From Plebeiibacterium marinum (GTDB lineage: Bacteria > Bacteroidota > Bacteroidia > Bacteroidales > Marinilabiliaceae): 64,000 nucleotides of DNA. Below are positions 1 through 64,000 of the stretch, in pieces. A model generated the notes under the pieces. It did no database searches. It saw nothing but the letters and a program-made list of their open reading frames with translations, and was not told the origin of the DNA. Made by a program: the position numbers and the translations under genes. The stretch's first letter is position 1, and every line of letters starts with the position of its first letter. The DNA lies in assembly GCF_026013615.1 (NCBI RefSeq), contig NZ_JAPDPI010000014.1, positions 1-64,000 on the forward strand, given 5' to 3'.

Positions 1-135
1 AAAAGCTCTAGAGCAAGAGATTCCTTCATCCCACACCGGCCTTCAATTCCGGCCGACTCACAACCGCCTCAAGTGCCCCTTTGAAGACCTCTCGCACTGT
101 CCGGTTGGTATAAAATCGAGTTTTATTGCAAGCAC
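1..135 (+). mobile_element. Right part of a MITE-like repeat, cut by window edge
   Basis: The last ~50 bases (about 83-135) match the right ends of the complete elements at 33493-33635 and 36734-36901: the words CTCTCGCACTGT, GGTTGG, ATAAAATCGAGTTTT and TTGCAAGCACTA occur in the same order. The left part (CACACCGGCC...GGCCGACTCA) differs from the other copies and has its own CCGGCC/GGCCG inverted repeat. The left terminus is not seen. The copy sits directly downstream of the GH92 gene. Confidence 0.55.
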
Positions 136-138
136 TAA

Positions 139-2457
139 TTATTTAGTTCCCCATTGCTCATTGGGTTTATTTGCCATTTCTAAAATCACAGTTCCTCCTT
201 TAACCAATTCGTTTTGCGGAACACTCCAGCTGCCAAGTTCTTTTCCATTCCAGCTTGCCGATTGAATAAATACATTTTCGGCTGAATTATTTTTGGCTTC
301 AATAGTAAAGCTTTCCCCTTTAAAATAGTCGGGATGCAACTTAATGGTTATTCGATCAAAAGCCGGACTACCAACTTCAATTTGGGGTTCTATTGAACAT
401 CCACCCTTCATTGAAAATAGCCCCATTTTCATCAACACAGATAATGAACCCATAAGCCCCTGGTCTTCATCTCCATTATATCCTCTTTGGGTACTAAGTC
501 CTTCGTAAACATCTTTAACCACTTTACGCGACCAGTACTGGGTTAACCACGGCTTATTGAAATGGTTAAAGATATAAGCCGTTTGCATGGATGGCTGGTT
601 GCCATAATTAATTGGAATGCGGCTATACTCAGGATGGGTTTCCCTTGAATGTGAAGTACCTGCTGTAAACCCTAGTTTTTCAGCTTCGGTAAAAGCTTTA
701 TTTAACTTATCAGAAGCTGCATCATCGCCTCCCATTAAGTTACTCAAACCAATTAAATCGTGAGGGACAAACCATGTATTTTGAGCTCCATTGGCCTCAA
801 TAAAACCATTCTCAATTAAATATGGATCATAATCAGTTTTCCATATACCCTCTTTATTTTTAGGTCGCATCCAACCGCTTACTGTGTCAAATACATTTTT
901 ATAGTTTTCGCTTCGTTTTAAGAAATACTCAGCATCCTCATCATGGCCAAGCCTTTTGGCCAACTGAGCCAATGACCAATCCTGATAGGCATACTCTAAT
1001 GTTTGGCTAACACCATCCTGATGCGAACCATAGATTACATCAGAAAGTGGGTAAGGAACATAGCCATTATCTATATAATACGATAATCCACCCCCGATAC
1101 TCGTATTGTGTTCATACCCAATTTTATCCATGATGCCACCGGGCATTTGATTTTTTTTCAGCGCCTGATAAATATCTTCTAAATCATCTTTTATAATACC
1201 TTTTTGAATGGCACTAATAATAAATGGATTGGATGATGCCCCAGTCATTACATAGGTATAATTACCGCCGGATGGTCCTCTTGGTATTAGCCCACCATCT
1301 TTATAATATTGCATTAACGAATGCACAAACTCTTCCATAATATCAGGATAAACCAATCCCCACAGTGTATTGATTGTCCACTGAGCACCCCAGAATGAAT
1401 CGGAGTTATAATGGTTAAACAACGGTTTCCCCTTATCATCAACCGGAAGTTGTCCTATCCTGAATTCATCTCCGGTATTGTCAGGGTATGCGCCATTAAC
1501 ATCACTTATAGTTCTACGACCTTGTAAGGCATGCCACAAGTCTGTATAAAACCTTTTTTGTTGTTCAGTGGTTCCACCTTCAACTTCTATTCTGGAAAGT
1601 AAATCATCCCATTCTTTTTCTGAATCCTTAACTACCTGGTCAAAATTCCAGCCAGGCAATTCTTCTTTCATATTAATTTGAGCATTCTCAACAGAAGTAT
1701 ATGATATGGCTAATTTTACCATTAATGGCTTAGCCTTATTGTTTTCAAAATAAACGATATAATTACCGGTAGCCGGATCTTTATCCAGTTTTTTGACCGG
1801 AACATTAAATTTTGCTGCAAAATATACAGTACATGGTTTTGGTCGGCGAAAGGTTGGTTGATTGATGACCTGACCTGTAATCAGATCTGATTTTTCTGAT
1901 TGCAGAACAACCCCATTGCTCATGAAGCTTGGTCCCTGTTGTCCGTTTAAATTAAATAGTAAAGCAGTATTTTCACCATTGGTATATCGGTGAAACCCCA
2001 CCCTTTTTGTAGAGGTTAACTCGGCTTTGATTTGATACCTGTCTAAAAATAGCTGATGGTATCCCGGAAATATTTCTTCGGTTTGATGGCTAAAGCTTGA
2101 AGAGTAATCCTGGAATAGTTGATCTTGACCTATTACTTCAGGATTTATTGGCATGATAGATGGCCCTGCCAATTGCCAGGCATGAACATGACTAAAACCT
2201 TTTACGGTATCTGTATTATATCTGTATCCACTACCCCAGGCACCACTTACTTCTGTATCCGGACTAAGGTTTACCATACCAAAAGGCCGTGAAGCTGAGG
2301 TAAAGAAAAACCACCTCGAATTAGCAGCATCAAGAGTTGGGACAACCATTTTAACATAAGGCTGACCAGAACTATCGGCTTTTTTACAACCATTAATCAA
2401 ACACAACGAGCCGACAAGAAAACAATACAATAATTGTAGAAAAGATTTAATGTTCAT
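139..2457 (-). CDS. GH92 family glycosidase, lipoprotein (alpha-mannosidase-like, divergent)
   Basis: A 772-residue GH92 enzyme; the family contains calcium-dependent exo-alpha-mannosidases. The N-terminus is a lipoprotein signal with lipobox LINGC (Cys24), so it is probably anchored in an outer or periplasmic membrane leaflet. The N-terminal beta-sandwich begins near residue 37 (PTLDAANSRWFF, SRPFGMVNLSPDT) and an (alpha/alpha)6 domain follows. Glu554 in IEANGAQNTW lies where the family usually has EGNAWQYTW and fits the catalytic acid. Asp663 and Asp665 in GDEDQG, 109 and 111 residues later, fit the base pair. The usual GNEPSHH motif reads GNQPSMQ (Gln621), so the sugar pocket is altered. 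It is the last gene of a SusC-SusD-GH92 locus. Family membership is firm; specificity for alpha-mannose is not. Confidence 0.9.
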   Translation of the reverse strand: MNIKSFLQLLYCFLVGSLCLINGCKKADSSGQPYVKMVVPTLDAANSRWFFFTSASRPFGMVNLSPDTEVSGAWGSGYRYNTDTVKGFSHVHAWQLAGPSIMPINPEVIGQDQLFQDYSSSFSHQTEEIFPGYHQLFLDRYQIKAELTSTKRVGFHRYTNGENTALLFNLNGQQGPSFMSNGVVLQSEKSDLITGQVINQPTFRRPKPCTVYFAAKFNVPVKKLDKDPATGNYIVYFENNKAKPLMVKLAISYTSVENAQINMKEELPGWNFDQVVKDSEKEWDDLLSRIEVEGGTTEQQKRFYTDLWHALQGRRTISDVNGAYPDNTGDEFRIGQLPVDDKGKPLFNHYNSDSFWGAQWTINTLWGLVYPDIMEEFVHSLMQYYKDGGLIPRGPSGGNYTYVMTGASSNPFIISAIQKGIIKDDLEDIYQALKKNQMPGGIMDKIGYEHNTSIGGGLSYYIDNGYVPYPLSDVIYGSHQDGVSQTLEYAYQDWSLAQLAKRLGHDEDAEYFLKRSENYKNVFDTVSGWMRPKNKEGIWKTDYDPYLIENGFIEANGAQNTWFVPHDLIGLSNLMGGDDAASDKLNKAFTEAEKLGFTAGTSHSRETHPEYSRIPINYGNQPSMQTAYIFNHFNKPWLTQYWSRKVVKDVYEGLSTQRGYNGDEDQGLMGSLSVLMKMGLFSMKGGCSIEPQIEVGSPAFDRITIKLHPDYFKGESFTIEAKNNSAENVFIQSASWNGKELGSWSVPQNELVKGGTVILEMANKPNEQWGTK

Positions 2458-2503
2458 CCTAAAGGAAAATTTTGTTGAATGTATACGACACTGTTAGAAG
2501 AAA

Positions 2504-2543
2504 GGAGATAACCCTTAAGTCATTAACCCCAAGGGCTATCTCC
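2504..2543 (-). terminator. Hairpin after susD
   Basis: Inverted repeat GGAGATA-a-CCCTT (2504-2516) with AAGGG-c-TATCTCC (2531-2543), between the susD stop and the GH92 start. It lacks a strong U tract on the minus strand, so it may lower rather than end expression of the GH92 gene. Confidence 0.55.
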
Positions 2544-2648
2544 ATTATTTAATGTAATTAATTATAATCAGGATTTTGAACAATGCTACCATGGCTATTG
2601 TCAATAGCCATACTATTATGCATTTGCAAAATACCAGTTCCTACGTAA

Positions 2649-4271
2649 TTAATATCCATCATTTTGAGACCAATTGGTATTTTCATTCAAAATACCTGTT
2701 GGAACAGGAAATAAGCGTTTTGTATAGTCTGTAGCAGCATTGGGATTTATTGTATTTTTAAAGCCCCAGTCATCCTCAAAATTACCAAAACGTATTAAAT
2801 CATTGCGCCTCCAGTTCTCACCAAAGAATTCACGACCACGCTCATCTAACAGTTCGTCCAAAGTAGGAGTTGAGCTAATTGCAGGAGCATCAACATACGA
2901 ACGTATTTGATTAAACAAACTCATAGCTGTTTCTCCATTTGTAGCAGTAGCACCTCTAAGAATTGCTTCACACTTAGTCAGTAAAATATCTGCATAACGG
3001 AAAATCGGCACATCATTATCCTGGCAACGACCATAAGTATCGTAATCTGAAGGATCCATTGCAAACTTATTAAATCTATACCCCTGAGACCAGCCAGTTG
3101 CATTATTACCCACATTCAAATTAGCATCCACAGATGCAAGAGTAATATCTTTAGTTAAAACAACCTGTGTTCCATTATAAGTAAACGGAGTTGATGTTAC
3201 CTGGTAAGTTGCAGGATCATACTGATATAATGCATCTTTAAATAATGCATCGTTTCTACGGTCTCCATCAAGAGTAAATAAATCAGCAAATTCTGGATTG
3301 ACAGCAAAATTACCGGCAAATGATTTTGATACTACGGTTCCATAAAGGCCATTTCCACCTTCTCCATCATTACCTCCTTTACGCCATCCATTAAAACGAG
3401 CAATAACATTACCGTCTGAATTGGCTGCTGTAAAAGGCATTGCGTAAATAAAATCTTTTATATGAGAACCATTAGTAGGATAAAACTTCTCAAGGTAATC
3501 ATCACTCAAATTGAAAAGACCGGATTGTATGATCTCGTCACATACTGCTACACAATCATTTAATTTCTCATTTGTTGATGATGCAGACCAACTTGAACTT
3601 GTAACATCCTGCGTATATACATTCCAGTTGATATACAACTTTGCCAAAAGTGCATCAACCATCCAATAAGTAGGCGTACCATAAGTAGATACATCTACAT
3701 CAGTTGGCATATCGTCACGGATAGCTAATAATTCTTCTTCAATCCATTTAGCAACATCTGCCCTATCACTACGCGTTAACACCTCATCATCATCCAATAT
3801 GTGATCCAAAATAGGAACATCTCCATAACCGTCCATTAAAACAAAATGATAATAGGCACGTGCGGCCCTGATAGGAGCAGTAATTGCTTCTTCTTCTCCT
3901 CCCAGATCCACTATAACCTGATTACATTTGGTAATACCACTCGATAAATCAGACCAATATCCTAAACAAGGATCATCTGCTGAAAAATCATGCAAGCTTG
4001 GGTGGGCGTAATTACCATTATCGTAATAACTTCCATCATAACTTACTCCCATACACTCATCCGACGACAGTGTCATGGCCTCATTAAAACGACGACCTAA
4101 CTGACCTCTGAAAACATAATAAACATCAGAAGTTTTAGCCGCAACTGCAATCTCTGAATTTGGATAAGATGTATACTGAGATTCTATATCTACATCCAGA
4201 TCGGTACAACTATTAGTAGCTATTGCTAATAATGCAGCTGGAATCAAAAGTTTTATATTTAATTTTTTCAT
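2649..4271 (-). CDS. SusD/RagB family surface lipoprotein
   Basis: A 540-residue SusD-like glycan-binding lipoprotein that caps the SusC porin at the cell surface. The signal ends in a lipobox at SCTDLDVD (Cys22). The TPR-rich fold is indicated by the RAARAYYHFVLMDGYGDVP segment (the canonical ARAxRAxxYxxLxxxYGDVP region) and by the C-terminal ELLDERGREFFGENWRRNDLIRF motif. It lies 121 bases downstream of its SusC partner and before GH92, on the same strand. The cargo is probably a mannose-containing oligosaccharide, inferred only from GH92. Confidence 0.93.
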   Translation of the reverse strand: MKKLNIKLLIPAALLAIATNSCTDLDVDIESQYTSYPNSEIAVAAKTSDVYYVFRGQLGRRFNEAMTLSSDECMGVSYDGSYYDNGNYAHPSLHDFSADDPCLGYWSDLSSGITKCNQVIVDLGGEEEAITAPIRAARAYYHFVLMDGYGDVPILDHILDDDEVLTRSDRADVAKWIEEELLAIRDDMPTDVDVSTYGTPTYWMVDALLAKLYINWNVYTQDVTSSSWSASSTNEKLNDCVAVCDEIIQSGLFNLSDDYLEKFYPTNGSHIKDFIYAMPFTAANSDGNVIARFNGWRKGGNDGEGGNGLYGTVVSKSFAGNFAVNPEFADLFTLDGDRRNDALFKDALYQYDPATYQVTSTPFTYNGTQVVLTKDITLASVDANLNVGNNATGWSQGYRFNKFAMDPSDYDTYGRCQDNDVPIFRYADILLTKCEAILRGATATNGETAMSLFNQIRSYVDAPAISSTPTLDELLDERGREFFGENWRRNDLIRFGNFEDDWGFKNTINPNAATDYTKRLFPVPTGILNENTNWSQNDGY

Positions 4272-4392
4272 TTGCTTAAATTTTAATTATCATTACCACA
4301 TAAGACTCGCCTGTATTATTAAGATTCATTATATGAGAATCATAGATTAACGAAACTAAATATCTCAAGGCTAGCTTCATAGGAAATTAATA

Positions 4393-7389
4393 TTAGAAGT
4401 TAATATTTAGCCCTAGCATAAAGGTGCGGGTACGTGGATAAAAGTATTCACGGCTATCAATACCGGGAGTAAGACCACCTAAAGACACTTCAGGGTCAAG
4501 ACCTTTATAATTTGTAATTGTCATTAAGTTGTTACATGTAGCATAAACCCTTAATCCTTTAATATAATCTTTAATACTACCAAAGTTGTAACTCAACGAC
4601 AATGTTGATAAACGTAAATAATTACCTTTTTCCAAATATCTATCAGATGGAGCCTGTGCTTTATCGTCAGTATACAACTGATTAGTTGCAACTTCACTCA
4701 ACACATTTTTACCATCACCAACTAAAGAAACTGTATTATATTGAGCACGGGTTGAATTCATAACATCACCACCTAATACCCCCTGGAAGAACGCAGTAAG
4801 AGCCCATTTTTTATACGATAAAGTATTGTTCCATCCATAAGTAAACTTAGGTTGAGCACAACCAACTTTAGTGCGGTCAGTATCCTGAGGATCAGTAGTA
4901 AGTTCCCCTGTGCGTTCTCCTGTCTCTACATCATGTACATAAAACTGAGACTCTCCGCTATCATTATATCCAGCCCATTCCCACATATAGAATGTTCCAA
5001 TTGCTTCACCTTCCACAATACGCTGAATATTAGCTGTTGAAAAACCGCTTATATTAGGATTTCCAGCATTGATATAATCTACAGAATAGGTCTGGTTCGA
5101 AAGACTTACCACTTCGTTTTTGTTGTGAGAAAGATTCAAAGAAGTTTCCCATCGAAGATTTTCTGTTTGAACCGGAATTATATTTAATGATAACTCTATA
5201 CCTTTGTTATTTATCTCACCAACATTAGCAAGCATACTTCCATATGGGTAACGGTTAGTAGATACTGCATAACTGTAAATCAAGTCATCCGTTGTTTTGT
5301 TATAGTATTCTAAAGTACCTGTTACTCGATTTTTTAAGAATCCAAAGTCAAAACCAACATTAAACATACTTGTACGCTCCCATTTTAAATCAGGATTTGC
5401 ATTACTTGTAGCTGCTAAAGTACGATACTCTGAAGTACTTCCTGTTTCATCTGTATAATCAAACCAACCTGAAGCACCATAAGTTTGAGTAGCAGTAAAG
5501 GCATCAAAACCTAATGAATTACCACTAACACCATAACCAATACGGAATTTCAAATCATCAAAAACATTCATATTCTTGATAAAACCTTCCTCACTCAAAC
5601 GCCATGATGCTGATACAGATGGGAAAGTTGCCCATTGATTATTTTCACCAAAAGCAGAACTACCATCTCTACGCATTGTGGCCTGAAACAGGTATTTGCT
5701 ATTATAACTATAATTTAAACGACCATAAAAAGAGATCATTCTCAAGGAAGAAAGCTTGTATCCGCTATTAATGCCAGACATATCCATTCTGTTGGCATAA
5801 CCCAGATTATAATATCCCAGGTCATCATTGTAAAAGTTATAAACTGTAAGACCAAATCCATCGTTATTATCAGACTGTTCCCATGAGTAACCTGCCATTA
5901 ATCCAAGCTTGTGTACATCATTAAAAGTCTTATCATAATTAAGGTAAGTTTCAAATACAGTTTTCTTATTCTCTACAGAAGTACGACTCGCCTGACCATT
6001 TTGAGAAGAATAAATTTGAGAATCTGAGCTGTTATAATTACTAAAAATATATTGTTCGTTTTGATAAGAAAGGCTTAGGTTGTATAATAATCCATCAACA
6101 ATTTCTAACGATGCTTTAGCTGTACCTTGCAAACGCTTACTCTCAGTATCGTATTCATCCTCCTTCACCATTGACATTGGATTATAGTTCTGAGATATAC
6201 TGTAATCTGAGTACCAATCACCATTATCAGCTTTTACAGGAGCCAATGGTGAATAATAATTCATTGCATCCAATACACTAGTTCCATTAGAACCCATAGG
6301 AACATTATTATTATTAGTAATATTCCCGTTAAGATTAAATGACAATGTTAAACGGTCATTCAGTGTTTTAGTCTGTAAAAAAGACCTTGCCACAAGCTGA
6401 TTCTTTTCTGTTTCCTTAATTACCCCCTGTTTGTTCAAATAATTAATACTAGCACTATAACTCGTCTTGTCATCACCTCCATTAATAGAAATATTATGAC
6501 TCTGACTCAAACCTGTACGCTGAACTTCTTCCTGCCAATCTGTGTCTCCGCCTTCATCATTTGGAAGAGTAATTCCATTAGCAGATGCATATGAACGAAG
6601 TTCACTTGCTGACATCATATCTAAATTCTTTAATACATTATCAACAGCAACATAAGTACTATAGCTTACATTCGTTTTTCCTTCTTTATTGCCTTTCTTA
6701 GTTGTAACAATAATAACACCGTTAGCTGCTTTAGAACCATAAATTGCAGTTGCAGAAGCATCACGAAGCACATCAATGCTCTCAATATCCTCCGGTGCAA
6801 TTAATGATAATGACACTCCGGGAACACCATCAACAACATAATAAGGTTCTTGAGCACTACCTGTACGCAATGTTGAAGCTCCACGTAAAGTGATAGATGA
6901 ACTTCCGTTAGGGTCAGAAGTCTGAGTAATTGTTAAACCAGGAACCTTTCCTTGTAGTAATTGAGAAGGCTCTGTATATACTCCAGAATTTAAATCCTTT
7001 GCTTTAATTGTGGTAATTGAACTGGTAACATCCTTGCGTGTCATTTTTCCATAACCTACCGCAACAACCTCATCCAAACCAATCATACTTGATAGTAACT
7101 TTACCTTAATTTTGGTATTAGTTGCATCAATGGTTACTTCCTGAGTTTCAAAACCAATAAAAGAAAAAAGTAATGTTTTGGCATCGGGTGATACACTTAG
7201 TATAAAATTACCATCGATATCGGTAATTGTACCATTTGTAGTTCCTTTTACAACAACAGAAACACCTGGCATGGTATTCCCCTGGTCATCTAGCACTTTA
7301 CCGGAGAGCTCTATATTTTGCGCCCAGGTATTTAATGAATAACCTAATATTAAGGCTAACATTACTAATTTTAAAGTGAATTGTTTCAT
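4393..7389 (-). CDS. SusC/RagA family TonB-linked outer membrane porin
   Basis: About 998 residues from the ATG at 7389; a further in-frame TTG at 7410 gives a 7-residue extension and is less likely. A signal peptide ending in TWAQ is followed by a CarboxypepD_reg domain (about residues 26-100; GKVLDDQGNTMPGVSVVVKG). The SusC signature GLDEVVAVGYG comes next, then the plug (YYVVDGVPG, IDVLRDASATAIYGSKAANG) and a 22-stranded barrel ending in GLNINF. There is no STN domain, so unlike the SusC at 23659 it should not signal to a FecR anti-sigma factor. It is the first gene of the GH92 locus. No regulator gene lies beside it. Confidence 0.94.
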   Translation of the reverse strand: MKQFTLKLVMLALILGYSLNTWAQNIELSGKVLDDQGNTMPGVSVVVKGTTNGTITDIDGNFILSVSPDAKTLLFSFIGFETQEVTIDATNTKIKVKLLSSMIGLDEVVAVGYGKMTRKDVTSSITTIKAKDLNSGVYTEPSQLLQGKVPGLTITQTSDPNGSSSITLRGASTLRTGSAQEPYYVVDGVPGVSLSLIAPEDIESIDVLRDASATAIYGSKAANGVIIVTTKKGNKEGKTNVSYSTYVAVDNVLKNLDMMSASELRSYASANGITLPNDEGGDTDWQEEVQRTGLSQSHNISINGGDDKTSYSASINYLNKQGVIKETEKNQLVARSFLQTKTLNDRLTLSFNLNGNITNNNNVPMGSNGTSVLDAMNYYSPLAPVKADNGDWYSDYSISQNYNPMSMVKEDEYDTESKRLQGTAKASLEIVDGLLYNLSLSYQNEQYIFSNYNSSDSQIYSSQNGQASRTSVENKKTVFETYLNYDKTFNDVHKLGLMAGYSWEQSDNNDGFGLTVYNFYNDDLGYYNLGYANRMDMSGINSGYKLSSLRMISFYGRLNYSYNSKYLFQATMRRDGSSAFGENNQWATFPSVSASWRLSEEGFIKNMNVFDDLKFRIGYGVSGNSLGFDAFTATQTYGASGWFDYTDETGSTSEYRTLAATSNANPDLKWERTSMFNVGFDFGFLKNRVTGTLEYYNKTTDDLIYSYAVSTNRYPYGSMLANVGEINNKGIELSLNIIPVQTENLRWETSLNLSHNKNEVVSLSNQTYSVDYINAGNPNISGFSTANIQRIVEGEAIGTFYMWEWAGYNDSGESQFYVHDVETGERTGELTTDPQDTDRTKVGCAQPKFTYGWNNTLSYKKWALTAFFQGVLGGDVMNSTRAQYNTVSLVGDGKNVLSEVATNQLYTDDKAQAPSDRYLEKGNYLRLSTLSLSYNFGSIKDYIKGLRVYATCNNLMTITNYKGLDPEVSLGGLTPGIDSREYFYPRTRTFMLGLNINF

Positions 7390-7740
7390 AAACTTTTTAT
7401 TTAATTTCAAATAATTCTAAAGCCCAAATTTACATTCTGTAACATTTTTTAACCATGATTAATCATTCAATCACCTAGACATTACATTCAACATCAAAAA
7501 AATACTGATTTTATGCCTTTTATGACTTCACAGTACATGCTTTTGAATGATATGTACAGGTGGCAACTTTCTTATTAACCCGCATTTTGAAATACTTTTT
7601 AACTATTGAAGGTTTATTTAGGTTAATTAAAGATTCAAGTAGCAGGTATCAGGTAGCAAGATTATTTACGATGCGTATAATACTAAACTCAAATCTTATG
7701 GACTTTACGATATTGCACCGTATGGCGTAACTTCTATTTA

Positions 7741-7796
7741 GTTCTTGCAAGGAAACTCCATTACTTCCCTCCACACACCCTCTGACTCCCTATAAA
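7741..7796 (+). mobile_element. Left-end fragment of MITE-like repeat
   Basis: The sequence GTTCTTGCAAGGAAACTCC matches the terminal inverted repeat of the element at 36734 (TGCAAGAAAACTC) with one change. It is followed by a pyrimidine-rich segment (CTTCCCTCCACACACCCTCTGACTCCC) resembling the complement of the element's right half. No right end is present, so it is a relic. Confidence 0.4.
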
Positions 7797-7824
7797 ATAC
7801 ATGGTTTTGACTGTTAAAAATGAA

Positions 7825-7941
7825 TCTCGTCAATGAAAATGCTTCATTTTGACCGTTAAAATCATCCATATTAAATAGAAATACTGCTTTTTAACAGATA
7901 AAAAGGATCTCGCCAATGGAAATGTATCATTTTGACCATTA
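7825..7941 (+). repeat. Diverged 34-bp direct repeat, two copies 83 bp apart
   Basis: Copies 7825-7858 and 7908-7941 share TCTCG-CAATG-AAATG--TCATTTTGACC-TTA with 29 of 34 positions identical. A third weak echo (CTTCGTCATGGGAAAT) lies near 7950. No function is evident; it looks like decaying intergenic repeat DNA. Confidence 0.45.
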
Positions 7942-8495
7942 TAAATAGCTTCGTCATGGGAAATTAGAGTAAAAAAACCATCAGAATGGTTTATATCATT
8001 TGATATATACCCTATAAATGGAAAAAAATGATGTTACCCAAGGCTATTTTTGCATAAAAACGGTTATTTGGGGCGATTTTCAATAGCGAGACTCGATTTT
8101 TTTCGTCAAAAACATGCATTTTCACAAGAAACATACGTTTTTTTTGGTTTAAATAGCACATTGTTAATTGAACTATAAGGAATTAATCATTTGATACATC
8201 GATTTTAAATGGCTGTATATGATTTTGATGATTTAAAAGGTCGATTGTTAATAGAACTGTATGTTTTTAATGCTTCACAAGACCGATCCTCATGCAAAAT
8301 ATAACATTTTGATGAATAAAAAGGGCATCCGCTTATATCCGATTGGGCAAATAATGGTTAAAAAGTGAGAATGCCAGTGAATTTAATGCCCTTCATTTGT
8401 CAATATATTTATAACTAACGCTTGGATTCAAACCAACTTTTAGTAGTTTAGGTTTCGTTTTTACAACGATTAAACAAAAGGAAAATTTCAACCAT

Positions 8496-8571
8496 TCTCG
8501 CTATGCGATAGAATTACTTGCATAACGAGATGTTTTGGGATTATATAATAAATATTGAGTCGCTTTAGCGA
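8496..8571 (+). repeat. Two palindromes upstream of the thioredoxin-barrel gene
   Basis: TCTCGCTATGCG at 8496-8507 pairs imperfectly with TGCATAACGAGA at 8519-8530. A small perfect palindrome TCGCTTTAGCGA lies at 8560-8571. Both are in the 110 bases before the ATG at 8604 and could be a regulatory or cassette-boundary structure. Confidence 0.4.
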
Positions 8572-8603
8572 TTTGCTATGCGCAATTTAACACAGAATAA
8601 ACT

Positions 8604-9962
8604 ATGAACAATTACAAAAGATTACTTTTCTACTTTACATTCATTTTATTAACCAATAGCATATACTCACAGAATTCTTTTTCAGGAAAATTAATTGATA
8701 ACAAAAATCAACCAATACAATTAGCAAATATTTGTTTTAAGGCAAATAATATTGGTTGCATTACGGATATAAATGGAGATTTTACTTTAACCTTTTCTGA
8801 AGACACTTTGGTTCTTAATGACAGTATTGTTTTTATGCACCTTAACTATAAGAATAAAACCATAGCTTACAGTGATCTTAAAAATAATGATACCATTAGT
8901 CTTGAGCAAGATTATTATAAGTTAAGTGAGGTGGCTATTTATGCTCAGTATGCGCAAAATTCATATAGATTAGCTTTATCAGAAGCAAAAGAAAAAGGTA
9001 AACCTATTTTATTGTTTTTTACAGCTAGTTATTGCGGACCATGCAGGTATTACAAGAAACTATTTGTAGTTGACAATGAAATAAGCCGATTCCTCAAAGA
9101 AAATTATACATTAGTTATTTGTGATATACTATCAAAGCCGGGAATGAAGTTAAAAAGATTATATGGTTCTGGTCCAGGAGTTCCTAATTTTATTGTAATT
9201 ACTCCTGATGAGAGAATAATTGCTAAGCATAGCGGTGGTTGGGGGAGGGAAGGGATAGGGCCAGATGATGAAGCTTGCTTGAAATTTCTTAAGCAGTATT
9301 GTAAACTTCCTGAAAAATTAGTAAGTCTAAAACAGATAAGACAGACAAATTATGATTTTAGTGCTAATGAATTACGAAAAAGACCAATACCCACTTTTGA
9401 CAAGGACTTATCAAAAACGAATTGGAGAATACTTTTAAATTTGGGATTAATAAATGTGACTAATATTAAGTCGACCGCAGATTCATATAGTTCTTATAAA
9501 GTTGGGTATGATTTTGGGTTGAACTTTTACTATAATAAGAAGGGAAGTAATTTTTCTCTTCAACCCGGACTATTGTTCTCATCTCAAGGAGGAAGAAATT
9601 CAGAAGTATCAGAGAATTTTAGGATAAATTATCTGGAAATGCCCGTTCAGCTAAATTATAAATTTTATAGTGGTGGTTTTAATTTGAAAGCAAGTTTGGC
9701 TCCGTATGTTTCATATGGTTTAGCGGCTAAGAATAAAATTACGAATGAAAGAATAAAATTTGGAAAGAATGCCGACCAGCTTAAAAAGTGGGATTATGGA
9801 ATAACACCAGGTTTAACGATAACGCCGATTGGAAATATGGATTTTTTTGCCGGTTACAAAATTGGACTGAATAATATAAGTAATGTTGCAAATGAAACAA
9901 TGTATAACCGAGGATTCTATGTTAGAATGACAATTAAATTTTTTGGAAGAGATACTTATTAA
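8604..9962 (+). CDS. CarboxypepD_reg - thioredoxin - outer membrane beta-barrel fusion
   Basis: A 452-residue exported protein not matched to a named family as a whole. A signal peptide (about 1-22, ending YSQ) is followed by a carboxypeptidase-regulatory-like beta domain (about 25-110; SGKLIDNKNQPIQLANI, ITDINGDF). This ends in LSEVAIYA, the phrase that normally leads into a TonB-receptor plug. Instead a thioredoxin-like domain follows (about 118-235) with active site CGPC (144-147) and the cis-Pro loop GVPNF (Pro194). From about 265 to 452 there is a PorT/OMP_b-brl-type barrel (alternating aromatic strands, ending VRMTIKFFGRDTY). The CGPC makes it a candidate periplasmic disulfide oxidoreductase tethered to the outer membrane. 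It stands alone, flanked by palindromes. Domain calls are good; role is unknown. Confidence 0.8.
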   Translation: MNNYKRLLFYFTFILLTNSIYSQNSFSGKLIDNKNQPIQLANICFKANNIGCITDINGDFTLTFSEDTLVLNDSIVFMHLNYKNKTIAYSDLKNNDTISLEQDYYKLSEVAIYAQYAQNSYRLALSEAKEKGKPILLFFTASYCGPCRYYKKLFVVDNEISRFLKENYTLVICDILSKPGMKLKRLYGSGPGVPNFIVITPDERIIAKHSGGWGREGIGPDDEACLKFLKQYCKLPEKLVSLKQIRQTNYDFSANELRKRPIPTFDKDLSKTNWRILLNLGLINVTNIKSTADSYSSYKVGYDFGLNFYYNKKGSNFSLQPGLLFSSQGGRNSEVSENFRINYLEMPVQLNYKFYSGGFNLKASLAPYVSYGLAAKNKITNERIKFGKNADQLKKWDYGITPGLTITPIGNMDFFAGYKIGLNNISNVANETMYNRGFYVRMTIKFFGRDTY

Positions 9963-9967
9963 TAAAA

Positions 9968-10060
9968 GCGCATAACATCAGCTAACAAAAATTTCAGCAG
10001 TTTTCTTGCCAACACTATTTAGAAAGAAGCAACAAAGGCCTTAGCTGTACCGTTGTGGTT
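9968..10060 (+). repeat. Imperfect long palindrome (attC-like) after the thioredoxin-barrel gene
   Basis: The left arm GCATAACATCAGCTAAC (from 9970) and right arm TTAGCTGTACCGTTGT (10041-10056) pair as AGCTAA/TTAGCT plus AAC/GTT, with an asymmetric internal bulge. The layout resembles an integron attC site, but the R-box consensus is only partly met (GCATAAC fits poorly, GTTGTGG does not fit GTTRRRY) and no integrase is in the window. Confidence 0.3.
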
Positions 10061-10181
10061 CATGGAGTGAGACACTTAGCAAATAATGATTTCCTGTTCA
10101 GACACAGATTTTGTAAATTTGTAGTAGTTATTTTGTTTATCATAAAGATGTTGAATTTGAAAGAATTACAAAAAGATTAAA

Positions 10182-10469
10182 ATGAGAATATTTGTTGACT
10201 ATAAGGACTTAGAATCTGGATTTAATCAGTTAAAAATTGATTCTGCAAAATATTTATCTGATTATGCAATTCGCATAAAATTTAATGATGGCTATGAGAG
10301 ATTAGTTGATTTTAAACCATTTTTGTCAAAATCTCTTCATCCGTCGATTAAGAAGTATTTGGATGAAAATAAATTTTCGAATTTCTCATTGACTGATGGG
10401 AATCTAAATTGGAGTGATTATGACCTGATTTTTCCTCTTTCTGATTTATATAAAGGACAGATATCCTAA
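10182..10469 (+). CDS. DUF2442 domain-containing protein
   Basis: A 95-residue soluble protein that fits DUF2442: a beta-rich start with DYAIRIKFNDGYERLVDFKPFL, then a central helix and the LNWSDYDLIFPLSDLY ending that resembles the family's W-P-D-L-Y tail. In other genomes such genes often sit beside DUF4160 genes in small two-gene modules; no DUF4160 gene can be read upstream here, so it appears to be an orphan. The start is ATG at 10182, preceded by an A-rich leader. The function of the family is unknown. Confidence 0.75.
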   Translation: MRIFVDYKDLESGFNQLKIDSAKYLSDYAIRIKFNDGYERLVDFKPFLSKSLHPSIKKYLDENKFSNFSLTDGNLNWSDYDLIFPLSDLYKGQIS

Positions 10470-10499
10470 AGGGGACTTTTCCTCTTCCCGGAACCAAAA

Positions 10500-10855
10500 C
10501 ATGTACAGCACATGATAATAAAGCTGTAAATCAGAAGCCACTTTAGGGCATAGCCGTCAGGTTAATAATTAATATCCATAAATACTCTTCATTACACTCA
10601 ATGTCATATTCTTTTAGGAAAATCAGATACTCATATTTAAAAGACCGGCTTTTGTAATGTCGTTCTCAAAAATGAATGAGCTGTCCCTACAGGACGTTGA
10701 TTACCTCCTTACATAACCCCATGCGTTGCATGGGGCCAGGATAAGTTGTGCTTTCAGCACGATATACAAAATGCCTTTACAAAAGATCTTCAGCCTAAAA
10801 TATATAACATTATAATAAAATAGAACCTTAGCCTGACGGCTATGCTCTTTATGGG
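10500..10855. repeat. Cluster of short perfect hairpins (dispersed repeat family)
   Basis: Five small perfect inverted repeats occur in about 350 bases: CATGT/ACATG (10500-10514), GTCC/GGAC (10683-10695), CCCCATGC/GCATGGGG with a GTT loop (10717-10735), GTGCT/AGCAC (10748-10760) and TAGCC/GGCTA (10829-10842). The last extends to a word, TTAGCCTGACGGCTATG followed by TATGGGT. This recurs on the minus strand at 29346-29372 and, as AACCTGACGGCTATGCCCTAA on the minus strand, at 10543-10565. No gene is seen between 10470 and 10848. Confidence 0.6.
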
Positions 10856-12681
10856 TTTGGGGTAATACAAGCTGTAAATAAATCAATTGAAAAATGGCGT
10901 GATGGTTCGCTGTGGAGTAACTGATTAAATACAGCTGAAAATTTGTAAAAGTCGAGATGCATTGAATCCAGTTTTTCAAGGTCTTGCTGACTTTTGCTTA
11001 ATTCCGCATCTATTATGGTTTTATACTGCTCCAGCCTATCCTTTCCTATTTTATCCAGAGCCATCATATCTGCATGCAACAAGCGATAAAAGTCGCAAAC
11101 CATATCAAAGCCAGTCCAGTTAACGGGTTTTGAAGTATCCACATCACTTCCATTTGTTGCAAAAGCCAATAATGACTGATCATTTGAACTGAGCATAAAG
11201 GACTTGAATTCTTCAGGCCAATCCCTTTCCAAAAAACGCAAACGGACCAATTCCTGTAAATGCCAATCCATCAATTCACCGTAGTTTTTTGAGCTTAAAA
11301 CCTCTTTGTTCCAAAGACCTTCTTTATCTGCACTTTGCAAATTGCCATATTCCATTTCATAAAGAGGGAAAAGGGCATCAAAGCCCGATACAGAATCCAG
11401 GGGTACCGTTTCAACTTCTATTATACCATGGCTTTTCACGGTCAATATTTTATACGCTGCAGGATAACTTGCCAAAGAAGGCACCTGTATGTTCACCAAA
11501 AATGATCCATCATCGTATGTTTTTATCCCGGTATCGTTCATATGCATGTGCCCTCCCAGATGAAGTTTCAGTCCCATTTTTGCAAACAGTTCGGCAATAC
11601 CAGGATCTGGTGCTCTGTGTAGCTGCATTTTTTCTTTTCCAAATAAAGCTTTCATATCATCAACAGCCCCATCATAACAGTCAATCATTGGATAATGACT
11701 AAAGGTTATTAGTGTTTTATCCAGCCGCCTGGCTTCCTTTACAACTCTTTTTACCCAGTTAACCAAGTGCTTTTTCTGTGCGATAATATTTGAATACTCG
11801 CTGGAATTTTTTGCGCCAGCCTTAATAAAACCATAATCAGTATTATTGGATGGCAAATACACATTACCATCTAAAGCCAACAACCATAATCCATCAACAG
11901 GCTCAACCAAATAGCTCACATCAGGAAGGTTTACACTATCTTTAGAAACGGTATAACCACGAAGGTTAAAACCACTTTGCTCCATGGCAGTTTTATAATC
12001 ATACTCTTCATAAGTATAACTGGTAAACGGGGTTTCCCAATATTTATAAGATTTTTGGGGTAAAAAACCGTTGTTCCCAAGGGTATTCACGATCTCTTCA
12101 TATCCCAATTTGCAAATGTCTTTGGTTATTACCACAGGGTTTTCGTCTGCAAATTGCTGATGATACAATCCCGCTTTGCTCATAATAACCTGTGGTTTAC
12201 CATCCTTTCCTAAAAAATCAGTTTTACCTGCCTCCATAGTATATGGTCCAACAGGATCGTGATTTCCTGTAATGGCAAAAAAGCGGATTCCATAATCGGC
12301 TGAATATTGATCTAAAATATGCTTTAATCCCCTGACGTTATAAGGTTGTCCGTCATCGCTAAAATCACCCGGAAGAACAACATGCTTAATACCCTTTTGT
12401 ACTATATCATCCAAGGCTGCTAAAAAAGCAAAATAGTTTTCGTTAAATATCCGTGTGGAATGAAGCTGGGCTTTCATAGTCCGGGCCAGTACATATTGTC
12501 CATTGCCCGGATTTTGAACCCCTTTAAAATCACTATCCTCAAATGCACCGTAAATATCATTCAAATGCACATCTGCAAGAAATGCTATTTGAGTGCTGTT
12601 TTCTTCATATTGTGGCTTGCAGGATATGGTGAAACCAATAATTATACACGCCAGAATAACAGAATTTAATTTTTGCAACAT
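10849..12681 (-). CDS. Calcineurin-like metallophosphoesterase, lipoprotein
   Basis: A 610-residue lipoprotein (lipobox TISC, Cys21) with the metallophosphoesterase motifs in order: ADVHLND (Asp37, His39), LPGDFSDDG near residue 103, TGNHDP near 137, a late histidine in TFSHYP, and GGHMHMND. These bind a dinuclear metal centre and hydrolyse phosphomono- or diesters. A long insert separates the motifs and a helical C-terminal 200 residues is of unknown role. The gene follows GH95 by 22 bases, so it is co-transcribed with two fucosidase-type enzymes; the substrate may be a phosphorylated glycan or nucleotide, but nothing in the sequence decides this. Confidence 0.85.
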   Translation of the reverse strand: MLQKLNSVILACIIIGFTISCKPQYEENSTQIAFLADVHLNDIYGAFEDSDFKGVQNPGNGQYVLARTMKAQLHSTRIFNENYFAFLAALDDIVQKGIKHVVLPGDFSDDGQPYNVRGLKHILDQYSADYGIRFFAITGNHDPVGPYTMEAGKTDFLGKDGKPQVIMSKAGLYHQQFADENPVVITKDICKLGYEEIVNTLGNNGFLPQKSYKYWETPFTSYTYEEYDYKTAMEQSGFNLRGYTVSKDSVNLPDVSYLVEPVDGLWLLALDGNVYLPSNNTDYGFIKAGAKNSSEYSNIIAQKKHLVNWVKRVVKEARRLDKTLITFSHYPMIDCYDGAVDDMKALFGKEKMQLHRAPDPGIAELFAKMGLKLHLGGHMHMNDTGIKTYDDGSFLVNIQVPSLASYPAAYKILTVKSHGIIEVETVPLDSVSGFDALFPLYEMEYGNLQSADKEGLWNKEVLSSKNYGELMDWHLQELVRLRFLERDWPEEFKSFMLSSNDQSLLAFATNGSDVDTSKPVNWTGFDMVCDFYRLLHADMMALDKIGKDRLEQYKTIIDAELSKSQQDLEKLDSMHLDFYKFSAVFNQLLHSEPSRHFSIDLFTACITPNP

Positions 12682-12703
12682 AATAAGCGTTTTTTAATCT
12701 TAT

Positions 12704-15112
12704 CTACCACACAACCTCTATCTGCTCTCCGGCTTTTAGATCAATATCCTTTTTTGTGTTGCCATAAACCAGCGTTGTTGCACCTGCTGTTTTTGCTTTA
12801 ACAACTGTTTTAGTCAACTTCATACCGTCCCATTCAACAGATACCTCAAAACCGCCCCTGGCGCAAATGCCTGTTATGGTTCCCGCTGGCCACGAATCCG
12901 GAAGTGCCGGCAATAACTCAATATGGTCTTGGGTGGATTGCATCAGCATTTCTATCACAGCAGCAGCCCCACCAAAATTACCGTCGATCTGGAAAGGGGG
13001 ATGGGCATCCAACAAGTTTGGATAGGTGCCGCCATGGTGGTCTTCGCGTGTAACGTGCAAGGCGTCTGGCTTTACGTAACGCAACAGTTCGCGGTACATC
13101 TTATAGGCGCGGTTGCCGTCCTTTAGCCTTGCCCATAGGTTGATGCGCCAGCCCTTTGACCATCCGGTGGTCTCGTCCCCTTTTATTTCAAGGGTTGTTT
13201 TGCAGGCCTGTGCCAGTTTTGGTGTTTCCGTTGGCGAAATATGGTGCCCCGGGTACAGCCCGAACAAATGCGACTGGTGACGGTGCCTTGGGTCTTCATC
13301 TTCCCAATCGTAATACCATTCCTGAAGGTTCCCTTTTGCCCCGATTTTGTATGGGAGCATATTTGCCAATGCATCATCTACCCTATCCTGGATGTCACCA
13401 TGGATATCCAATACTTTTGATGCCTCCTGGAAATTAAGCAAGAGCTCGCGGATCATGGCCAGGTCGGCACTTCCGCCATACATGGTAGAACCGTGATAGC
13501 CTGTTGGTGTGATATATTTGTTTTCAGGGGAAGTACAAGGTGATGTGATCAAATAACCATCTTTATCTTTAATCATCCATTCCAACGAAAAGTCAACCGA
13601 ACCTTTTAACAGGTCATAAGCAAAATTACGGAGATAAGCAGTATCCTGGTTGAAGGTATAGTGTTCCCAAAGGTGGGTTGCCAACCATGGCCCGCCCAGG
13701 TTCCAGTTTGCCCAGTTTGGGTCTCCCCCGCCAAAGTCCCCAACAGGGTTGCTCAACGCCCATATGTCGGAATTCTGGCAAACCGTCCAGCCATTTACAC
13801 CATAATAGGTTTTTGCAATAACACTTCCGGTTTTGGATACATTATTTATAAAGCCCAGTAATGGTTTGTGCAGTTCAGACAGGTTGGCAATCTCAGCCAG
13901 CCAATAATTTTCTTCCACATTGATGTTTACCGTATAATTGCTGCTCCATGGCGGACGCATGTACGGGTTCCAGATCCCTTGCAGGTTGGCGGGTACATCT
14001 TTTGTGCGCGATGATGAAATCAGCAGGTATCTCCCGTATTGGAAATATAACGTCTCCAACCCCTTGTCTTCAACCCCTTTTTCATATTGAAGCAACCTTT
14101 CGTCGGTAGGTATGTTTTTTTCTTCAGAACCTTTCAAATCCAGGCTAACCCTGTTAAAAAGCGACTGGTAATCTGAAACGTGGCTTTGTTTTAAGGAAGC
14201 AAAAGGCTTGTTAATACTGTTTTTTAATTGTGCAGCAGCTACAGATTGGTTTTCCAGGCCTTCTTTAACGGGATCCTTATCAAAACCATTAAAACTGGTA
14301 GCTATGGAAACATACAATGTGGCTTCACTACAATGGCTTAAAACAAGGGTGCTGTCGGTTGAAGTAATTTTTCCATCCTCATGTTCTATTTTAAACAAGG
14401 AGGTAAAGCGTGTCCCCCTGTTTTCATCAAACCTGATGGCATTGAGCATATCACCCCTGTAACCTGGTTCTGCATGGTAAGGGGCATATCCATTAACGGT
14501 TAATATTTCATCCGTTACGTTTGTTTTGAATTTTAAGAGGCTCTCGAAGCGTACGGTACAGTTCAGCGAATTCTTTTTACTACTGCTCAGCTTGATGGCC
14601 ATTACCTGGTCGGGGTGCGATACAAAATATTCCCGTTGATATTCAACTCCATCAACACTGTAGCTTACCTTTGAAACTGCATCATTTATATCCAGTTCCC
14701 TCTTGTATTCTTTGCTTTCTTTAGGGTGGGCAAAATCAATATACATTGTACCTAATGGGGCAAAAGATTGTGAGTACTCCCCCTGCAGGTAGCGGTTCAG
14801 GGAATCGGCCAGGGCGTAATCTTCGTTCCTCAATGCTTCCCTTACTTTTTCTACATATTTATAGGCTTCGGGGTTGTTATTGGGATCAAAAGGTTCTCCG
14901 GACCATAGGGTGGCATCGTTCAGGTAAATCTTGTCCGACTGTACCCCGCCAAACACGGTTGCCCCCATTTTTCCATTACCTAGTACCAGTGCCTCTTCAA
15001 AATAATTGGCAGGCTCATCATACCAAAGAACATGGTTTCCTTGTGTTTGGGTACAGCTGCTAAACAATACCATGAACACAAAACTTATTAGTACAAAACT
15101 GTATTTCTTCAT
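12704..15112 (-). CDS. GH95 family alpha-L-fucosidase/galactosidase, lipoprotein
   Basis: About 802 residues from the ATG at 15112, chosen because it gives a proper lipoprotein signal (FSSC); an upstream ATG at 15151 would add 13 unlikely residues. GH95 features run in order: N-terminal beta-sandwich (WYDEPANYFEEALVLGNGKMGA, LNDATLWSG), the (alpha/alpha)6 domain with NVNINVEENYWLAE (paired Asn near the active site) and TSPCTSPEN, whose Glu matches the general acid. QIDGNFGG near the C-terminus carries the conserved Asp. The family acts by inversion on alpha-1,2-L-fucosides, some members on alpha-L-galactosides. The 3' half of the gene is richer in G+C than the 5' half. Confidence 0.92.
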   Translation of the reverse strand: MKKYSFVLISFVFMVLFSSCTQTQGNHVLWYDEPANYFEEALVLGNGKMGATVFGGVQSDKIYLNDATLWSGEPFDPNNNPEAYKYVEKVREALRNEDYALADSLNRYLQGEYSQSFAPLGTMYIDFAHPKESKEYKRELDINDAVSKVSYSVDGVEYQREYFVSHPDQVMAIKLSSSKKNSLNCTVRFESLLKFKTNVTDEILTVNGYAPYHAEPGYRGDMLNAIRFDENRGTRFTSLFKIEHEDGKITSTDSTLVLSHCSEATLYVSIATSFNGFDKDPVKEGLENQSVAAAQLKNSINKPFASLKQSHVSDYQSLFNRVSLDLKGSEEKNIPTDERLLQYEKGVEDKGLETLYFQYGRYLLISSSRTKDVPANLQGIWNPYMRPPWSSNYTVNINVEENYWLAEIANLSELHKPLLGFINNVSKTGSVIAKTYYGVNGWTVCQNSDIWALSNPVGDFGGGDPNWANWNLGGPWLATHLWEHYTFNQDTAYLRNFAYDLLKGSVDFSLEWMIKDKDGYLITSPCTSPENKYITPTGYHGSTMYGGSADLAMIRELLLNFQEASKVLDIHGDIQDRVDDALANMLPYKIGAKGNLQEWYYDWEDEDPRHRHQSHLFGLYPGHHISPTETPKLAQACKTTLEIKGDETTGWSKGWRINLWARLKDGNRAYKMYRELLRYVKPDALHVTREDHHGGTYPNLLDAHPPFQIDGNFGGAAAVIEMLMQSTQDHIELLPALPDSWPAGTITGICARGGFEVSVEWDGMKLTKTVVKAKTAGATTLVYGNTKKDIDLKAGEQIEVVW

Positions 15113-15283
15113 CTGTTTAAAATTAGCATCAACACAAAAGCATATAAACATCCGTCTGTGCGTTTAATACTTATGATTATATTTTAATTATTTTTTTTTC
15201 AATAAAATTTCAAAATGCGATTTTCATAATCCGATAAAAATAAACAAAACGAATATTAATCTTATCAATTACTTTTACTAATT

Positions 15284-17383
15284 CTATTTTGTAATCACAT
15301 CAAACTCCCCGTACCCGATATAATTACTTCCGGTTGTATTTTTTAAAGCTCTAAGCTTTATGTAACGGGATTTTTGCAGCTTAAATGTTTTTGTTTGCCA
15401 TAAAGGGTTGTTTTTGATATTTGAAAACTCACCTTCACTAACCAGTTTCCAATCTTTATTGTTTTGCGAAACAAAGAACTGGTACCTGCTAATAATCCCC
15501 GGTTTACGAAGCTCCTGGTTTGGATGATATTTAAATCCTACTAAGTTTTCCATCCTACCCAGGTCTATTACTAAATCTGCAGGAATGCTTGTACCTTCCG
15601 GGTGCTTCCAGGCTGTATTTATATCGCCATCAATTATTGCAGCTGCTTTTTCATCTTCAATCCCCAATATTTTCCATAGCTTACGCGGAATATCAAATTG
15701 CTCACTGGCTACAGCACTGCTTTTACCCGACGATGGATCATACGCTATTGCCCTAATATTAACTTTACCTTTATTGAGAGGAATTGGACCGGAATACCTG
15801 GTTGAATTTACTGTGGGATCTTCATCATTAGTGGTAAAATATATAATTGATTCCGGATCTGCAGGAACGATTTGTATATTTCCTGATTTTTCTCGTACTA
15901 TAGCAGGAGAAGTCAGGATTTGCGGGGCATTATAAACTCCTATATTCGAAATTACAGGACAGGCTTTTGAATCAAGGATATTAAACCTGAGTTTTGTTGT
16001 TTCAACAGTTGGAAAACATAAGATGCGCTTATAACCTATGGTGGTTTCCTGCGCCAGTTCCTGCCACTGATCTCCAACCAGGGCTTCTATTGAAAACGAC
16101 TTTACCCTTTGCCCCAGTTTGATATATTCCTGAACCATAAAACGATTAACTGCAGTTGGCTCACCAAAATTGATCGTTAGCGAGGCTTTAGTTACACCAT
16201 CATCTAAGGTCCAGTAGGTTTCGTTATCTCCATCAATAGCCCTATAAGCATCATAACGACTACTTTTGCCTCGTACATTTGTGGCCGAAACCGTTGCCTT
16301 TTCTACAAGGTTATGGGCAAAAACCTCTTTTACTGCTTTTGCAAAATCAAGAGCTGCCTTTTCATCTTTTTCATGAATCAACCCATTGGGCATAATTGGG
16401 AAATTAAGCAACAAGGTTCCATTACGACCGATAGAGTTATAATATATATCCATTAATTCAGGTAAGGTCTTCACCTTGGAATCTTCGCTGACATGGTAAA
16501 ACCACTCCGGACGGATGGAAGTATTGACCTCACCGGCCACCCAGGCATTGCCATCTTCCTTTCCATAACGTAGCATATCATTTGTAACCTTGCCGGTACT
16601 ATCTAACAGACTCCAATTGGTTTCTCCCACGTATCCGGCTTCGGTACCTACCCAGCGTAAATCGCCACGGTCTCCCCCATCATTCCATATTACAATATTG
16701 GGCTGAAGTTCCCTGATCATTTTATAGGTTGGCTTCCAATCATAATAAGTGGTGCGGTCAATTTTTCGGTATTCATTGGCACCTCCATAATACCCATCTC
16801 CTCCATTGGCTCCATCAAACCATACTTCAAATATATCTCCATAATTGGTTAGCAGCTCCTTTAGCTGGTTTCTGAAATAGGTGATATACTCAGGTTTACC
16901 ATAGTCTGGATGATTCCTGTCCCAGGGCGACAGATAGACTCCTAATTTCAGGCCATACTCTTTACAGGCATCAGCCATCTCACGTACCACATCACCTTTC
17001 CCATTTTTCCAAGGGGCATTTTTTACTGAATATTCAGTGTACTCCGAAGGCCAAAGGCAAAAACCACAATGGTGTTTGGCAGTTATGATAATCCCTTTCA
17101 TCCCGGCTTCTTTGCATATACGCGCCCATTGGCGACAGTCAAGCTTTTCAGGATTGAACAGATTAACATCCTCGTCGCCAAATCCCCATGATTGATCGGT
17201 ATAGGTATTTAATGAAAAGTGAACAAAGGCGTAGTATTCCATATGCTGCCAACGGAGCTGATTATCGTTCGGAACCGGACCCAAAGGTTCAGGAGGTTTA
17301 ACCTGATTACAGGATATGAAAAGCAATCCGGCGAAAAGCCCCAAAAACAAATACCTTTTAAAAAACACCTTTACCAATAACAT
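15284..17383 (-). CDS. GH29 alpha-L-fucosidase with discoidin domains, lipoprotein
   Basis: A 699-residue lipoprotein (FISC, Cys25). The GH29 barrel spans about 40-370: AFVHFSLNTYTDQSWGFGDED, ITAKHHCGFCLWPS, and the nucleophile Asp190 in VWFDGANG. The closeness to subfamily B (alpha-1,3/1,4-fucosidases) is inferred from the QWARICKEAGMKGIIITAKHH style and the C-terminal modules. After the barrel come an F5/8-type C (discoidin) domain at about 375-480 and a short chitobiase-type beta domain (YFTTNDEDPTVNSTRYSG). A second discoidin domain ends the protein. It is the first gene of a minus-strand run GH29-GH95-metallophosphoesterase that has no SusCD of its own. Confidence 0.93.
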   Translation of the reverse strand: MLLVKVFFKRYLFLGLFAGLLFISCNQVKPPEPLGPVPNDNQLRWQHMEYYAFVHFSLNTYTDQSWGFGDEDVNLFNPEKLDCRQWARICKEAGMKGIIITAKHHCGFCLWPSEYTEYSVKNAPWKNGKGDVVREMADACKEYGLKLGVYLSPWDRNHPDYGKPEYITYFRNQLKELLTNYGDIFEVWFDGANGGDGYYGGANEYRKIDRTTYYDWKPTYKMIRELQPNIVIWNDGGDRGDLRWVGTEAGYVGETNWSLLDSTGKVTNDMLRYGKEDGNAWVAGEVNTSIRPEWFYHVSEDSKVKTLPELMDIYYNSIGRNGTLLLNFPIMPNGLIHEKDEKAALDFAKAVKEVFAHNLVEKATVSATNVRGKSSRYDAYRAIDGDNETYWTLDDGVTKASLTINFGEPTAVNRFMVQEYIKLGQRVKSFSIEALVGDQWQELAQETTIGYKRILCFPTVETTKLRFNILDSKACPVISNIGVYNAPQILTSPAIVREKSGNIQIVPADPESIIYFTTNDEDPTVNSTRYSGPIPLNKGKVNIRAIAYDPSSGKSSAVASEQFDIPRKLWKILGIEDEKAAAIIDGDINTAWKHPEGTSIPADLVIDLGRMENLVGFKYHPNQELRKPGIISRYQFFVSQNNKDWKLVSEGEFSNIKNNPLWQTKTFKLQKSRYIKLRALKNTTGSNYIGYGEFDVITK

Positions 17384-17804
17384 AACTTTTTACTTTTTAT
17401 CTAAATAAACTTGATTGATAAAGGTACTTCCTACTGAGATAATCCTGCTTAAATATTCATTCATATAAATGGATTTATCTTTCATTAGTTATGAAAATTC
17501 ATTCATAATCATTTATTATCTTTGGTGGACGTAACAAAAACAGTGTCAATATCACTGTTATGGTATTTACCAATACTAAAGAATAACTGAATTTTTAATA
17601 ACCAAAAATATACAAAACGGATATATGCAAGTTAAATCAAATAGTTATAAAGCATATTGATCTTGCATAATATTAAGCTAATGGGTTTGGTGGAATATTT
17701 CCACCAAGTGGCATCAAAATCAATAGATAAAATTTTCAAAAAGTAAAATAAGAAACACATACAAAATTAGAGGGATAGTTCAATAAAAGATTATAGTTTT
17801 AGAA
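17384..17804. other. Divergent intergenic region, no gene
   Basis: Promoters for the GH29 operon (minus) and fic (plus) must lie here, but no convincing -33/-7 pair was found. The word ATTCATTCATA occurs twice, about 55 bases apart (near 17457 and 17512), and could be a regulator site; otherwise nothing was recognised. Confidence 0.4.
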
Positions 17805-18827
17805 ATGGATAATTTTGAAGAATATTTAAGGCAAGGAGAACCGGACAAAGCTGAAAAAGCTAAAGACTGGAAAACAGCTATAGGTCTGCAACAAGTTGAT
17901 GGACTAAAACCTTCTGACTATTTAATAGCAACAGCCAAGCTAAATATTGAAGGTGACATTTCTATTAATGAGGTAAAGCTACGAATTGACAATTATTATA
18001 AACAACATCCAATAAAAGAATCGGAAAACCGGACTGAAGAAGCAGACAAAGTTTCGGCGCGGATTACTGAAATACTAAGCGAGCAAACTTTTACTCTTTC
18101 TCCAATTGAATATCTTACTATCCATCGTAGATTATTTCAAGGTATTTATAATCACGCAGGGAAAATCCGTGATTATAATATTACTAAACGTGAGTGGATT
18201 TTAAATGGTGAAACGGTTTTATATGCGAGTGCAGAAAGCTTGAAGCCTACTTTGGAATATGATATTGAACAAGAAAAAAAGTTTAGTTATAAAGGTTTAA
18301 ACCAACAAGAAATCATAGAACACATAGCACATTTTATCAGTTTTTTGTGGCAAATTCACATTTTTGGAGAAGGGAATACACGTACAACAGCCATTTTTTT
18401 AATCAAATATCTTCGTAAACTTGGGTTTAAAGAGGTAAATAACAATTTGTTTGCTGAAAATTCTTGGTATTTTCGTAATGCACTTGTTCGAGCCAACTAT
18501 GAAGATTTATCCAAAGGCATTAATAAAACAGAAAGTTATTTAATTTTTTTTCTATCCAACTTATTATTGGGCGCAAACCATGTACTGAAAAACCGAGAAA
18601 TGCATATTCAATACAATGACACTGTAAAAGCGAAAAATGACACTGTAAATGACACTGTATTTAATTTGATTAAACATAACAATAAGATTACAGCATCTGA
18701 AATCAGCGAACAATTGAAAATAAGTTTAAGCACAGCAAAAAGGAAAATAAAGGGACTCAAAGAGAACGGATATATAGAACGAATTGGTAGTGACAAAACA
18801 GGTCATTGGAAAATTATTAAAAAATGA
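17805..18827 (+). CDS. Fic family protein with C-terminal winged helix
   Basis: A 340-residue Fic-domain protein. The catalytic loop is HIFGEGNTRT (185-194), where His185 is the expected base; Fic enzymes usually transfer AMP to a hydroxyl of a target protein. An N-terminal region (about 25-68; LKPSDYLIATAKLNIEGDIS) resembles the VbhA-type antitoxin helix, with Glu49-Gly50 at the inhibitory Glu-Gly position but Lys45 where Ser/Thr is usual. A linker with three NDTV repeats (12-base DNA repeats) leads to a winged helix (about 286-340; ITASEISEQLKISLSTAKRKI). Probably a self-regulated toxin-like or signalling protein; it borders decayed genes. Confidence 0.88.
   Translation: MDNFEEYLRQGEPDKAEKAKDWKTAIGLQQVDGLKPSDYLIATAKLNIEGDISINEVKLRIDNYYKQHPIKESENRTEEADKVSARITEILSEQTFTLSPIEYLTIHRRLFQGIYNHAGKIRDYNITKREWILNGETVLYASAESLKPTLEYDIEQEKKFSYKGLNQQEIIEHIAHFISFLWQIHIFGEGNTRTTAIFLIKYLRKLGFKEVNNNLFAENSWYFRNALVRANYEDLSKGINKTESYLIFFLSNLLLGANHVLKNREMHIQYNDTVKAKNDTVNDTVFNLIKHNNKITASEISEQLKISLSTAKRKIKGLKENGYIERIGSDKTGHWKIIKK
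18615..18659 (+). repeat. 12-bp repeats AATGACACTGTA inside fic
   Basis: Three identical copies (18615-18626, 18636-18647, 18648-18659), each encoding Asn-Asp-Thr-Val, in the linker between the Fic domain and the winged helix. The last two are in tandem, so copy number could vary by slippage. Confidence 0.8.
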
Positions 18828-18833
18828 CAATAG

Positions 18834-19050
18834 ATGAAAATTAGGAAAGTAAATATCCAGGATATTGAGAAATTAAAAGAAATTGGCTAATGAAAAAAAT
18901 GTGGAATATGTTTGGATGGGAGTTTGGGAACAAAACCAAAGAGCAATCCGGTTTTATGAAAAGAATGGATTCATAGCTTTTGACAAACATATCTTCAAAC
19001 TCGGAGATGATGAACAGACCGACATAATGATGAGACTAAAATTGAAATAA
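18834..19050 (+). pseudogene. GNAT acetyltransferase remnant
   Basis: Starting 6 bases after the fic stop, an ATG opens MKIRKVNIQDIEKLKEIG, typical of a GNAT N-terminus, and hits TAA at 18888. In another frame (from 18886) the sequence reads NVEYVWMGVWEQNQRAIRFY and then EKNGF, the C-terminal GNAT helix and acetyl-CoA-binding signature, up to the TAA at 19050. Most of the middle of the roughly 150-residue domain is missing, so an internal deletion with frame change has destroyed the gene. Confidence 0.75.
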
Positions 19051-19059
19051 AAAAGTCAG

Positions 19060-19182
19060 CTGTTAAAGAAATAAGCACCCGATAGTTTACTAGCCTATCG
19101 AAGCACCTCTCACCTCTGTACCGCCGTCTCTTCCTTTTTATAATCACCAGACGAGCTATACACGGTGGTTCATTGGGCATCT
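19060..19182 (-). mobile_element. Possible group II intron 3'-end relic
   Basis: On the minus strand the words AATGAACCACCGTGTATA, ...GGCGGTACAGAGGTGAGAGG and a hairpin CGATAG/CTATCG (19080-19100, 9-base loop) occur in the order expected for domains V and VI of bacterial group II introns. No reverse transcriptase is present and the domain V arms are interrupted. It lies between two broken genes. The call rests on resemblance only. Confidence 0.3.
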
Positions 19183-19185
19183 TAA

Positions 19186-19477
19186 AGAGCTTATTTTGAC
19201 AGAAACATATTTGAAACACTTGGCCTGAAATTTAAAGAAGGTTCGGACTTCCCTGAATCTGCGGCCGAATATTGTGTAGTAAACCAAACCTTTATAGAGG
19301 AACGGAATATTGAAAATCCATTTGACGATAAAATTGAGCTGGGAGGTAATACATATCGGATTTGCGGAATTGTGAATGACTTCCATTATCAATCCATGCA
19401 ATTAGAAATTTCTCCCTTTGTGGCTTTTCTTAATCCCAACCGAATTGCCTATTCCTTTATTCGCTTCAATGGTATTC
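19186..19477 (+). pseudogene. ABC transporter permease (MacB/FtsX) periplasmic-domain fragment
   Basis: One open frame reads RNIFETLGLKFKEGSDFPES, CVVNQTFIEERNIENPFDDK and YRICGIVNDFHYQSMQLEIS. These are typical steps of the MacB-like periplasmic core domain of FtsX permeases (the V-N-xxF, NPxxxxI and I-G-V-V-x-D-F-x-x-x-S-x motifs). A stop lies just upstream at 19183 and there is no start codon, transmembrane segment or C-terminal permease half, so this is an internal fragment about 95 residues long. Confidence 0.65.
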
Positions 19478-19485
19478 CTTCTAAA

Positions 19486-19512
19486 AAGGCTGCCCATAAC
19501 ATAGGCAGCCTT
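19486..19512 (-). terminator. Terminator after the GH32 gene
   Basis: Perfect 9-bp stem AAGGCTGCC (19486-19494) / GGCAGCCTT (19504-19512) with a 9-base loop, followed on the minus strand by T-rich sequence. It lies 46 bases past the GH32 stop. Confidence 0.8.
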
Positions 19513-19557
19513 CTTTTCTGTTGTAAAAAATTTTCTTATTAATTGATAACACCTTGA

Positions 19558-21201
19558 CTATTCCCAAATCGATTTCAGTTCATGCACCTCAAGCTCTTCG
19601 ATCCGGATTGAGCCCCAGTTTTCCTCAAACTCAAAACCGTTCTTGTTTTTGGCCCCTTCCAGTTGCGATATCAAACTAAACTTGCCGTTGTCGGCAAATA
19701 CCTCTACGCTTGTCCTGTCTACCAGTATCTCGTAATAAAACGTAAAGTTGTCGATCTGGTCGCCACCGTAAAACGCCCCGTTCAGGTTGTTCCAGTTCAT
19801 ATCGTAATGCACCAGCGGGTTGCCATTGTATTTAAACCTGAATTCTGTGCCGTCCAAAAGTTTTACCTTCATCTTTATGCGGAACACGTCCCCTCCCACT
19901 TCTTTCAGTTTGGCATTGGCATCTGCGGGGCTCAGGTTTTCCCACCGGTAACTTTTGTTGTGCAGTTTCTTAATCCCGGCAATAGGTTCTGAATACAGCC
20001 TTACCCCATCCCTTGTGGTGCGCAGGCTAAACTCGGTCGGGAACATCATCATGCCGTTGAATGGCATGCCATGCTGCTCAATCTGTCCCCAGCCTATCTG
20101 GATACGGCGCCCATCCTTTTGGGGGATGTTGTTGAACGTTTGTGCCGCATACATCTTGCCCCTGAAATAACGCAGCTTATCGGTCTCTGGTGTAAACCTT
20201 TTCCCATCGAACGAGCCCAGCATATAGGTACCCGAAGCACCATACAAAACCCATTTGGTATCCTCCGGGTTGCCGTCTACCGGAAGCTCAAAAAACTCTG
20301 GGCATTCCCAAAAGCCCAGAGTATGGCTCTGGAACTCCCAATCCTTCAAGTTGCCGGAGTTGTAAAAGGACATCCCCGTTTTCTCGAAAAGCACCATCAC
20401 CCATTTGCCTGATTCCCCGTGCCAGAACAGCTTTGGGTCGCGCAGGTTCCGGGTTCCCCATTTGGCCTTGGTGTCGATAACCGGGTTCCCCTCGTACTTG
20501 CTGAAGGTCCTGCCCCTGTCGTTGCTGTAGGCGATGCACTGCACTTCGGTATCGGGGCTGTCGGCCGTATAGGCTGCTACAATTACATCTTCCTTTCCCG
20601 TTCTAAAACCTGAGGTGTTTTGGTAGTCGACCACCGCGGTACCCGAAAACATCGTCCCGATCTTGTCGGGGTAAAGGGCGTCGGGGAGCTCTTTCCAGTG
20701 CAGCATGTCCTTGCTGACCGCATGGCCCCAGTGCATGTTTTCCCAGTTGCGCTCATAGGGGTTGTGCTGGTAAAAAAGGTGGTATTCGCCATCATAGTAT
20801 ACCATCCCGTTGGGGTCGTTGATCCAGCCACGGCGCGTTGAAAAGTGGAACTGGGGGCGATTGCTCTCTTTGTACAGGCTATCGGCACCATTTATTTCAT
20901 CCGACTGGTAAATCTGGTCCCAACCTTTTACTTTTTTAGGGTACTCCAGTTCGATGGTCTTCCCGATAAAGGCCGACACATCGGTAAACACCCAGTAATC
21001 AGGTTCCCCGTCGCTCAGGCGGACCACAAAGGAGCGGTCGTCTGTCCCCGGCAGCTTCAAATGCATCCGTTGCCTTTCCCGGGCATGTTCCACCGGGATG
21101 TTCAGGTACTGGTGGGTTACCACCAGCTCTTTCTTTACTTTTTGGGCAAAAACAGAGGTAATTGCCAACATTAACAATAACGTAATCTTACTCTTCTTCA
21201 T
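19558..21201 (-). CDS. GH32 fructan hydrolase (levanase/inulinase/invertase type)
   Basis: About 547 residues from the ATG at 21201; the frame extends to a TTG at 21222, but the ATG gives the better signal peptide (SVFAQ). After an N-terminal beta domain (about 25-110) the five-bladed propeller shows the GH32 triad: nucleophile Asp129 in WINDPNG, Asp255 in RDPK and acid/base Glu299 in ECPEFF. A C-terminal beta-sandwich ends with VDRTSVEVFADNGKFS. It cleaves beta-fructosides; exo or endo action and linkage cannot be told. It is the last gene of the sigma-FecR-SusC-SusD cluster. Base composition is markedly more G+C-rich than the neighbours (35 of 60 in the sample 20461-20520, against 20 of 60 at 24001-24060). 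Confidence 0.94.
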   Translation of the reverse strand: MKKSKITLLLMLAITSVFAQKVKKELVVTHQYLNIPVEHARERQRMHLKLPGTDDRSFVVRLSDGEPDYWVFTDVSAFIGKTIELEYPKKVKGWDQIYQSDEINGADSLYKESNRPQFHFSTRRGWINDPNGMVYYDGEYHLFYQHNPYERNWENMHWGHAVSKDMLHWKELPDALYPDKIGTMFSGTAVVDYQNTSGFRTGKEDVIVAAYTADSPDTEVQCIAYSNDRGRTFSKYEGNPVIDTKAKWGTRNLRDPKLFWHGESGKWVMVLFEKTGMSFYNSGNLKDWEFQSHTLGFWECPEFFELPVDGNPEDTKWVLYGASGTYMLGSFDGKRFTPETDKLRYFRGKMYAAQTFNNIPQKDGRRIQIGWGQIEQHGMPFNGMMMFPTEFSLRTTRDGVRLYSEPIAGIKKLHNKSYRWENLSPADANAKLKEVGGDVFRIKMKVKLLDGTEFRFKYNGNPLVHYDMNWNNLNGAFYGGDQIDNFTFYYEILVDRTSVEVFADNGKFSLISQLEGAKNKNGFEFEENWGSIRIEELEVHELKSIWE

Positions 21202-21231
21202 TTTCAGTTTCTTTATACTCAATCTTTAAAT

Positions 21232-21269
21232 AGTGCCTGTCCGAAAAATCTCATTTCGATTCAGGCACT
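21232..21269 (-). promoter_or_regulatory. Stem-loop just upstream of GH32
   Basis: AGTGCCTG (21232-21239) pairs with CAGGCACT (21262-21269), with an inner GAAA/TTTC stem, about 30 bases before the GH32 start. It could act as a leader structure or attenuator for the last gene of the operon. Confidence 0.5.
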
Positions 21270-21546
21270 TGAGAAGAACCTTAGTCTTCATGCTAACGCT
21301 ATATAATTCTTCTGCATACTAACCTTACTTTGCTTATTCTATTCATCAGGAAATCATTCAAAGGCCACAGACCGATTAAACGTTTAAACATTTTAAGCTT
21401 CGAATAATACTACCCCACTTACTGGTAATACACCCTGATCCGGATATTTACTCACTACTATTTGTACTCTTAACATTAGTAACAAAAAAATATCTTCTAA
21501 AAATCTAAAGCTCTTTTATAATCGCCTTTTGGAATACAATTAAAAA

Positions 21547-21586
21547 GGCTGTCTGAAAAATAAATACTATTTAAATTCAGACAGCC
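21547..21586 (-). terminator. Strong hairpin after susD of the fructan locus
   Basis: Perfect 11-bp stem GGCTGTCTGAA (21547-21557) / TTCAGACAGCC (21576-21586) with a T run on the minus strand (AAAAA at 21542-21546 on plus). It lies 35 bases past the susD stop, so GH32 expression must read through it or start from its own promoter in the 21270-21545 gap, where no other gene is seen. Confidence 0.75.
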
Positions 21587-21621
21587 CTAAACCTCAATGA
21601 ACAAAAATTCTATGTCTCTTT

Positions 21622-23646
21622 CTATTCAATTTTATCTTCATCTGCGACAGCATCTTCCCAATTTTCCCATTTTGGAACAGAAGGGTCATAACCGTCATAT
21701 CCAAAATTTTGACTAAGTACCCCTTTATTATTTGCAGTAATTGCTGATTGAGGTATTGGCCAATATAAATTACGCTTATCCATCATAAAGTTAAACGTTG
21801 CAGGTGCAACACTTATAGGTCCATTATTATAAAAATTATAATTAATAACGCGCTGATACCAATAACTACCTCCAGCCCTATCGGTTCCTGTTTGTTTATC
21901 AAAATTATCCAGACTATAAGTTTTACCCCACTCATCAGGCTTACCACTACGTGCCAAACAAAGAGATATACGGCTCAACTCAACATTACGCCATTCCTCC
22001 AGGTACAGTTCGCGGGCTCTTTCATTTACAATATCCCCAATTGTAACACTACCTTCATAAAATTCAGATGCTTGTGCCCTCTGTCTTAAAATATTTAGAT
22101 CATCTTTAATAGTAAGGTCATTTTCATTTTGGTAATATTTTGCTTCTGCTCTTAACAAATACGCTTCGGCAAGTCTATAAAGATACCAGGATGCATCATC
22201 ACCACTATTAATTGCCCCTCTAAAATTATTGGAATTCATATCTGCCTCACTTACCCTATCTTCAGTATATAATTTATAATGAGGATAGTCAAACCAATAG
22301 CGAAGCGTATCAGCACATAGTAAATTGCCATTATTCGGATCATACATCATAATATTTTGGCCATAATAGGATGATGATGGGTCATTATACTTCATATTAG
22401 TCATTAACCACCAGTTGCCAACTTCACTGTTGTGCCTCAAGTCCTGAGTATCTTCCGTTCCATCTCCGTTAATATCCCATAATCCGTGAGTAGACCAATA
22501 AGAAGGTCGATGGGTAGTGACACCACGGCCAATAGCTCTGGCATAATCATATTGCGGATTATAATCAGGATGGTTACGCGAATAATTATTGATTCTTTTA
22601 CCATCAGGTGATAAGAAGTTATTTCTGGACGCCCAGAAAGGACCAAAGATACGCAAAGTAGGAAATCTTAAAAATGACTCATTACTCGAACCACTGTTTG
22701 CCATTCCCATTATAACCTCAGTATTTGCTCCGATAAGTTTGTTTTCCGGACGATGTAAATCCCAGATAACATTGCGCGTAATTGGCAAAGTTTGAGGTTC
22801 TCCTCCATCATTAAAAGTTCCAAATGGTTCTGTCATCAAGGAATATCCTGATTCATTAATTAAGATATCGGTTTGTGATTGTGCTTTAGCATATTCTCCA
22901 ATTGCCAAATAACACTTAGCCAGAAGCATTCTACAAGCACCTTTGTTCACCATGCCTACCAACTCCATATCCTTTTGCTCAGGAACCCATTGCACGGCAA
23001 ACTCCATATCCTTAGTAATCATTTCCAAAATTGCGTCCCTTTTTGTACTTCTGTAGTTTTGTTTAGGAACCTCTAAAATTTTTGTAATAAGTGGAACGTC
23101 ACCAAATTGATTTACCAATGCCATATAACGAAATGCTCTATGAAAATAAGCTCTTCCTTTATAAGCATTTTTTGTATCCTCATCCAGACTTTCCACCTTG
23201 TCTACAAACTGAATAATTGTATTTGCATATTTGATTCCGTTATATGTTTCATCCCAGAAATAAAGAATACTGTTTGGAAATTCGTTTGTAAACAATCCAC
23301 TGTTGGGAGTAAGCAAGTGAGCATAATCATCAATCCCTTCTCTCTTTTTATCGGTACACCCGGCTACCATCAGGTCCGAAAAATTATACTCTGTACCGAT
23401 ATAAGGAACTTCTTCTCTTCCTCCATCTGCGGTAAAGTATATCCTTAGGTGCCTGTCACAAATAGCTAATGCTGATAATAAACCCGACTCTGTACTAAAC
23501 GTTGCTGTAGGTTCATAAAACGACAGTGGATCTGGTTCCAAAAACTCTTCAGAACAACTGTTCATCATCATTACATTGCCAATAATCATTATCAGTACAG
23601 GTACTGATAACATACTACGCTTTATTTTTTGATATATATATTTCAT
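21622..23646 (-). CDS. SusD/RagB family surface lipoprotein (fructan locus)
   Basis: About 674 residues from the ATG at 23646, 12 bases after the susC stop; the frame also opens at a TTG at 23658. The lipobox is MNSC. SusD features include YKGRAYFHRAFRYMALVNQF followed by GDVPL, a TPR region, and NERARELYLEEWRNVELSRIS near the C-terminus. At this length it belongs to the larger SusD-like proteins. It pairs with the STN-type SusC immediately upstream and probably captures fructo-oligosaccharides, an inference from the GH32 downstream. Confidence 0.93.
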   Translation of the reverse strand: MKYIYQKIKRSMLSVPVLIMIIGNVMMMNSCSEEFLEPDPLSFYEPTATFSTESGLLSALAICDRHLRIYFTADGGREEVPYIGTEYNFSDLMVAGCTDKKREGIDDYAHLLTPNSGLFTNEFPNSILYFWDETYNGIKYANTIIQFVDKVESLDEDTKNAYKGRAYFHRAFRYMALVNQFGDVPLITKILEVPKQNYRSTKRDAILEMITKDMEFAVQWVPEQKDMELVGMVNKGACRMLLAKCYLAIGEYAKAQSQTDILINESGYSLMTEPFGTFNDGGEPQTLPITRNVIWDLHRPENKLIGANTEVIMGMANSGSSNESFLRFPTLRIFGPFWASRNNFLSPDGKRINNYSRNHPDYNPQYDYARAIGRGVTTHRPSYWSTHGLWDINGDGTEDTQDLRHNSEVGNWWLMTNMKYNDPSSSYYGQNIMMYDPNNGNLLCADTLRYWFDYPHYKLYTEDRVSEADMNSNNFRGAINSGDDASWYLYRLAEAYLLRAEAKYYQNENDLTIKDDLNILRQRAQASEFYEGSVTIGDIVNERARELYLEEWRNVELSRISLCLARSGKPDEWGKTYSLDNFDKQTGTDRAGGSYWYQRVINYNFYNNGPISVAPATFNFMMDKRNLYWPIPQSAITANNKGVLSQNFGYDGYDPSVPKWENWEDAVADEDKIE

Positions 23647-23658
23647 ACCTGTATTCAA

Positions 23659-26600
23659 TTAAAAAGTCATGTTAAGTCCTAAAGTATATATACGAGTGGC
23701 TAAGCCTCCTGTTTCCGGATCTCCATATTCCCACTCTTTATTCCAAACCGCTACATTTCGTACCGTTCCATATACCTTTAATTTTTTCACATCAAATCTT
23801 TCTGTCCATCTTGCAGGGATGGTATAGCCAAGTGAAATATTTTCAAGCCTGATAAACGAACGGTCGTAAAGTTTTCCCGGAGCAGTAGCGCCAACTGGTC
23901 CCACAGCTTCAATTCTGCCATATTCATTGGTTGGATTATCAATAGTCCAGTAATCTTTCTTGAAAACGTTTCTGCCAAACGAAACTACACCTCCCAAGTC
24001 ATCATTATTCAGGTATTCCCATGACAAGCTTTTATGTCCCATATAGGAGTAGATGTTAAACGAGAAGCTAAGCGATTTCCAGAACAGAAAATCATTACGT
24101 AACGACCAGTGAATCGGAGGAGACGTTTGTCCTAAAAATTCTTTGTCCTTATCATTATACACCGGAGTAGTGCTTCCATCCTCATTAACAATATCGTCGG
24201 CAGTATAATTATTTGCCACTTTTGGATCCCCTGGACGCTGTCCGTAACGTGCAGCTTCCTCAACCTCATCTACCTGCCAAATACCTGTAACACGATAATT
24301 CCATATTTCACTAACAGCCTTACCAATAAACCAGCCATTGCTAATATCATCCATCTCCTTCGATCCAATAACATTTCCGGCATTATCGAGCACATCTTCG
24401 TTTTCGTAATACAGGTGCTTGATTTCGTTCTTGTTATAGGAGAAACCAAAAGTAGTATTCCACTCCCACTGGTCATTCTTTACATTTTGTGTGTTCAACG
24501 AAATCTCAATCCCCTTGTTTTCTACCTGTCCCAGGTTTGTTGTAATTGAAGAAAAACCTGTGAAAGTTGGCAAACGCTGATTCATGATCATATCACGCGT
24601 GCTCATATTATAATACTCCAAAGAACCTGTGATTTTATTATCAAGAAAGCCAAAATCAAGACCAATATTCATTGACTCGGTTTTTTCCCATTCCAAATTT
24701 GGGTTTGCCATCCGCTGTACCATCAGGTAACGATACTGATCCAGTTGACCTGAGGCGTTAATGTAACCCTGAGTCTTTCCTCCACCTTCATAAAGGTTAG
24801 CTAATGATACATATGGATCACGAAGTGAACGGTTTCCGTTTTTACCGTACGATAGTCGAAGTTTACCCATACTCATAGGCTCCCAGTTAAAAAAGTTCTC
24901 ATCAGTAAAAGACCATGCTAAAGCCACAGATGGAAACGTTGCATAAGGATTGGAAGCACCAAAAGCTGAATATCCATCACGACGGATCGAAGCTGTTAAC
25001 ATATAACGGTTATTATAGGAATAAAATAACCTGGCCAACAATGCATCTGCCGATTGGTGAGTATCAGTTGTTGAAAATGAACTTTCTTCCTTGGTTCCGT
25101 TTTGGGTATTATGAAACCCAAGAGCATCAGAAGGCTGGATATTTCGAGAGTTTATAACATCGCTCCAATACTTTCTATCTTCAGCTTCCTGAACCAAAGT
25201 AACATTTACATGGTGCAAATCATCAAAGGTATAATCCCAGGTAACGGTATTGTTAAGCGACCAATCGAAATTTTTTGATTGCTGACGGTTTACACCTCTG
25301 GATGCAGGATTGGAACCTGGCAAATCTGCTGACATAAAATAACGGTCATAAAACCATTGAAGACGAGGAGATGCATTAAACGAATAAGTAATGTTCAATG
25401 GTAATTTCACTTTAGCAGTAAGGATTGTATTTAATACGGTATATCCTTTTTCAAGTTCTAAATACTGCTTGTCAAAGTCATAATTATATCCCCTTTGGCT
25501 GGCACCTATTCCCATTGGATACTGTACGGGATTACCCTCCTCATCAGCATAGTCAGAAAACGGACTATTCTTTAATTGTTCATCTATGTTTTCTGAAATG
25601 TTACCATCGCTACGGTTTTGGAAGTTAACATTTGCACCAACTTCAAACCAGTCCGTTACTTTGGCATTAATTTTCATATTACTTCGAACGGCATTGTAAT
25701 CGTCTCCTAACTGAACCCCTTCATTTTTAAGGTATCCCATGGAGAAGTAATAATTTACTTTATCACCTGCGCCACTAATACTGGCATTATAATCCTGATT
25801 AAAGCCCAAACGAAAGCTGTGATCGTACCAATCAAAGGTTTTTCCCTGAAGGAAATTATCATAAGTTGTAAAGTCTAAGCCAAGGCGCTTTGCCCATATG
25901 CTCATATCTGACTCACCTTCCTGATTCGTAGTGTAGTTTCTCCAATTTTCGAGTGATACACCTGAAGGCAACTTATTGGGATTACTAAAATATCCATTGC
26001 CATAATCTCCTCGTTGATACGCTTCATAGGCACCCGTTTCAGAGTTTACTGCATAGGTTTCTCTTGTTTCATAAAAATCCTGACGGTGTTGCAGGTATCC
26101 TTCCGGTCCAAACACTTTGCGATACGCACTTTTTTGTGAAAACCCAACATTGGTGGTAAAATTGACCTGTGGTTTACCATGTTTACCCTTTTTTGTGGTA
26201 ATGATTACTACTCCATTGGCCGCCTTGGCTCCATAAACAGCTGCCGCCGAAGCATCTTTCAACACATCTATCTGACCAATATCATCAGGGTTTATTTCGG
26301 ATAGTTCACCATAAAATATCATTCCATCCAATACAATTAAAGGGTTATTGTGCCCCCCATCTGTATACACTGAGCGCTGACCCCGAATTTCCATTGAACC
26401 ACCGCCTTTGGCTGATGCATCCATTCCTACACGGAGCCCTGGAGTACCACGCAAAATATCCTGAACTGTTTTAGGATTTTCTTCCGCTATTTTATCGGGA
26501 CGAATTTGTGTGATTGAGCCGGTCAAATCTTTTTTCCTCATGGTTCCATAACCAACAGCCACAATCTCATCAAGACCAATGGATTCCCCTTCCATTATAA

Positions 26601-27198
26601 CTGTTAAAGTGGATTGATTTCCCAAAATTATTTCCTGGGTCTTCATCCCTATAAAAGAAAAAACAAGTATTCCGTCGCCGGCAATTCCTTCAAGGAAAAA
26701 ATCACCATTGATATCGGTTATCGTACCTATTGTAGTATCTTTTAGCCTGATAGATACACCAGGAATAGGCTCACCGTTTGTATCTGTTACCTTTCCTGTT
26801 ACTTTTTGTTGAAGTACAGTGCCTGCACTTCCCTCGGCCGGAGAAAGCACGATCAGGTCATTATCCAGGATTTTATATTTAATACCTTCTTTATCAAACA
26901 TTATCGACAATATTTCTTCCACTGTGTTGTTGTCGGAAAAAATACTGACCCTTCTCTCCACGTCCAATTGTTCCCTTTGGTAAAAGAAACGGTAATTACT
27001 GTTGCTCTCTATTTCACGGAGAACATCCAAAACCTGCTTTTCTTTCATTTCGAATGAAAAGCGGGTAGTTTGCGAATAACTGTTTGCTGATATTTGCAAA
27101 AAACAAATAAACAACCCAATAAATGTCAACTTCATTTTAAATAATAAGTTTTGACAAGATCCAATATCATTGAATCCAAACAATAAATTTTTTTTCAT
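23659..27198 (-). CDS. SusC/RagA porin with N-terminal STN signalling domain
   Basis: 1179 residues. After a long leader (the first 21 residues precede the hydrophobic MKLTFIGLFICFLQISA; an alternative ATG lies at 27135) comes an STN domain (about 45-115; FSFEMKEKQVLDVLREIES), which contacts a FecR anti-sigma factor across the periplasm. Next are a CarboxypepD_reg domain (about 130-205), the SusC signature GLDEVVAVGYGTM, the plug (IDVLKDASAAAVYGAKAANG) and the barrel, ending YTLGLNMTF. The fecR and sigma genes directly upstream make this a substrate-sensing importer that switches on its own operon. Substrate inferred as fructan from GH32. Confidence 0.95.
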   Translation of the reverse strand: MKKNLLFGFNDIGSCQNLLFKMKLTFIGLFICFLQISANSYSQTTRFSFEMKEKQVLDVLREIESNSNYRFFYQREQLDVERRVSIFSDNNTVEEILSIMFDKEGIKYKILDNDLIVLSPAEGSAGTVLQQKVTGKVTDTNGEPIPGVSIRLKDTTIGTITDINGDFFLEGIAGDGILVFSFIGMKTQEIILGNQSTLTVIMEGESIGLDEIVAVGYGTMRKKDLTGSITQIRPDKIAEENPKTVQDILRGTPGLRVGMDASAKGGGSMEIRGQRSVYTDGGHNNPLIVLDGMIFYGELSEINPDDIGQIDVLKDASAAAVYGAKAANGVVIITTKKGKHGKPQVNFTTNVGFSQKSAYRKVFGPEGYLQHRQDFYETRETYAVNSETGAYEAYQRGDYGNGYFSNPNKLPSGVSLENWRNYTTNQEGESDMSIWAKRLGLDFTTYDNFLQGKTFDWYDHSFRLGFNQDYNASISGAGDKVNYYFSMGYLKNEGVQLGDDYNAVRSNMKINAKVTDWFEVGANVNFQNRSDGNISENIDEQLKNSPFSDYADEEGNPVQYPMGIGASQRGYNYDFDKQYLELEKGYTVLNTILTAKVKLPLNITYSFNASPRLQWFYDRYFMSADLPGSNPASRGVNRQQSKNFDWSLNNTVTWDYTFDDLHHVNVTLVQEAEDRKYWSDVINSRNIQPSDALGFHNTQNGTKEESSFSTTDTHQSADALLARLFYSYNNRYMLTASIRRDGYSAFGASNPYATFPSVALAWSFTDENFFNWEPMSMGKLRLSYGKNGNRSLRDPYVSLANLYEGGGKTQGYINASGQLDQYRYLMVQRMANPNLEWEKTESMNIGLDFGFLDNKITGSLEYYNMSTRDMIMNQRLPTFTGFSSITTNLGQVENKGIEISLNTQNVKNDQWEWNTTFGFSYNKNEIKHLYYENEDVLDNAGNVIGSKEMDDISNGWFIGKAVSEIWNYRVTGIWQVDEVEEAARYGQRPGDPKVANNYTADDIVNEDGSTTPVYNDKDKEFLGQTSPPIHWSLRNDFLFWKSLSFSFNIYSYMGHKSLSWEYLNNDDLGGVVSFGRNVFKKDYWTIDNPTNEYGRIEAVGPVGATAPGKLYDRSFIRLENISLGYTIPARWTERFDVKKLKVYGTVRNVAVWNKEWEYGDPETGGLATRIYTLGLNMTF

Positions 27199-27265
27199 AA
27201 ATTTACGCTGTTAAAATGTTTGTACTATTGGTGCCATGCACCTTTGGTTTATAAACTAAATTTCA

Positions 27266-27293
27266 ACGGTAGGATATGGCGGTATCTTACCGT
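27266..27293 (-). promoter_or_regulatory. Hairpin between fecR and susC
   Basis: ACGGTA-g-GATA (27266-27276) pairs with TATC-t-TACCGT (27283-27293). A run of T follows on the plus strand, i.e. a run of A precedes the stem in the transcript of the operon, so it is not a canonical terminator in the operon direction. It marks the boundary between the regulator pair and the sigma-dependent susC promoter. Confidence 0.45.
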
Positions 27294-27334
27294 TTTTTTT
27301 TCTTACATAGGCAATTATCTTTTATTATGGTTAA

Positions 27335-28342
27335 CTAATTCCTTTTAATATGTATCTCCTGGTCTTTCACTTCAAATTCAATGGGGAGCGTTTCTTTTAA
27401 TATGTCCATTACTTCTTTGATGGTTTCATTCCTGAAAATACCATCATAATGCAAGCCCAGTAATGATTGATCATCGATATAAATATCCACTCCATACTTC
27501 CGTTCCAGCAAAACAATAAGCTCTTGTAACGACATGTCGACAAAAATCAGCTTGTTTTCTTTCCAGGCACTATACCTTTCTGTTTCCACCTTTTTTATCC
27601 TGATACTATTGTCTGCCTTATTAAAAACCAATTGTTCACCAGGCTCTAAAACCTGCGGTTCTTTTAACCTGAATTTTCCACCGGAAGTAATCTTAACTAA
27701 GCCTTCTTCCAGGGTGGTTGACACGAGGTTGTCGTCGGCATAGGCTTTTACATTGAATTCGGTTCCCAGCACATTCACATCATAAAAAGGGGTATGTACC
27801 ACAAATTTCCTTTTTTGATCCTTTTCTACATCAAACCAGGCTTCCCCCTGGAGATACACTTCCCTGATGCCCCGCTGGTTATAACTGTATTTTAAAACTG
27901 ACCCCCCATTTAAATAAACAATCGTACTGTCGGGCAATACCATTTGCGATATGGATCCTTTGGGCGACATGGTAGTATAGTATACCGGATCCTGGTTAAA
28001 ATAATGTATTGATAAAACACCTATAAATACCCCCACAATCAATACGGCTGCAATACGGGAAAAACCGATTATTAATTTTTTTGTTCTTGAAGCTTTTTTA
28101 CTATTTCCCCTCAAATTAATCTGGTGGTGGATCGAGTCCAGTATTTCGTTTAGTTCATGTTTCTTGGCCACACTCCCAAGCGCAACTTTTTCACTATTCC
28201 ATAAGTTAAAAAGCTCATTTCGAATAGTCAGGTTGTTGCCAGGCTCTTCAAATAATCCAATTGCCTGCTCCATGCCTGCTTCATCAGAGGTACCTATGGC
28301 GTAGTCTGTAATTATTTTTGATATATCTTGTTCTTTCTTCAT
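27335..28342 (-). CDS. FecR family anti-sigma factor
   Basis: 335 residues. The cytoplasmic anti-sigma part (1-85) precedes one transmembrane helix (about 90-112; IGFSRIAAVLIVGVFIGVLS). The periplasmic FecR domain follows (about 130-230; LPDSTIVYLNGGSVLKYS, GEAWFDVEKD, VLGTEFNVKAY). A C-terminal DUF4974-type segment (LIFVDMSLQELIVLLERKYG) would contact the STN domain of the SusC. It lies between the sigma gene and susC and should hold the sigma factor inactive until the porin is loaded. Confidence 0.95.
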   Translation of the reverse strand: MKKEQDISKIITDYAIGTSDEAGMEQAIGLFEEPGNNLTIRNELFNLWNSEKVALGSVAKKHELNEILDSIHHQINLRGNSKKASRTKKLIIGFSRIAAVLIVGVFIGVLSIHYFNQDPVYYTTMSPKGSISQMVLPDSTIVYLNGGSVLKYSYNQRGIREVYLQGEAWFDVEKDQKRKFVVHTPFYDVNVLGTEFNVKAYADDNLVSTTLEEGLVKITSGGKFRLKEPQVLEPGEQLVFNKADNSIRIKKVETERYSAWKENKLIFVDMSLQELIVLLERKYGVDIYIDDQSLLGLHYDGIFRNETIKEVMDILKETLPIEFEVKDQEIHIKRN

Positions 28343-28505
28343 TATCTATAATGTAATAATAATCCACCAAACTTGTACTAGTATAAAGAAACAAGTTTGC
28401 TGTACTATAAGTTGATAGCAAAAAAAGATTTAACCTTACAAGCACTCCACTTTTTGCTATACTCTATAACTAATACGGAGACTTGGTGGTTACCCCCCAA
28501 AAGAA

Positions 28506-29093
28506 TTATGAAAAAAGAGCAATAAAAAGTAGTATGGCTATAAAATCCTTGCTCAAACGACTACGTAAATACTTTAATGACAGTCCAATCTGGTTTTCTA
28601 CAGTTTTTTCTGAGATGCTTAATTTTTCTGCTATTTCTTTATGAGAAAGCCCTTCTTCGCGACTCAACAGAAAAATCTGTTTTCTCTTTTCCGGAAGTTC
28701 TTCTAAAACCGATCCAATTTTATCTTTTATGATATCATAATCAATATTGGATTCAAATTCGGTTACTGCAGACTGAAAATGATGAGCCAAAAATTCCTGG
28801 TACTTTTTATCCTTCAGGCGATTTCTTAGTTGATCAATTATCAGGTTATAGGAGATTTTAAAGAGGTAGGATTTAAATGATTTGGTAGTATCAATCTGAT
28901 GCTTTTTCTCCCACAAACGAATAAAGGTTTCCTGAATTATTTCTTTGCAATCTTCATGATTTTTTAAAAATGAATAGGCGAAATTATATAGTTTTTCACT
29001 ATATCTGTGATATAATGAATCAAAAGCTTCAATATTATTATTTTTGAGCTGTAACACTAAACCAGCATCACTATCGCTTGTTTGAGCTTTCAT
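28506..29093 (-). CDS. ECF RNA polymerase sigma factor
   Basis: 195 residues with region 2 (AFDSLYHRYSEKLYNFAYSF, DCKEIIQETFIRLWEKK) and region 4 (LPEKRKQIFLLSREEGLSHK, EIAEKLSISEKTVENQI). This is the Bacteroidota sigma-70 type that partners FecR. It ends with a short hydrophobic tail (FIAILLFIALFS), common in this group. It is the promoter-proximal gene of the fructan PUL and should direct transcription from the susC promoter. Confidence 0.95.
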   Translation of the reverse strand: MKAQTSDSDAGLVLQLKNNNIEAFDSLYHRYSEKLYNFAYSFLKNHEDCKEIIQETFIRLWEKKHQIDTTKSFKSYLFKISYNLIIDQLRNRLKDKKYQEFLAHHFQSAVTEFESNIDYDIIKDKIGSVLEELPEKRKQIFLLSREEGLSHKEIAEKLSISEKTVENQIGLSLKYLRSRLSKDFIAILLFIALFS

Positions 29094-29345
29094 ATTTCTC
29101 TGTATTCATTTAATTGCAAAAGATTTTGGCAGCTATAAATCCTTTGTTGCAAAATTCAAAAAACATTTAAAAATGCAAATATTTCTTAATTTTTTTAATT
29201 ATACAAACATTAATGTCCGGTAAAAATATTTAAAACTCAATATTGTTTTATATCAGAGCTGCACATTACTGTTGTATAAAAAACACCAACAACAAATTAG
29301 CATATCCCCGCTTGTATACCACCAGTTATAGGTCTGTACTTCGCA

Positions 29346-29424
29346 CCCATAGGGCCATAGCCATCAGGCTAATGCTTTATATTAATTATAATCATTTGTA
29401 TATCTGAAAGCTATGCCCATAGGG
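29346..29424 (-). repeat. Second copy cluster of the hairpin repeat family
   Basis: CCCATAGGG occurs at 29346-29354 and again at 29416-29424, with TAGCC-ATCA-GGCTA at 29358-29371 between them. Read on the minus strand the first part gives TTAGCCTGATGGCTATG, then TATGGGT, matching 10828-10852 at almost every position. Confidence 0.6.
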
Positions 29425-29665
29425 AGACCAACCTGCATTATCCTTTGTATCTGTTTGAAATTATATGATAAATAATAGCTTAGTGCAACTTTATTTGATT
29501 TTGTTTTGCCCTCCTATGGTATGACCAGGATATGACGACGTACTTACTATGTTTTTACTATGCCTGTTTTATGGTCTTTCTTCGGTTCCTTAGAAGCAAT
29601 GCCGAAGCAAAGAACAATCAAAGAATGTGCATAGTCAACACAACCACAATACAACCTCAATACAA

Positions 29666-29763
29666 AGAAATAGCAATGACTATGCATAGAAATAGCAATG
29701 ACTATGCATAGAAATAGCAAAGCCATAGCATAGAAATGCAAAGCCTATGCAAAGAAATGTCAT
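29666..29763 (+). repeat. 22-bp tandem repeat, about 4.5 copies
   Basis: Unit AGAAATAGCAATGACTATGC + AT. Copies: 29666-29687 and 29688-29709 identical, 29710-29731 with a few changes, 29732-29752 shortened by one base, then a partial unit to 29763. There are no unique spacers, so this is not a CRISPR array. Each unit carries the ATAG/CTAT inverted words. Confidence 0.85.
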
Positions 29764-29995
29764 AAAAACACCGAAAAACGACAAAACCGTGAATGTTTAT
29801 GGCCAAAAACGCGATTTTGATGAATATTTTTGTCGTTTTTTGCGATTTTCGTGAATATCGGCTTTTTTTTAGAGATTTCCAGCTCAAACTTGATTTCACC
29901 CAAAAATAGTTCTACCTCATAAACAATATGTTACAAGCAAAAATAGTTACTGTAAAATTATAGTAATTTTATTGTATACCTTTTTATAATAATAC

Positions 29996-30127
29996 TTCGT
30001 TATTTTTTTTATAAATGTTAGATTATGAGACATTTAATAAAATCAATTTAAGTTAGGTGAAAATCTGATTTTAAGCATCTTGCAAATAAGTCTCTTATCT
30101 CTTATCTAAAATCTAACGATCTGTTAT
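29996..30127 (+). repeat. 130-bp dispersed repeat, copy 1
   Basis: Matches 52018-52144 over its whole length, including TTAAGTTAGGT, AAAATCTGATTTTAAGCATC, TTGCAAATAAGTCTCTTATC and TCTAACGATCTGTTAT. The interior is bounded by GTTAGATTATGAGA and a roughly inverted TCTTATCTAAAATCTAAC, suggesting diverged terminal inverted repeats. Confidence 0.8.
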
Positions 30128-30136
30128 ATAATAAAA

Positions 30137-30168
30137 AAAGGTTGTTTCCATCACTGAAAACAACCTTT
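30137..30168 (-). terminator. Terminator after the GH2 gene
   Basis: Perfect 11-bp stem AAAGGTTGTTT (30137-30147) / AAACAACCTTT (30158-30168) with a 10-base loop, followed on the minus strand by a T run (AAAAAAA at 30133-30139 on plus). It lies 44 bases past the stop. Confidence 0.85.
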
Positions 30169-30211
30169 AATGCTATATCCAAATATATATTAGTCTACGC
30201 CATAAAAGCAA

Positions 30212-33394
<3,183 letters not shown>

Positions 33395-33492
33395 CTAAAG
33401 ATAATTTCTATATATAAGATATACTATTAAAATTAATTCATATTACATGACAAAACGACCAAATATGAGTAAAATAGTCTATATACAGTATC

Positions 33493-33635
33493 TGCAAGAA
33501 AACATCTGTTTTGTAGTGAAACCCTCTCGCTCACCTCTCGTCCCCTAAAGGGGAAGTCTCTCGCACAGTGTGGGTTGAGACTCTCCCTTTAGGGAGTTGG
33601 AGGGTGCGGGTTGGGATAAAATCGAGTTTTTTGCA
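33493..33635 (+). mobile_element. MITE-like element, complete copy A
   Basis: Bounded by TGCAAGAAAAC (33493) and GTTTTTTGCA (ending 33635), near-perfect terminal inverted repeats. Inside are three stems in a row: CCCC-TAAA-GGGG (33542-33553), AGTCTC/GAGACT (33555-33582) and CTCCC-TTTA-GGGAG (33583-33596). It contains no gene. It lies upstream of the GH2 start, within the PUL. Confidence 0.7.
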
Positions 33636-33723
33636 AGCACTATATAATGGTTTTTGAGTTATATCACTTAAAAAAAAATCCTTTTTATCGAGATAATTAT
33701 TATTTGCTCAAGCCGCAAGGGCT

Positions 33724-33872
33724 TTTACTTTTTTTCTACAGTCAAAAAAAGTAAACAAAAAAGTCCGCCGACTACACCACTCGCTTACCCACTATTTTCT
33801 TTATTTTGAGACAGAAAGAACTCCCTGCGGTCAAACAGCTTTCTGTCTTTTCAAAATTAAAGAAAAGTGGGT
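33724..33872 (+). repeat. Two adjacent long fold-back hairpins
   Basis: A perfect 12-bp stem TTTACTTTTTTT (33724-33735) / AAAAAAAGTAAA (33744-33755) is followed by an 86-base imperfect palindrome (33787-33872). The arms of the palindrome run ACCCACTATTTTCTTT...GACAGAAAG and CTTTCTGTC...AAAGAAAAGTGGGT around the loop AACTCCCTGCGGTCAAACAG. It lies between GH5 and GH2 and has no coding frame; it may be a transcription or processing element, or a mobile fold-back. Confidence 0.7.
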
Positions 33873-33979
33873 CCCAAGCTGCGTTGCTGATGTCGAAATC
33901 CCGACCTGAAAAAACTCTTTATTTTATAACAATTTCCCTGTATAAGACGCACATATTCGCTTAAAAGAATAGCATTGTT

Positions 33980-35011
33980 CTATTCATTCATACCCCATCC
34001 ATATTGAATCCAATACAAACCTGATTCATTGGTTGTATATAAGTTGAATGTGTTTGAATCGTATTCCTGAATACTGTACCAGTCGCCATGTCTGTATCCA
34101 GGCCAGTACACACTTTGAATATTGTTTTCATTAAAAACGGTTGCAGAGGCTTGTATGTAGTCTATTTCATTGTCGCCCTGGGTTGCGGTTGAATAATCTT
34201 TACCCTGTGTCATTGTCGCGCCAAATTCAGTAACCACAGTTCGTGATGCATAGGCACCTACCCTTCTTAGCCAATCATTTCGCCACTCTTCGGCCGTCCT
34301 GTTGGTCCAGAATGCGTAATTATGAAGTGACAGCAAACAACCTTCGAAACGGCTATCAGCACCCACGCCAGTTACATCCTCAGAATATCCTTTACCACCT
34401 AACAGAATCCTTCCCTGGGGAATTTCCGGATACCTTTGAAGCCATGAGGCATACAAATCTGTAAGTTGGTATAAAGCATAGCCATGTGGCTCATTCATTA
34501 CTTCAAAATACACTCCGGGGTTTTCTCCATAATCTTCAATAATGTCATCCCACATTTCCCAAAACTCAGGCAAATCATCCACCTTTCCATCACGAGAACT
34601 ATCAGCTTCCCAATAAGCCAGTATCACCCTCATTCCTTTCGTTATGGCTTTATCCACAACTCCTTTATAGCCATTCCACCATGTGCTGCTCACTGTAGCA
34701 TGGTTTACAGGCAGCCTTAATGTATTGGCTGACATGTTTTCGATAAATCCCCTGATGATTGGCTGGGCATCCGACTGCACCATAAAATAGGAGTCACCAA
34801 GTGTTAATCCACTCAAAACCAACTGACCATCAACAAAATTATCCCGCTCATCGGCCCAGTTTACACCCCTGATAGGTTCTGTAAAATCAATATTTGCCCA
34901 GGGATCTTCCTGTTCTTCCTCTTCTTCTATTATAACATCTTCTTTATCTTCTTTTGAACACCCCGCTATCAACAAGGATAAGAACAAAAAACTCAGAATA
35001 TATTTCTTCAT
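33980..35011 (-). CDS. GH5 family glycosidase, lipoprotein
   Basis: 343 residues; lipobox IAGC (Cys18), then a Glu/Asp-rich linker (about 20-37) common in surface lipoproteins. The GH5 barrel has SANTLRLPVNH near residue 95, acid/base Glu174 in VMNEPHG, LLSLHNYAFW and nucleophile Glu262 in VVTEFGA. The family covers many beta-glycan endo- and exo-enzymes; the subfamily is not clear from sequence. It starts 23 bases after the GH30 stop, so it is in the same operon, and the acidic linker suggests it acts at the cell surface. Confidence 0.9.
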   Translation of the reverse strand: MKKYILSFLFLSLLIAGCSKEDKEDVIIEEEEEQEDPWANIDFTEPIRGVNWADERDNFVDGQLVLSGLTLGDSYFMVQSDAQPIIRGFIENMSANTLRLPVNHATVSSTWWNGYKGVVDKAITKGMRVILAYWEADSSRDGKVDDLPEFWEMWDDIIEDYGENPGVYFEVMNEPHGYALYQLTDLYASWLQRYPEIPQGRILLGGKGYSEDVTGVGADSRFEGCLLSLHNYAFWTNRTAEEWRNDWLRRVGAYASRTVVTEFGATMTQGKDYSTATQGDNEIDYIQASATVFNENNIQSVYWPGYRHGDWYSIQEYDSNTFNLYTTNESGLYWIQYGWGMNE

Positions 35012-35034
35012 GCGTTTAAAATTTATAGTTAATT

Positions 35035-36654
35035 CTATTTATATAAGACAAATGTTTGAACCGACCTCTTTCCAACTACGATATTATCCACAGGTACAGT
35101 GGATTTTGTCAGATTTTTGTCTTCTGAGGTTACATATACCGTTACCTCATCATCATCCAGATCGTTTTCCTCACAGAAACTCTCAAACGACAGCTTTTTA
35201 TCTTCCATAGAATAATTGACCACGACAAAAACATACTCCCCTTTCTTACTGTCTTCATATGCGGTTACCATCAGGTTATCCATTTGTTTTTCCAAAGGTT
35301 GCTTATCACTAAGCCATGCCTCAATCCTAACCATGCCGGGGCGAACAAAACGAGAGTAATTACCCATTACCCATAATAGCTTCGAATCCCTCACAAATCC
35401 ATCTTCCTGCAAAAGCTGTTCATCTTCTTTACTCTGTATTCCTGACTGTCCCCTGTCGATATACACCAAACCATCTTTATAGTCCACTGGCGACACTGAT
35501 GTCCACCAGCTCCACACTGCAGCATCGGCAATTGCCAAATCGGCATGAATAACCCTGGCAACGTACAAAGCCGTAGCCATTCCCAGATCACGATGATTAC
35601 CACCGCCTATATCTTTATGGTCTTCAAGGATACAATATTCACTCTGCCAAAAATCCAATCCGTTGCCCATTGACTGGATATGCTCTTTTAACCTTTGGCG
35701 TACCTGTATAAGGGTATCATTGTTATTGGTTGTAAAATAGCTATGCCCCATGGCCGATTTTCTAACCTCTGGCAGGTTGCCCAGATACAAAGCGGAAGTG
35801 TCATTAAAAAAAGCTTCCAGCTGGTTATCCCTTTCCGGATACCTTCCTGTTTCGCTTAAAAACTGTAACTGAGCCGCTTCAGGGATCACCAATTCAGCAT
35901 TTAAACCATTTTCCTTAATTTTGGGTGCAAGAATTCTGATCAACTTAGCAATATCCTCATTACGTGCCGGAGATCCTTCTTGAGTAGCCGGAGCTTTCCA
36001 GTCCCACTGAGGTTCGTTAAAAGGGCTCAGGTAATCAAATTCGAGCCCTGTTTCTTTAAAATGGGCAGCTACCTTAATCAGGAAATTGGCATACCCTTCA
36101 TAATACTTATCCTGAAGGTTATATTTGATTCCTCCGGGAGACCATCCCTTGTGGTTATTTGTAAAATATACCGGGGCCGAGTTGTTAAAAGCCAATAGCT
36201 TTTCAACGCCCATCTCTTTGGCAGCTTTTAAAAACCACTGCTGCCCCATTTGCTTATCCCAATTGTAAGTCCCATCAGCATTCATAAAGCATTCTGCACG
36301 CCTCCATGGATTTGGGATGTCACTTTTTTCTCCCTGCTCAGCTGTTCCGCCCCCAATATTAAACCGCCATTGCGACAAGCCTATCCCTTTTGGATTACCC
36401 TGGCTATCGACCTCTTTGCTAAACAACAAGCGGGCAATCTCTTCCCGTTTCTTTTCAGGCCAATTTTCTCCAACAAACTGAAGTGTCCAACAGTCTGAGG
36501 CTCCAAAGCCTTCCATCAACTGGTGCCGCTCTTTTATATTAGCACAGACCTCTACAATTCCCTCCTTACTATCATTGCTCTTTTTGTTATTGCTACAAGA
36601 CAAAAGCAGTGATAGCAATAGGGTTATCATACCTAAAATCGTTGTTTTCTTCAT
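35035..36654 (-). CDS. GH30 family glycosidase, lipoprotein (candidate beta-1,6-galactanase)
   Basis: 539 residues; lipobox LLSC (Cys20). GH30 signatures: MEGFGASDCWTLQF, GIGLSQWRFNIGGG, acid/base Glu214 in SPFNEPQWDW, nucleophile Glu339 in DFWQSEYCIL, and AVWSWWTSVSPVDYKDGLVY. A C-terminal beta-sandwich follows. The FNEPQWDW and SQWRFNIGGG details resemble the GH30 branch that holds endo-beta-1,6-galactanases, an inference supported by GH2 beta-galactosidase in the same operon. A glucosidase or xylanase activity cannot be excluded. Confidence 0.9.
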   Translation of the reverse strand: MKKTTILGMITLLLSLLLSCSNNKKSNDSKEGIVEVCANIKERHQLMEGFGASDCWTLQFVGENWPEKKREEIARLLFSKEVDSQGNPKGIGLSQWRFNIGGGTAEQGEKSDIPNPWRRAECFMNADGTYNWDKQMGQQWFLKAAKEMGVEKLLAFNNSAPVYFTNNHKGWSPGGIKYNLQDKYYEGYANFLIKVAAHFKETGLEFDYLSPFNEPQWDWKAPATQEGSPARNEDIAKLIRILAPKIKENGLNAELVIPEAAQLQFLSETGRYPERDNQLEAFFNDTSALYLGNLPEVRKSAMGHSYFTTNNNDTLIQVRQRLKEHIQSMGNGLDFWQSEYCILEDHKDIGGGNHRDLGMATALYVARVIHADLAIADAAVWSWWTSVSPVDYKDGLVYIDRGQSGIQSKEDEQLLQEDGFVRDSKLLWVMGNYSRFVRPGMVRIEAWLSDKQPLEKQMDNLMVTAYEDSKKGEYVFVVVNYSMEDKKLSFESFCEENDLDDDEVTVYVTSEDKNLTKSTVPVDNIVVGKRSVQTFVLYK

Positions 36655-36733
36655 AATTACCGGAGCTAATAAGCCTTCGTTTTTTTGTTTATATATAAAT
36701 AAGGGGTTGCCTCAAAATGTATTGTTTAGTCCC

Positions 36734-36901
36734 TGCAAGAAAACTCCTGTTTTATAGTTAACCCCATCGCTCACCCCTCGTCCCCTGAAGGGGAAGCCTC
36801 TCGCACACTGTGGGTTGAGACTCTCCCTTTAGAGCCTGTCCCGAACTTGTATTCGGGAGAGTTGGAGGGTGCGGGTTGGGAAAAACTCGAGTTTTCTTGC
36901 A
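36734..36901 (+). mobile_element. MITE-like element, complete copy B
   Basis: Terminal inverted repeats are perfect over 13 bases: TGCAAGAAAACTC (from 36734) and GAGTTTTCTTGCA (to 36901). The interior aligns with copy A throughout, except for a 25-base insertion that carries its own CCCGAA/TTCGGG stem. It sits between susD and the GH30 gene, inside the operon. Confidence 0.75.
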
Positions 36902-36939
36902 AGTTCTATTATTTTTAAACTTTTGAGATAAACCTAGTT

Positions 36940-36962
36940 AAGCCGGCTATAAAAGCCGGCTT
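36940..36962 (-). terminator. GC-rich hairpin after susD
   Basis: Perfect 9-bp stem AAGCCGGCT (36940-36948) / AGCCGGCTT (36954-36962), 8 bases past the susD stop. The T run is on the plus-strand side only, so in the operon direction it may be an mRNA-stabilising or attenuating stem between the susCD and the enzyme genes. Confidence 0.6.
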
Positions 36963-36969
36963 GTATTTT

Positions 36970-38580
36970 TTAATAATTTGGATTTTGATACAGGAATCCA
37001 TTACTTCTGTCAATTTCAGCCTGTGGGAAAGGCCATAACTCATGGCGTCCTTCTACAAACTGAATACCCTTATCCTGCGATTCACTTGGGTGAATTGTTT
37101 CATAAGGATCTGTACTTTCGTTTAGGTTATACTGAACAAAGTACCCATTTGGCCCCATGGCTTCAGCAATCATTGCTTTGCCCGATACAGGGTCAATCTC
37201 TCTTCGTAAATCGAATAACCTTAAACCTTCCGAAGCCATTTCCAGTCTTCTTTCTTTCCAAATGGCGTATAATAAGTCGTTACCACTTAAATCATTTTTA
37301 TCACCTAATTCTACACGAGCCCTTAAAAATGCAATATCGCTTTTTGCCTGACCTTCGTTGTTGTTGAAGTAAGCAGCTTCAGCTCTTGTTAAATACATTT
37401 CACCAAGGCGTAAAAGAATTTTTGGAAGTGGAATATGGCGGTCTTTTGTTGTCAATTCCCTTCTCATGGCAATAGGCACATAGTATTTTCTCCATACCCT
37501 ACCCGACTTGTTGATGTCTGGATTAAACTGATAATTTGGATTCTCTTCCTCATCACCATACACAGCATCACCAATAGTAATAATGGTACTTTTTCTTCTG
37601 ATTTCATCACCTTCTGAAAGGTAAGCTTGTTCAAGATGAGAAGAAGGAACACACCATCCCCATCCATCCATAATCTTATCCTCTTCACCTTCAGGCCAGG
37701 TTTCGCCACGGGCACCCATTACAACAGAAAAACGGTTACCCACATAGTACTGCTGATCCTGGTTTACCTGGATTTCGAAAATAGATTCCACTCCATTGTG
37801 GTTGTACACGCTCCAGATGTTAACAAATTCCGGCTCAAGCGAATAAGGTCCTTCTTCAATAACCTCATTAGCATACGCATAGGCATTTGTATAATCTTTC
37901 ATATAAAGATAAGTCCTGGCCAACAAGGCTTTACATGCCCATTTGGTAACACGTCCTAAATCTTCTGAATCATAACTTCCTGGCAATACAGCCTCCGCTT
38001 CTTGTAAATCCTTAACAATTTGAGCATATACTTCAGCCTTTGCTGTACGTTGTTTGTTTAAATCAGATGTACCCTGAGGTTCCAATACCAACACCACATC
38101 ACCAAAGTTCTGCACCAGTTCCCAATAGTTAAAAGCCCTGAAAAATTTAGCTTCCGAAACCAAACGATTTTTTATATCCTCAGGAATATTTGCGTCTGCA
38201 ATTCGATGAATAGCTGTATTACACGAGCCAATGTTAAGATACTTCATGTAATAATAGTCTGTTAACGAGCTCGGAATATTTGTTGGGTCAACAAAATAAT
38301 GAGCTAAGGCATAGTGCTTAGATGGATCCTGCTGAAGGTTACCCATCCAGGCGTCATCAGTACTCATCATATTGGATACATGCAAAATTTGCTGCCACCA
38401 ATCATCCCAGCTTGCAAATCCTTTATATATGGAATTCACAAAACTCACACACTCTTCTTCCGACTGGAAATAATTATCTAAATTTTGCTGTCCCCGACTG
38501 TCTACTTCAATAAAATCTTCACATGATGCCATCAGTAACAACACCACTCCAAACATTATTGCTATTATATTTTTCTTCAT
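36970..38580 (-). CDS. SusD/RagB family surface lipoprotein (galactan locus)
   Basis: About 536 residues from the ATG at 38580 (signal MKKNIIAIMFGVVLLLMASC); the frame continues upstream over the susC stop but that would bury the signal. SusD features: KFFRAFNYWELVQNFGDV, a TPR segment (CKALLARTYLYMKDYTNAYA) and WKERRLEMASEGLRLFDLRR. It starts 35 bases after its SusC partner. Role: surface capture of oligosaccharide for the SusC pore. Confidence 0.94.
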   Translation of the reverse strand: MKKNIIAIMFGVVLLLMASCEDFIEVDSRGQQNLDNYFQSEEECVSFVNSIYKGFASWDDWWQQILHVSNMMSTDDAWMGNLQQDPSKHYALAHYFVDPTNIPSSLTDYYYMKYLNIGSCNTAIHRIADANIPEDIKNRLVSEAKFFRAFNYWELVQNFGDVVLVLEPQGTSDLNKQRTAKAEVYAQIVKDLQEAEAVLPGSYDSEDLGRVTKWACKALLARTYLYMKDYTNAYAYANEVIEEGPYSLEPEFVNIWSVYNHNGVESIFEIQVNQDQQYYVGNRFSVVMGARGETWPEGEEDKIMDGWGWCVPSSHLEQAYLSEGDEIRRKSTIITIGDAVYGDEEENPNYQFNPDINKSGRVWRKYYVPIAMRRELTTKDRHIPLPKILLRLGEMYLTRAEAAYFNNNEGQAKSDIAFLRARVELGDKNDLSGNDLLYAIWKERRLEMASEGLRLFDLRREIDPVSGKAMIAEAMGPNGYFVQYNLNESTDPYETIHPSESQDKGIQFVEGRHELWPFPQAEIDRSNGFLYQNPNY

Positions 38581-38614
38581 AATTATTATTTTTTCGAATG
38601 AATGATGCGGTTTA

Positions 38615-41600
38615 TTAAAAGTTAATATTAACACCAACTAAATAGGTAGGCAACACCGGATAGGTCCATCCACCAAATCCGAAGCTTAACACATCACCTG
38701 AAACTTCTGGCTCTACACCTGAATAGTTAGTCCATGTTGCAATATTCTGTCCAGACACATACACTCTACATTTGCTCATACCCATACGCTTAGAAATGTT
38801 TTGAGGTAAGGTATACCCCAACTGGATATTCTTTAACCTTAGGTATGAACCATCTTCAACATAAAAATCACTGAATTTGTCGTAGTTTTGGTTGTTATCC
38901 ACATGAGAAACACGAGGAATGCTATTGCTGGTTCCTTCTCCATGCCAGGCATCGCTTAACAAACCACTAATCACATTACTTTCAGAAGCTGTTGTACTAT
39001 ATAAATCCTTCTTAATATCGTTAACCAACTCGTTTCCTACACTTGCATACAGGTTAGCAAGCAAATCAAATCCTTTATAGCCCACGCTTATATTTACACC
39101 ACCTGTAAAATCAGGCCAAGGACTTCCAAGTTTTACCCTGTCATCTCCTGTTAGCTCTCCATCTCCATTAGTATCAACAAATCTGATATCACCAGGCTGT
39201 GCATAAGGCTGCAACAAATCTCCGGTATCATTAGAGTGCGAGTTCACATCAAATTGGTTTTGGAACAAACCATCTGTTTTATACCCAAAGAAGTATCCAG
39301 GCTCATCGCCCACAACAGTTTTAGTACGACTTCCATTACCATAAATAACAGGAGTAGTATATGGTAGCTTAGTAGCCTCAACCGAACTTGTCATTAAAGT
39401 AAAACCAACATCATATTTAAAATCTCCTGATTTTCCGTGATAATTCAATGCAATTTCAATACCTGAAGATTTCATTGAACCAATGTTGGACCAGATATAG
39501 CTCCAATCAGGAAACCCACTGTAATATTGATAAGGCATTCTAAATATCATATCCTTTGTATTTTTTCGATAGTACTCAAACGAACCCGTAATGGCATTAT
39601 CAAAAAGCGTAAAGTCAGTACCAATATTTATATCTTCAACTGTCTCCCACTTAATGTCTTCATTCTTCATTTGCGCTGGTTCAGTAGCATTCACTACAGT
39701 TCCTTGTCCGTCTCCAAATACATAATAATTTTTTGCCAACTTTGATAGATAAGCGTCAGCTGGAAGGTTTTGATTACCTAATCTACCCCAACCTGCTCTT
39801 AATTTAATATCATCAACAAACGAAAGATTACTTAAGAAATTTTCATCTGAAATACGCCATGCCACAGATGCGGAAGGGAACCCTGCCCATTTATTGCTAG
39901 CTAAGAATTTTGAAGATCCGTCAACTCTATAGGTTGCTGTTAAATAATAACGGCTTTTATAGTTATATGAAAAACGCCCCAGAAAAGATTCGATTGACGA
40001 CTCCCATTGATTACCGGTTATAAAATCGGTTCCTGTAGCTGCTACCAATTCCCTAAGCAATTCTGAGTTATTTGGTGCTCCTTCTTTGTTACCTTCGATA
40101 TTTCGTCCGTAAGACTTTTCAAATGTAGCACCTCCCATTAATGAAGCATTGTGTCCACCTTTTTGAAGAGTATAAGTAGCTGTGTTTGTCCAGTTCCAAT
40201 ACCTGTTAAATTCATGATCCCGGAACACATAGTTGATATCCTGGTGTTCGTGAGCCCCATCAATAGTAAAATCAGGTATAAAATCATCCGTATGGTTAAA
40301 CTTGAAATTGCCACTTAACTGAGTTTTAATTTCAAGGTTTTTAATAGGCTTATATGTAAGATACGAGCTTGATGTGATTGCATAATACCCTCCATCACCA
40401 AAGTTTCTGGCGTCACGTGCAATCGGGTTCCACACATATGTATAGTATGATCTTTGGAAAATACTGTATTGGTTAAGCCCAACTTGTTCTTCCTCTGGTC
40501 GGTAAATTGGAGAAATAGGATCCTGCAACAAGTAATCCTGGTACCACGATGGCGTATTATCCCAAAGCTCTCTCCTTGGGTTCATGCTTACTCCAAATGA
40601 AACTTTGTCTGAAAATTTCCAGTCAAGCGTTACCCTACCGGTAATCCTTTTCCAGTTGCCCGAATTATAAAATGATTCCTGATCAAAATAACTAAGGCTC
40701 ACGGCATACTTATACTTCTCGTCACCTCCGGTAACTTGTAAAGATGCATTACGTTGTGGTGCATATTTATTTACACCTTCTCCCCACCAGTCTGTTCCTG
40801 AACCCAATGAAGCAGGATCGTCGAAGCGGGTACCTAGTCCTGCATTAACAAGCGATTGGTTCATAGTTGTGGCATACTCTTCAGCATTTGCCATGTCAAA
40901 AGGCTTGTTTAAAACCTGGATACCATAAGAAAAATCAGCAGAGAAAACAGGTTTTCCATCTGAACCCTTTTTGGTAGTAACCAAAATAACCCCGTTGGAA
41001 GCACGGCTACCATAAATTGCAGCTGCAGAAGCATCTTTTAGTACATCGACACTCTCAATTTCGCTGGAATTCAAAAAATTAAGGTTGTTACCCATTGGCA
41101 CCCCGTCAACCACATATAGCGGATCTGTTGAAAGGCTGATAGAAGTAAAGCCCCTGATTAATACTTTAGGTGCAGCACCTGGTGATCCACCACCTGCAAC
41201 CACCTGCAATCCCGGTGCTTTACCCTGAAGGGCCTGTACAGGATTACCTACACTCATAGCCTTCACTTCATCTCCCTGCACAGATGCAATGGAACTGGTC
41301 AGGTCCTTTCTTTTTGCCTTACCATAACCAATGGCAACCACTTCATTTAAAGAGATACTGGCTTCTTTTAAAATAATATCCAGATTGGTATTATTTCCGG
41401 TAATGACAATTTCTTTGGTATCAAAACCAATAAAACTGGCCACAACAACATCGTTTACGTTTGCATTGAGCATATAATGCCCGTCTATGTCGGTAATGGT
41501 ACCTGTTGTAGTACCTTTAACAAGTATCGATACACCAGGCAACGATTCGCCGCTCTCCGTACTGACAACACCGCTAATTTTAACCTCTTGTCCAAAAATT

Positions 41601-41650
41601 GTCATCCCAATGAAAAACAAAAAGGAAAACAACCATATTATTTTTTTCAT
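38615..41650 (-). CDS. SusC/RagA family TonB-linked outer membrane porin (galactan locus)
   Basis: 1011 residues: signal peptide (ending TIFGQ), CarboxypepD_reg domain (about 23-97; GVVSTESGESLPGVSILVKG), SusC signature SLNEVVAIGYGKAKRKDLTS, plug (YVVDGVPMGNN, VDVLKDASAAAIYGSRASNG) and barrel ending in YLVGVNINF. No STN domain, which agrees with control by the HTCS at 43522 and not by a FecR/sigma pair. It lies between the surface binding lipoprotein and susD. Confidence 0.95.
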   Translation of the reverse strand: MKKIIWLFSFLFFIGMTIFGQEVKISGVVSTESGESLPGVSILVKGTTTGTITDIDGHYMLNANVNDVVVASFIGFDTKEIVITGNNTNLDIILKEASISLNEVVAIGYGKAKRKDLTSSIASVQGDEVKAMSVGNPVQALQGKAPGLQVVAGGGSPGAAPKVLIRGFTSISLSTDPLYVVDGVPMGNNLNFLNSSEIESVDVLKDASAAAIYGSRASNGVILVTTKKGSDGKPVFSADFSYGIQVLNKPFDMANAEEYATTMNQSLVNAGLGTRFDDPASLGSGTDWWGEGVNKYAPQRNASLQVTGGDEKYKYAVSLSYFDQESFYNSGNWKRITGRVTLDWKFSDKVSFGVSMNPRRELWDNTPSWYQDYLLQDPISPIYRPEEEQVGLNQYSIFQRSYYTYVWNPIARDARNFGDGGYYAITSSSYLTYKPIKNLEIKTQLSGNFKFNHTDDFIPDFTIDGAHEHQDINYVFRDHEFNRYWNWTNTATYTLQKGGHNASLMGGATFEKSYGRNIEGNKEGAPNNSELLRELVAATGTDFITGNQWESSIESFLGRFSYNYKSRYYLTATYRVDGSSKFLASNKWAGFPSASVAWRISDENFLSNLSFVDDIKLRAGWGRLGNQNLPADAYLSKLAKNYYVFGDGQGTVVNATEPAQMKNEDIKWETVEDINIGTDFTLFDNAITGSFEYYRKNTKDMIFRMPYQYYSGFPDWSYIWSNIGSMKSSGIEIALNYHGKSGDFKYDVGFTLMTSSVEATKLPYTTPVIYGNGSRTKTVVGDEPGYFFGYKTDGLFQNQFDVNSHSNDTGDLLQPYAQPGDIRFVDTNGDGELTGDDRVKLGSPWPDFTGGVNISVGYKGFDLLANLYASVGNELVNDIKKDLYSTTASESNVISGLLSDAWHGEGTSNSIPRVSHVDNNQNYDKFSDFYVEDGSYLRLKNIQLGYTLPQNISKRMGMSKCRVYVSGQNIATWTNYSGVEPEVSGDVLSFGFGGWTYPVLPTYLVGVNINF

Positions 41651-41770
41651 ATGTTTAATATTTATTCATGAACTATATCCATTGCCTGATCAATTCCGGT
41701 AAAGGACTAAGTATAAAACCCATACCCCTTTACTGAAATTGATTTCAAGCAATAAAACTCTTTATAGTAT

Positions 41771-43213
41771 CTAATCTACTTTTATAACCTTAGCCCTGTT
41801 CAAGTGACTATCAAAAATTACTCTGTAGGTAGTTCTTTCAGGAACTTCCATAGCCACATTATCACCTCCTTTTAAAACAGTTGCCTCAGGATCTACCTTT
41901 CTGTCAAACCTCCAGAAAGGCTCTGGCCACCATCCCCATGGATGCTCCGGTTGGAAAATAAACTCTACAGTTCCTTCCATATCGATTGTTTTATAGAAAC
42001 GGTAGTTGTTTTCAGGATCCCTGTCAAAAGGAATTGAAGCCCATGTTGCCCAGCTCTGATCCGGATAATCCGGGAAGCCTTTTCCTACTAACCCAAGTTT
42101 TCCAACATACTCCGACTCAATATATGAATCATCGTTTGGATACTCCATTTTTGGCTCATAATACCAGGTATCAGGAGTATACTGTTCAACACTATAGGTT
42201 AATGCCTCTAAATCAACAGTAATTTTAAAGTATCCTTTAGCATCAAGAATAATAGGCAATGCATTTTCAGGATCGTTTATCAATTTAGTCTCATCATTAG
42301 GGTCAATACCATAACAATGCGGCGCAAAACTGGTAGTTTGAGGGATAAACTTAATTTCAGTCCCTGCAGCTTCGGAATAATACTTGGCCTCAAAATTATA
42401 AGGAGCTGTTTTAGTGATTAACATTGGTACACCAAACAAGTCTGATACCAGTTCAGCATCTGTTTTTACATCGGCAAGATAAAGTTTATCAAAGTCGAAC
42501 GATGCCTTTACAATTCTATCAGCACTTACTACATTCCCTGCACTATCAGCTACAGTGAAAGAAAAATTGTATTCTCCCAACTGCGCAGGTAAAGTAGCTG
42601 TATATTGATATTCGTAATCCAGTTTCCCTGTGCCTTCAAAAGAAATACTGTCATAGTAATCTAAAGATGCTTCTTTAGCTACAAAATAACCAAGTTGACG
42701 AGCATCCGACAACAACACATGAATATCTACAGGAAGTTCTCCCTCAGGTGCCAGGGTTAAACCATTAACCGGTGACTTAACATCCAATACCGGGTTATCA
42801 AAATCACCATCCATAAAAACACTCAGCGTTTTTGTAACCTCAAGTCCACCAACATTAGTAATTGTTACATTAATATTGAACTCCTTATCTTGAGCGTCTT
42901 CAGGAATTTCAAAGGAATAATTTAAAGAATAACCTGTAATTAAATCCTCTCCTTTATATACCTGAATCGTTTTATCAAGATACCATTCATCAATATTGAT
43001 TCTGATTTTATCAATTCCCAGTTCGTCGGTCACTTCACCTCCTATAACAAAAGTCCTTCCCGGCTCGCTATGTACTTCCTCTGAAGTTAAATTGAACTGT
43101 GGGCTTGAATCTGCCACCCATTGTTTTTCATTGTCACCATCGCATGATGATAATAAGAAAAAAGCAGCAATAAAAAACACTGCATATTTTCCTAACTTTA
43201 GTTTTCTTTTCAT
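41771..43213 (-). CDS. Surface glycan-binding lipoprotein (SusE/F-position)
   Basis: A 480-residue lipoprotein (LLSSC, Cys24) made of beta-sandwich repeats: a first immunoglobulin-like domain (about 38-135), a second (about 138-235; DNPVLDVKSPVNGLTLAPEG), then SusE/F-like C-terminal modules rich in Trp and Tyr (QPEHPWGWWPEPFWRFD), likely sugar-binding. Not matched to a named family with confidence. It is the first gene of the galactan operon, upstream of susC instead of after susD, and diverges from the HTCS gene. Confidence 0.75.
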   Translation of the reverse strand: MKRKLKLGKYAVFFIAAFFLLSSCDGDNEKQWVADSSPQFNLTSEEVHSEPGRTFVIGGEVTDELGIDKIRINIDEWYLDKTIQVYKGEDLITGYSLNYSFEIPEDAQDKEFNINVTITNVGGLEVTKTLSVFMDGDFDNPVLDVKSPVNGLTLAPEGELPVDIHVLLSDARQLGYFVAKEASLDYYDSISFEGTGKLDYEYQYTATLPAQLGEYNFSFTVADSAGNVVSADRIVKASFDFDKLYLADVKTDAELVSDLFGVPMLITKTAPYNFEAKYYSEAAGTEIKFIPQTTSFAPHCYGIDPNDETKLINDPENALPIILDAKGYFKITVDLEALTYSVEQYTPDTWYYEPKMEYPNDDSYIESEYVGKLGLVGKGFPDYPDQSWATWASIPFDRDPENNYRFYKTIDMEGTVEFIFQPEHPWGWWPEPFWRFDRKVDPEATVLKGGDNVAMEVPERTTYRVIFDSHLNRAKVIKVD

Positions 43214-43521
43214 AACGTTTTTTAAAATCTGTTTAATTCCCTATTTGTAATTAAAGCGCTTACGAAGACAAAATAATCTCATAATTGAGGCATTTTTTAT
43301 TGTATTTTATTCATTTATTATGATATTTCATTCACTTACAACAAAACAATTATCAAAGCATCACAACACCCCTAAACCCTGTATTTCTGCACTTTAAGAG
43401 ACTTTTATGAATATTTATTAAGATATAATATTTAAAATGACTTATATTTAGGAACAAAGCAGATCTGTTTTTTAATATTTTTTAATTCTTTTATGATATA
43501 ATTTCTTAAAATCTCTAAATA
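43214..43521. promoter_or_regulatory. Divergent control region between binding protein operon and HTCS gene
   Basis: 308 bases, very AT-rich, without a gene. The words TTATTCATTTATTATGATATT and CATTCACTTACAACA form imperfect ATTCA direct repeats near 43305-43335, a plausible place for the HTCS AraC-type domain, and AAGCGCTT (43253-43260) is a small perfect palindrome. No clear -33/-7 pair was found. Confidence 0.4.
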
Positions 43522-46500
43522 ATGTTGAACGGACACATCATTATAAACAGTCTTAAATTGCGCATTTACTTAATTTTTGCCACTATTATTTATATACTTG
43601 GCAACTCAAGTATCGCAATTTCACAAAACCCTTATTCCACCTCCACCATCTCTGGTAACGAAGGATTACCTACCGAAGAAATCAGAAAAGTTTTTAAGGG
43701 TAGCAAGGGTTTTATGTGGTTTGCCACCCCGGAAGGACTGGTGCGTTATGATGGCTATGAATTAAAACTATATTCAACATCTACTTATCTGGCTAAAGGA
43801 CTCATAACAAATAGTTTTTCGGACATTGCCCAAAGTACTGACGGAAATTTATGGTTTGCAACAGACCATGGAATTGCAAAACTTGACATTGACAACGATC
43901 GCTTCTCGTTTTTTAACACCTTTGAAAAAAGCTGGGATTCCAAATCATACAATAAAATAAATTCAGTAACTATTGACGAATTCGATAACCTTTGGGTTGG
44001 AACTGCCGGAGATGGCGTATTAAAACTAAATACCACAGATAACAGCTACGAGGAGTTTAACAAGGAGGATACCAGAATGGGCATGACCTCTGAATGGATC
44101 ACCAAAATATATTGCGACAGCCAAAATAATATATGGATCAGTACCTGGGAAGGCAACCTTATTATTATAAACCCTAAAAAAAACATCTTTAAAACTTACG
44201 AAGGCATTGACAATCAGGTGATCTTTTCTGAAAACACACCCTACGCCATATGCGAAACAAATGATAATAAATATTGGCTGGGACTATGGGAAAAGGGCCT
44301 TATTTGCATTTCCCTTGACCAAGATTACAATATTAAAACGGAAGGACGGCACAACAACATCAGCAGCGACAATATTACTTATGACATTGATATAGACCCC
44401 AATGGTACACTTTGGCTGGGAACTACCAATGGCGTAATTCAAATTAAAAAACCACTAAATGAGATACCTGAGTTTTCTTCCATAACAGCAACCTCTTCCG
44501 AATCGTCAAATACCCCTCAATACGAAGCTTTTTCAATTTTGTGCGATGACAATGATTTTGTGTGGGCAGGCACCCTAACTGGCGTTTATCTCTCAAATCC
44601 ATACTCTCAACACTTTACAACATACAAAATCCCTATTAACTCTAAAAAACTATTAAGTCAGGCAGCTACAGCATTTACAAAAGACCCCAATAATAATCTT
44701 TTAATCGGTCTGCGCGGCTATGGTTTTGGCAAATACTCATTTTCAGACAAACGCTTTGTCCCTTATACATCCATGCCCGAATATCAAAAACTAACAGCGG
44801 ATCTAAACACCATCAATTGCTTTTTATGGGACACGGATGGTTTTTTATGGCTTGGGACAAGATACCTGGGCCTTATTAAATACGACCCGCTAACAGGAAA
44901 CTCCATCGAAATAAGCCAGGACAACACTGCCTATAATTTTGAAGCAGAATCAGTAGTTGACCTCATGCAAGATCACCTTGGAAACATATGGGCAGGCACA
45001 GAGAAAGGGCTTTATAAAATCATCAAACACTACCCTGCCGGACTTGAAAACTTTAGCTTAATAAGCTACAAGCACAAAAATGATGACCCGAACTCGATCA
45101 GCAGTAACCTCATATCAAAAATAATAGAAGACAACAACCATCAACTTTGGGTAAGCACCTTTGACAAAGGCATTAACCTGTTAAAAACAAGTCTGGAAGC
45201 CCATTTCCCTGCTCAATTCGAACACGCAGGATCAGACCATCCCCGCTTTTTAAACGTACCGCAACAGATAAGCACAATGCACAAAGGGCACGATGGAACC
45301 ATCTGGCTTGGTACCACCGGGGGCAAACTCTTAAAAAAAACACCTGATAACATCAACTTCAGCCAGGTAAAGGAAGTAGATAACATTATTGGAGAAGCCA
45401 TTTTCAGCATTATTGAAGACGACAACAGTATTTTATGGATAGCATCAAGCCTGGGAATAATCAGGCTTAGCCTTAAAGAAAACAAAGTCAGTTATTCTGT
45501 ATTTCCAAAATCAGAACAGCTATTGAATAACAATTTTATCAGGAATGCCTGTTACAAAGGCCAGGATGGAAAGATATACTTAGGTGGGAACAGAGGTTTT
45601 AATGCTTTCTATCCCGATTCTGTAAAATCAAACCCGTCCATACCTCCTGTTGCTATTACAAACATAAAACATGGCAATCAAATCATAAAAACACCTTCAA
45701 ACAATGCCCCTTTAATTATAAATCACAACTCCAATACCCTTTCATTTACCTTTTCTGCACTCTCCTATGCCTCCCCTGAAAACAACAATTATATCATTAA
45801 GCTCGAAGGTGTAGACAACGATTGGAGATACATCAGATCCTCCATCAGGGAAATTACCTATGCCAATTTAAAACCGGGTGAATACACGCTACGATACAAC
45901 GCTTCAAATAACAATGGATTATGGAGGCCCCAACCACGCAGTCTCAGGGTAATAGTAAAACCAGCCTATTACGAAACAGGATGGGCCATTAGTCTTTATT
46001 TTGGTATCATTCTCTCAACCCTTTTATATATTATTATTAAAGAGAGGAAAACTCACAAAATAATGAGAGAACTGGAAATAGAGCACATTGAACACGAGAA
46101 ATCAGAAAACCTTCTAGACTTCAAAAAACAGCTTTTTGCTAACATTTCGAATGAGTTCATCACTCCCTTAAATGTACTTAATGTATATATGGAGAACTGG
46201 AAAAACCTCAGGTCCTCACCACCCCAACAAGATCTTCTGCTTGCGCAGCGGAACATCAACAGGCTCATTAGGTTTAACAAACAGTTTTTATATTATAGCA
46301 CTGCCGAAAGTGATCAAATTCCATTAAATATTACAGTTGAAAATTTAAACAATTTTACAAGCGATGTGTGCGATAACTTTGGTCTGTTAATGAGTAAAAA
46401 GGAAATACTGTTTACACGAGACATCCAGATAAACGAAGCCTGCTTTGACACCGACAAACTCGATATTATTTTATACAACTTGCTAACATTAGCCTTAAAA

Positions 46501-47676
46501 GACACCTCATACAAAGGATTTATCAGCATCCAGGCGCATTCTGTAAACAAAAACGCCACCGATTATGCACAGTTTATCATTACCCATAACCACTTGCAAT
46601 TAAACGATGTCCCGGATGTTCTTCTCACCGATGAAAGTGAGTATATGACAGGTAACATTGGCATTGGACTGGCCATAACAAAACAGATGATTGAATTGCA
46701 TCGGGGTGAAATAAAATTCTCCACAAACAACAACGAAAGAGTGATCACATTTAACATACCCATATCACAAAATGCTTATCAGGATATAAATACAGAAAAC
46801 GGGAAAATAACCAAAGAAGATATTGGTTTCCTTAAAAACAAATTAGAAATTGAGGAGGAGGTATTAGTAAACCTAAGGAACCTGGTAAAAGAATCAGACG
46901 AAAAAAGCATTATCACCATCATTGATCCCGATCAGGATTTACGCAGGATATTAAAAAAACAACTATCACCGTTTTTTAATGTAAAGGAATTTAGTAATGC
47001 ACAAACAGGCCTAAAAAACATCTTAAAACAAACACCAGACCTGATAATTTCCGACACCCTTTCCTCTTATCCCCTTACAGGCAAAGATTTATGTAAAGAG
47101 GTGAAGAAATCCGGAAGTAACAAGGTTATTCCATTCATTATGCTATCCGGCCAGCCTTCTGAAAATGAAAGAGCTATTTGTTACAAGGCCGGTGCTGATA
47201 GTTATATTGCCAAACCCCTTGACATCAATACGCTACTTGTTAGGGTACAGAACCTTATCAATCAAAAAAACAGTTTCAAAGAGGACAAACCCGTTAGAAA
47301 CGATGCTTTTTCAAAAACGATTACAAAAGGAAAAGACAAGTTTTTAAATGAGATTAAAACCAGTGTAGAAAAGAATATTTCGAACCCAAACTTTGGTGTT
47401 GGCGATTTAGCAAGCGAACTGAACATCAGCAATTCAATGCTATATAGAAAACTAACAAACAGCATCAACTTGTCGCCAAACATGTTTATTAAAAAGATGA
47501 GACTCATAAAAGCTGTTGAGCTACTTGAAGAAACAACTTTAAATGTATCCGAAATATCAGGAGAGTGCGGCTTTAGCGACATCAGCTACTTTGGCCAGAC
47601 CTTTAAAAAAGAATATGGTGTTTCACCCTCTACATACAGAAGAAACTTCCACAAGTTCAGCAACATAAATAAATAA
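43522..47676 (+). CDS. Hybrid two-component regulator (HTCS) with degenerate kinase domain
   Basis: 1384 residues in the HTCS order: signal or anchor helix, two seven-bladed Reg_prop propellers (about 45-750; repeated NLWFAT, NLWVGT, TLWLGT), a Y_Y_Y domain (about 755-815), a membrane helix (about 821-842), HisKA, HATPase_c, receiver (about 1130-1245) and AraC-type HTH (about 1275-1384; GFSDISYFGQTFKKEYGVSP). The H-box reads ANISNEFITPL: the phosphoacceptor His is Asn877 (codon AAT at 46150). The N-box reads NLLTLALK instead of NLLSNAFK and the G1 box is lost, while G2 (GIGLAITK) remains. The receiver keeps Asp1178 and Lys1231 but its acidic pair is DPD. It should sense oligosaccharide in the periplasm and control the adjacent galactan locus. 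Confidence 0.93.
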   Translation: MLNGHIIINSLKLRIYLIFATIIYILGNSSIAISQNPYSTSTISGNEGLPTEEIRKVFKGSKGFMWFATPEGLVRYDGYELKLYSTSTYLAKGLITNSFSDIAQSTDGNLWFATDHGIAKLDIDNDRFSFFNTFEKSWDSKSYNKINSVTIDEFDNLWVGTAGDGVLKLNTTDNSYEEFNKEDTRMGMTSEWITKIYCDSQNNIWISTWEGNLIIINPKKNIFKTYEGIDNQVIFSENTPYAICETNDNKYWLGLWEKGLICISLDQDYNIKTEGRHNNISSDNITYDIDIDPNGTLWLGTTNGVIQIKKPLNEIPEFSSITATSSESSNTPQYEAFSILCDDNDFVWAGTLTGVYLSNPYSQHFTTYKIPINSKKLLSQAATAFTKDPNNNLLIGLRGYGFGKYSFSDKRFVPYTSMPEYQKLTADLNTINCFLWDTDGFLWLGTRYLGLIKYDPLTGNSIEISQDNTAYNFEAESVVDLMQDHLGNIWAGTEKGLYKIIKHYPAGLENFSLISYKHKNDDPNSISSNLISKIIEDNNHQLWVSTFDKGINLLKTSLEAHFPAQFEHAGSDHPRFLNVPQQISTMHKGHDGTIWLGTTGGKLLKKTPDNINFSQVKEVDNIIGEAIFSIIEDDNSILWIASSLGIIRLSLKENKVSYSVFPKSEQLLNNNFIRNACYKGQDGKIYLGGNRGFNAFYPDSVKSNPSIPPVAITNIKHGNQIIKTPSNNAPLIINHNSNTLSFTFSALSYASPENNNYIIKLEGVDNDWRYIRSSIREITYANLKPGEYTLRYNASNNNGLWRPQPRSLRVIVKPAYYETGWAISLYFGIILSTLLYIIIKERKTHKIMRELEIEHIEHEKSENLLDFKKQLFANISNEFITPLNVLNVYMENWKNLRSSPPQQDLLLAQRNINRLIRFNKQFLYYSTAESDQIPLNITVENLNNFTSDVCDNFGLLMSKKEILFTRDIQINEACFDTDKLDIILYNLLTLALKDTSYKGFISIQAHSVNKNATDYAQFIITHNHLQLNDVPDVLLTDESEYMTGNIGIGLAITKQMIELHRGEIKFSTNNNERVITFNIPISQNAYQDINTENGKITKEDIGFLKNKLEIEEEVLVNLRNLVKESDEKSIITIIDPDQDLRRILKKQLSPFFNVKEFSNAQTGLKNILKQTPDLIISDTLSSYPLTGKDLCKEVKKSGSNKVIPFIMLSGQPSENERAICYKAGADSYIAKPLDINTLLVRVQNLINQKNSFKEDKPVRNDAFSKTITKGKDKFLNEIKTSVEKNISNPNFGVGDLASELNISNSMLYRKLTNSINLSPNMFIKKMRLIKAVELLEETTLNVSEISGECGFSDISYFGQTFKKEYGVSPSTYRRNFHKFSNINK

Positions 47677-47689
47677 GTACAAACAAAAA

Positions 47690-47716
47690 CAGGTAGTTCC
47701 CAAAGTGAACTACCTG
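47690..47716. terminator. Bidirectional terminator between HTCS and DUF4861 genes
   Basis: Perfect 10-bp stem CAGGTAGTTC (47690-47699) / GAACTACCTG (47707-47716), 7-base loop, in the 76-base gap between convergent genes. Confidence 0.8.
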
Positions 47717-47752
47717 AATAAATAAACTATAAAACTATAAAACTACTAAATC

Positions 47753-48925
47753 TTAATTCGCTTTCGTAATTTTAAGTGGGTTGCTGATTTGACGGGCAAA
47801 CTTACTTAAATACGCTTCCCATTCTTTTTGCCCTTTAAACTGCTTACTCCCACTCCAGGCAAAACCTGTATAATATTCAACTTTGCCATCTATCACCTTT
47901 AAGTGCATCAACAAATGGCTTTTATCCTTTTCGTTGGAAACAACCTTTGAATACCCGGCATAATATTTAGGATCCACCACAATAGCATTACCGATCTCTT
48001 CGCCAAAATGCGGCGACCAATAATCTCCCCAACACGCAACAGAATCCACTCCTGTAACACCTTGGTTTTCATGCAAAGTTACCCCGGTAGTTAATGTGTC
48101 GGCACCTTTAACCTCAATAACAAACTTTGTAAAATTATTTCCCAGGTTTATGATTCCTGTTTTTGATTGGCTTACCTGCTTTTTTTCAGAACCAAACGGC
48201 GCATAAGCCAGCTCAAATGCTGTTTCAACCGGACCATTTGATAGTACATTATATCCAGTGTAGTTAAGCGAAGTAACCAATTCTCCGTCAATCATAACAC
48301 CTGTACCACCACAACCAAGACTAGGTCCAACATGGTAATTGTCCAACCCTTCGCCATGATCAATATGGTAATAACCAGGGTTTTCATCATTCCCTTTATA
48401 CCATTTATTTATAATTGAGTAATCCACTTTTTTAAGCCAACAATCTACACCACCAGACAGCGTACCACCCTCCTGGCCTTCTTCAACCATACGTTGAGCA
48501 GTTGGTCCATACACACGAAAAGCTACCTTGTCATTTTCCCAGGTAAAATCATCTGTACGTTCCGGTACAAAACGAGCGTAAGTTTTTACCTCAGAAGGTT
48601 TAACAGAAGAAACTCCCTCTTTAATAACAAAATCACGGCTTTCATTTGCACTCAACTTAACCTGAAAAAGAATTGCTTCAAAAACATTGTCTTTGTCCTT
48701 ATCTACCAATTGAGATTGGATTTCAACATTAGATGCCTTGTCGATAACCACAACACCCGTTGCCACAGACAAACTTTCGCACAGTTCCACACGAACAGTT
48801 TCTACAGTTCTATCCACATCTAGAGAGTTTGATACAGATACAACCATGCCATTGTCATTGCTGGTGCAACTACTTAAAACAAGTAGAAGCACAGCAAATA
48901 GAATATAATAAAACTGATTCTTCAT
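47753..48925 (-). CDS. DUF4861 family lipoprotein
   Basis: About 390 residues from the ATG at 48925, which gives the lipoprotein signal ending VLSSC and starts 4 bases after the kduD stop; the frame also opens at 48946, overlapping kduD. Beta-rich with DDFTWENDKVAFRVYGPTAQ, GVDCWLKKVDYSIINKWY, YYHIDHGEGLDNYHVGPSLG and a GTTL-type core, which I recognise as the DUF4861 family. Members are found beside kdu genes and polysaccharide-lyase loci, so a role in processing unsaturated uronate oligosaccharides is likely but unproven. It is the last gene of the kdu cluster. Confidence 0.8.
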   Translation of the reverse strand: MKNQFYYILFAVLLLVLSSCTSNDNGMVVSVSNSLDVDRTVETVRVELCESLSVATGVVVIDKASNVEIQSQLVDKDKDNVFEAILFQVKLSANESRDFVIKEGVSSVKPSEVKTYARFVPERTDDFTWENDKVAFRVYGPTAQRMVEEGQEGGTLSGGVDCWLKKVDYSIINKWYKGNDENPGYYHIDHGEGLDNYHVGPSLGCGGTGVMIDGELVTSLNYTGYNVLSNGPVETAFELAYAPFGSEKKQVSQSKTGIINLGNNFTKFVIEVKGADTLTTGVTLHENQGVTGVDSVACWGDYWSPHFGEEIGNAIVVDPKYYAGYSKVVSNEKDKSHLLMHLKVIDGKVEYYTGFAWSGSKQFKGQKEWEAYLSKFARQISNPLKITKAN

Positions 48926-48929
48926 AAGA

Positions 48930-49727
48930 TTAAATCTCATTTTCACCTTTTACATATCCAAAGTTGGCAAGAATACCACCATCAACATATAAAATATGGC
49001 CATTAACAAAATCGGCAGCTTTTGATGCCAGGAATAAGGCAGCATTACCTACATCCTCAGGATCTCCCCATCTTCCGGCAGGTGTACGAGTCATAACCAA
49101 ATCATTAAAAGGATGGCCATTTTCACGAATAGGAGCCGTTTGAGACGTAGCAATATAACCAGGGCCAATACCATTAATCTGTACATTGTATTTTGCCCAT
49201 TCACAGGTCATGTTTTCGGTAAGCAATTTTAATCCACCTTTAGCCGCAGCATATGCCGAAACATTCTGACGTCCATAAACACTCATCATAGAACACATGT
49301 TGATGATTTTTCCCTGGCGGCGCTCGATCATTCCCGGAGCAATCCTTTTTGCCACAATCAATGGGGCAACCAAATCAACATCCAATACCATTTCAAAATC
49401 TTTAATTGGCATATCTAAAATTGGGACACGCTTGATAATACCAGCGTTATTCACCAAAATATCAATAGGACCAACTTCTTTTTCGATAATGCTAACACCT
49501 TTATCAACATCCTCTTCCGAAGTAACGTTAAAATTCACTGTAAATACATCAATACCATCTTTAGCATATTCAGCCTTACATTCTTCTAACTTTTCGTCGT
49601 TTATATCGTTAACACATAATTTTGCACCAGCTTTTGCTAATATTTTACCACATGCCATTCCAATACCATGGGTACCACCTGTAACAAGGGCTACTTTTCC
49701 TGACAAATCAAATAATTGGTTAATCAT
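48930..49727 (-). CDS. kduD: 2-dehydro-3-deoxy-D-gluconate 5-dehydrogenase (KduD)
   Basis: A 265-residue short-chain dehydrogenase: cofactor loop TGGTHGIG (16-23), NNAG (93-96), catalytic Ser146 in CSMMS and Tyr159-x-x-x-Lys163. It interconverts 2,5-diketo-3-deoxygluconate and 2-keto-3-deoxygluconate using NAD(P)H, in the cytosol. KduI upstream supports the call over gluconate 5-dehydrogenase. It has its own palindrome (TTTGCACA-tt-TGTGCAAA at 49768-49785) in the 144-base gap before it, a candidate LacI operator. Confidence 0.9.
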   Translation of the reverse strand: MINQLFDLSGKVALVTGGTHGIGMACGKILAKAGAKLCVNDINDEKLEECKAEYAKDGIDVFTVNFNVTSEEDVDKGVSIIEKEVGPIDILVNNAGIIKRVPILDMPIKDFEMVLDVDLVAPLIVAKRIAPGMIERRQGKIINMCSMMSVYGRQNVSAYAAAKGGLKLLTENMTCEWAKYNVQINGIGPGYIATSQTAPIRENGHPFNDLVMTRTPAGRWGDPEDVGNAALFLASKAADFVNGHILYVDGGILANFGYVKGENEI

Positions 49728-49767
49728 ATCTTTAAGATTTATATATGTTTAAATTCTAAAACAATCG

Positions 49768-49785
49768 TTTGCACATTTGTGCAAA
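49768..49785 (-). promoter_or_regulatory. Candidate LacI operator upstream of kduD
   Basis: Perfect palindrome TTTGCACA-TT-TGTGCAAA, 41 bases before the kduD start. Next to it is CAATCGTTTG, the same word as in the palindrome before the lacI gene at 51801-51846. Spacing of the half sites differs by two bases between the two places. Confidence 0.55.
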
Positions 49786-49871
49786 AAATTTTAATTCATT
49801 AAAGTATGAAAGGTGTTTGGCCACTAAAAGCACCAAATCAACCTTTCACTAAAAATAATCGCAAATTAATT

Positions 49872-50708
49872 TTATTTCAATTCATTTGGCTGGCGTACAT
49901 CCATATCTGTATAATCCAGGTTTTCACCTGCCATACCCCAAATAAAAATATAATTTGAAGTCCCTGCTGCACTATGAATACTCCATGATGGAGATAAAAC
50001 TGCCTCTTCATTTTTCATCCAGATATGGCGAGTTTCTTCAGGCTGTCCCATAAAGTGACAAACTGCTTGATTTTCTGGCACTTCAAAATAAAAATACGCT
50101 TCCATCCTGCGGTTATGCGTATGTGCTGGCATAGTATTCCAAACACTTCCAGGTTTCAACTCAGTCATTCCCATTTGCAACTGGCAGGTTTCGATAACTT
50201 CCTTAATCAACAATTGGTTAATCTGGCGCTCATTAGAAGTTTCCAACGAACCTAACTGTAACACATTTGCATCGGCCAAAGTTACATGACGGCTAGGCAA
50301 AGACTTATGTGCCGGTGCCGAGTTAATATAAAGATGAGCTGGAGATGAAGCATCAACAGATTCAAAAACAACATCTTTTATACCTTGTCCCAGGTAAAGG
50401 GCTTCTTTATATTTCAAGGTATAAACCGTTCCGTCGGCTGTAATTTTAGCGTCTCCTCCAACATTGATTATACCCATTTCGCGACGGGCTAAAAAGAAAT
50501 CAGCCTTTAATTCATCATAAGTTTCCAATTTAATTGGCTTATCTGTAGGCACGGCCCCTCCTACAATATATCGGTCGTAAAAAGAATAAACCAGGTTGAT
50601 TTCACCTTCAACCATTACCTTTTCAACCAAAAATTCTTTTCTGATACGTGATGTATCATAGCTTTTCACATCTTCCGGATGTACTGCATAACGAACTTCC
50701 AAACTCAT
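49872..50708 (-). CDS. kduI: 4-deoxy-L-threo-5-hexosulose-uronate ketol-isomerase (KduI)
   Basis: 278 residues, the full length of the family. The zinc ligands fall at His196, His198, Glu203 and His245 (MPAHTHNRRMEAYFYF and SWSIHSAAG), the numbering known for the E. coli enzyme. It isomerises the open-chain 4-deoxy-5-keto-uronate formed from unsaturated uronates into 2,5-diketo-3-deoxygluconate, feeding KduD. It lies between lacI and kduD on the same strand. A 20-base tandem repeat (two copies of TTAACTACCTAAT) precedes the start. Confidence 0.95.
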   Translation of the reverse strand: MSLEVRYAVHPEDVKSYDTSRIRKEFLVEKVMVEGEINLVYSFYDRYIVGGAVPTDKPIKLETYDELKADFFLARREMGIINVGGDAKITADGTVYTLKYKEALYLGQGIKDVVFESVDASSPAHLYINSAPAHKSLPSRHVTLADANVLQLGSLETSNERQINQLLIKEVIETCQLQMGMTELKPGSVWNTMPAHTHNRRMEAYFYFEVPENQAVCHFMGQPEETRHIWMKNEEAVLSPSWSIHSAAGTSNYIFIWGMAGENLDYTDMDVRQPNELK

Positions 50709-50778
50709 AACTACCTAATTATTTAATTAACTACCTAATAATATATTTAATCGAAATATTACTTTACAAACACTAACT

Positions 50779-51783
50779 CTACAAGACTTTACCTGAAGAA
50801 TCTCTATCAATATACTTAACAGGGACAACTATTTCTATATTATGGCCAGAGCCATTGATTGCATCAATCATTTGCCTTGCCACCATTCGCCCCATTTCAC
50901 TACCCTGTTGCTCCACAGACGAAAGGGTTGGATAAATCATCTCAGCAAAAGGTTCATTTCCAAATCCTGCCACCCCAAATTCTTTTGATATACTTATCCC
51001 CAGTTCCTTTAATCCTTCGTAAACGCCAAATGCAGAATAATCACCAGCACAAAAAACAGCGTCGATCCCTTCCTTGGCTACTTCTTTTACTTTTAAATAG
51101 CCTGCTTCACGGGTAATAACATCTTCCATTATCAATCCTTCATCCACTTTCCCAAAATAATCCTTCACTGCATCTTCATATCCTCTCCTGCGCTCACAAT
51201 AAGCTTTTAGCAACCTGCTGCCCCCAAAGTGTGCCACCCTTCGATACCCTGATTCCAATAACTTTTTAGTAGCCAGATATGCTCCGGTATAATTATCGTT
51301 GACAACCTTTGCTCCAGTCAGCTCTTTGCTAACCCTATCAAACTGAACTAATGGAACTTTTGAATCTACTACATACTGAAAGTGTCCAAAATCATCGGTT
51401 TCACTTGAAATAGAAGTGATAATTCCTGCAACACGGTTTTGCATCAGTGAGTTTACTGCTTTAACTTCAGACCTCAACTTTTCGTGACTTTGCATAATAA
51501 GCAAACTATAACCTGCAGGATTCAATATTTCTTCAACTCCACTAATCACATTGCTAAAAAAATGGCGGTTAATCCTTGGCACTATCATCCCAACCAAATC
51601 CGACCTGCCTTTTCTTAAAGAAGCAGCCATTAAATTAGGTTGATACCCCATCTCTTTGGCAACTTTCTTTACCATCTCCCTGGTCTTTAGGCTAACCCTC
51701 TTATTATCAGCCAAAGCCCGTGAAATTGTTGAAGGGGTAACTCCCAACTTCTTTGCAATATCATTAATGGTAACCTTCTTCAT
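50779..51783 (-). CDS. LacI family transcriptional repressor
   Basis: 334 residues: N-terminal helix-turn-helix and hinge (TINDIAKKLGVTPSTISRAL ... NLMAASLRKGRSDLVG), then a periplasmic-binding-protein-like sensor (VGMIVPRINRHFFSNVISGV, AVFCAGDYSAFGVYEGLKEL, GVAGFGNEPFAEMIYPTLSS). Position at the head of kduI-kduD-DUF4861 suggests it controls uronate catabolism, with a keto-deoxy-uronate as likely inducer. A 46-bp palindrome overlapping its own -7 box points to autoregulation. Confidence 0.93.
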   Translation of the reverse strand: MKKVTINDIAKKLGVTPSTISRALADNKRVSLKTREMVKKVAKEMGYQPNLMAASLRKGRSDLVGMIVPRINRHFFSNVISGVEEILNPAGYSLLIMQSHEKLRSEVKAVNSLMQNRVAGIITSISSETDDFGHFQYVVDSKVPLVQFDRVSKELTGAKVVNDNYTGAYLATKKLLESGYRRVAHFGGSRLLKAYCERRRGYEDAVKDYFGKVDEGLIMEDVITREAGYLKVKEVAKEGIDAVFCAGDYSAFGVYEGLKELGISISKEFGVAGFGNEPFAEMIYPTLSSVEQQGSEMGRMVARQMIDAINGSGHNIEIVVPVKYIDRDSSGKVL

Positions 51784-51799
51784 TAGTTATAATTTACTG

Positions 51800-51846
51800 C
51801 AAATATACAAACGATTGCGCAATAATGTGCAATCGTTTGTATATTT
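51800..51846 (-). promoter_or_regulatory. LacI-type operator palindrome and -7 box
   Basis: Arms 51801-51821 and 51826-51846 are complementary at 20 of 21 positions around a 4-base centre; the core is CAAACGATTGCGCA / TGTGCAATCGTTTG. The inner edge overlaps TATATTTG on the minus strand (51800-51807), a fit to the Bacteroidota -7 consensus TAnnTTTG, 16 bases before the lacI ATG. Binding there would block the promoter. Confidence 0.75.
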
Positions 51847-52017
51847 TTTACACTTTATTATTTCCGCCACCACACAAACACCTTATTATCAACACGCTAC
51901 CCCAATCTTAACAAAATCACCAGCAGCAAAAAAACAAATACTTGCCCAAAAATTGAACAACCTCTATTTATATTCTATTAAACATTTTCTATTTTCGGGC
52001 TGTTATTCTTACAATAG

Positions 52018-52144
52018 TTCGTTAGTTTTTTTTTATAAGTGTAAGATTATGAGATAATTAATAAAACCAACTTAAGTTAGGTAAAAATCTGATTTTAAGC
52101 ATCTTGCAAATAAGTCTCTTATCTAAAGTCTAACGATCTGTTAT
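52018..52144 (+). repeat. 130-bp dispersed repeat, copy 2
   Basis: Same orientation and almost the same sequence as 29996-30127. It lacks one of the two TCTCTTATC words of copy 1, and has a few substitutions. No coding frame. Confidence 0.8.
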
Positions 52145-52176
52145 CTTAGCAACATTTAAACAATTAATATATTTCT

Positions 52177-52776
52177 ATGCTGTCATTAGATCATATTTTT
52201 GCCAAAAACAAAGAATGGGTAAAAGAAAAAACCCGGGAAGATACCGATTACTTTAAAAACCTGGCATTAGGACAAAGCCCTAAATATCTTTGGATAGGTT
52301 GCTCAGATAGTCGTGTTCCAGCAGCAGGGCATACCCATACAGAACCAGGGGATTTTTTTGTACACCGGAACATTGCCAACCAGGTAATTACCAACGACTC
52401 TAATGTAATGAGCGTAATTAAATATGCGGTAGACTACCTAAAAGTAAAACACATTGTTATCTGTGGGCATTACGGATGTGGAGGAATTGCTGCAGCTGTA
52501 GACAACAACAAAGATGAATACCTGGGTGACTGGCTTTCCGGAATAAAAGATTCTTACAAAAAGAACAGTGAGATATTAAACAAATTTGATGACAAAGAAG
52601 AAATGTTGAATAAATTGTCGGAGATAAATGTAGAAAGGCAAATTGAAAAACTATCAAACACCTCAATTGTACAACACGCCTGGGAAAGGAATCAGGAACT
52701 TTTTTTACACGGGTGGATATTTGACCTAAAATCCGGGCATCTTAAAAAACTAATGGATGTAAAATCACCATATTAA
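52177..52776 (+). CDS. Beta-class carbonic anhydrase
   Basis: 199 residues; zinc ligands Cys42, His98 and Cys101, with the Asp44-Arg46 dyad in CSDSRVPA and the downstream HYGCGG motif. It interconverts CO2 and bicarbonate in the cytosol. The region FFVHRNIANQV is typical. It stands alone on the plus strand and ends in a shared terminator. A second copy of the 130-bp repeat forms its leader. Confidence 0.95.
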   Translation: MLSLDHIFAKNKEWVKEKTREDTDYFKNLALGQSPKYLWIGCSDSRVPAAGHTHTEPGDFFVHRNIANQVITNDSNVMSVIKYAVDYLKVKHIVICGHYGCGGIAAAVDNNKDEYLGDWLSGIKDSYKKNSEILNKFDDKEEMLNKLSEINVERQIEKLSNTSIVQHAWERNQELFLHGWIFDLKSGHLKKLMDVKSPY

Positions 52777-52781
52777 AACAG

Positions 52782-52810
52782 AAAAGGAGCGTTATATAAC
52801 CGCTCCTTTT
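52782..52810. terminator. Bidirectional terminator
   Basis: Perfect 10-bp stem AAAAGGAGCG (52782-52791) / CGCTCCTTTT (52801-52810) with a 9-base loop, T runs on both strands, between the convergent carbonic anhydrase and DUF3078 genes. Confidence 0.9.
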
Positions 52811-52818
52811 TATATTTC

Positions 52819-53709
52819 TTAAAAACTATACGTCAACCCTGCGCCAAACAACTGTTTCATCTGGATTCGTGCCCCCTCTTCCACTCCGGCACTATTTACA
52901 TACTTAATATCATCATCGTAAATAATATTTGTTTTAAACACTGCACTTAAAAACTTATTAACTTTCATATCGAACCCTATTTCAAAATCTACATCAACAT
53001 TCTGGGGGTTTTCAGAATAATTGGAAAAAAGGTCCAATCTGGAATAAACATTTACATTTTTGATTAAGTCCTTCTTCTGAGCCACTACTTTTACCGAAGC
53101 TCCATACTCACCCCTCATATGATCATATTCTTCCTTTTCCATACCATAAGCCCCGGCATACGACAATGAATCGCTTGAAACAAAAGTCATTTTTGAAGCC
53201 AGAGGAGATATGAACATAGAAAAATTGTCTGATGGTTTATAATCCATACCCAGCGAAAACTGCAAATAAGCAGGCGACATAAAATCTGAAATTTTAGTGG
53301 CCTGAACCAAAGGATCCTTATAACCAACAGTAAACTGGGTTTTAAAATCAGCCAGGGCAGTATAAAACCAATGGTTACCATTTTCGTAACCAAGCTTTGA
53401 GGATACATACAGGCGATCTTCTGACTTGGCAACTTTATAATCCCCTTGCTTGGTTAGTCCATACCCAAGATCCAAAGTATTGTCCCAGGCCAGTTTTTCT
53501 TTTTTATAATTTAAAAATCCTTTAAAAAGAAATGTTCCCGCCACGGTATTATTACCCCCACCAGACCAGTTGGTTAAGGAAACCTGAGAAAAATTGAGAG
53601 ATGCACTACCCCCTACTTTCCAATATTTAATAGAATCGTTTTTTTCTTGCTGAGCGAAAACCCCGGTAGTGAGTGCGCATAAAAATGCAATTAGTACTAT
53701 TTTCATCAT
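52819..53709 (-). CDS. DUF3078 family outer-membrane-type protein
   Basis: 296 residues with signal peptide (TTGVFAQ). WKVGGSASLNFSQVSLTNWS near the N-terminus and GGGNNTVAG, then alternating amphipathic strands to GAGLTYSF, are typical of DUF3078, a Bacteroidota beta-barrel family. The ending in aromatic-x-Phe fits BAM recognition. Function unknown. It follows the mscS gene by 31 bases on the same strand. Confidence 0.88.
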   Translation of the reverse strand: MMKIVLIAFLCALTTGVFAQQEKNDSIKYWKVGGSASLNFSQVSLTNWSGGGNNTVAGTFLFKGFLNYKKEKLAWDNTLDLGYGLTKQGDYKVAKSEDRLYVSSKLGYENGNHWFYTALADFKTQFTVGYKDPLVQATKISDFMSPAYLQFSLGMDYKPSDNFSMFISPLASKMTFVSSDSLSYAGAYGMEKEEYDHMRGEYGASVKVVAQKKDLIKNVNVYSRLDLFSNYSENPQNVDVDFEIGFDMKVNKFLSAVFKTNIIYDDDIKYVNSAGVEEGARIQMKQLFGAGLTYSF

Positions 53710-53740
53710 TGTGTGAAGTTTAGAATTATTTACTTATTAT

Positions 53741-54559
53741 TTATTCTGCTTTAAATAAATGTACATCGGTTTGTGGAAATGGTATAGAAACTCCTTGCTT
53801 GTCGAATGCCTTTTTAACAGCCTCATTCATATAGAAGAATACTCCCCAGTAATCTTCACCTTTACACCATACCCTTGTGGTAATATTAACCGAACTATCA
53901 GCCAACTCTCCAACTGCAACAAATGGTTCCGGTGTTTCAAAGATTTTATCATTTTGGCTGATAACATCCAGAATTATTCCCTTGGCCTTATCAATATCAT
54001 CTCCATATCCTATCCCAAAAGAAAAATCTACTCTCCTGTTAGATTCTCTTGAATAATTTATCAAACTGGACGTTGACAGCCCACCATTAGGAATGAAAAT
54101 AACACGGTTATCGGGCGTATTTAAAATAGTGCTGAAAATTTGAATTTCCTGCACCGTTCCCTTATATCCCTGCGCTTCAATAAAATCACCTTTTTTAAAT
54201 GGCTTTAACACCAGCAACATTACACCCCCGGCAAAATTCTGTAGCGTTCCTGACAAAGCCATACCCACAGCTAAACCTGCGGCACCTAAAATAGCTATAA
54301 ACGAAGTCATTTGAATGCCAACCATCGACATCACGCTGATCACCAACAAAATTTTAAGTATGTAACTCAGTAATCCAACCAAAAAAGGCTGAAGCGTTAC
54401 ATCAACTTGTTTTATCTGGAATGCCTTCTTCATTCCTTTGGTGATCTTGGCAATCACCCAAAAACCCACTATTAAAGTAATAATAGCCAAAACCAATTGC
54501 CCTCCATAGGCTACAATATACCCCTTTGAAGATTCAAAAAGATCCATAATCTGTTCCAT
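53741..54559 (-). CDS. mscS: Small-conductance mechanosensitive channel (MscS)
   Basis: 272 residues, close to the E. coli length. Three membrane helices, with the pore helix GAAGLAVGMALSGTLQNFAGGVMLLVLKPF (Ala/Gly pattern), then the beta domain (FKKGDFIEAQGYKGTVQEIQ, IPNGGLSTSSLINYS) and an alpha-beta C-terminus. It opens under membrane tension to release solutes in hypo-osmotic shock. Likely transcribed with the DUF3078 gene. Confidence 0.95.
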   Translation of the reverse strand: MEQIMDLFESSKGYIVAYGGQLVLAIITLIVGFWVIAKITKGMKKAFQIKQVDVTLQPFLVGLLSYILKILLVISVMSMVGIQMTSFIAILGAAGLAVGMALSGTLQNFAGGVMLLVLKPFKKGDFIEAQGYKGTVQEIQIFSTILNTPDNRVIFIPNGGLSTSSLINYSRESNRRVDFSFGIGYGDDIDKAKGIILDVISQNDKIFETPEPFVAVGELADSSVNITTRVWCKGEDYWGVFFYMNEAVKKAFDKQGVSIPFPQTDVHLFKAE

Positions 54560-54723
54560 AATTTTAAATTGAATTTAGGTTCAAAAATCTATTTATCGTA
54601 CTACAGTTACAAGAACATTAAACCAAATTATACAAATAATGTTCAACCAAGTCACAAATTACAGGTATTTTAATATGAAAGTCAACTATTATTTTCAATA
54701 GCGAAGATAATTCCCATGGAAAC

Positions 54724-55719
54724 TCACAACGAACTTCGTTCAATTATTTCTGTATCAACAAATTCGTTCAATTTAAGCTCCTGTTCTACAAAATAGGCCA
54801 TTTTTTTGCCCATCAAAGCAAAATCTGTAGAAAGCACACTGATCCCATCTTTAATATACTTTTTTGTTGGGGTTTCATTATACGAGATAATCCCTATGTC
54901 TGTCCCTAACACCAACCCTTTATCTGAAGACATATCAAGCAGAATAGCCAACACCCGGTCGCTTACTGTAAAATAAAGCTCTCCTTTCTGTGGATGCAAA
55001 TCGTCTAATGAATAAATTACATCATGATGAATTTGTCTTTCAGAACAGTATTTTTTGAAGTACTCCACAGTTTCTTTGGGATGGTTTGTATACTCAGGAT
55101 ATACTAACAAAAGCCTGGAATACCGTTTTAACTTATCCTCAACTTTTAAGAGGTTATTGTACACCGGAGCTCCAAAATCCTGTCCTATAAATGAACTTTT
55201 AGGCGGAACATTAATTTTCCAGTCGATACATAAAAGCTTAGATGGGTCAATAAGCTTCAAGGCGGATTTCACCCTGTCATCATCAAAATTCATAATAATA
55301 TAATGACTGTACTTTCCTGCAGCATTTCTTACAATATCCTCAAATACCCTGGGATTGTAATGATGAAAATGCACATCTACGTTCACCCGGCTGGGCAGAG
55401 CAGACCTGAAAGCACCGTAGAGCACCTCTTTATATGCCTTGAGCGTATCTAAAAAAAGAAATACATTGGAAGTATTACTTGAAACATAATACCCTTTATT
55501 AGGCACAGATTCTATTAATCTGCGATTTTTCAATTCACTGTATGCCTTAAAAACCGTATCACGGCTTAATCCGCACCTGGAACACATTTCATTAACAGAA
55601 GGCAGGTTGTCGCCCACCTTCATCTTGTTACTTTTTACAGCCTCTTCAAAAGCATCTACTACCTGTAAAAATTTTGGAACACTAGAACTTTCGTCAATAT
55701 TTGGAATAAAATCACTCAT
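54724..55719 (-). CDS. GntR family regulator with periplasmic-binding-like sensor
   Basis: 331 residues: GntR winged helix (about 12-78; GDNLPSVNEMCSRCGLSRDT, VFKAYSELKNRRLIESVPNKG) fused to a LacI-like sugar-binding domain (about 90-315; IIMNFDDDR, FIGQDFGAPVYNNLLKV, VLGTDIGIISYNETPTKKYI). This architecture is used for sugar-responsive control in Bacteroidota, for instance in fucose and arabinose utilisation. No target gene lies next to it, so the ligand is unknown; the GH29/GH95 genes of this window are a speculative target. Confidence 0.9.
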   Translation of the reverse strand: MSDFIPNIDESSSVPKFLQVVDAFEEAVKSNKMKVGDNLPSVNEMCSRCGLSRDTVFKAYSELKNRRLIESVPNKGYYVSSNTSNVFLFLDTLKAYKEVLYGAFRSALPSRVNVDVHFHHYNPRVFEDIVRNAAGKYSHYIIMNFDDDRVKSALKLIDPSKLLCIDWKINVPPKSSFIGQDFGAPVYNNLLKVEDKLKRYSRLLLVYPEYTNHPKETVEYFKKYCSERQIHHDVIYSLDDLHPQKGELYFTVSDRVLAILLDMSSDKGLVLGTDIGIISYNETPTKKYIKDGISVLSTDFALMGKKMAYFVEQELKLNEFVDTEIIERSSL

Positions 55720-55803
55720 GGCAACTATTAAAGTTTTTTTTAATTAATTGAATGCCCCCACACTCAATGTTCAATTCATTGCTTTTTACCACTAAAGTAT
55801 ATT

Positions 55804-56895
55804 CTATTCTTGGGTTAGTTTTTTTGCTTCTGTTAAAGAAATCCTTTGACCATCTTTAAAAGCTATTATAAAACAATCCTTTACTTTTTCCTGCACCATA
55901 CCAACCTGTTTGCTAATTCCACTAAAACTATCCGACTCTCCCACTGCGTATTTAAAATACTTTCCATCCTTATATTCATATAAATCAGCAAACTTTTTAT
56001 ATATCGAGGTTCCCTGTTTTATTTGTCGCTTGCTGCTAGCCACCTGGATTCGATACAAAACACCTGGGCCTGTTGTTTTTTTCGGGGTTTCTTTTATCTC
56101 AATATTGTTTTTAGCCTCAAAGTTATTTTTATAATCCCTAAATGCCCTGTAAATACCGGAGGCAAGCAATGTTTGCCCTTCGTTTGACGATAAATATTTT
56201 TCCTCTATAGAATTACTCAAAAATCCCAATTCAACTAACACCCCAGGCATAGCAATCTCGCGCAAAACCAAGAAACCAGCCTGCTTCACACCACGGTTTC
56301 TTCTACCTACCCGCTCTCCAAACTGATGCTGAACCATATCTGCCATTTCCAGACTTTGGTTTAAATATATATTCTGATATAGTTCAAAAATGATATAAGA
56401 CTCTGCTAAATTCGGGTCAAAATCTTCATAAGTTGTTGAATAATCGTCTTCCAAAACTATTACTGAGTTTTCCTTTTTTGCAACCTCTAAATTATCCTGG
56501 GTTCGATGAAGCCCTAAAGCAAAGGTTTCTGTTCCAGTAATCTTAGGATTAGAAATATAATTTGCATGTATGGATATAAACAAGCTGGCATCTGACTTAT
56601 TAGCTATTTTTGCCCGTTCTTTTAATGGTACAAAAACATCTTTTTTACGGGTATATACAACCTCAACTTCCGGCATATACTTTTCAATATAATTTCCAAG
56701 CTTTAATGCAACAGCCAAAACCACATCTTTCTCCTTTGCATATTTACCATGTGCTCCGGGGTCTTTCCCTCCATGTCCTGCATCAATAACCACCCTTTGA
56801 AATTTTCCGGTAGTTTGTCCTGTTACCGGATTTGCATAAAAAGTCATCATTAAAACAAACACCGGCAAACACCATATAATATTTTTGATATTCAT
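55804..56895 (-). CDS. N-acetylmuramoyl-L-alanine amidase with SPOR-like tail
   Basis: About 363 residues from the ATG at 56895 (better signal peptide, ending VTGQ); another ATG lies at 56919. Amidase_3 fold with zinc ligands in VVIDAGHGGKDPG, a Glu about 15-20 residues on and SIHAN; EIAMPGVLVELGFLSN carries the catalytic Glu. The last 80 residues (YRIQVASSKRQIKQGTSIYK ... GQRISLTEAKKL) resemble a SPOR domain that binds denuded septal peptidoglycan. It cuts the lactyl-Ala bond during cell separation. Divergent from the lptD-like gene. Confidence 0.92.
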   Translation of the reverse strand: MNIKNIIWCLPVFVLMMTFYANPVTGQTTGKFQRVVIDAGHGGKDPGAHGKYAKEKDVVLAVALKLGNYIEKYMPEVEVVYTRKKDVFVPLKERAKIANKSDASLFISIHANYISNPKITGTETFALGLHRTQDNLEVAKKENSVIVLEDDYSTTYEDFDPNLAESYIIFELYQNIYLNQSLEMADMVQHQFGERVGRRNRGVKQAGFLVLREIAMPGVLVELGFLSNSIEEKYLSSNEGQTLLASGIYRAFRDYKNNFEAKNNIEIKETPKKTTGPGVLYRIQVASSKRQIKQGTSIYKKFADLYEYKDGKYFKYAVGESDSFSGISKQVGMVQEKVKDCFIIAFKDGQRISLTEAKKLTQE

Positions 56896-56919
56896 TCCCT
56901 TAATAATAGTTTGACTCAT

Positions 56920-57304
56920 TTTACTTTTGTCCTCAGCTACATCCTATACTCAGTCACAAATTCCTCTATACTGCCGCAACCACATTCCCATGAAGTTTTC
57001 GGCTCAGTTTCATCCAAAGTTATAGTCTTATAACCTGACTGTTGGTTGCTTCTTTATTATATTTTTCAAATAATGTTCAAAAATAACCTTTGACAATGAA
57101 ATAACTATCCTCTTTTCTGAAAAATAATGAATTTTTTAGCTTAAAATATGCATTAATTAAAACCATGGCAGATTATTTGCTAACAGATGTCGGCAATAAA
57201 TACAAATAATTACTATTTCAAGGCGCTTATTTTATAAATAAAAAGTCTCTATCATCAATTTTTATTTATTTTTGTCGCAACTTGAAAATTAAAGAATCAA
57301 AGCA
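56920..57304. promoter_or_regulatory. Divergent region amidase / LptD, with -7 box
   Basis: 385 bases without a gene. TATTTTTG at 57267-57274 matches TAnnTTTG on the plus strand and would place a start about 25 bases before the lptD TTG codon. No good -33 TTTG was found. Nothing else recognised. Confidence 0.45.
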
Positions 57305-60073
57305 TTGAATCAAAATAAAAACAACATACACACCGGATATACAACCAAGGTTTATCCGCTATTTATTTTATTGATTTACAGTCTATTTTTCAATTTATCA
57401 TTTGCCCAGGTATCACAAAATGATACCATAGCTACCCTGTCAAATGATTCAATTGTTGCCCCACTTGACTCTACCGGGGTTTCCGGATCCTCTGATTCTA
57501 AGGGACTGGGGATAGAAGCCGATGTAGAATACACTGCCAAAGATTCAATCATCATGACCATGGATGGATCTAAAAAGGTTTTTTTATATGGCGATGCCGA
57601 AGTAAAGTATTTAGATATTACGCTAACTGCCGCCTGTATCGAACTCGACCTGGACAGCAGTTTAACCTATGCCTACGGAATTGAAGATTCCTTAGGTGTT
57701 GCCAGCGGACTGCCTGTATTTACAGACAAAAGCGGTTCGTACGAAATGAAAAAGATAAAATACAATTTCGAAAGCAAAAAGGCTATTATCGAACATGTTG
57801 TTACTGAACAGGGCGAAGGATATGTTGTTAGCGAATATGCAAAAAAAGCACCTGATGATTCATTTTCGATAAAAGACGGACATTATAGTACATGCGACAA
57901 CCATGAACACCCTCACTTTTACCTTAACCTTACAAAAGCCAAGGTTATTCCAGGTAAAAAAACCATCACTGGTCCGGCCTATCTGGTTGTTGAAGACATC
58001 CCGCTGCCAATTGGGATTCCGTTTGCAGTTATACCCAACACAAGCAGCTATAGTTCAGGTATAATCATGCCTTCGTATGGAGAAGAAAGCAACAGGGGTC
58101 TGTTTTTACGCGACGGAGGCTATTACTGGGCTGCCAGTGATTACTTCGACATGGCCATTACGGGTGATTTATATGCCAACGAATCCTGGGGTTTAAGGGG
58201 TAATTCCAAATACAAACTCAACTATAAGTTTTCAGGAAATTTAAGCGTTCAATACATAGTGAATGTAAATAGCGAAAAGGATCTCCCTGATTACAGCAAA
58301 TCAAAGGATTTTTCTATAAACTGGTCTCACCGTCAGGATTCCAAAGCCAATCCATTTCAAACCTTTTCAGCAAGTGTAAACTTTTCAAGTAGTTCGTTTG
58401 ACCAAAACAACGTTACAAGTGTAATCAACCCAAATAAACTGGCGCAAAACACTAAACGTTCAAGTATATCTTACAGCAGGAGGTTTCCTAATTCACCGTT
58501 CAACTTTTCGGCCAATATTTTAGCATCACAAAACACACGTGATACTACCATTAGCCTTACTACTCCTGACCTTACTTTAACCATGAACAGGATTTTTCCC
58601 TTTAAGAGGAAAAATAAAATTGGCTCTAAGGAAGCATGGTACGAAAAATTAAGTTTGTCGTATACTGCAAATTTAAGGAATTCCCTGAACGCAAAGGAGT
58701 ATGAATTCTCTGAAAAAAAATTCCCTCAGGAATGGGAAAACGGCGTTAAACACTCCGTACCTCTTTCTTTAAACCTGAAATTACTAAAGTACTTTACTTT
58801 AACTCCATCTGTAAATTATACAGAAAGGTGGTACAGTAAATCAATAACAAAAGAATGGGATGAAGAGCTTGGAAAAGTGGTAACAGCCGATACAACCAAC
58901 GGCTTTAAAAGGGTATACGACTACAGCTATTCTGTAAGCACCTCCACCAAGTTTTATACTATGTATACTCCGTGGCGCAAATTATTTGGTAAGAAAGTAG
59001 ACCGGATAAGACATGTAATGACACCTTCGGCAAGTTTATCCTATCGCCCCGACTTTGGAGATGAAAAATTTGGTTACTATGACTGGTTTGAATATTACAA
59101 CCCTAATTTAGATTCGATAATCAGGCATGAGTATTCACGATACGAAGGAGCCCTTTATGGTACTCCGGGCAAAGGAAAATCAGGATCTTTAGGCCTTTCT
59201 GTTGGCAACACCCTTGAGATGAAGGTAAAAAGCGAAAGAGACACTACCGGCTTTAAAAAAATAAAAATACTGGAGAGCCTGAACTTCTCCACATCACACA
59301 ACTTCCTGGCCGACTCTCTGAAATGGTCGAGAATAAATATGAGCGGAAGAACCAAAATATTAGGGACCAGTATCAATTTTGGGGCTACCTTTGATCCTTA
59401 TGCCTTAGACACTACTGCCACAGGTTCACCAATTCGCATCAATACATCGTTATGGAAGGCGGACAGAAAATTAGTAAGAATGGAATCTGCAAACCTAAGC
59501 TTTGGTTTGTCATTTGGTTCTGAAAAGCTTAAAAAATGGAGAGAACAGAGAAACGGAACCGATTCTGAAGAAGAAGAAACTGACGAATCCCAGTTACCTG
59601 AGGATGAAATGTTAGACAATCCACTGGACCGGGTTGATCGTTTAGGCGATGATTTTGCCGAGACACGGGGTACCCGCGAAACACTTATGGACGACGATGG
59701 ATATACAAAGTTTGAATTTCCATGGAACATTTCACTGAACTATAGTTTTCGATTAAGCAACGGCGAATTTGACAAGCAAAAAATGGCTTACAAGAAAAAG
59801 ATAACTTCGGATATTAATTTTAATGGAGATTTCTCTTTAACCCCCAAATGGAAATTTTCTTTTTCTTCGGGATATAACTTTGACAGAAAAGAAATATCAC
59901 ACACAAACCTTAGAATATCAAGAGACTTACACTGCTGGGGCATGAGCTTCAACCTGGTTCCTGTAGGAAGGTATAAATCTTACTTTTTTACACTTAACGT
60001 AAACTCTTCCATACTTCAGGATCTGAAATACGACAAACGAAGTAGTCCCAGAGACAATCCTAATTTCTTTTAG
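57305..60073 (+). CDS. lptD: LptD-like LPS-assembly outer membrane protein
   Basis: 922 residues. The only usable start is TTG at 57305: a stop lies at 57290 and the next ATG comes after the signal peptide (KVYPLFILLIYSLFFNLSFAQ). The N-terminal OstA/LptA-like domain (about 75-215; KKVFLYGDAEVKYLDITLTA) receives lipopolysaccharide. A large barrel follows (IPLPIGIPFAVIPNTSSYSS, GIIMPSYGEESNRGLFLRDG). An acidic insert (EEEETDESQLPEDE) precedes the last strands. This is the Bacteroidota form of LptD, inserting LPS into the outer leaflet. RidA follows by 45 bases. Confidence 0.9.
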   Translation: MNQNKNNIHTGYTTKVYPLFILLIYSLFFNLSFAQVSQNDTIATLSNDSIVAPLDSTGVSGSSDSKGLGIEADVEYTAKDSIIMTMDGSKKVFLYGDAEVKYLDITLTAACIELDLDSSLTYAYGIEDSLGVASGLPVFTDKSGSYEMKKIKYNFESKKAIIEHVVTEQGEGYVVSEYAKKAPDDSFSIKDGHYSTCDNHEHPHFYLNLTKAKVIPGKKTITGPAYLVVEDIPLPIGIPFAVIPNTSSYSSGIIMPSYGEESNRGLFLRDGGYYWAASDYFDMAITGDLYANESWGLRGNSKYKLNYKFSGNLSVQYIVNVNSEKDLPDYSKSKDFSINWSHRQDSKANPFQTFSASVNFSSSSFDQNNVTSVINPNKLAQNTKRSSISYSRRFPNSPFNFSANILASQNTRDTTISLTTPDLTLTMNRIFPFKRKNKIGSKEAWYEKLSLSYTANLRNSLNAKEYEFSEKKFPQEWENGVKHSVPLSLNLKLLKYFTLTPSVNYTERWYSKSITKEWDEELGKVVTADTTNGFKRVYDYSYSVSTSTKFYTMYTPWRKLFGKKVDRIRHVMTPSASLSYRPDFGDEKFGYYDWFEYYNPNLDSIIRHEYSRYEGALYGTPGKGKSGSLGLSVGNTLEMKVKSERDTTGFKKIKILESLNFSTSHNFLADSLKWSRINMSGRTKILGTSINFGATFDPYALDTTATGSPIRINTSLWKADRKLVRMESANLSFGLSFGSEKLKKWREQRNGTDSEEEETDESQLPEDEMLDNPLDRVDRLGDDFAETRGTRETLMDDDGYTKFEFPWNISLNYSFRLSNGEFDKQKMAYKKKITSDINFNGDFSLTPKWKFSFSSGYNFDRKEISHTNLRISRDLHCWGMSFNLVPVGRYKSYFFTLNVNSSILQDLKYDKRSSPRDNPNFF

Positions 60074-60118
60074 CACATTAAGTTCTAACGTAAGATATTA
60101 AACATAAAATTACCCAAA

Positions 60119-60499
60119 ATGAAAAAAGTAATCAGCACCCCCAATGCACCAGCAGCTATAGGTCCATATAGCCAGGCAATAGAAGCAAACGGAATGCTAT
60201 TCATATCAGGACAAATTCCCATTAATCCGGAAACCGGAAATATTGTAGAAGGTGGAATAATTGAACAAACAGAGCAGGTAATGAAAAACATTGAGGCCAT
60301 ACTTTCTGAAGCTGGCTACTCTTTTTGCGACGTTATTAAATCAACTTGCTTGCTTTCGGATATGGCAAACTTTAAGGAGATGAATGAAGTGTATGGGAAG
60401 TGTTATACAGAAAACCCGCCTGCCAGAGCTGCCTTTGCAGTGAAAGAACTTCCCCTGGGCGTTTTAGTAGAAATTGAAACAATTGCAGTTAAACAGTAA
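60119..60499 (+). CDS. ridA: RidA family enamine/imine deaminase
   Basis: 126 residues, the full family length: NAPAAIGPYSQAIEANGMLF, ISGQIPINPETG, NIEAILSEAG and PPARAAFAVKELPLGVLVEI, with the catalytic Arg in PPARAAF. It hydrolyses reactive enamines and imines from PLP enzymes such as threonine dehydratase. Followed by a strong terminator. Confidence 0.95.
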   Translation: MKKVISTPNAPAAIGPYSQAIEANGMLFISGQIPINPETGNIVEGGIIEQTEQVMKNIEAILSEAGYSFCDVIKSTCLLSDMANFKEMNEVYGKCYTENPPARAAFAVKELPLGVLVEIETIAVKQ

Positions 60500-60522
60500 A
60501 TTTTAACGCATTATAAAACCAG

Positions 60523-60551
60523 GCCAACCTACATCGGGTTGGCTTTTTTTT
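60523..60551 (+). terminator. Terminator after ridA
   Basis: Perfect 7-bp stem GCCAACC (60523-60529) / GGTTGGC (60537-60543) followed by eight T (60544-60551). Confidence 0.9.
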
Positions 60552-60584
60552 GCACCTTAACTACAAAACAAAGTATCAACCAAA

Positions 60585-62363
60585 CTACAAATACATGTAA
60601 TTTAAGATAACAACAGTAACCACCATGTAAATAATAGTCAATGGCCATCCAATCCTAAAAAAATCTTTAAAAGTATAACCCCCTGGCCCATATACCATCA
60701 AGTTCGTTTGATAACCTATAGGGGTAAGAAAATTAGCGGCTGCAGCAAAAGAAACCACCAATGCGAAGGGCAACGGATTAAGTTCTAAAGCATGTGCTGC
60801 AGTAAGCGATATAGGAAAGATTATTGCAACAGCAGCCTTATTAGTAATATATGCAGCCAAAACAGTTGTAATTAAATATATACCGGCTAAAACAGCTATT
60901 TTCCCAAATGGGAATAATATGGATATCATAAAGTCGGCAATCATATCAGCAACACCTGTTTTTATCATGGCCGTTCCCAATGCCAGCGACAAAGCAATAA
61001 TAACAGCCAGATTATAATCAATGTTTTTAGGTAAATCCTTGGCACTAACAACACCCAGTATATTGATTACCACCAGCACAACCAACAATCCCATAAACAA
61101 CGGAATTAAATTCAGGGCCGAAAGAAAAATTGCCAATAAGGTTCCTCCAAACAAGGTCCAGACTTTATATCGCTCAGGCTTCCTAACTTCTTTAACTTTT
61201 GAAATTACATAAAAATCCAGATCATCCTGCAAACGCGAATTAAAATCATCACCCGCCAATATCAGGATAACATCACCTGCTTTTAACTTTAACTCCTCAA
61301 GCTTTCCGGTAATCCTTTCTCCATTACGATGTATTGCCAAAAGAACAGAATCATATTTTGCCCTAAACTTAACATCTTTAACCATTTTAGATATTAAACT
61401 ACTATTGTGGGATATAACGATTTCAACGACATCTGCCCTTTTCAACTTGCTCATCATTCCAACCGTAGGTAGTGTAAGGTTACTACCATCCGAAAGCAAG
61501 TTGGCAATATCTTCACTCTCCCCTGCAAACCGCAACAAATCACCACACTCCAGCACAAAGTCTTTGTCAAATACCTGAAAAGTATATTTTTTTCTGACAA
61601 CTTCGGCTAAAAACAGCCCTTTTGAATTCCCCAAACCAGACTCTTCAATAGTTTTCCCGGCCAATTTGGAGCTTTTATGAACTTTTGCCTCTACAACATA
61701 TTTACGCTCTGAGCCGGAAATTTCCTTTGACAAAATATTTCGTTCCGGCAACAGTCTGTTTCCAAAAAAGAAAAGGTATAAAAACCCGATAATCAACATA
61801 GGAAAACCTACCCAAAAGAAATCGAACATACGGATAGGTTCCATATCCGGAAATATGGTTTGATCAACAACCATACCATTAACGATAAGGTTGGTAGAAG
61901 TTCCTATAAGTGTAACACAGCCCCCTAAAATTGCTGCATACGACAAGGGCAATAGCAATTTAGATGGAGAAATATTATTCCGTTTACACCAGTTATGCAC
62001 ATAGGGCATCATTACGGCTACTAAAGGTGTGTTATTTAAAAACGCAGAAAACCCACCAATCCATAGCATAATTCGGGAAAGAAAACCCCGGTACCCACTT
62101 TGCCTGGGAAAAATACGACTGAAAAATATTTCGATGACAGATATCTGCCTGATAGCATCACCCAACAACAGGAGCATAATAATTACAGCAAGTTGCTCAT
62201 TTGCAAAACCAGCCAATAGTTCTTTAGGAGTTAGCACCCCAAAAAAACCCAACACCATAGTTGCCACAAAAAAAGTAAAAGCCGCTCCCAATATTTCTTT
62301 GTACAAAGAAACCAATATAAAGGCCAATACAACAAATACAATTATTACATCAAAATGCTCCAT
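60585..62363 (-). CDS. SLC13/DASS-type transporter with two TrkA-C domains
   Basis: 592 residues. About ten membrane helices in two halves (start to about 200, and 405-592) with the paired family motifs FSAFLNNTPLVAVMMPYVHN, GTSTNLIVN, and in the second half YITNKAAVAIIFPIS and LTPIGYQTNLMVYGPGG. Between them two cytosolic TrkA_C (RCK_C) domains (about 215-290 and 310-390) bind a regulatory ligand. The family moves dicarboxylates, sulfate or phosphate, usually with Na+; this two-RCK form is often annotated as a sulfate or anion permease, but the substrate is not evident. Confidence 0.9.
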   Translation of the reverse strand: MEHFDVIIVFVVLAFILVSLYKEILGAAFTFFVATMVLGFFGVLTPKELLAGFANEQLAVIIMLLLLGDAIRQISVIEIFFSRIFPRQSGYRGFLSRIMLWIGGFSAFLNNTPLVAVMMPYVHNWCKRNNISPSKLLLPLSYAAILGGCVTLIGTSTNLIVNGMVVDQTIFPDMEPIRMFDFFWVGFPMLIIGFLYLFFFGNRLLPERNILSKEISGSERKYVVEAKVHKSSKLAGKTIEESGLGNSKGLFLAEVVRKKYTFQVFDKDFVLECGDLLRFAGESEDIANLLSDGSNLTLPTVGMMSKLKRADVVEIVISHNSSLISKMVKDVKFRAKYDSVLLAIHRNGERITGKLEELKLKAGDVILILAGDDFNSRLQDDLDFYVISKVKEVRKPERYKVWTLFGGTLLAIFLSALNLIPLFMGLLVVLVVINILGVVSAKDLPKNIDYNLAVIIALSLALGTAMIKTGVADMIADFMISILFPFGKIAVLAGIYLITTVLAAYITNKAAVAIIFPISLTAAHALELNPLPFALVVSFAAAANFLTPIGYQTNLMVYGPGGYTFKDFFRIGWPLTIIYMVVTVVILNYMYL

Positions 62364-62518
62364 CCTTAAATTTCGGGGATTTTATTTCAACAAACAAAAA
62401 TATAAAAATCCTCTATATTAAATCACCTTGCCCGAATGATTCGGGAATAATAACGAATAAAATGTTGTTTTGTAACTTTTATATAAACTATAATACCATC
62501 TCTTTTATCAGATATAAA

Positions 62519-62549
62519 AAAGGCATCCCAACAAATCCGGGACGCCTTT
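62519..62549 (-). terminator. Second hairpin downstream of the Oar-like gene
   Basis: AAAGGC-a-TCCC (62519-62529) pairs with GGGA-c-GCCTTT (62539-62549), T run on both sides. It lies between two minus-strand genes. Confidence 0.65.
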
Positions 62550-62608
62550 AAATAAAATATTATAAATACAATCTATTTTGCAATCAGAGAACCTTCTGCA
62601 AAAGAAAA

Positions 62609-62631
62609 AAGGGCAAGTATAAGCTGCCCTT
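62609..62631 (-). terminator. Terminator after the Oar-like receptor gene
   Basis: Perfect 7-bp stem AAGGGCA (62609-62615) / TGCCCTT (62625-62631) followed on the minus strand by a T run, 20 bases past the stop. Confidence 0.8.
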
Positions 62632-62651
62632 CATATAAAAAACTATATAAA

Positions 62652-64000
62652 TCAAAAGATATATCTCACTCCAATTTGAGCTTGCCAACGAGAACTTTTA
62701 AATCCAGAATCATCAATTCCATAAGTTTTATTACCATTCTTATTATAATAAGAATAAGTTGGAGTTGTGCCATCAGCTTGATATCCTTGAAATTTCAATA
62801 CCTGGTACACTCCATAATCACCTATAGAATAATGCATTCTTCCCCAATCTTTATTTAGCATATTAGTAAAATTAAAGACATCAAAAGTTATCTGAATTTT
62901 ATTTTCACGATTTGCAGCAACTTTAAATCTAAACTCCTGCATAAATTTTAAATCCAAAGTATGTTCAAATGGCATACGTTGAGAGTTACGATCTACTATT
63001 TCACCTCGATGTTCATCTAAGTATTTATGATCATTAATAAAAGAGTTTAAATCATTCCACTGCGCCTGAGCGGTGTAGTCTCCATCATCTACCAAAACAA
63101 TATCATTTTGATCTTCTGGAACATACATTAAAGTTAAGTTTTTACCATCAACTTCACCTCCTGCAGGCCCAGCGTATCTGCTAACACCATTATTGTATCC
63201 AAACGAATATCTACTACCCGATTGTCCGTTATAAAATAATGTAATGGTTGAATTTGTAAAGGAACAATAATCAAATTTATAAGATACATTTGCCATAATA
63301 CGATGTCCTAAATCATAAGCTGAGTATCCTAATTTTAAATTATTGCGACCGTTTTGGTTTGGAACACGCCATTGCGATGAGTTTTGAGATGATTGTCCAT
63401 CATTCATTGCCTTAGCAATACCGTAGTTATAACCTACACTAGCAAACAAGCCATTATTCCATTTTTTATCAAACATTGTGGAAAAGTTAAAACTATGACC
63501 TTTACTAGTATTATAGCCTAAATAAATTCCAGTGTACTTTCCTTCTGCACCAGAATTATTATTAACATCATTCTGGATGTTTTCCCAGATAATCCTGTCA
63601 TCACCAGTTCCTGTAAGCTTTTTGCCACTATTATTAACCAACAAATTTTGATATGCTACATTATTAACATTCTTTGTATATGTTATATCAAAAGTACTAT
63701 TGATACCATAAGGCAATTTTTTATCCAAAGCCAAATTAGCTCTAAACACTTGAGGCATTTTAAAATCTTCTGCAAAGATGTCTATTTGTCCAGATGGGGC
63801 TCCTTCAATTTTTGGCTGATTATTCCACTTACCACTAAAAGAATAAGCTTGAGAATAATCTGAAATACCACCAATGGTCATTCCGTTATTATTATACGAT
63901 CCTCCAGGCCATACATAAGGTATGCGACTGGTAAATAAACCAGCACCCCCTCGAACCTGCATAGTTTTGTCTCCATTAACATCCCAGTTAAAACCAACAC
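62652..64000 (-). CDS. Oar-like TonB-dependent receptor, C-terminal part (cut by window edge)
   Basis: The frame stays open from the right window edge (VGFNWDVNGDKT precedes MQVRGGAGLFTSRIPYVWPG) to the stop at 62652, about 449 residues. GGAGLFTSRIPYVW, VPQVFRANLALDKKLPYG-like steps, YKFDYCSFTNSTITLFYNG-QSGSRYSF and the ending WQAQIGVRYIF are typical of the barrel of large Oar/OmpA-like TonB-dependent receptors of Bacteroidota. The plug and signal lie outside the window. The substrate is unknown; nothing in the visible part says more. Confidence 0.85.
   Translation of the reverse strand, partial: VGFNWDVNGDKTMQVRGGAGLFTSRIPYVWPGGSYNNNGMTIGGISDYSQAYSFSGKWNNQPKIEGAPSGQIDIFAEDFKMPQVFRANLALDKKLPYGINSTFDITYTKNVNNVAYQNLLVNNSGKKLTGTGDDRIIWENIQNDVNNNSGAEGKYTGIYLGYNTSKGHSFNFSTMFDKKWNNGLFASVGYNYGIAKAMNDGQSSQNSSQWRVPNQNGRNNLKLGYSAYDLGHRIMANVSYKFDYCSFTNSTITLFYNGQSGSRYSFGYNNGVSRYAGPAGGEVDGKNLTLMYVPEDQNDIVLVDDGDYTAQAQWNDLNSFINDHKYLDEHRGEIVDRNSQRMPFEHTLDLKFMQEFRFKVAANRENKIQITFDVFNFTNMLNKDWGRMHYSIGDYGVYQVLKFQGYQADGTTPTYSYYNKNGNKTYGIDDSGFKSSRWQAQIGVRYIF

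Follow-up and report, generated by a model that had tools for sequence, protein, structure and literature searches.

A small lineage of hybrid two-component regulators with a phosphorelay predicted to be broken at both ends

Organization of the locus

The window, a stretch of 64,000 nucleotides from Plebeiibacterium marinum, carries a gene for a hybrid two-component system (HTCS) regulator that diverges from the SusE-like gene of an adjacent PUL (Table 1). Pfam places Reg_prop propellers, a Y_Y_Y domain, HisKA (under the cutoff), HATPase_c, Response_reg and an AraC-type HTH in the 1384-residue regulator. Propellers, Y_Y_Y, HisKA/HATPase, receiver and AraC-type DNA-binding domain (DBD) lie on one polypeptide, which is the architecture of an HTCS, and the best sequence match in the PDB (12aw, a chain named hybrid two-component system protein) extends over the receiver and the DBD.

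Table 1. Features of the regulator and of the neighbouring genes, in window coordinates
Feature	Position	Strand	Basis or remark
HTCS regulator gene	43522..47676	+	1384 aa, single open frame
Periplasmic sensor, Reg_prop propellers and Y_Y_Y, residues 40-815	43639..45966	+	Pfam Reg_prop 133.1 bits, Y_Y_Y 53.2 bits
Membrane helix and linker, residues 816-866	45967..46119	+	Sequence inspection, bounds set by analyst
DHp (HisKA) helices, residues 867-935	46120..46326	+	Pfam and identity to L032
Asn877 codon AAT replacing phosphoacceptor His	46150..46152	+	Sequence and alignment
Degenerate ATP-binding CA/HATPase domain, residues 936-1085	46327..46776	+	HATPase_c 30.4 bits
Leu990 replacing N-box Asn (NLLTLALK)	46489..46491	+	Alignment of 114 rows
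G1 box His1022, Asn1023, His1024 replacing Asp-x-Gly	46585..46593	+	Alignment
Pseudo-receiver domain, residues 1129-1248	46906..47265	+	Response_reg 52.1 bits
Pro1136 replacing second acidic (DD2) residue	46927..46929	+	Alignment of 114 rows
Asp1178, phosphoacceptor Asp, retained in window and G047, Asn in G020	47053..47055	+	Alignment
Alpha3-beta4 loop KVIP replacing S/CHIP	47122..47133	+	Alignment; motif from PMC11253607
Lys1231 (retained) and Leu1233 at K+2	47212..47220	+	Alignment; K+2 is Phe in six sisters L033-L038
Lys1271 at presumed conserved DBD Asp of S/CHIP-DK	47332..47334	+	Placed by 39-residue D1344-K1383 spacing in BT4124
AraC-type DNA-binding domain	47338..47655	+	HTH_18 71.5 bits
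SusE-like gene, divergent from HTCS	41771..43213	-	Named by position; Pfam gives only DUF4625
SusC-like transporter	38615..41650	-	Annotation of neighbourhood
SusD-like protein	36970..38637	-	Annotation of neighbourhood
GH30 enzyme	35035..36654	-	Pfam PF14587 471 bits

The GH30 enzyme has 3clw as its best solved-structure match, and a search for a solved relative of the GH5 gene at 1e-5 found none. Adjoining the PUL at 47753-51783 are DUF4861, short-chain dehydrogenase, KduI-like and LacI genes, the last a LacI-type regulator gene at 50779-51783; this stretch may point to uronate handling. A separate stretch at 10849-28339 contains GH95, an alpha-L-fucosidase, a SusD-family protein and a FecR-type gene.

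Loss of the phosphoacceptor and of the ATP-binding residues

The H-box of the regulator reads FANISNEFITPL. At the position where an HTCS carries its phosphoacceptor His, the window protein has Asn877, as the preliminary description of this DNA had read from codon AAT, and the surrounding letters were confirmed in the open reading frame (LFANISNEFITPLNVL). Asn stands at the same position in relatives from two other genomes, one of the same genus (G047, about 70% identical) and one of another genus (G020, 46%), and these three proteins are referred to here as the Asn clade. A sequencing error at 46150 was considered and is ruled out by the presence of Asn in G047 and G020. That a conserved His might lie elsewhere in the dimerisation helix had been raised as an objection; the DHp helices of the window protein (residues 867-935) contain no His at all, hence no compensating one, and the His residues found in its clade relatives (887 and 895 in L032, the G020 copy, and 897 in the first G047 piece) are at unshared positions. 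The HisKA score is 19.3 bits for the window protein against a Pfam cutoff of 26.9, with some His-bearing sisters likewise under the cutoff; since L032 scores 26.5 and five sisters 21.3-30.0, the score does not separate clade from sisters.

Residue frequencies were taken from an alignment of the cytoplasmic part that comprised the window protein and 113 other open frames of 400 aa or more, retrieved at E up to 1e-10, from which frames sharing identical last 400 residues had been removed; its rows include fragments, and those with odd C-terminal ends come from contigs titled as other phyla. The H position is His in 110 of the 114 rows, Asn in three and without coverage in one (the second frame of G047), counts that are not population frequencies because the sample was picked by likeness to the window protein and some rows have unusual C-terminal ends. 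All 26 rows that are paralogs from the same genome carry His.

The ATP-binding side of the kinase is damaged as well, as had been noted earlier for the N-box and G1 box. The N-box position is Asn in 110 of 114 rows and Leu, Leu and Phe in the clade, with one row lacking coverage, and the N-box Asn and the G1 Asp and Gly are gone from all three clade proteins. HATPase_c scores are correspondingly 30.4 bits for the window protein and 26.4 for the G020 copy versus 78.3-94.5 in five sisters.

An AlphaFold model of the cytoplasmic part (mean pLDDT 79.8, pTM 0.46, low confidence at the ATP lid) shows the helices and strands typical of DHp-CA, receiver and HTH. For L052, an intact protein modelled as the single control, mean pLDDT was 78.3 and pTM 0.50, its lid region being low too, and the model was rejected as a discriminator of activity, the window protein and the control being alike. 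Foldseek matches of the model include GacS, ShkA, DivL (4q20) and RetS, which we take to be a pseudokinase; these matches are no evidence of inactivity because pseudokinases and active kinases were both matched. With the fold as predicted, and with His, N-box Asn and G1 lost, the window protein is a predicted pseudo-histidine kinase, and autophosphorylation is presumably absent from the HTCS proteins of this clade.

Distribution and evolution of the clade

In a whole-protein search of 71 family genomes with an E cutoff of 1e-160, 12 genomes had a match, the window's own among them. His is present in the other close relatives, which are 34-41% identical: L033-L040 (from G003, G036, G053, G038, G040, G021, G039 and G022) and L042, a second HTCS copy in G020; the more distant L041, L044 and L045 also carry it. 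Because Asn occurs in two other genomes and His in the remaining relatives, Asn877 is inherited rather than a read error, and the suggestion that it might be fixed in a clade is borne out, Asn being present in all three members and His in the sisters. No further Asn copy was found among the 71 family genomes at E up to 1e-160, or, with a cutoff of 1e-180, among 393 order and 395 phylum genomes sampled evenly out of larger groups; three further matches from the order (L046-L048) all have His. The best 80 of 364 relatives in a wider search were all more distant (22-30% identical). In viral contigs 25 stretches matched a pattern and none encoded a relative, and a search of plasmids found no close DNA match.

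The three Asn proteins group together with support of 100/99 on a sensor-only tree (residues 40-815), 100/100 on residues 1-900 and 100/100 on residues from 936 on, the G047 copy being represented by its first piece in the sensor trees and by its second in the cytoplasmic tree. A single loss of His is the simplest account because the residue is present in both outgroup copies, L042 and L044.

Relative rates were compared for the three clade members, three sisters and two outgroups; in these comparisons, which are non-independent and have uncorrected p values, the clade was faster at p<0.05 in 15 of 18 for CA, 13 of 18 for the receiver (REC), 6 of 12 for the sensor, 4 of 12 for the membrane helix and linker, 1 of 18 for the DBD and 0 of 17 for DHp. 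With L042 as outgroup, the counts for the window protein against L034 are 34:9 in CA (p=1.4e-4), 28:9 in REC (p=1.8e-3), 9:5 in DHp, 13:15 in the DBD and 99:75 in the sensor (p=0.07); with L044 the excess in CA and REC is weaker, at 26:14 (p=0.058) and 28:12 (p=0.011), and the sensor count is 111:69 (p=0.0017). The excess is smaller against L038, which is itself divergent. Identity between the window protein and the G020 copy is highest in DHp (65%), followed by the DBD (58%), REC (57%), sensor (45%) and CA (36%). Between the window protein and G047, dN is 0.14 in REC and 0.13 in the DBD at a dS of 1.9 and 2.5, near saturation, and dN/dS is only indicative because dS is saturated or uncomputable in many comparisons. 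The sensor and DBD profiles still match: Reg_prop scores are 133.1 and 147.1 bits in the clade versus 150-158 in sisters, with Y_Y_Y matching too, and HTH_18 scores are 71.5 bits for the window protein and 67.2 for G020 versus 69.4-76.9 in five sisters. The window protein breaks 30 of 78 conserved columns versus at most 14 (median 4) in 57 distant rows; much of this excess predates the loss of the kinase because the six His-bearing sisters already break 15-21. Taken together, rates and conservation fit a protein in which sensor, dimer and DNA binding are presumably maintained and catalysis is not.

The G047 copy, as assembled, is split between two open frames that overlap; they join at ten consecutive C on the coding strand, directly after the altered H-box (L130:10883-10892, also seen in L031 and L043). 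In 1.59 Mb of loci, L113 has the single other run of at least nine C or G. This split may be an assembly error, decay or a slippage switch. It would speak for a decaying pseudogene, a reading that is extremely unlikely given that the frame is open over 1384 codons in the window and about 1396 in G020, that dN is low, that DHp and the DBD show next to none of the rate excess, and that identical degenerate sites are shared at 46% identity.

All three Asn copies adjoin related SusE/SusC/SusD genes in divergent orientation. More generally, each of the 11 fetched regions has the HTCS gene in divergent orientation to the gene that opens a related PUL. A SusE-like gene and SusC are present in 10 of them, L140 stopping within that opening gene; SusD is seen in 6, and the remaining regions are truncated at a region or contig end. 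The first gene beside the HTCS is GH30 at nine of nine His-bearing regions and SusE-like at all three Asn loci, the window included. Identity to the window's own proteins is 61-69% for SusC and falls from 71% to 34% for the HTCS. The SusD and SusE-like proteins of the window (36970-43213) are up to 76% and 74% identical to those of several sisters versus 63-67% and 58-61% to those of the clade; going by these comparisons, the regulator may not share its evolutionary history with the transport genes. A search for an operator upstream of the three copies found no more than a short AT-rich block common to their intergenic regions. In a region from G022 (L139, 5369-12877) both the HTCS relative, which is read in two frames that overlap, and the SusE-like gene are split; a second, more distant HTCS follows.

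It is also conceivable, although very unlikely, that the His-less protein acts through its DHp helices, either as one subunit of a heterodimer or by damping an intact HTCS paralog. Conservation of DHp would fit such a role, as would G020, where the His-less copy coexists with the intact relative L042 beside a similar PUL. The window's own genome, however, has no close intact paralog (the best by E-value is 29% identical), each of the three His-less copies has SusC/SusD neighbours of its own, and the DBD is retained.

Receiver domain and REC-DBD latch

The receiver had been described as intact, which is correct for Asp1178 and Lys1231 but not for the second acidic residue. The DD2 position is Asp in 108 of 114 rows, Pro in three (all members of the Asn clade and no others), Gln in one (L038) and without coverage in two, and Pro1136 leaves the window protein without the complete active site of an HTCS receiver (DD, D, T/S, K). 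D1178, S1209 and K1231 are retained in the window protein and in G047. The single Asn at the phosphoacceptor Asp position (Asp in 111 of 114 rows, two without coverage) and the single Ile at the Lys position (Lys in 110, three without coverage) both belong to L032 of G020. Other changes are shared by all three clade members: Ser at D+4, which is Pro in 98 of 114 rows; Ser at the T position, where 106 rows have Thr and Ser is accepted; and Gly at T+1, which is Ala in 104. At K+2 the clade has Leu, Ile and Ile versus Phe in all six sisters L033-L038, in a census where 17 of 114 rows are non-Phe, the clade's three and 14 outside it. Response_reg scores are 52.1 bits for the window protein and 49.2 for G020 versus 76.6-90.5 in five sisters.

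PMC12632262 defines a pseudo-receiver as a receiver in which any of five conserved residues of the active site is missing, and the window receiver is one by that definition because its DD2 residue is Pro1136. That paper also describes, for pseudo-receivers, a reduction of Pro at D+4 and, at K+2, a change of Phe towards Ala, Ile, Leu or Val, residues that push CheY towards active conformations (PMC12632262). Among the His-bearing sisters, L038 (G021) has Gln at DD2 and an SDIP latch loop, a case of receiver erosion with H-box and N-box intact.

Phosphorylation of the receiver from elsewhere, with a partner HTCS or a small phosphodonor acting on D1178, could make use of the D1178, S1209 and K1231 retained in the window protein and G047, and the 26 His-bearing paralog rows of the same genome offer candidate partners. 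It is nevertheless quite unlikely: DD2 is Pro and D+4 is Ser in all three proteins, the receiver was faster in 13 of the 18 comparisons, and G020 has lost both Asp and Lys while the rest of its protein is retained. Pro at DD2 throughout the clade and the loss of Asp and Lys in G020 argue against a partner kinase as well as outside phosphorylation, and for direct coupling; in the window protein, where D1178 and K1231 are still present, the two phosphorylation options are weakened by these alignments.

The inhibitory contact between REC and DBD in HTCS proteins is marked by S/CHIP in REC and by D and K in the DBD, and BT4124 with its S/CH pair replaced binds DNA independently of phosphorylation, according to PMC11253607. 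With D and K placed by the BT4124 spacing, the clade reads KVIP-KK (window), SLTP-KK and EYLP-HK; S/CHIP-DK, a Bacteroides-derived motif, is thus absent from the window protein. A looser motif, S/C/T-H-I/L-P-DK, fits 59 of 114 rows. Among the six sisters with intact kinases, five have an eroded latch (SHIN-QK twice, SHIS-QK, SHLN-HK and SDIP-DK) and L034 has THIP-DK, with Thr for Ser/Cys. Because the latch is eroded in these five His-bearing sisters too, its loss marks more than kinase loss alone, and latch erosion may have preceded the loss of the kinase.

A protein without this latch and without a phosphorelay might be a signal-blind regulator, a DNA-binding dimer that is always active as activator or repressor and is controlled through its amount or through other regulators. 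The active-like residues at K+2 would agree with this, as would the LacI-type regulator gene nearby and BT2391 (FHIP-QK), which is named a repressor in PMC11253607. We consider it unlikely, though with some chance of being right, in view of the retained Reg_prop and Y_Y_Y sensor and of DHp, the best conserved domain between the window protein and G020, both of which would be superfluous in a signal-blind protein.

Proposed mechanism

The alignments show that the clade has lost His, the N-box Asn, G1 and DD2, with Asp and Lys gone as well in G020, and that it has retained DHp, the DBD and synteny, so that in this one small HTCS lineage the phosphorelay is, by prediction, broken at both ends. 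The earlier proposal that the protein works without autophosphorylation is supported by the clade-wide loss of His, N-box and G1 residues. Among the routes that it had listed, conformational coupling is favoured, and a partner kinase or external phosphorylation of the receiver is disfavoured by the damage to the receiver.

Direct conformational coupling is probably the mechanism, and the protein presumably responds to a signal and has the SusC/SusD genes as targets. The propeller sensor would bind a glycan signal in the periplasm, and the signal would pass through the membrane helix and the DHp dimer, the latter being retained as a mechanical coupling. The change in DHp would then reach the pseudo-receiver and the AraC domain and alter the placement or release of the two DNA-binding domains, with CA serving as a nucleotide-poor or nucleotide-free scaffold. 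The regulator would thereby control the adjacent SusC/SusD genes like a membrane-anchored one-component regulator. That this double-pseudo HTCS acts in such a phosphorylation-free manner is, in our judgement, moderately probable. A bolder version, in which a hybrid phosphorelay has turned into a purely mechanical transmembrane regulator through DHp alone and the run of ten C in G047 is an on/off slippage switch, is tentative and somewhat doubtful.

Comparison with known systems

Canonical Bacteroides HTCS proteins such as BT4124 and BT4663 have a propeller sensor. The window protein shares with them a kinase, receiver and AraC-type DBD in one chain, as these proteins are presented in PMC11253607. 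It adjoins SusC/SusD genes, and it differs from the Bacteroides proteins in having lost His, the N-box Asn, the G1 residues, DD2 and the residues of the REC-DBD latch. Nearer to it is BT4236 of B. thetaiotaomicron, an HTCS with Gln848 at the phosphoacceptor position and a non-consensus latch (CSIP-EK), for which a phosphorylation-independent mechanism has been suggested (PMC11253607). The residue is Gln in BT4236 and Asn in the clade of the window protein, and BT4236 is a single protein. It is the nearest printed precedent and the sole His-less HTCS that we found in the literature.

A literature search that left most subscription papers outside its scope found no report of an HTCS clade with kinase and receiver both lost. 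Pseudo-kinases and pseudo-receivers had each been described before, as had one HTCS without His. A clade that retains its sensor, dimer helices and DBD without the two ends of the phosphorelay would be a natural test of whether a conformational signal alone can drive transcription, and sister copies whose chemistry is intact and which also adjoin related PUL genes would be matched controls.

DivL (4q20), a structural match of the window model, is like the window protein a histidine-kinase fold without His. To our knowledge, DivL is not fused to a receiver and a DNA-binding domain. DivL of Caulobacter has Tyr550 in place of His, autokinase activity was not found, binding of an ATP analog was weak, and the protein binds DivK~P and acts towards CckA (PMC4211667). 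His is missing from 0.9% of HisKA domains (722 of 76,471) according to PMC12632262. The changes at K+2 and D+4 in the window receiver go in the direction described there for pseudo-receivers and atypical response regulators; the window receiver differs in being fused to its own pseudokinase and membrane sensor, and it bears on a question named in PMC12632262, how pseudo-receivers are activated or inactivated.
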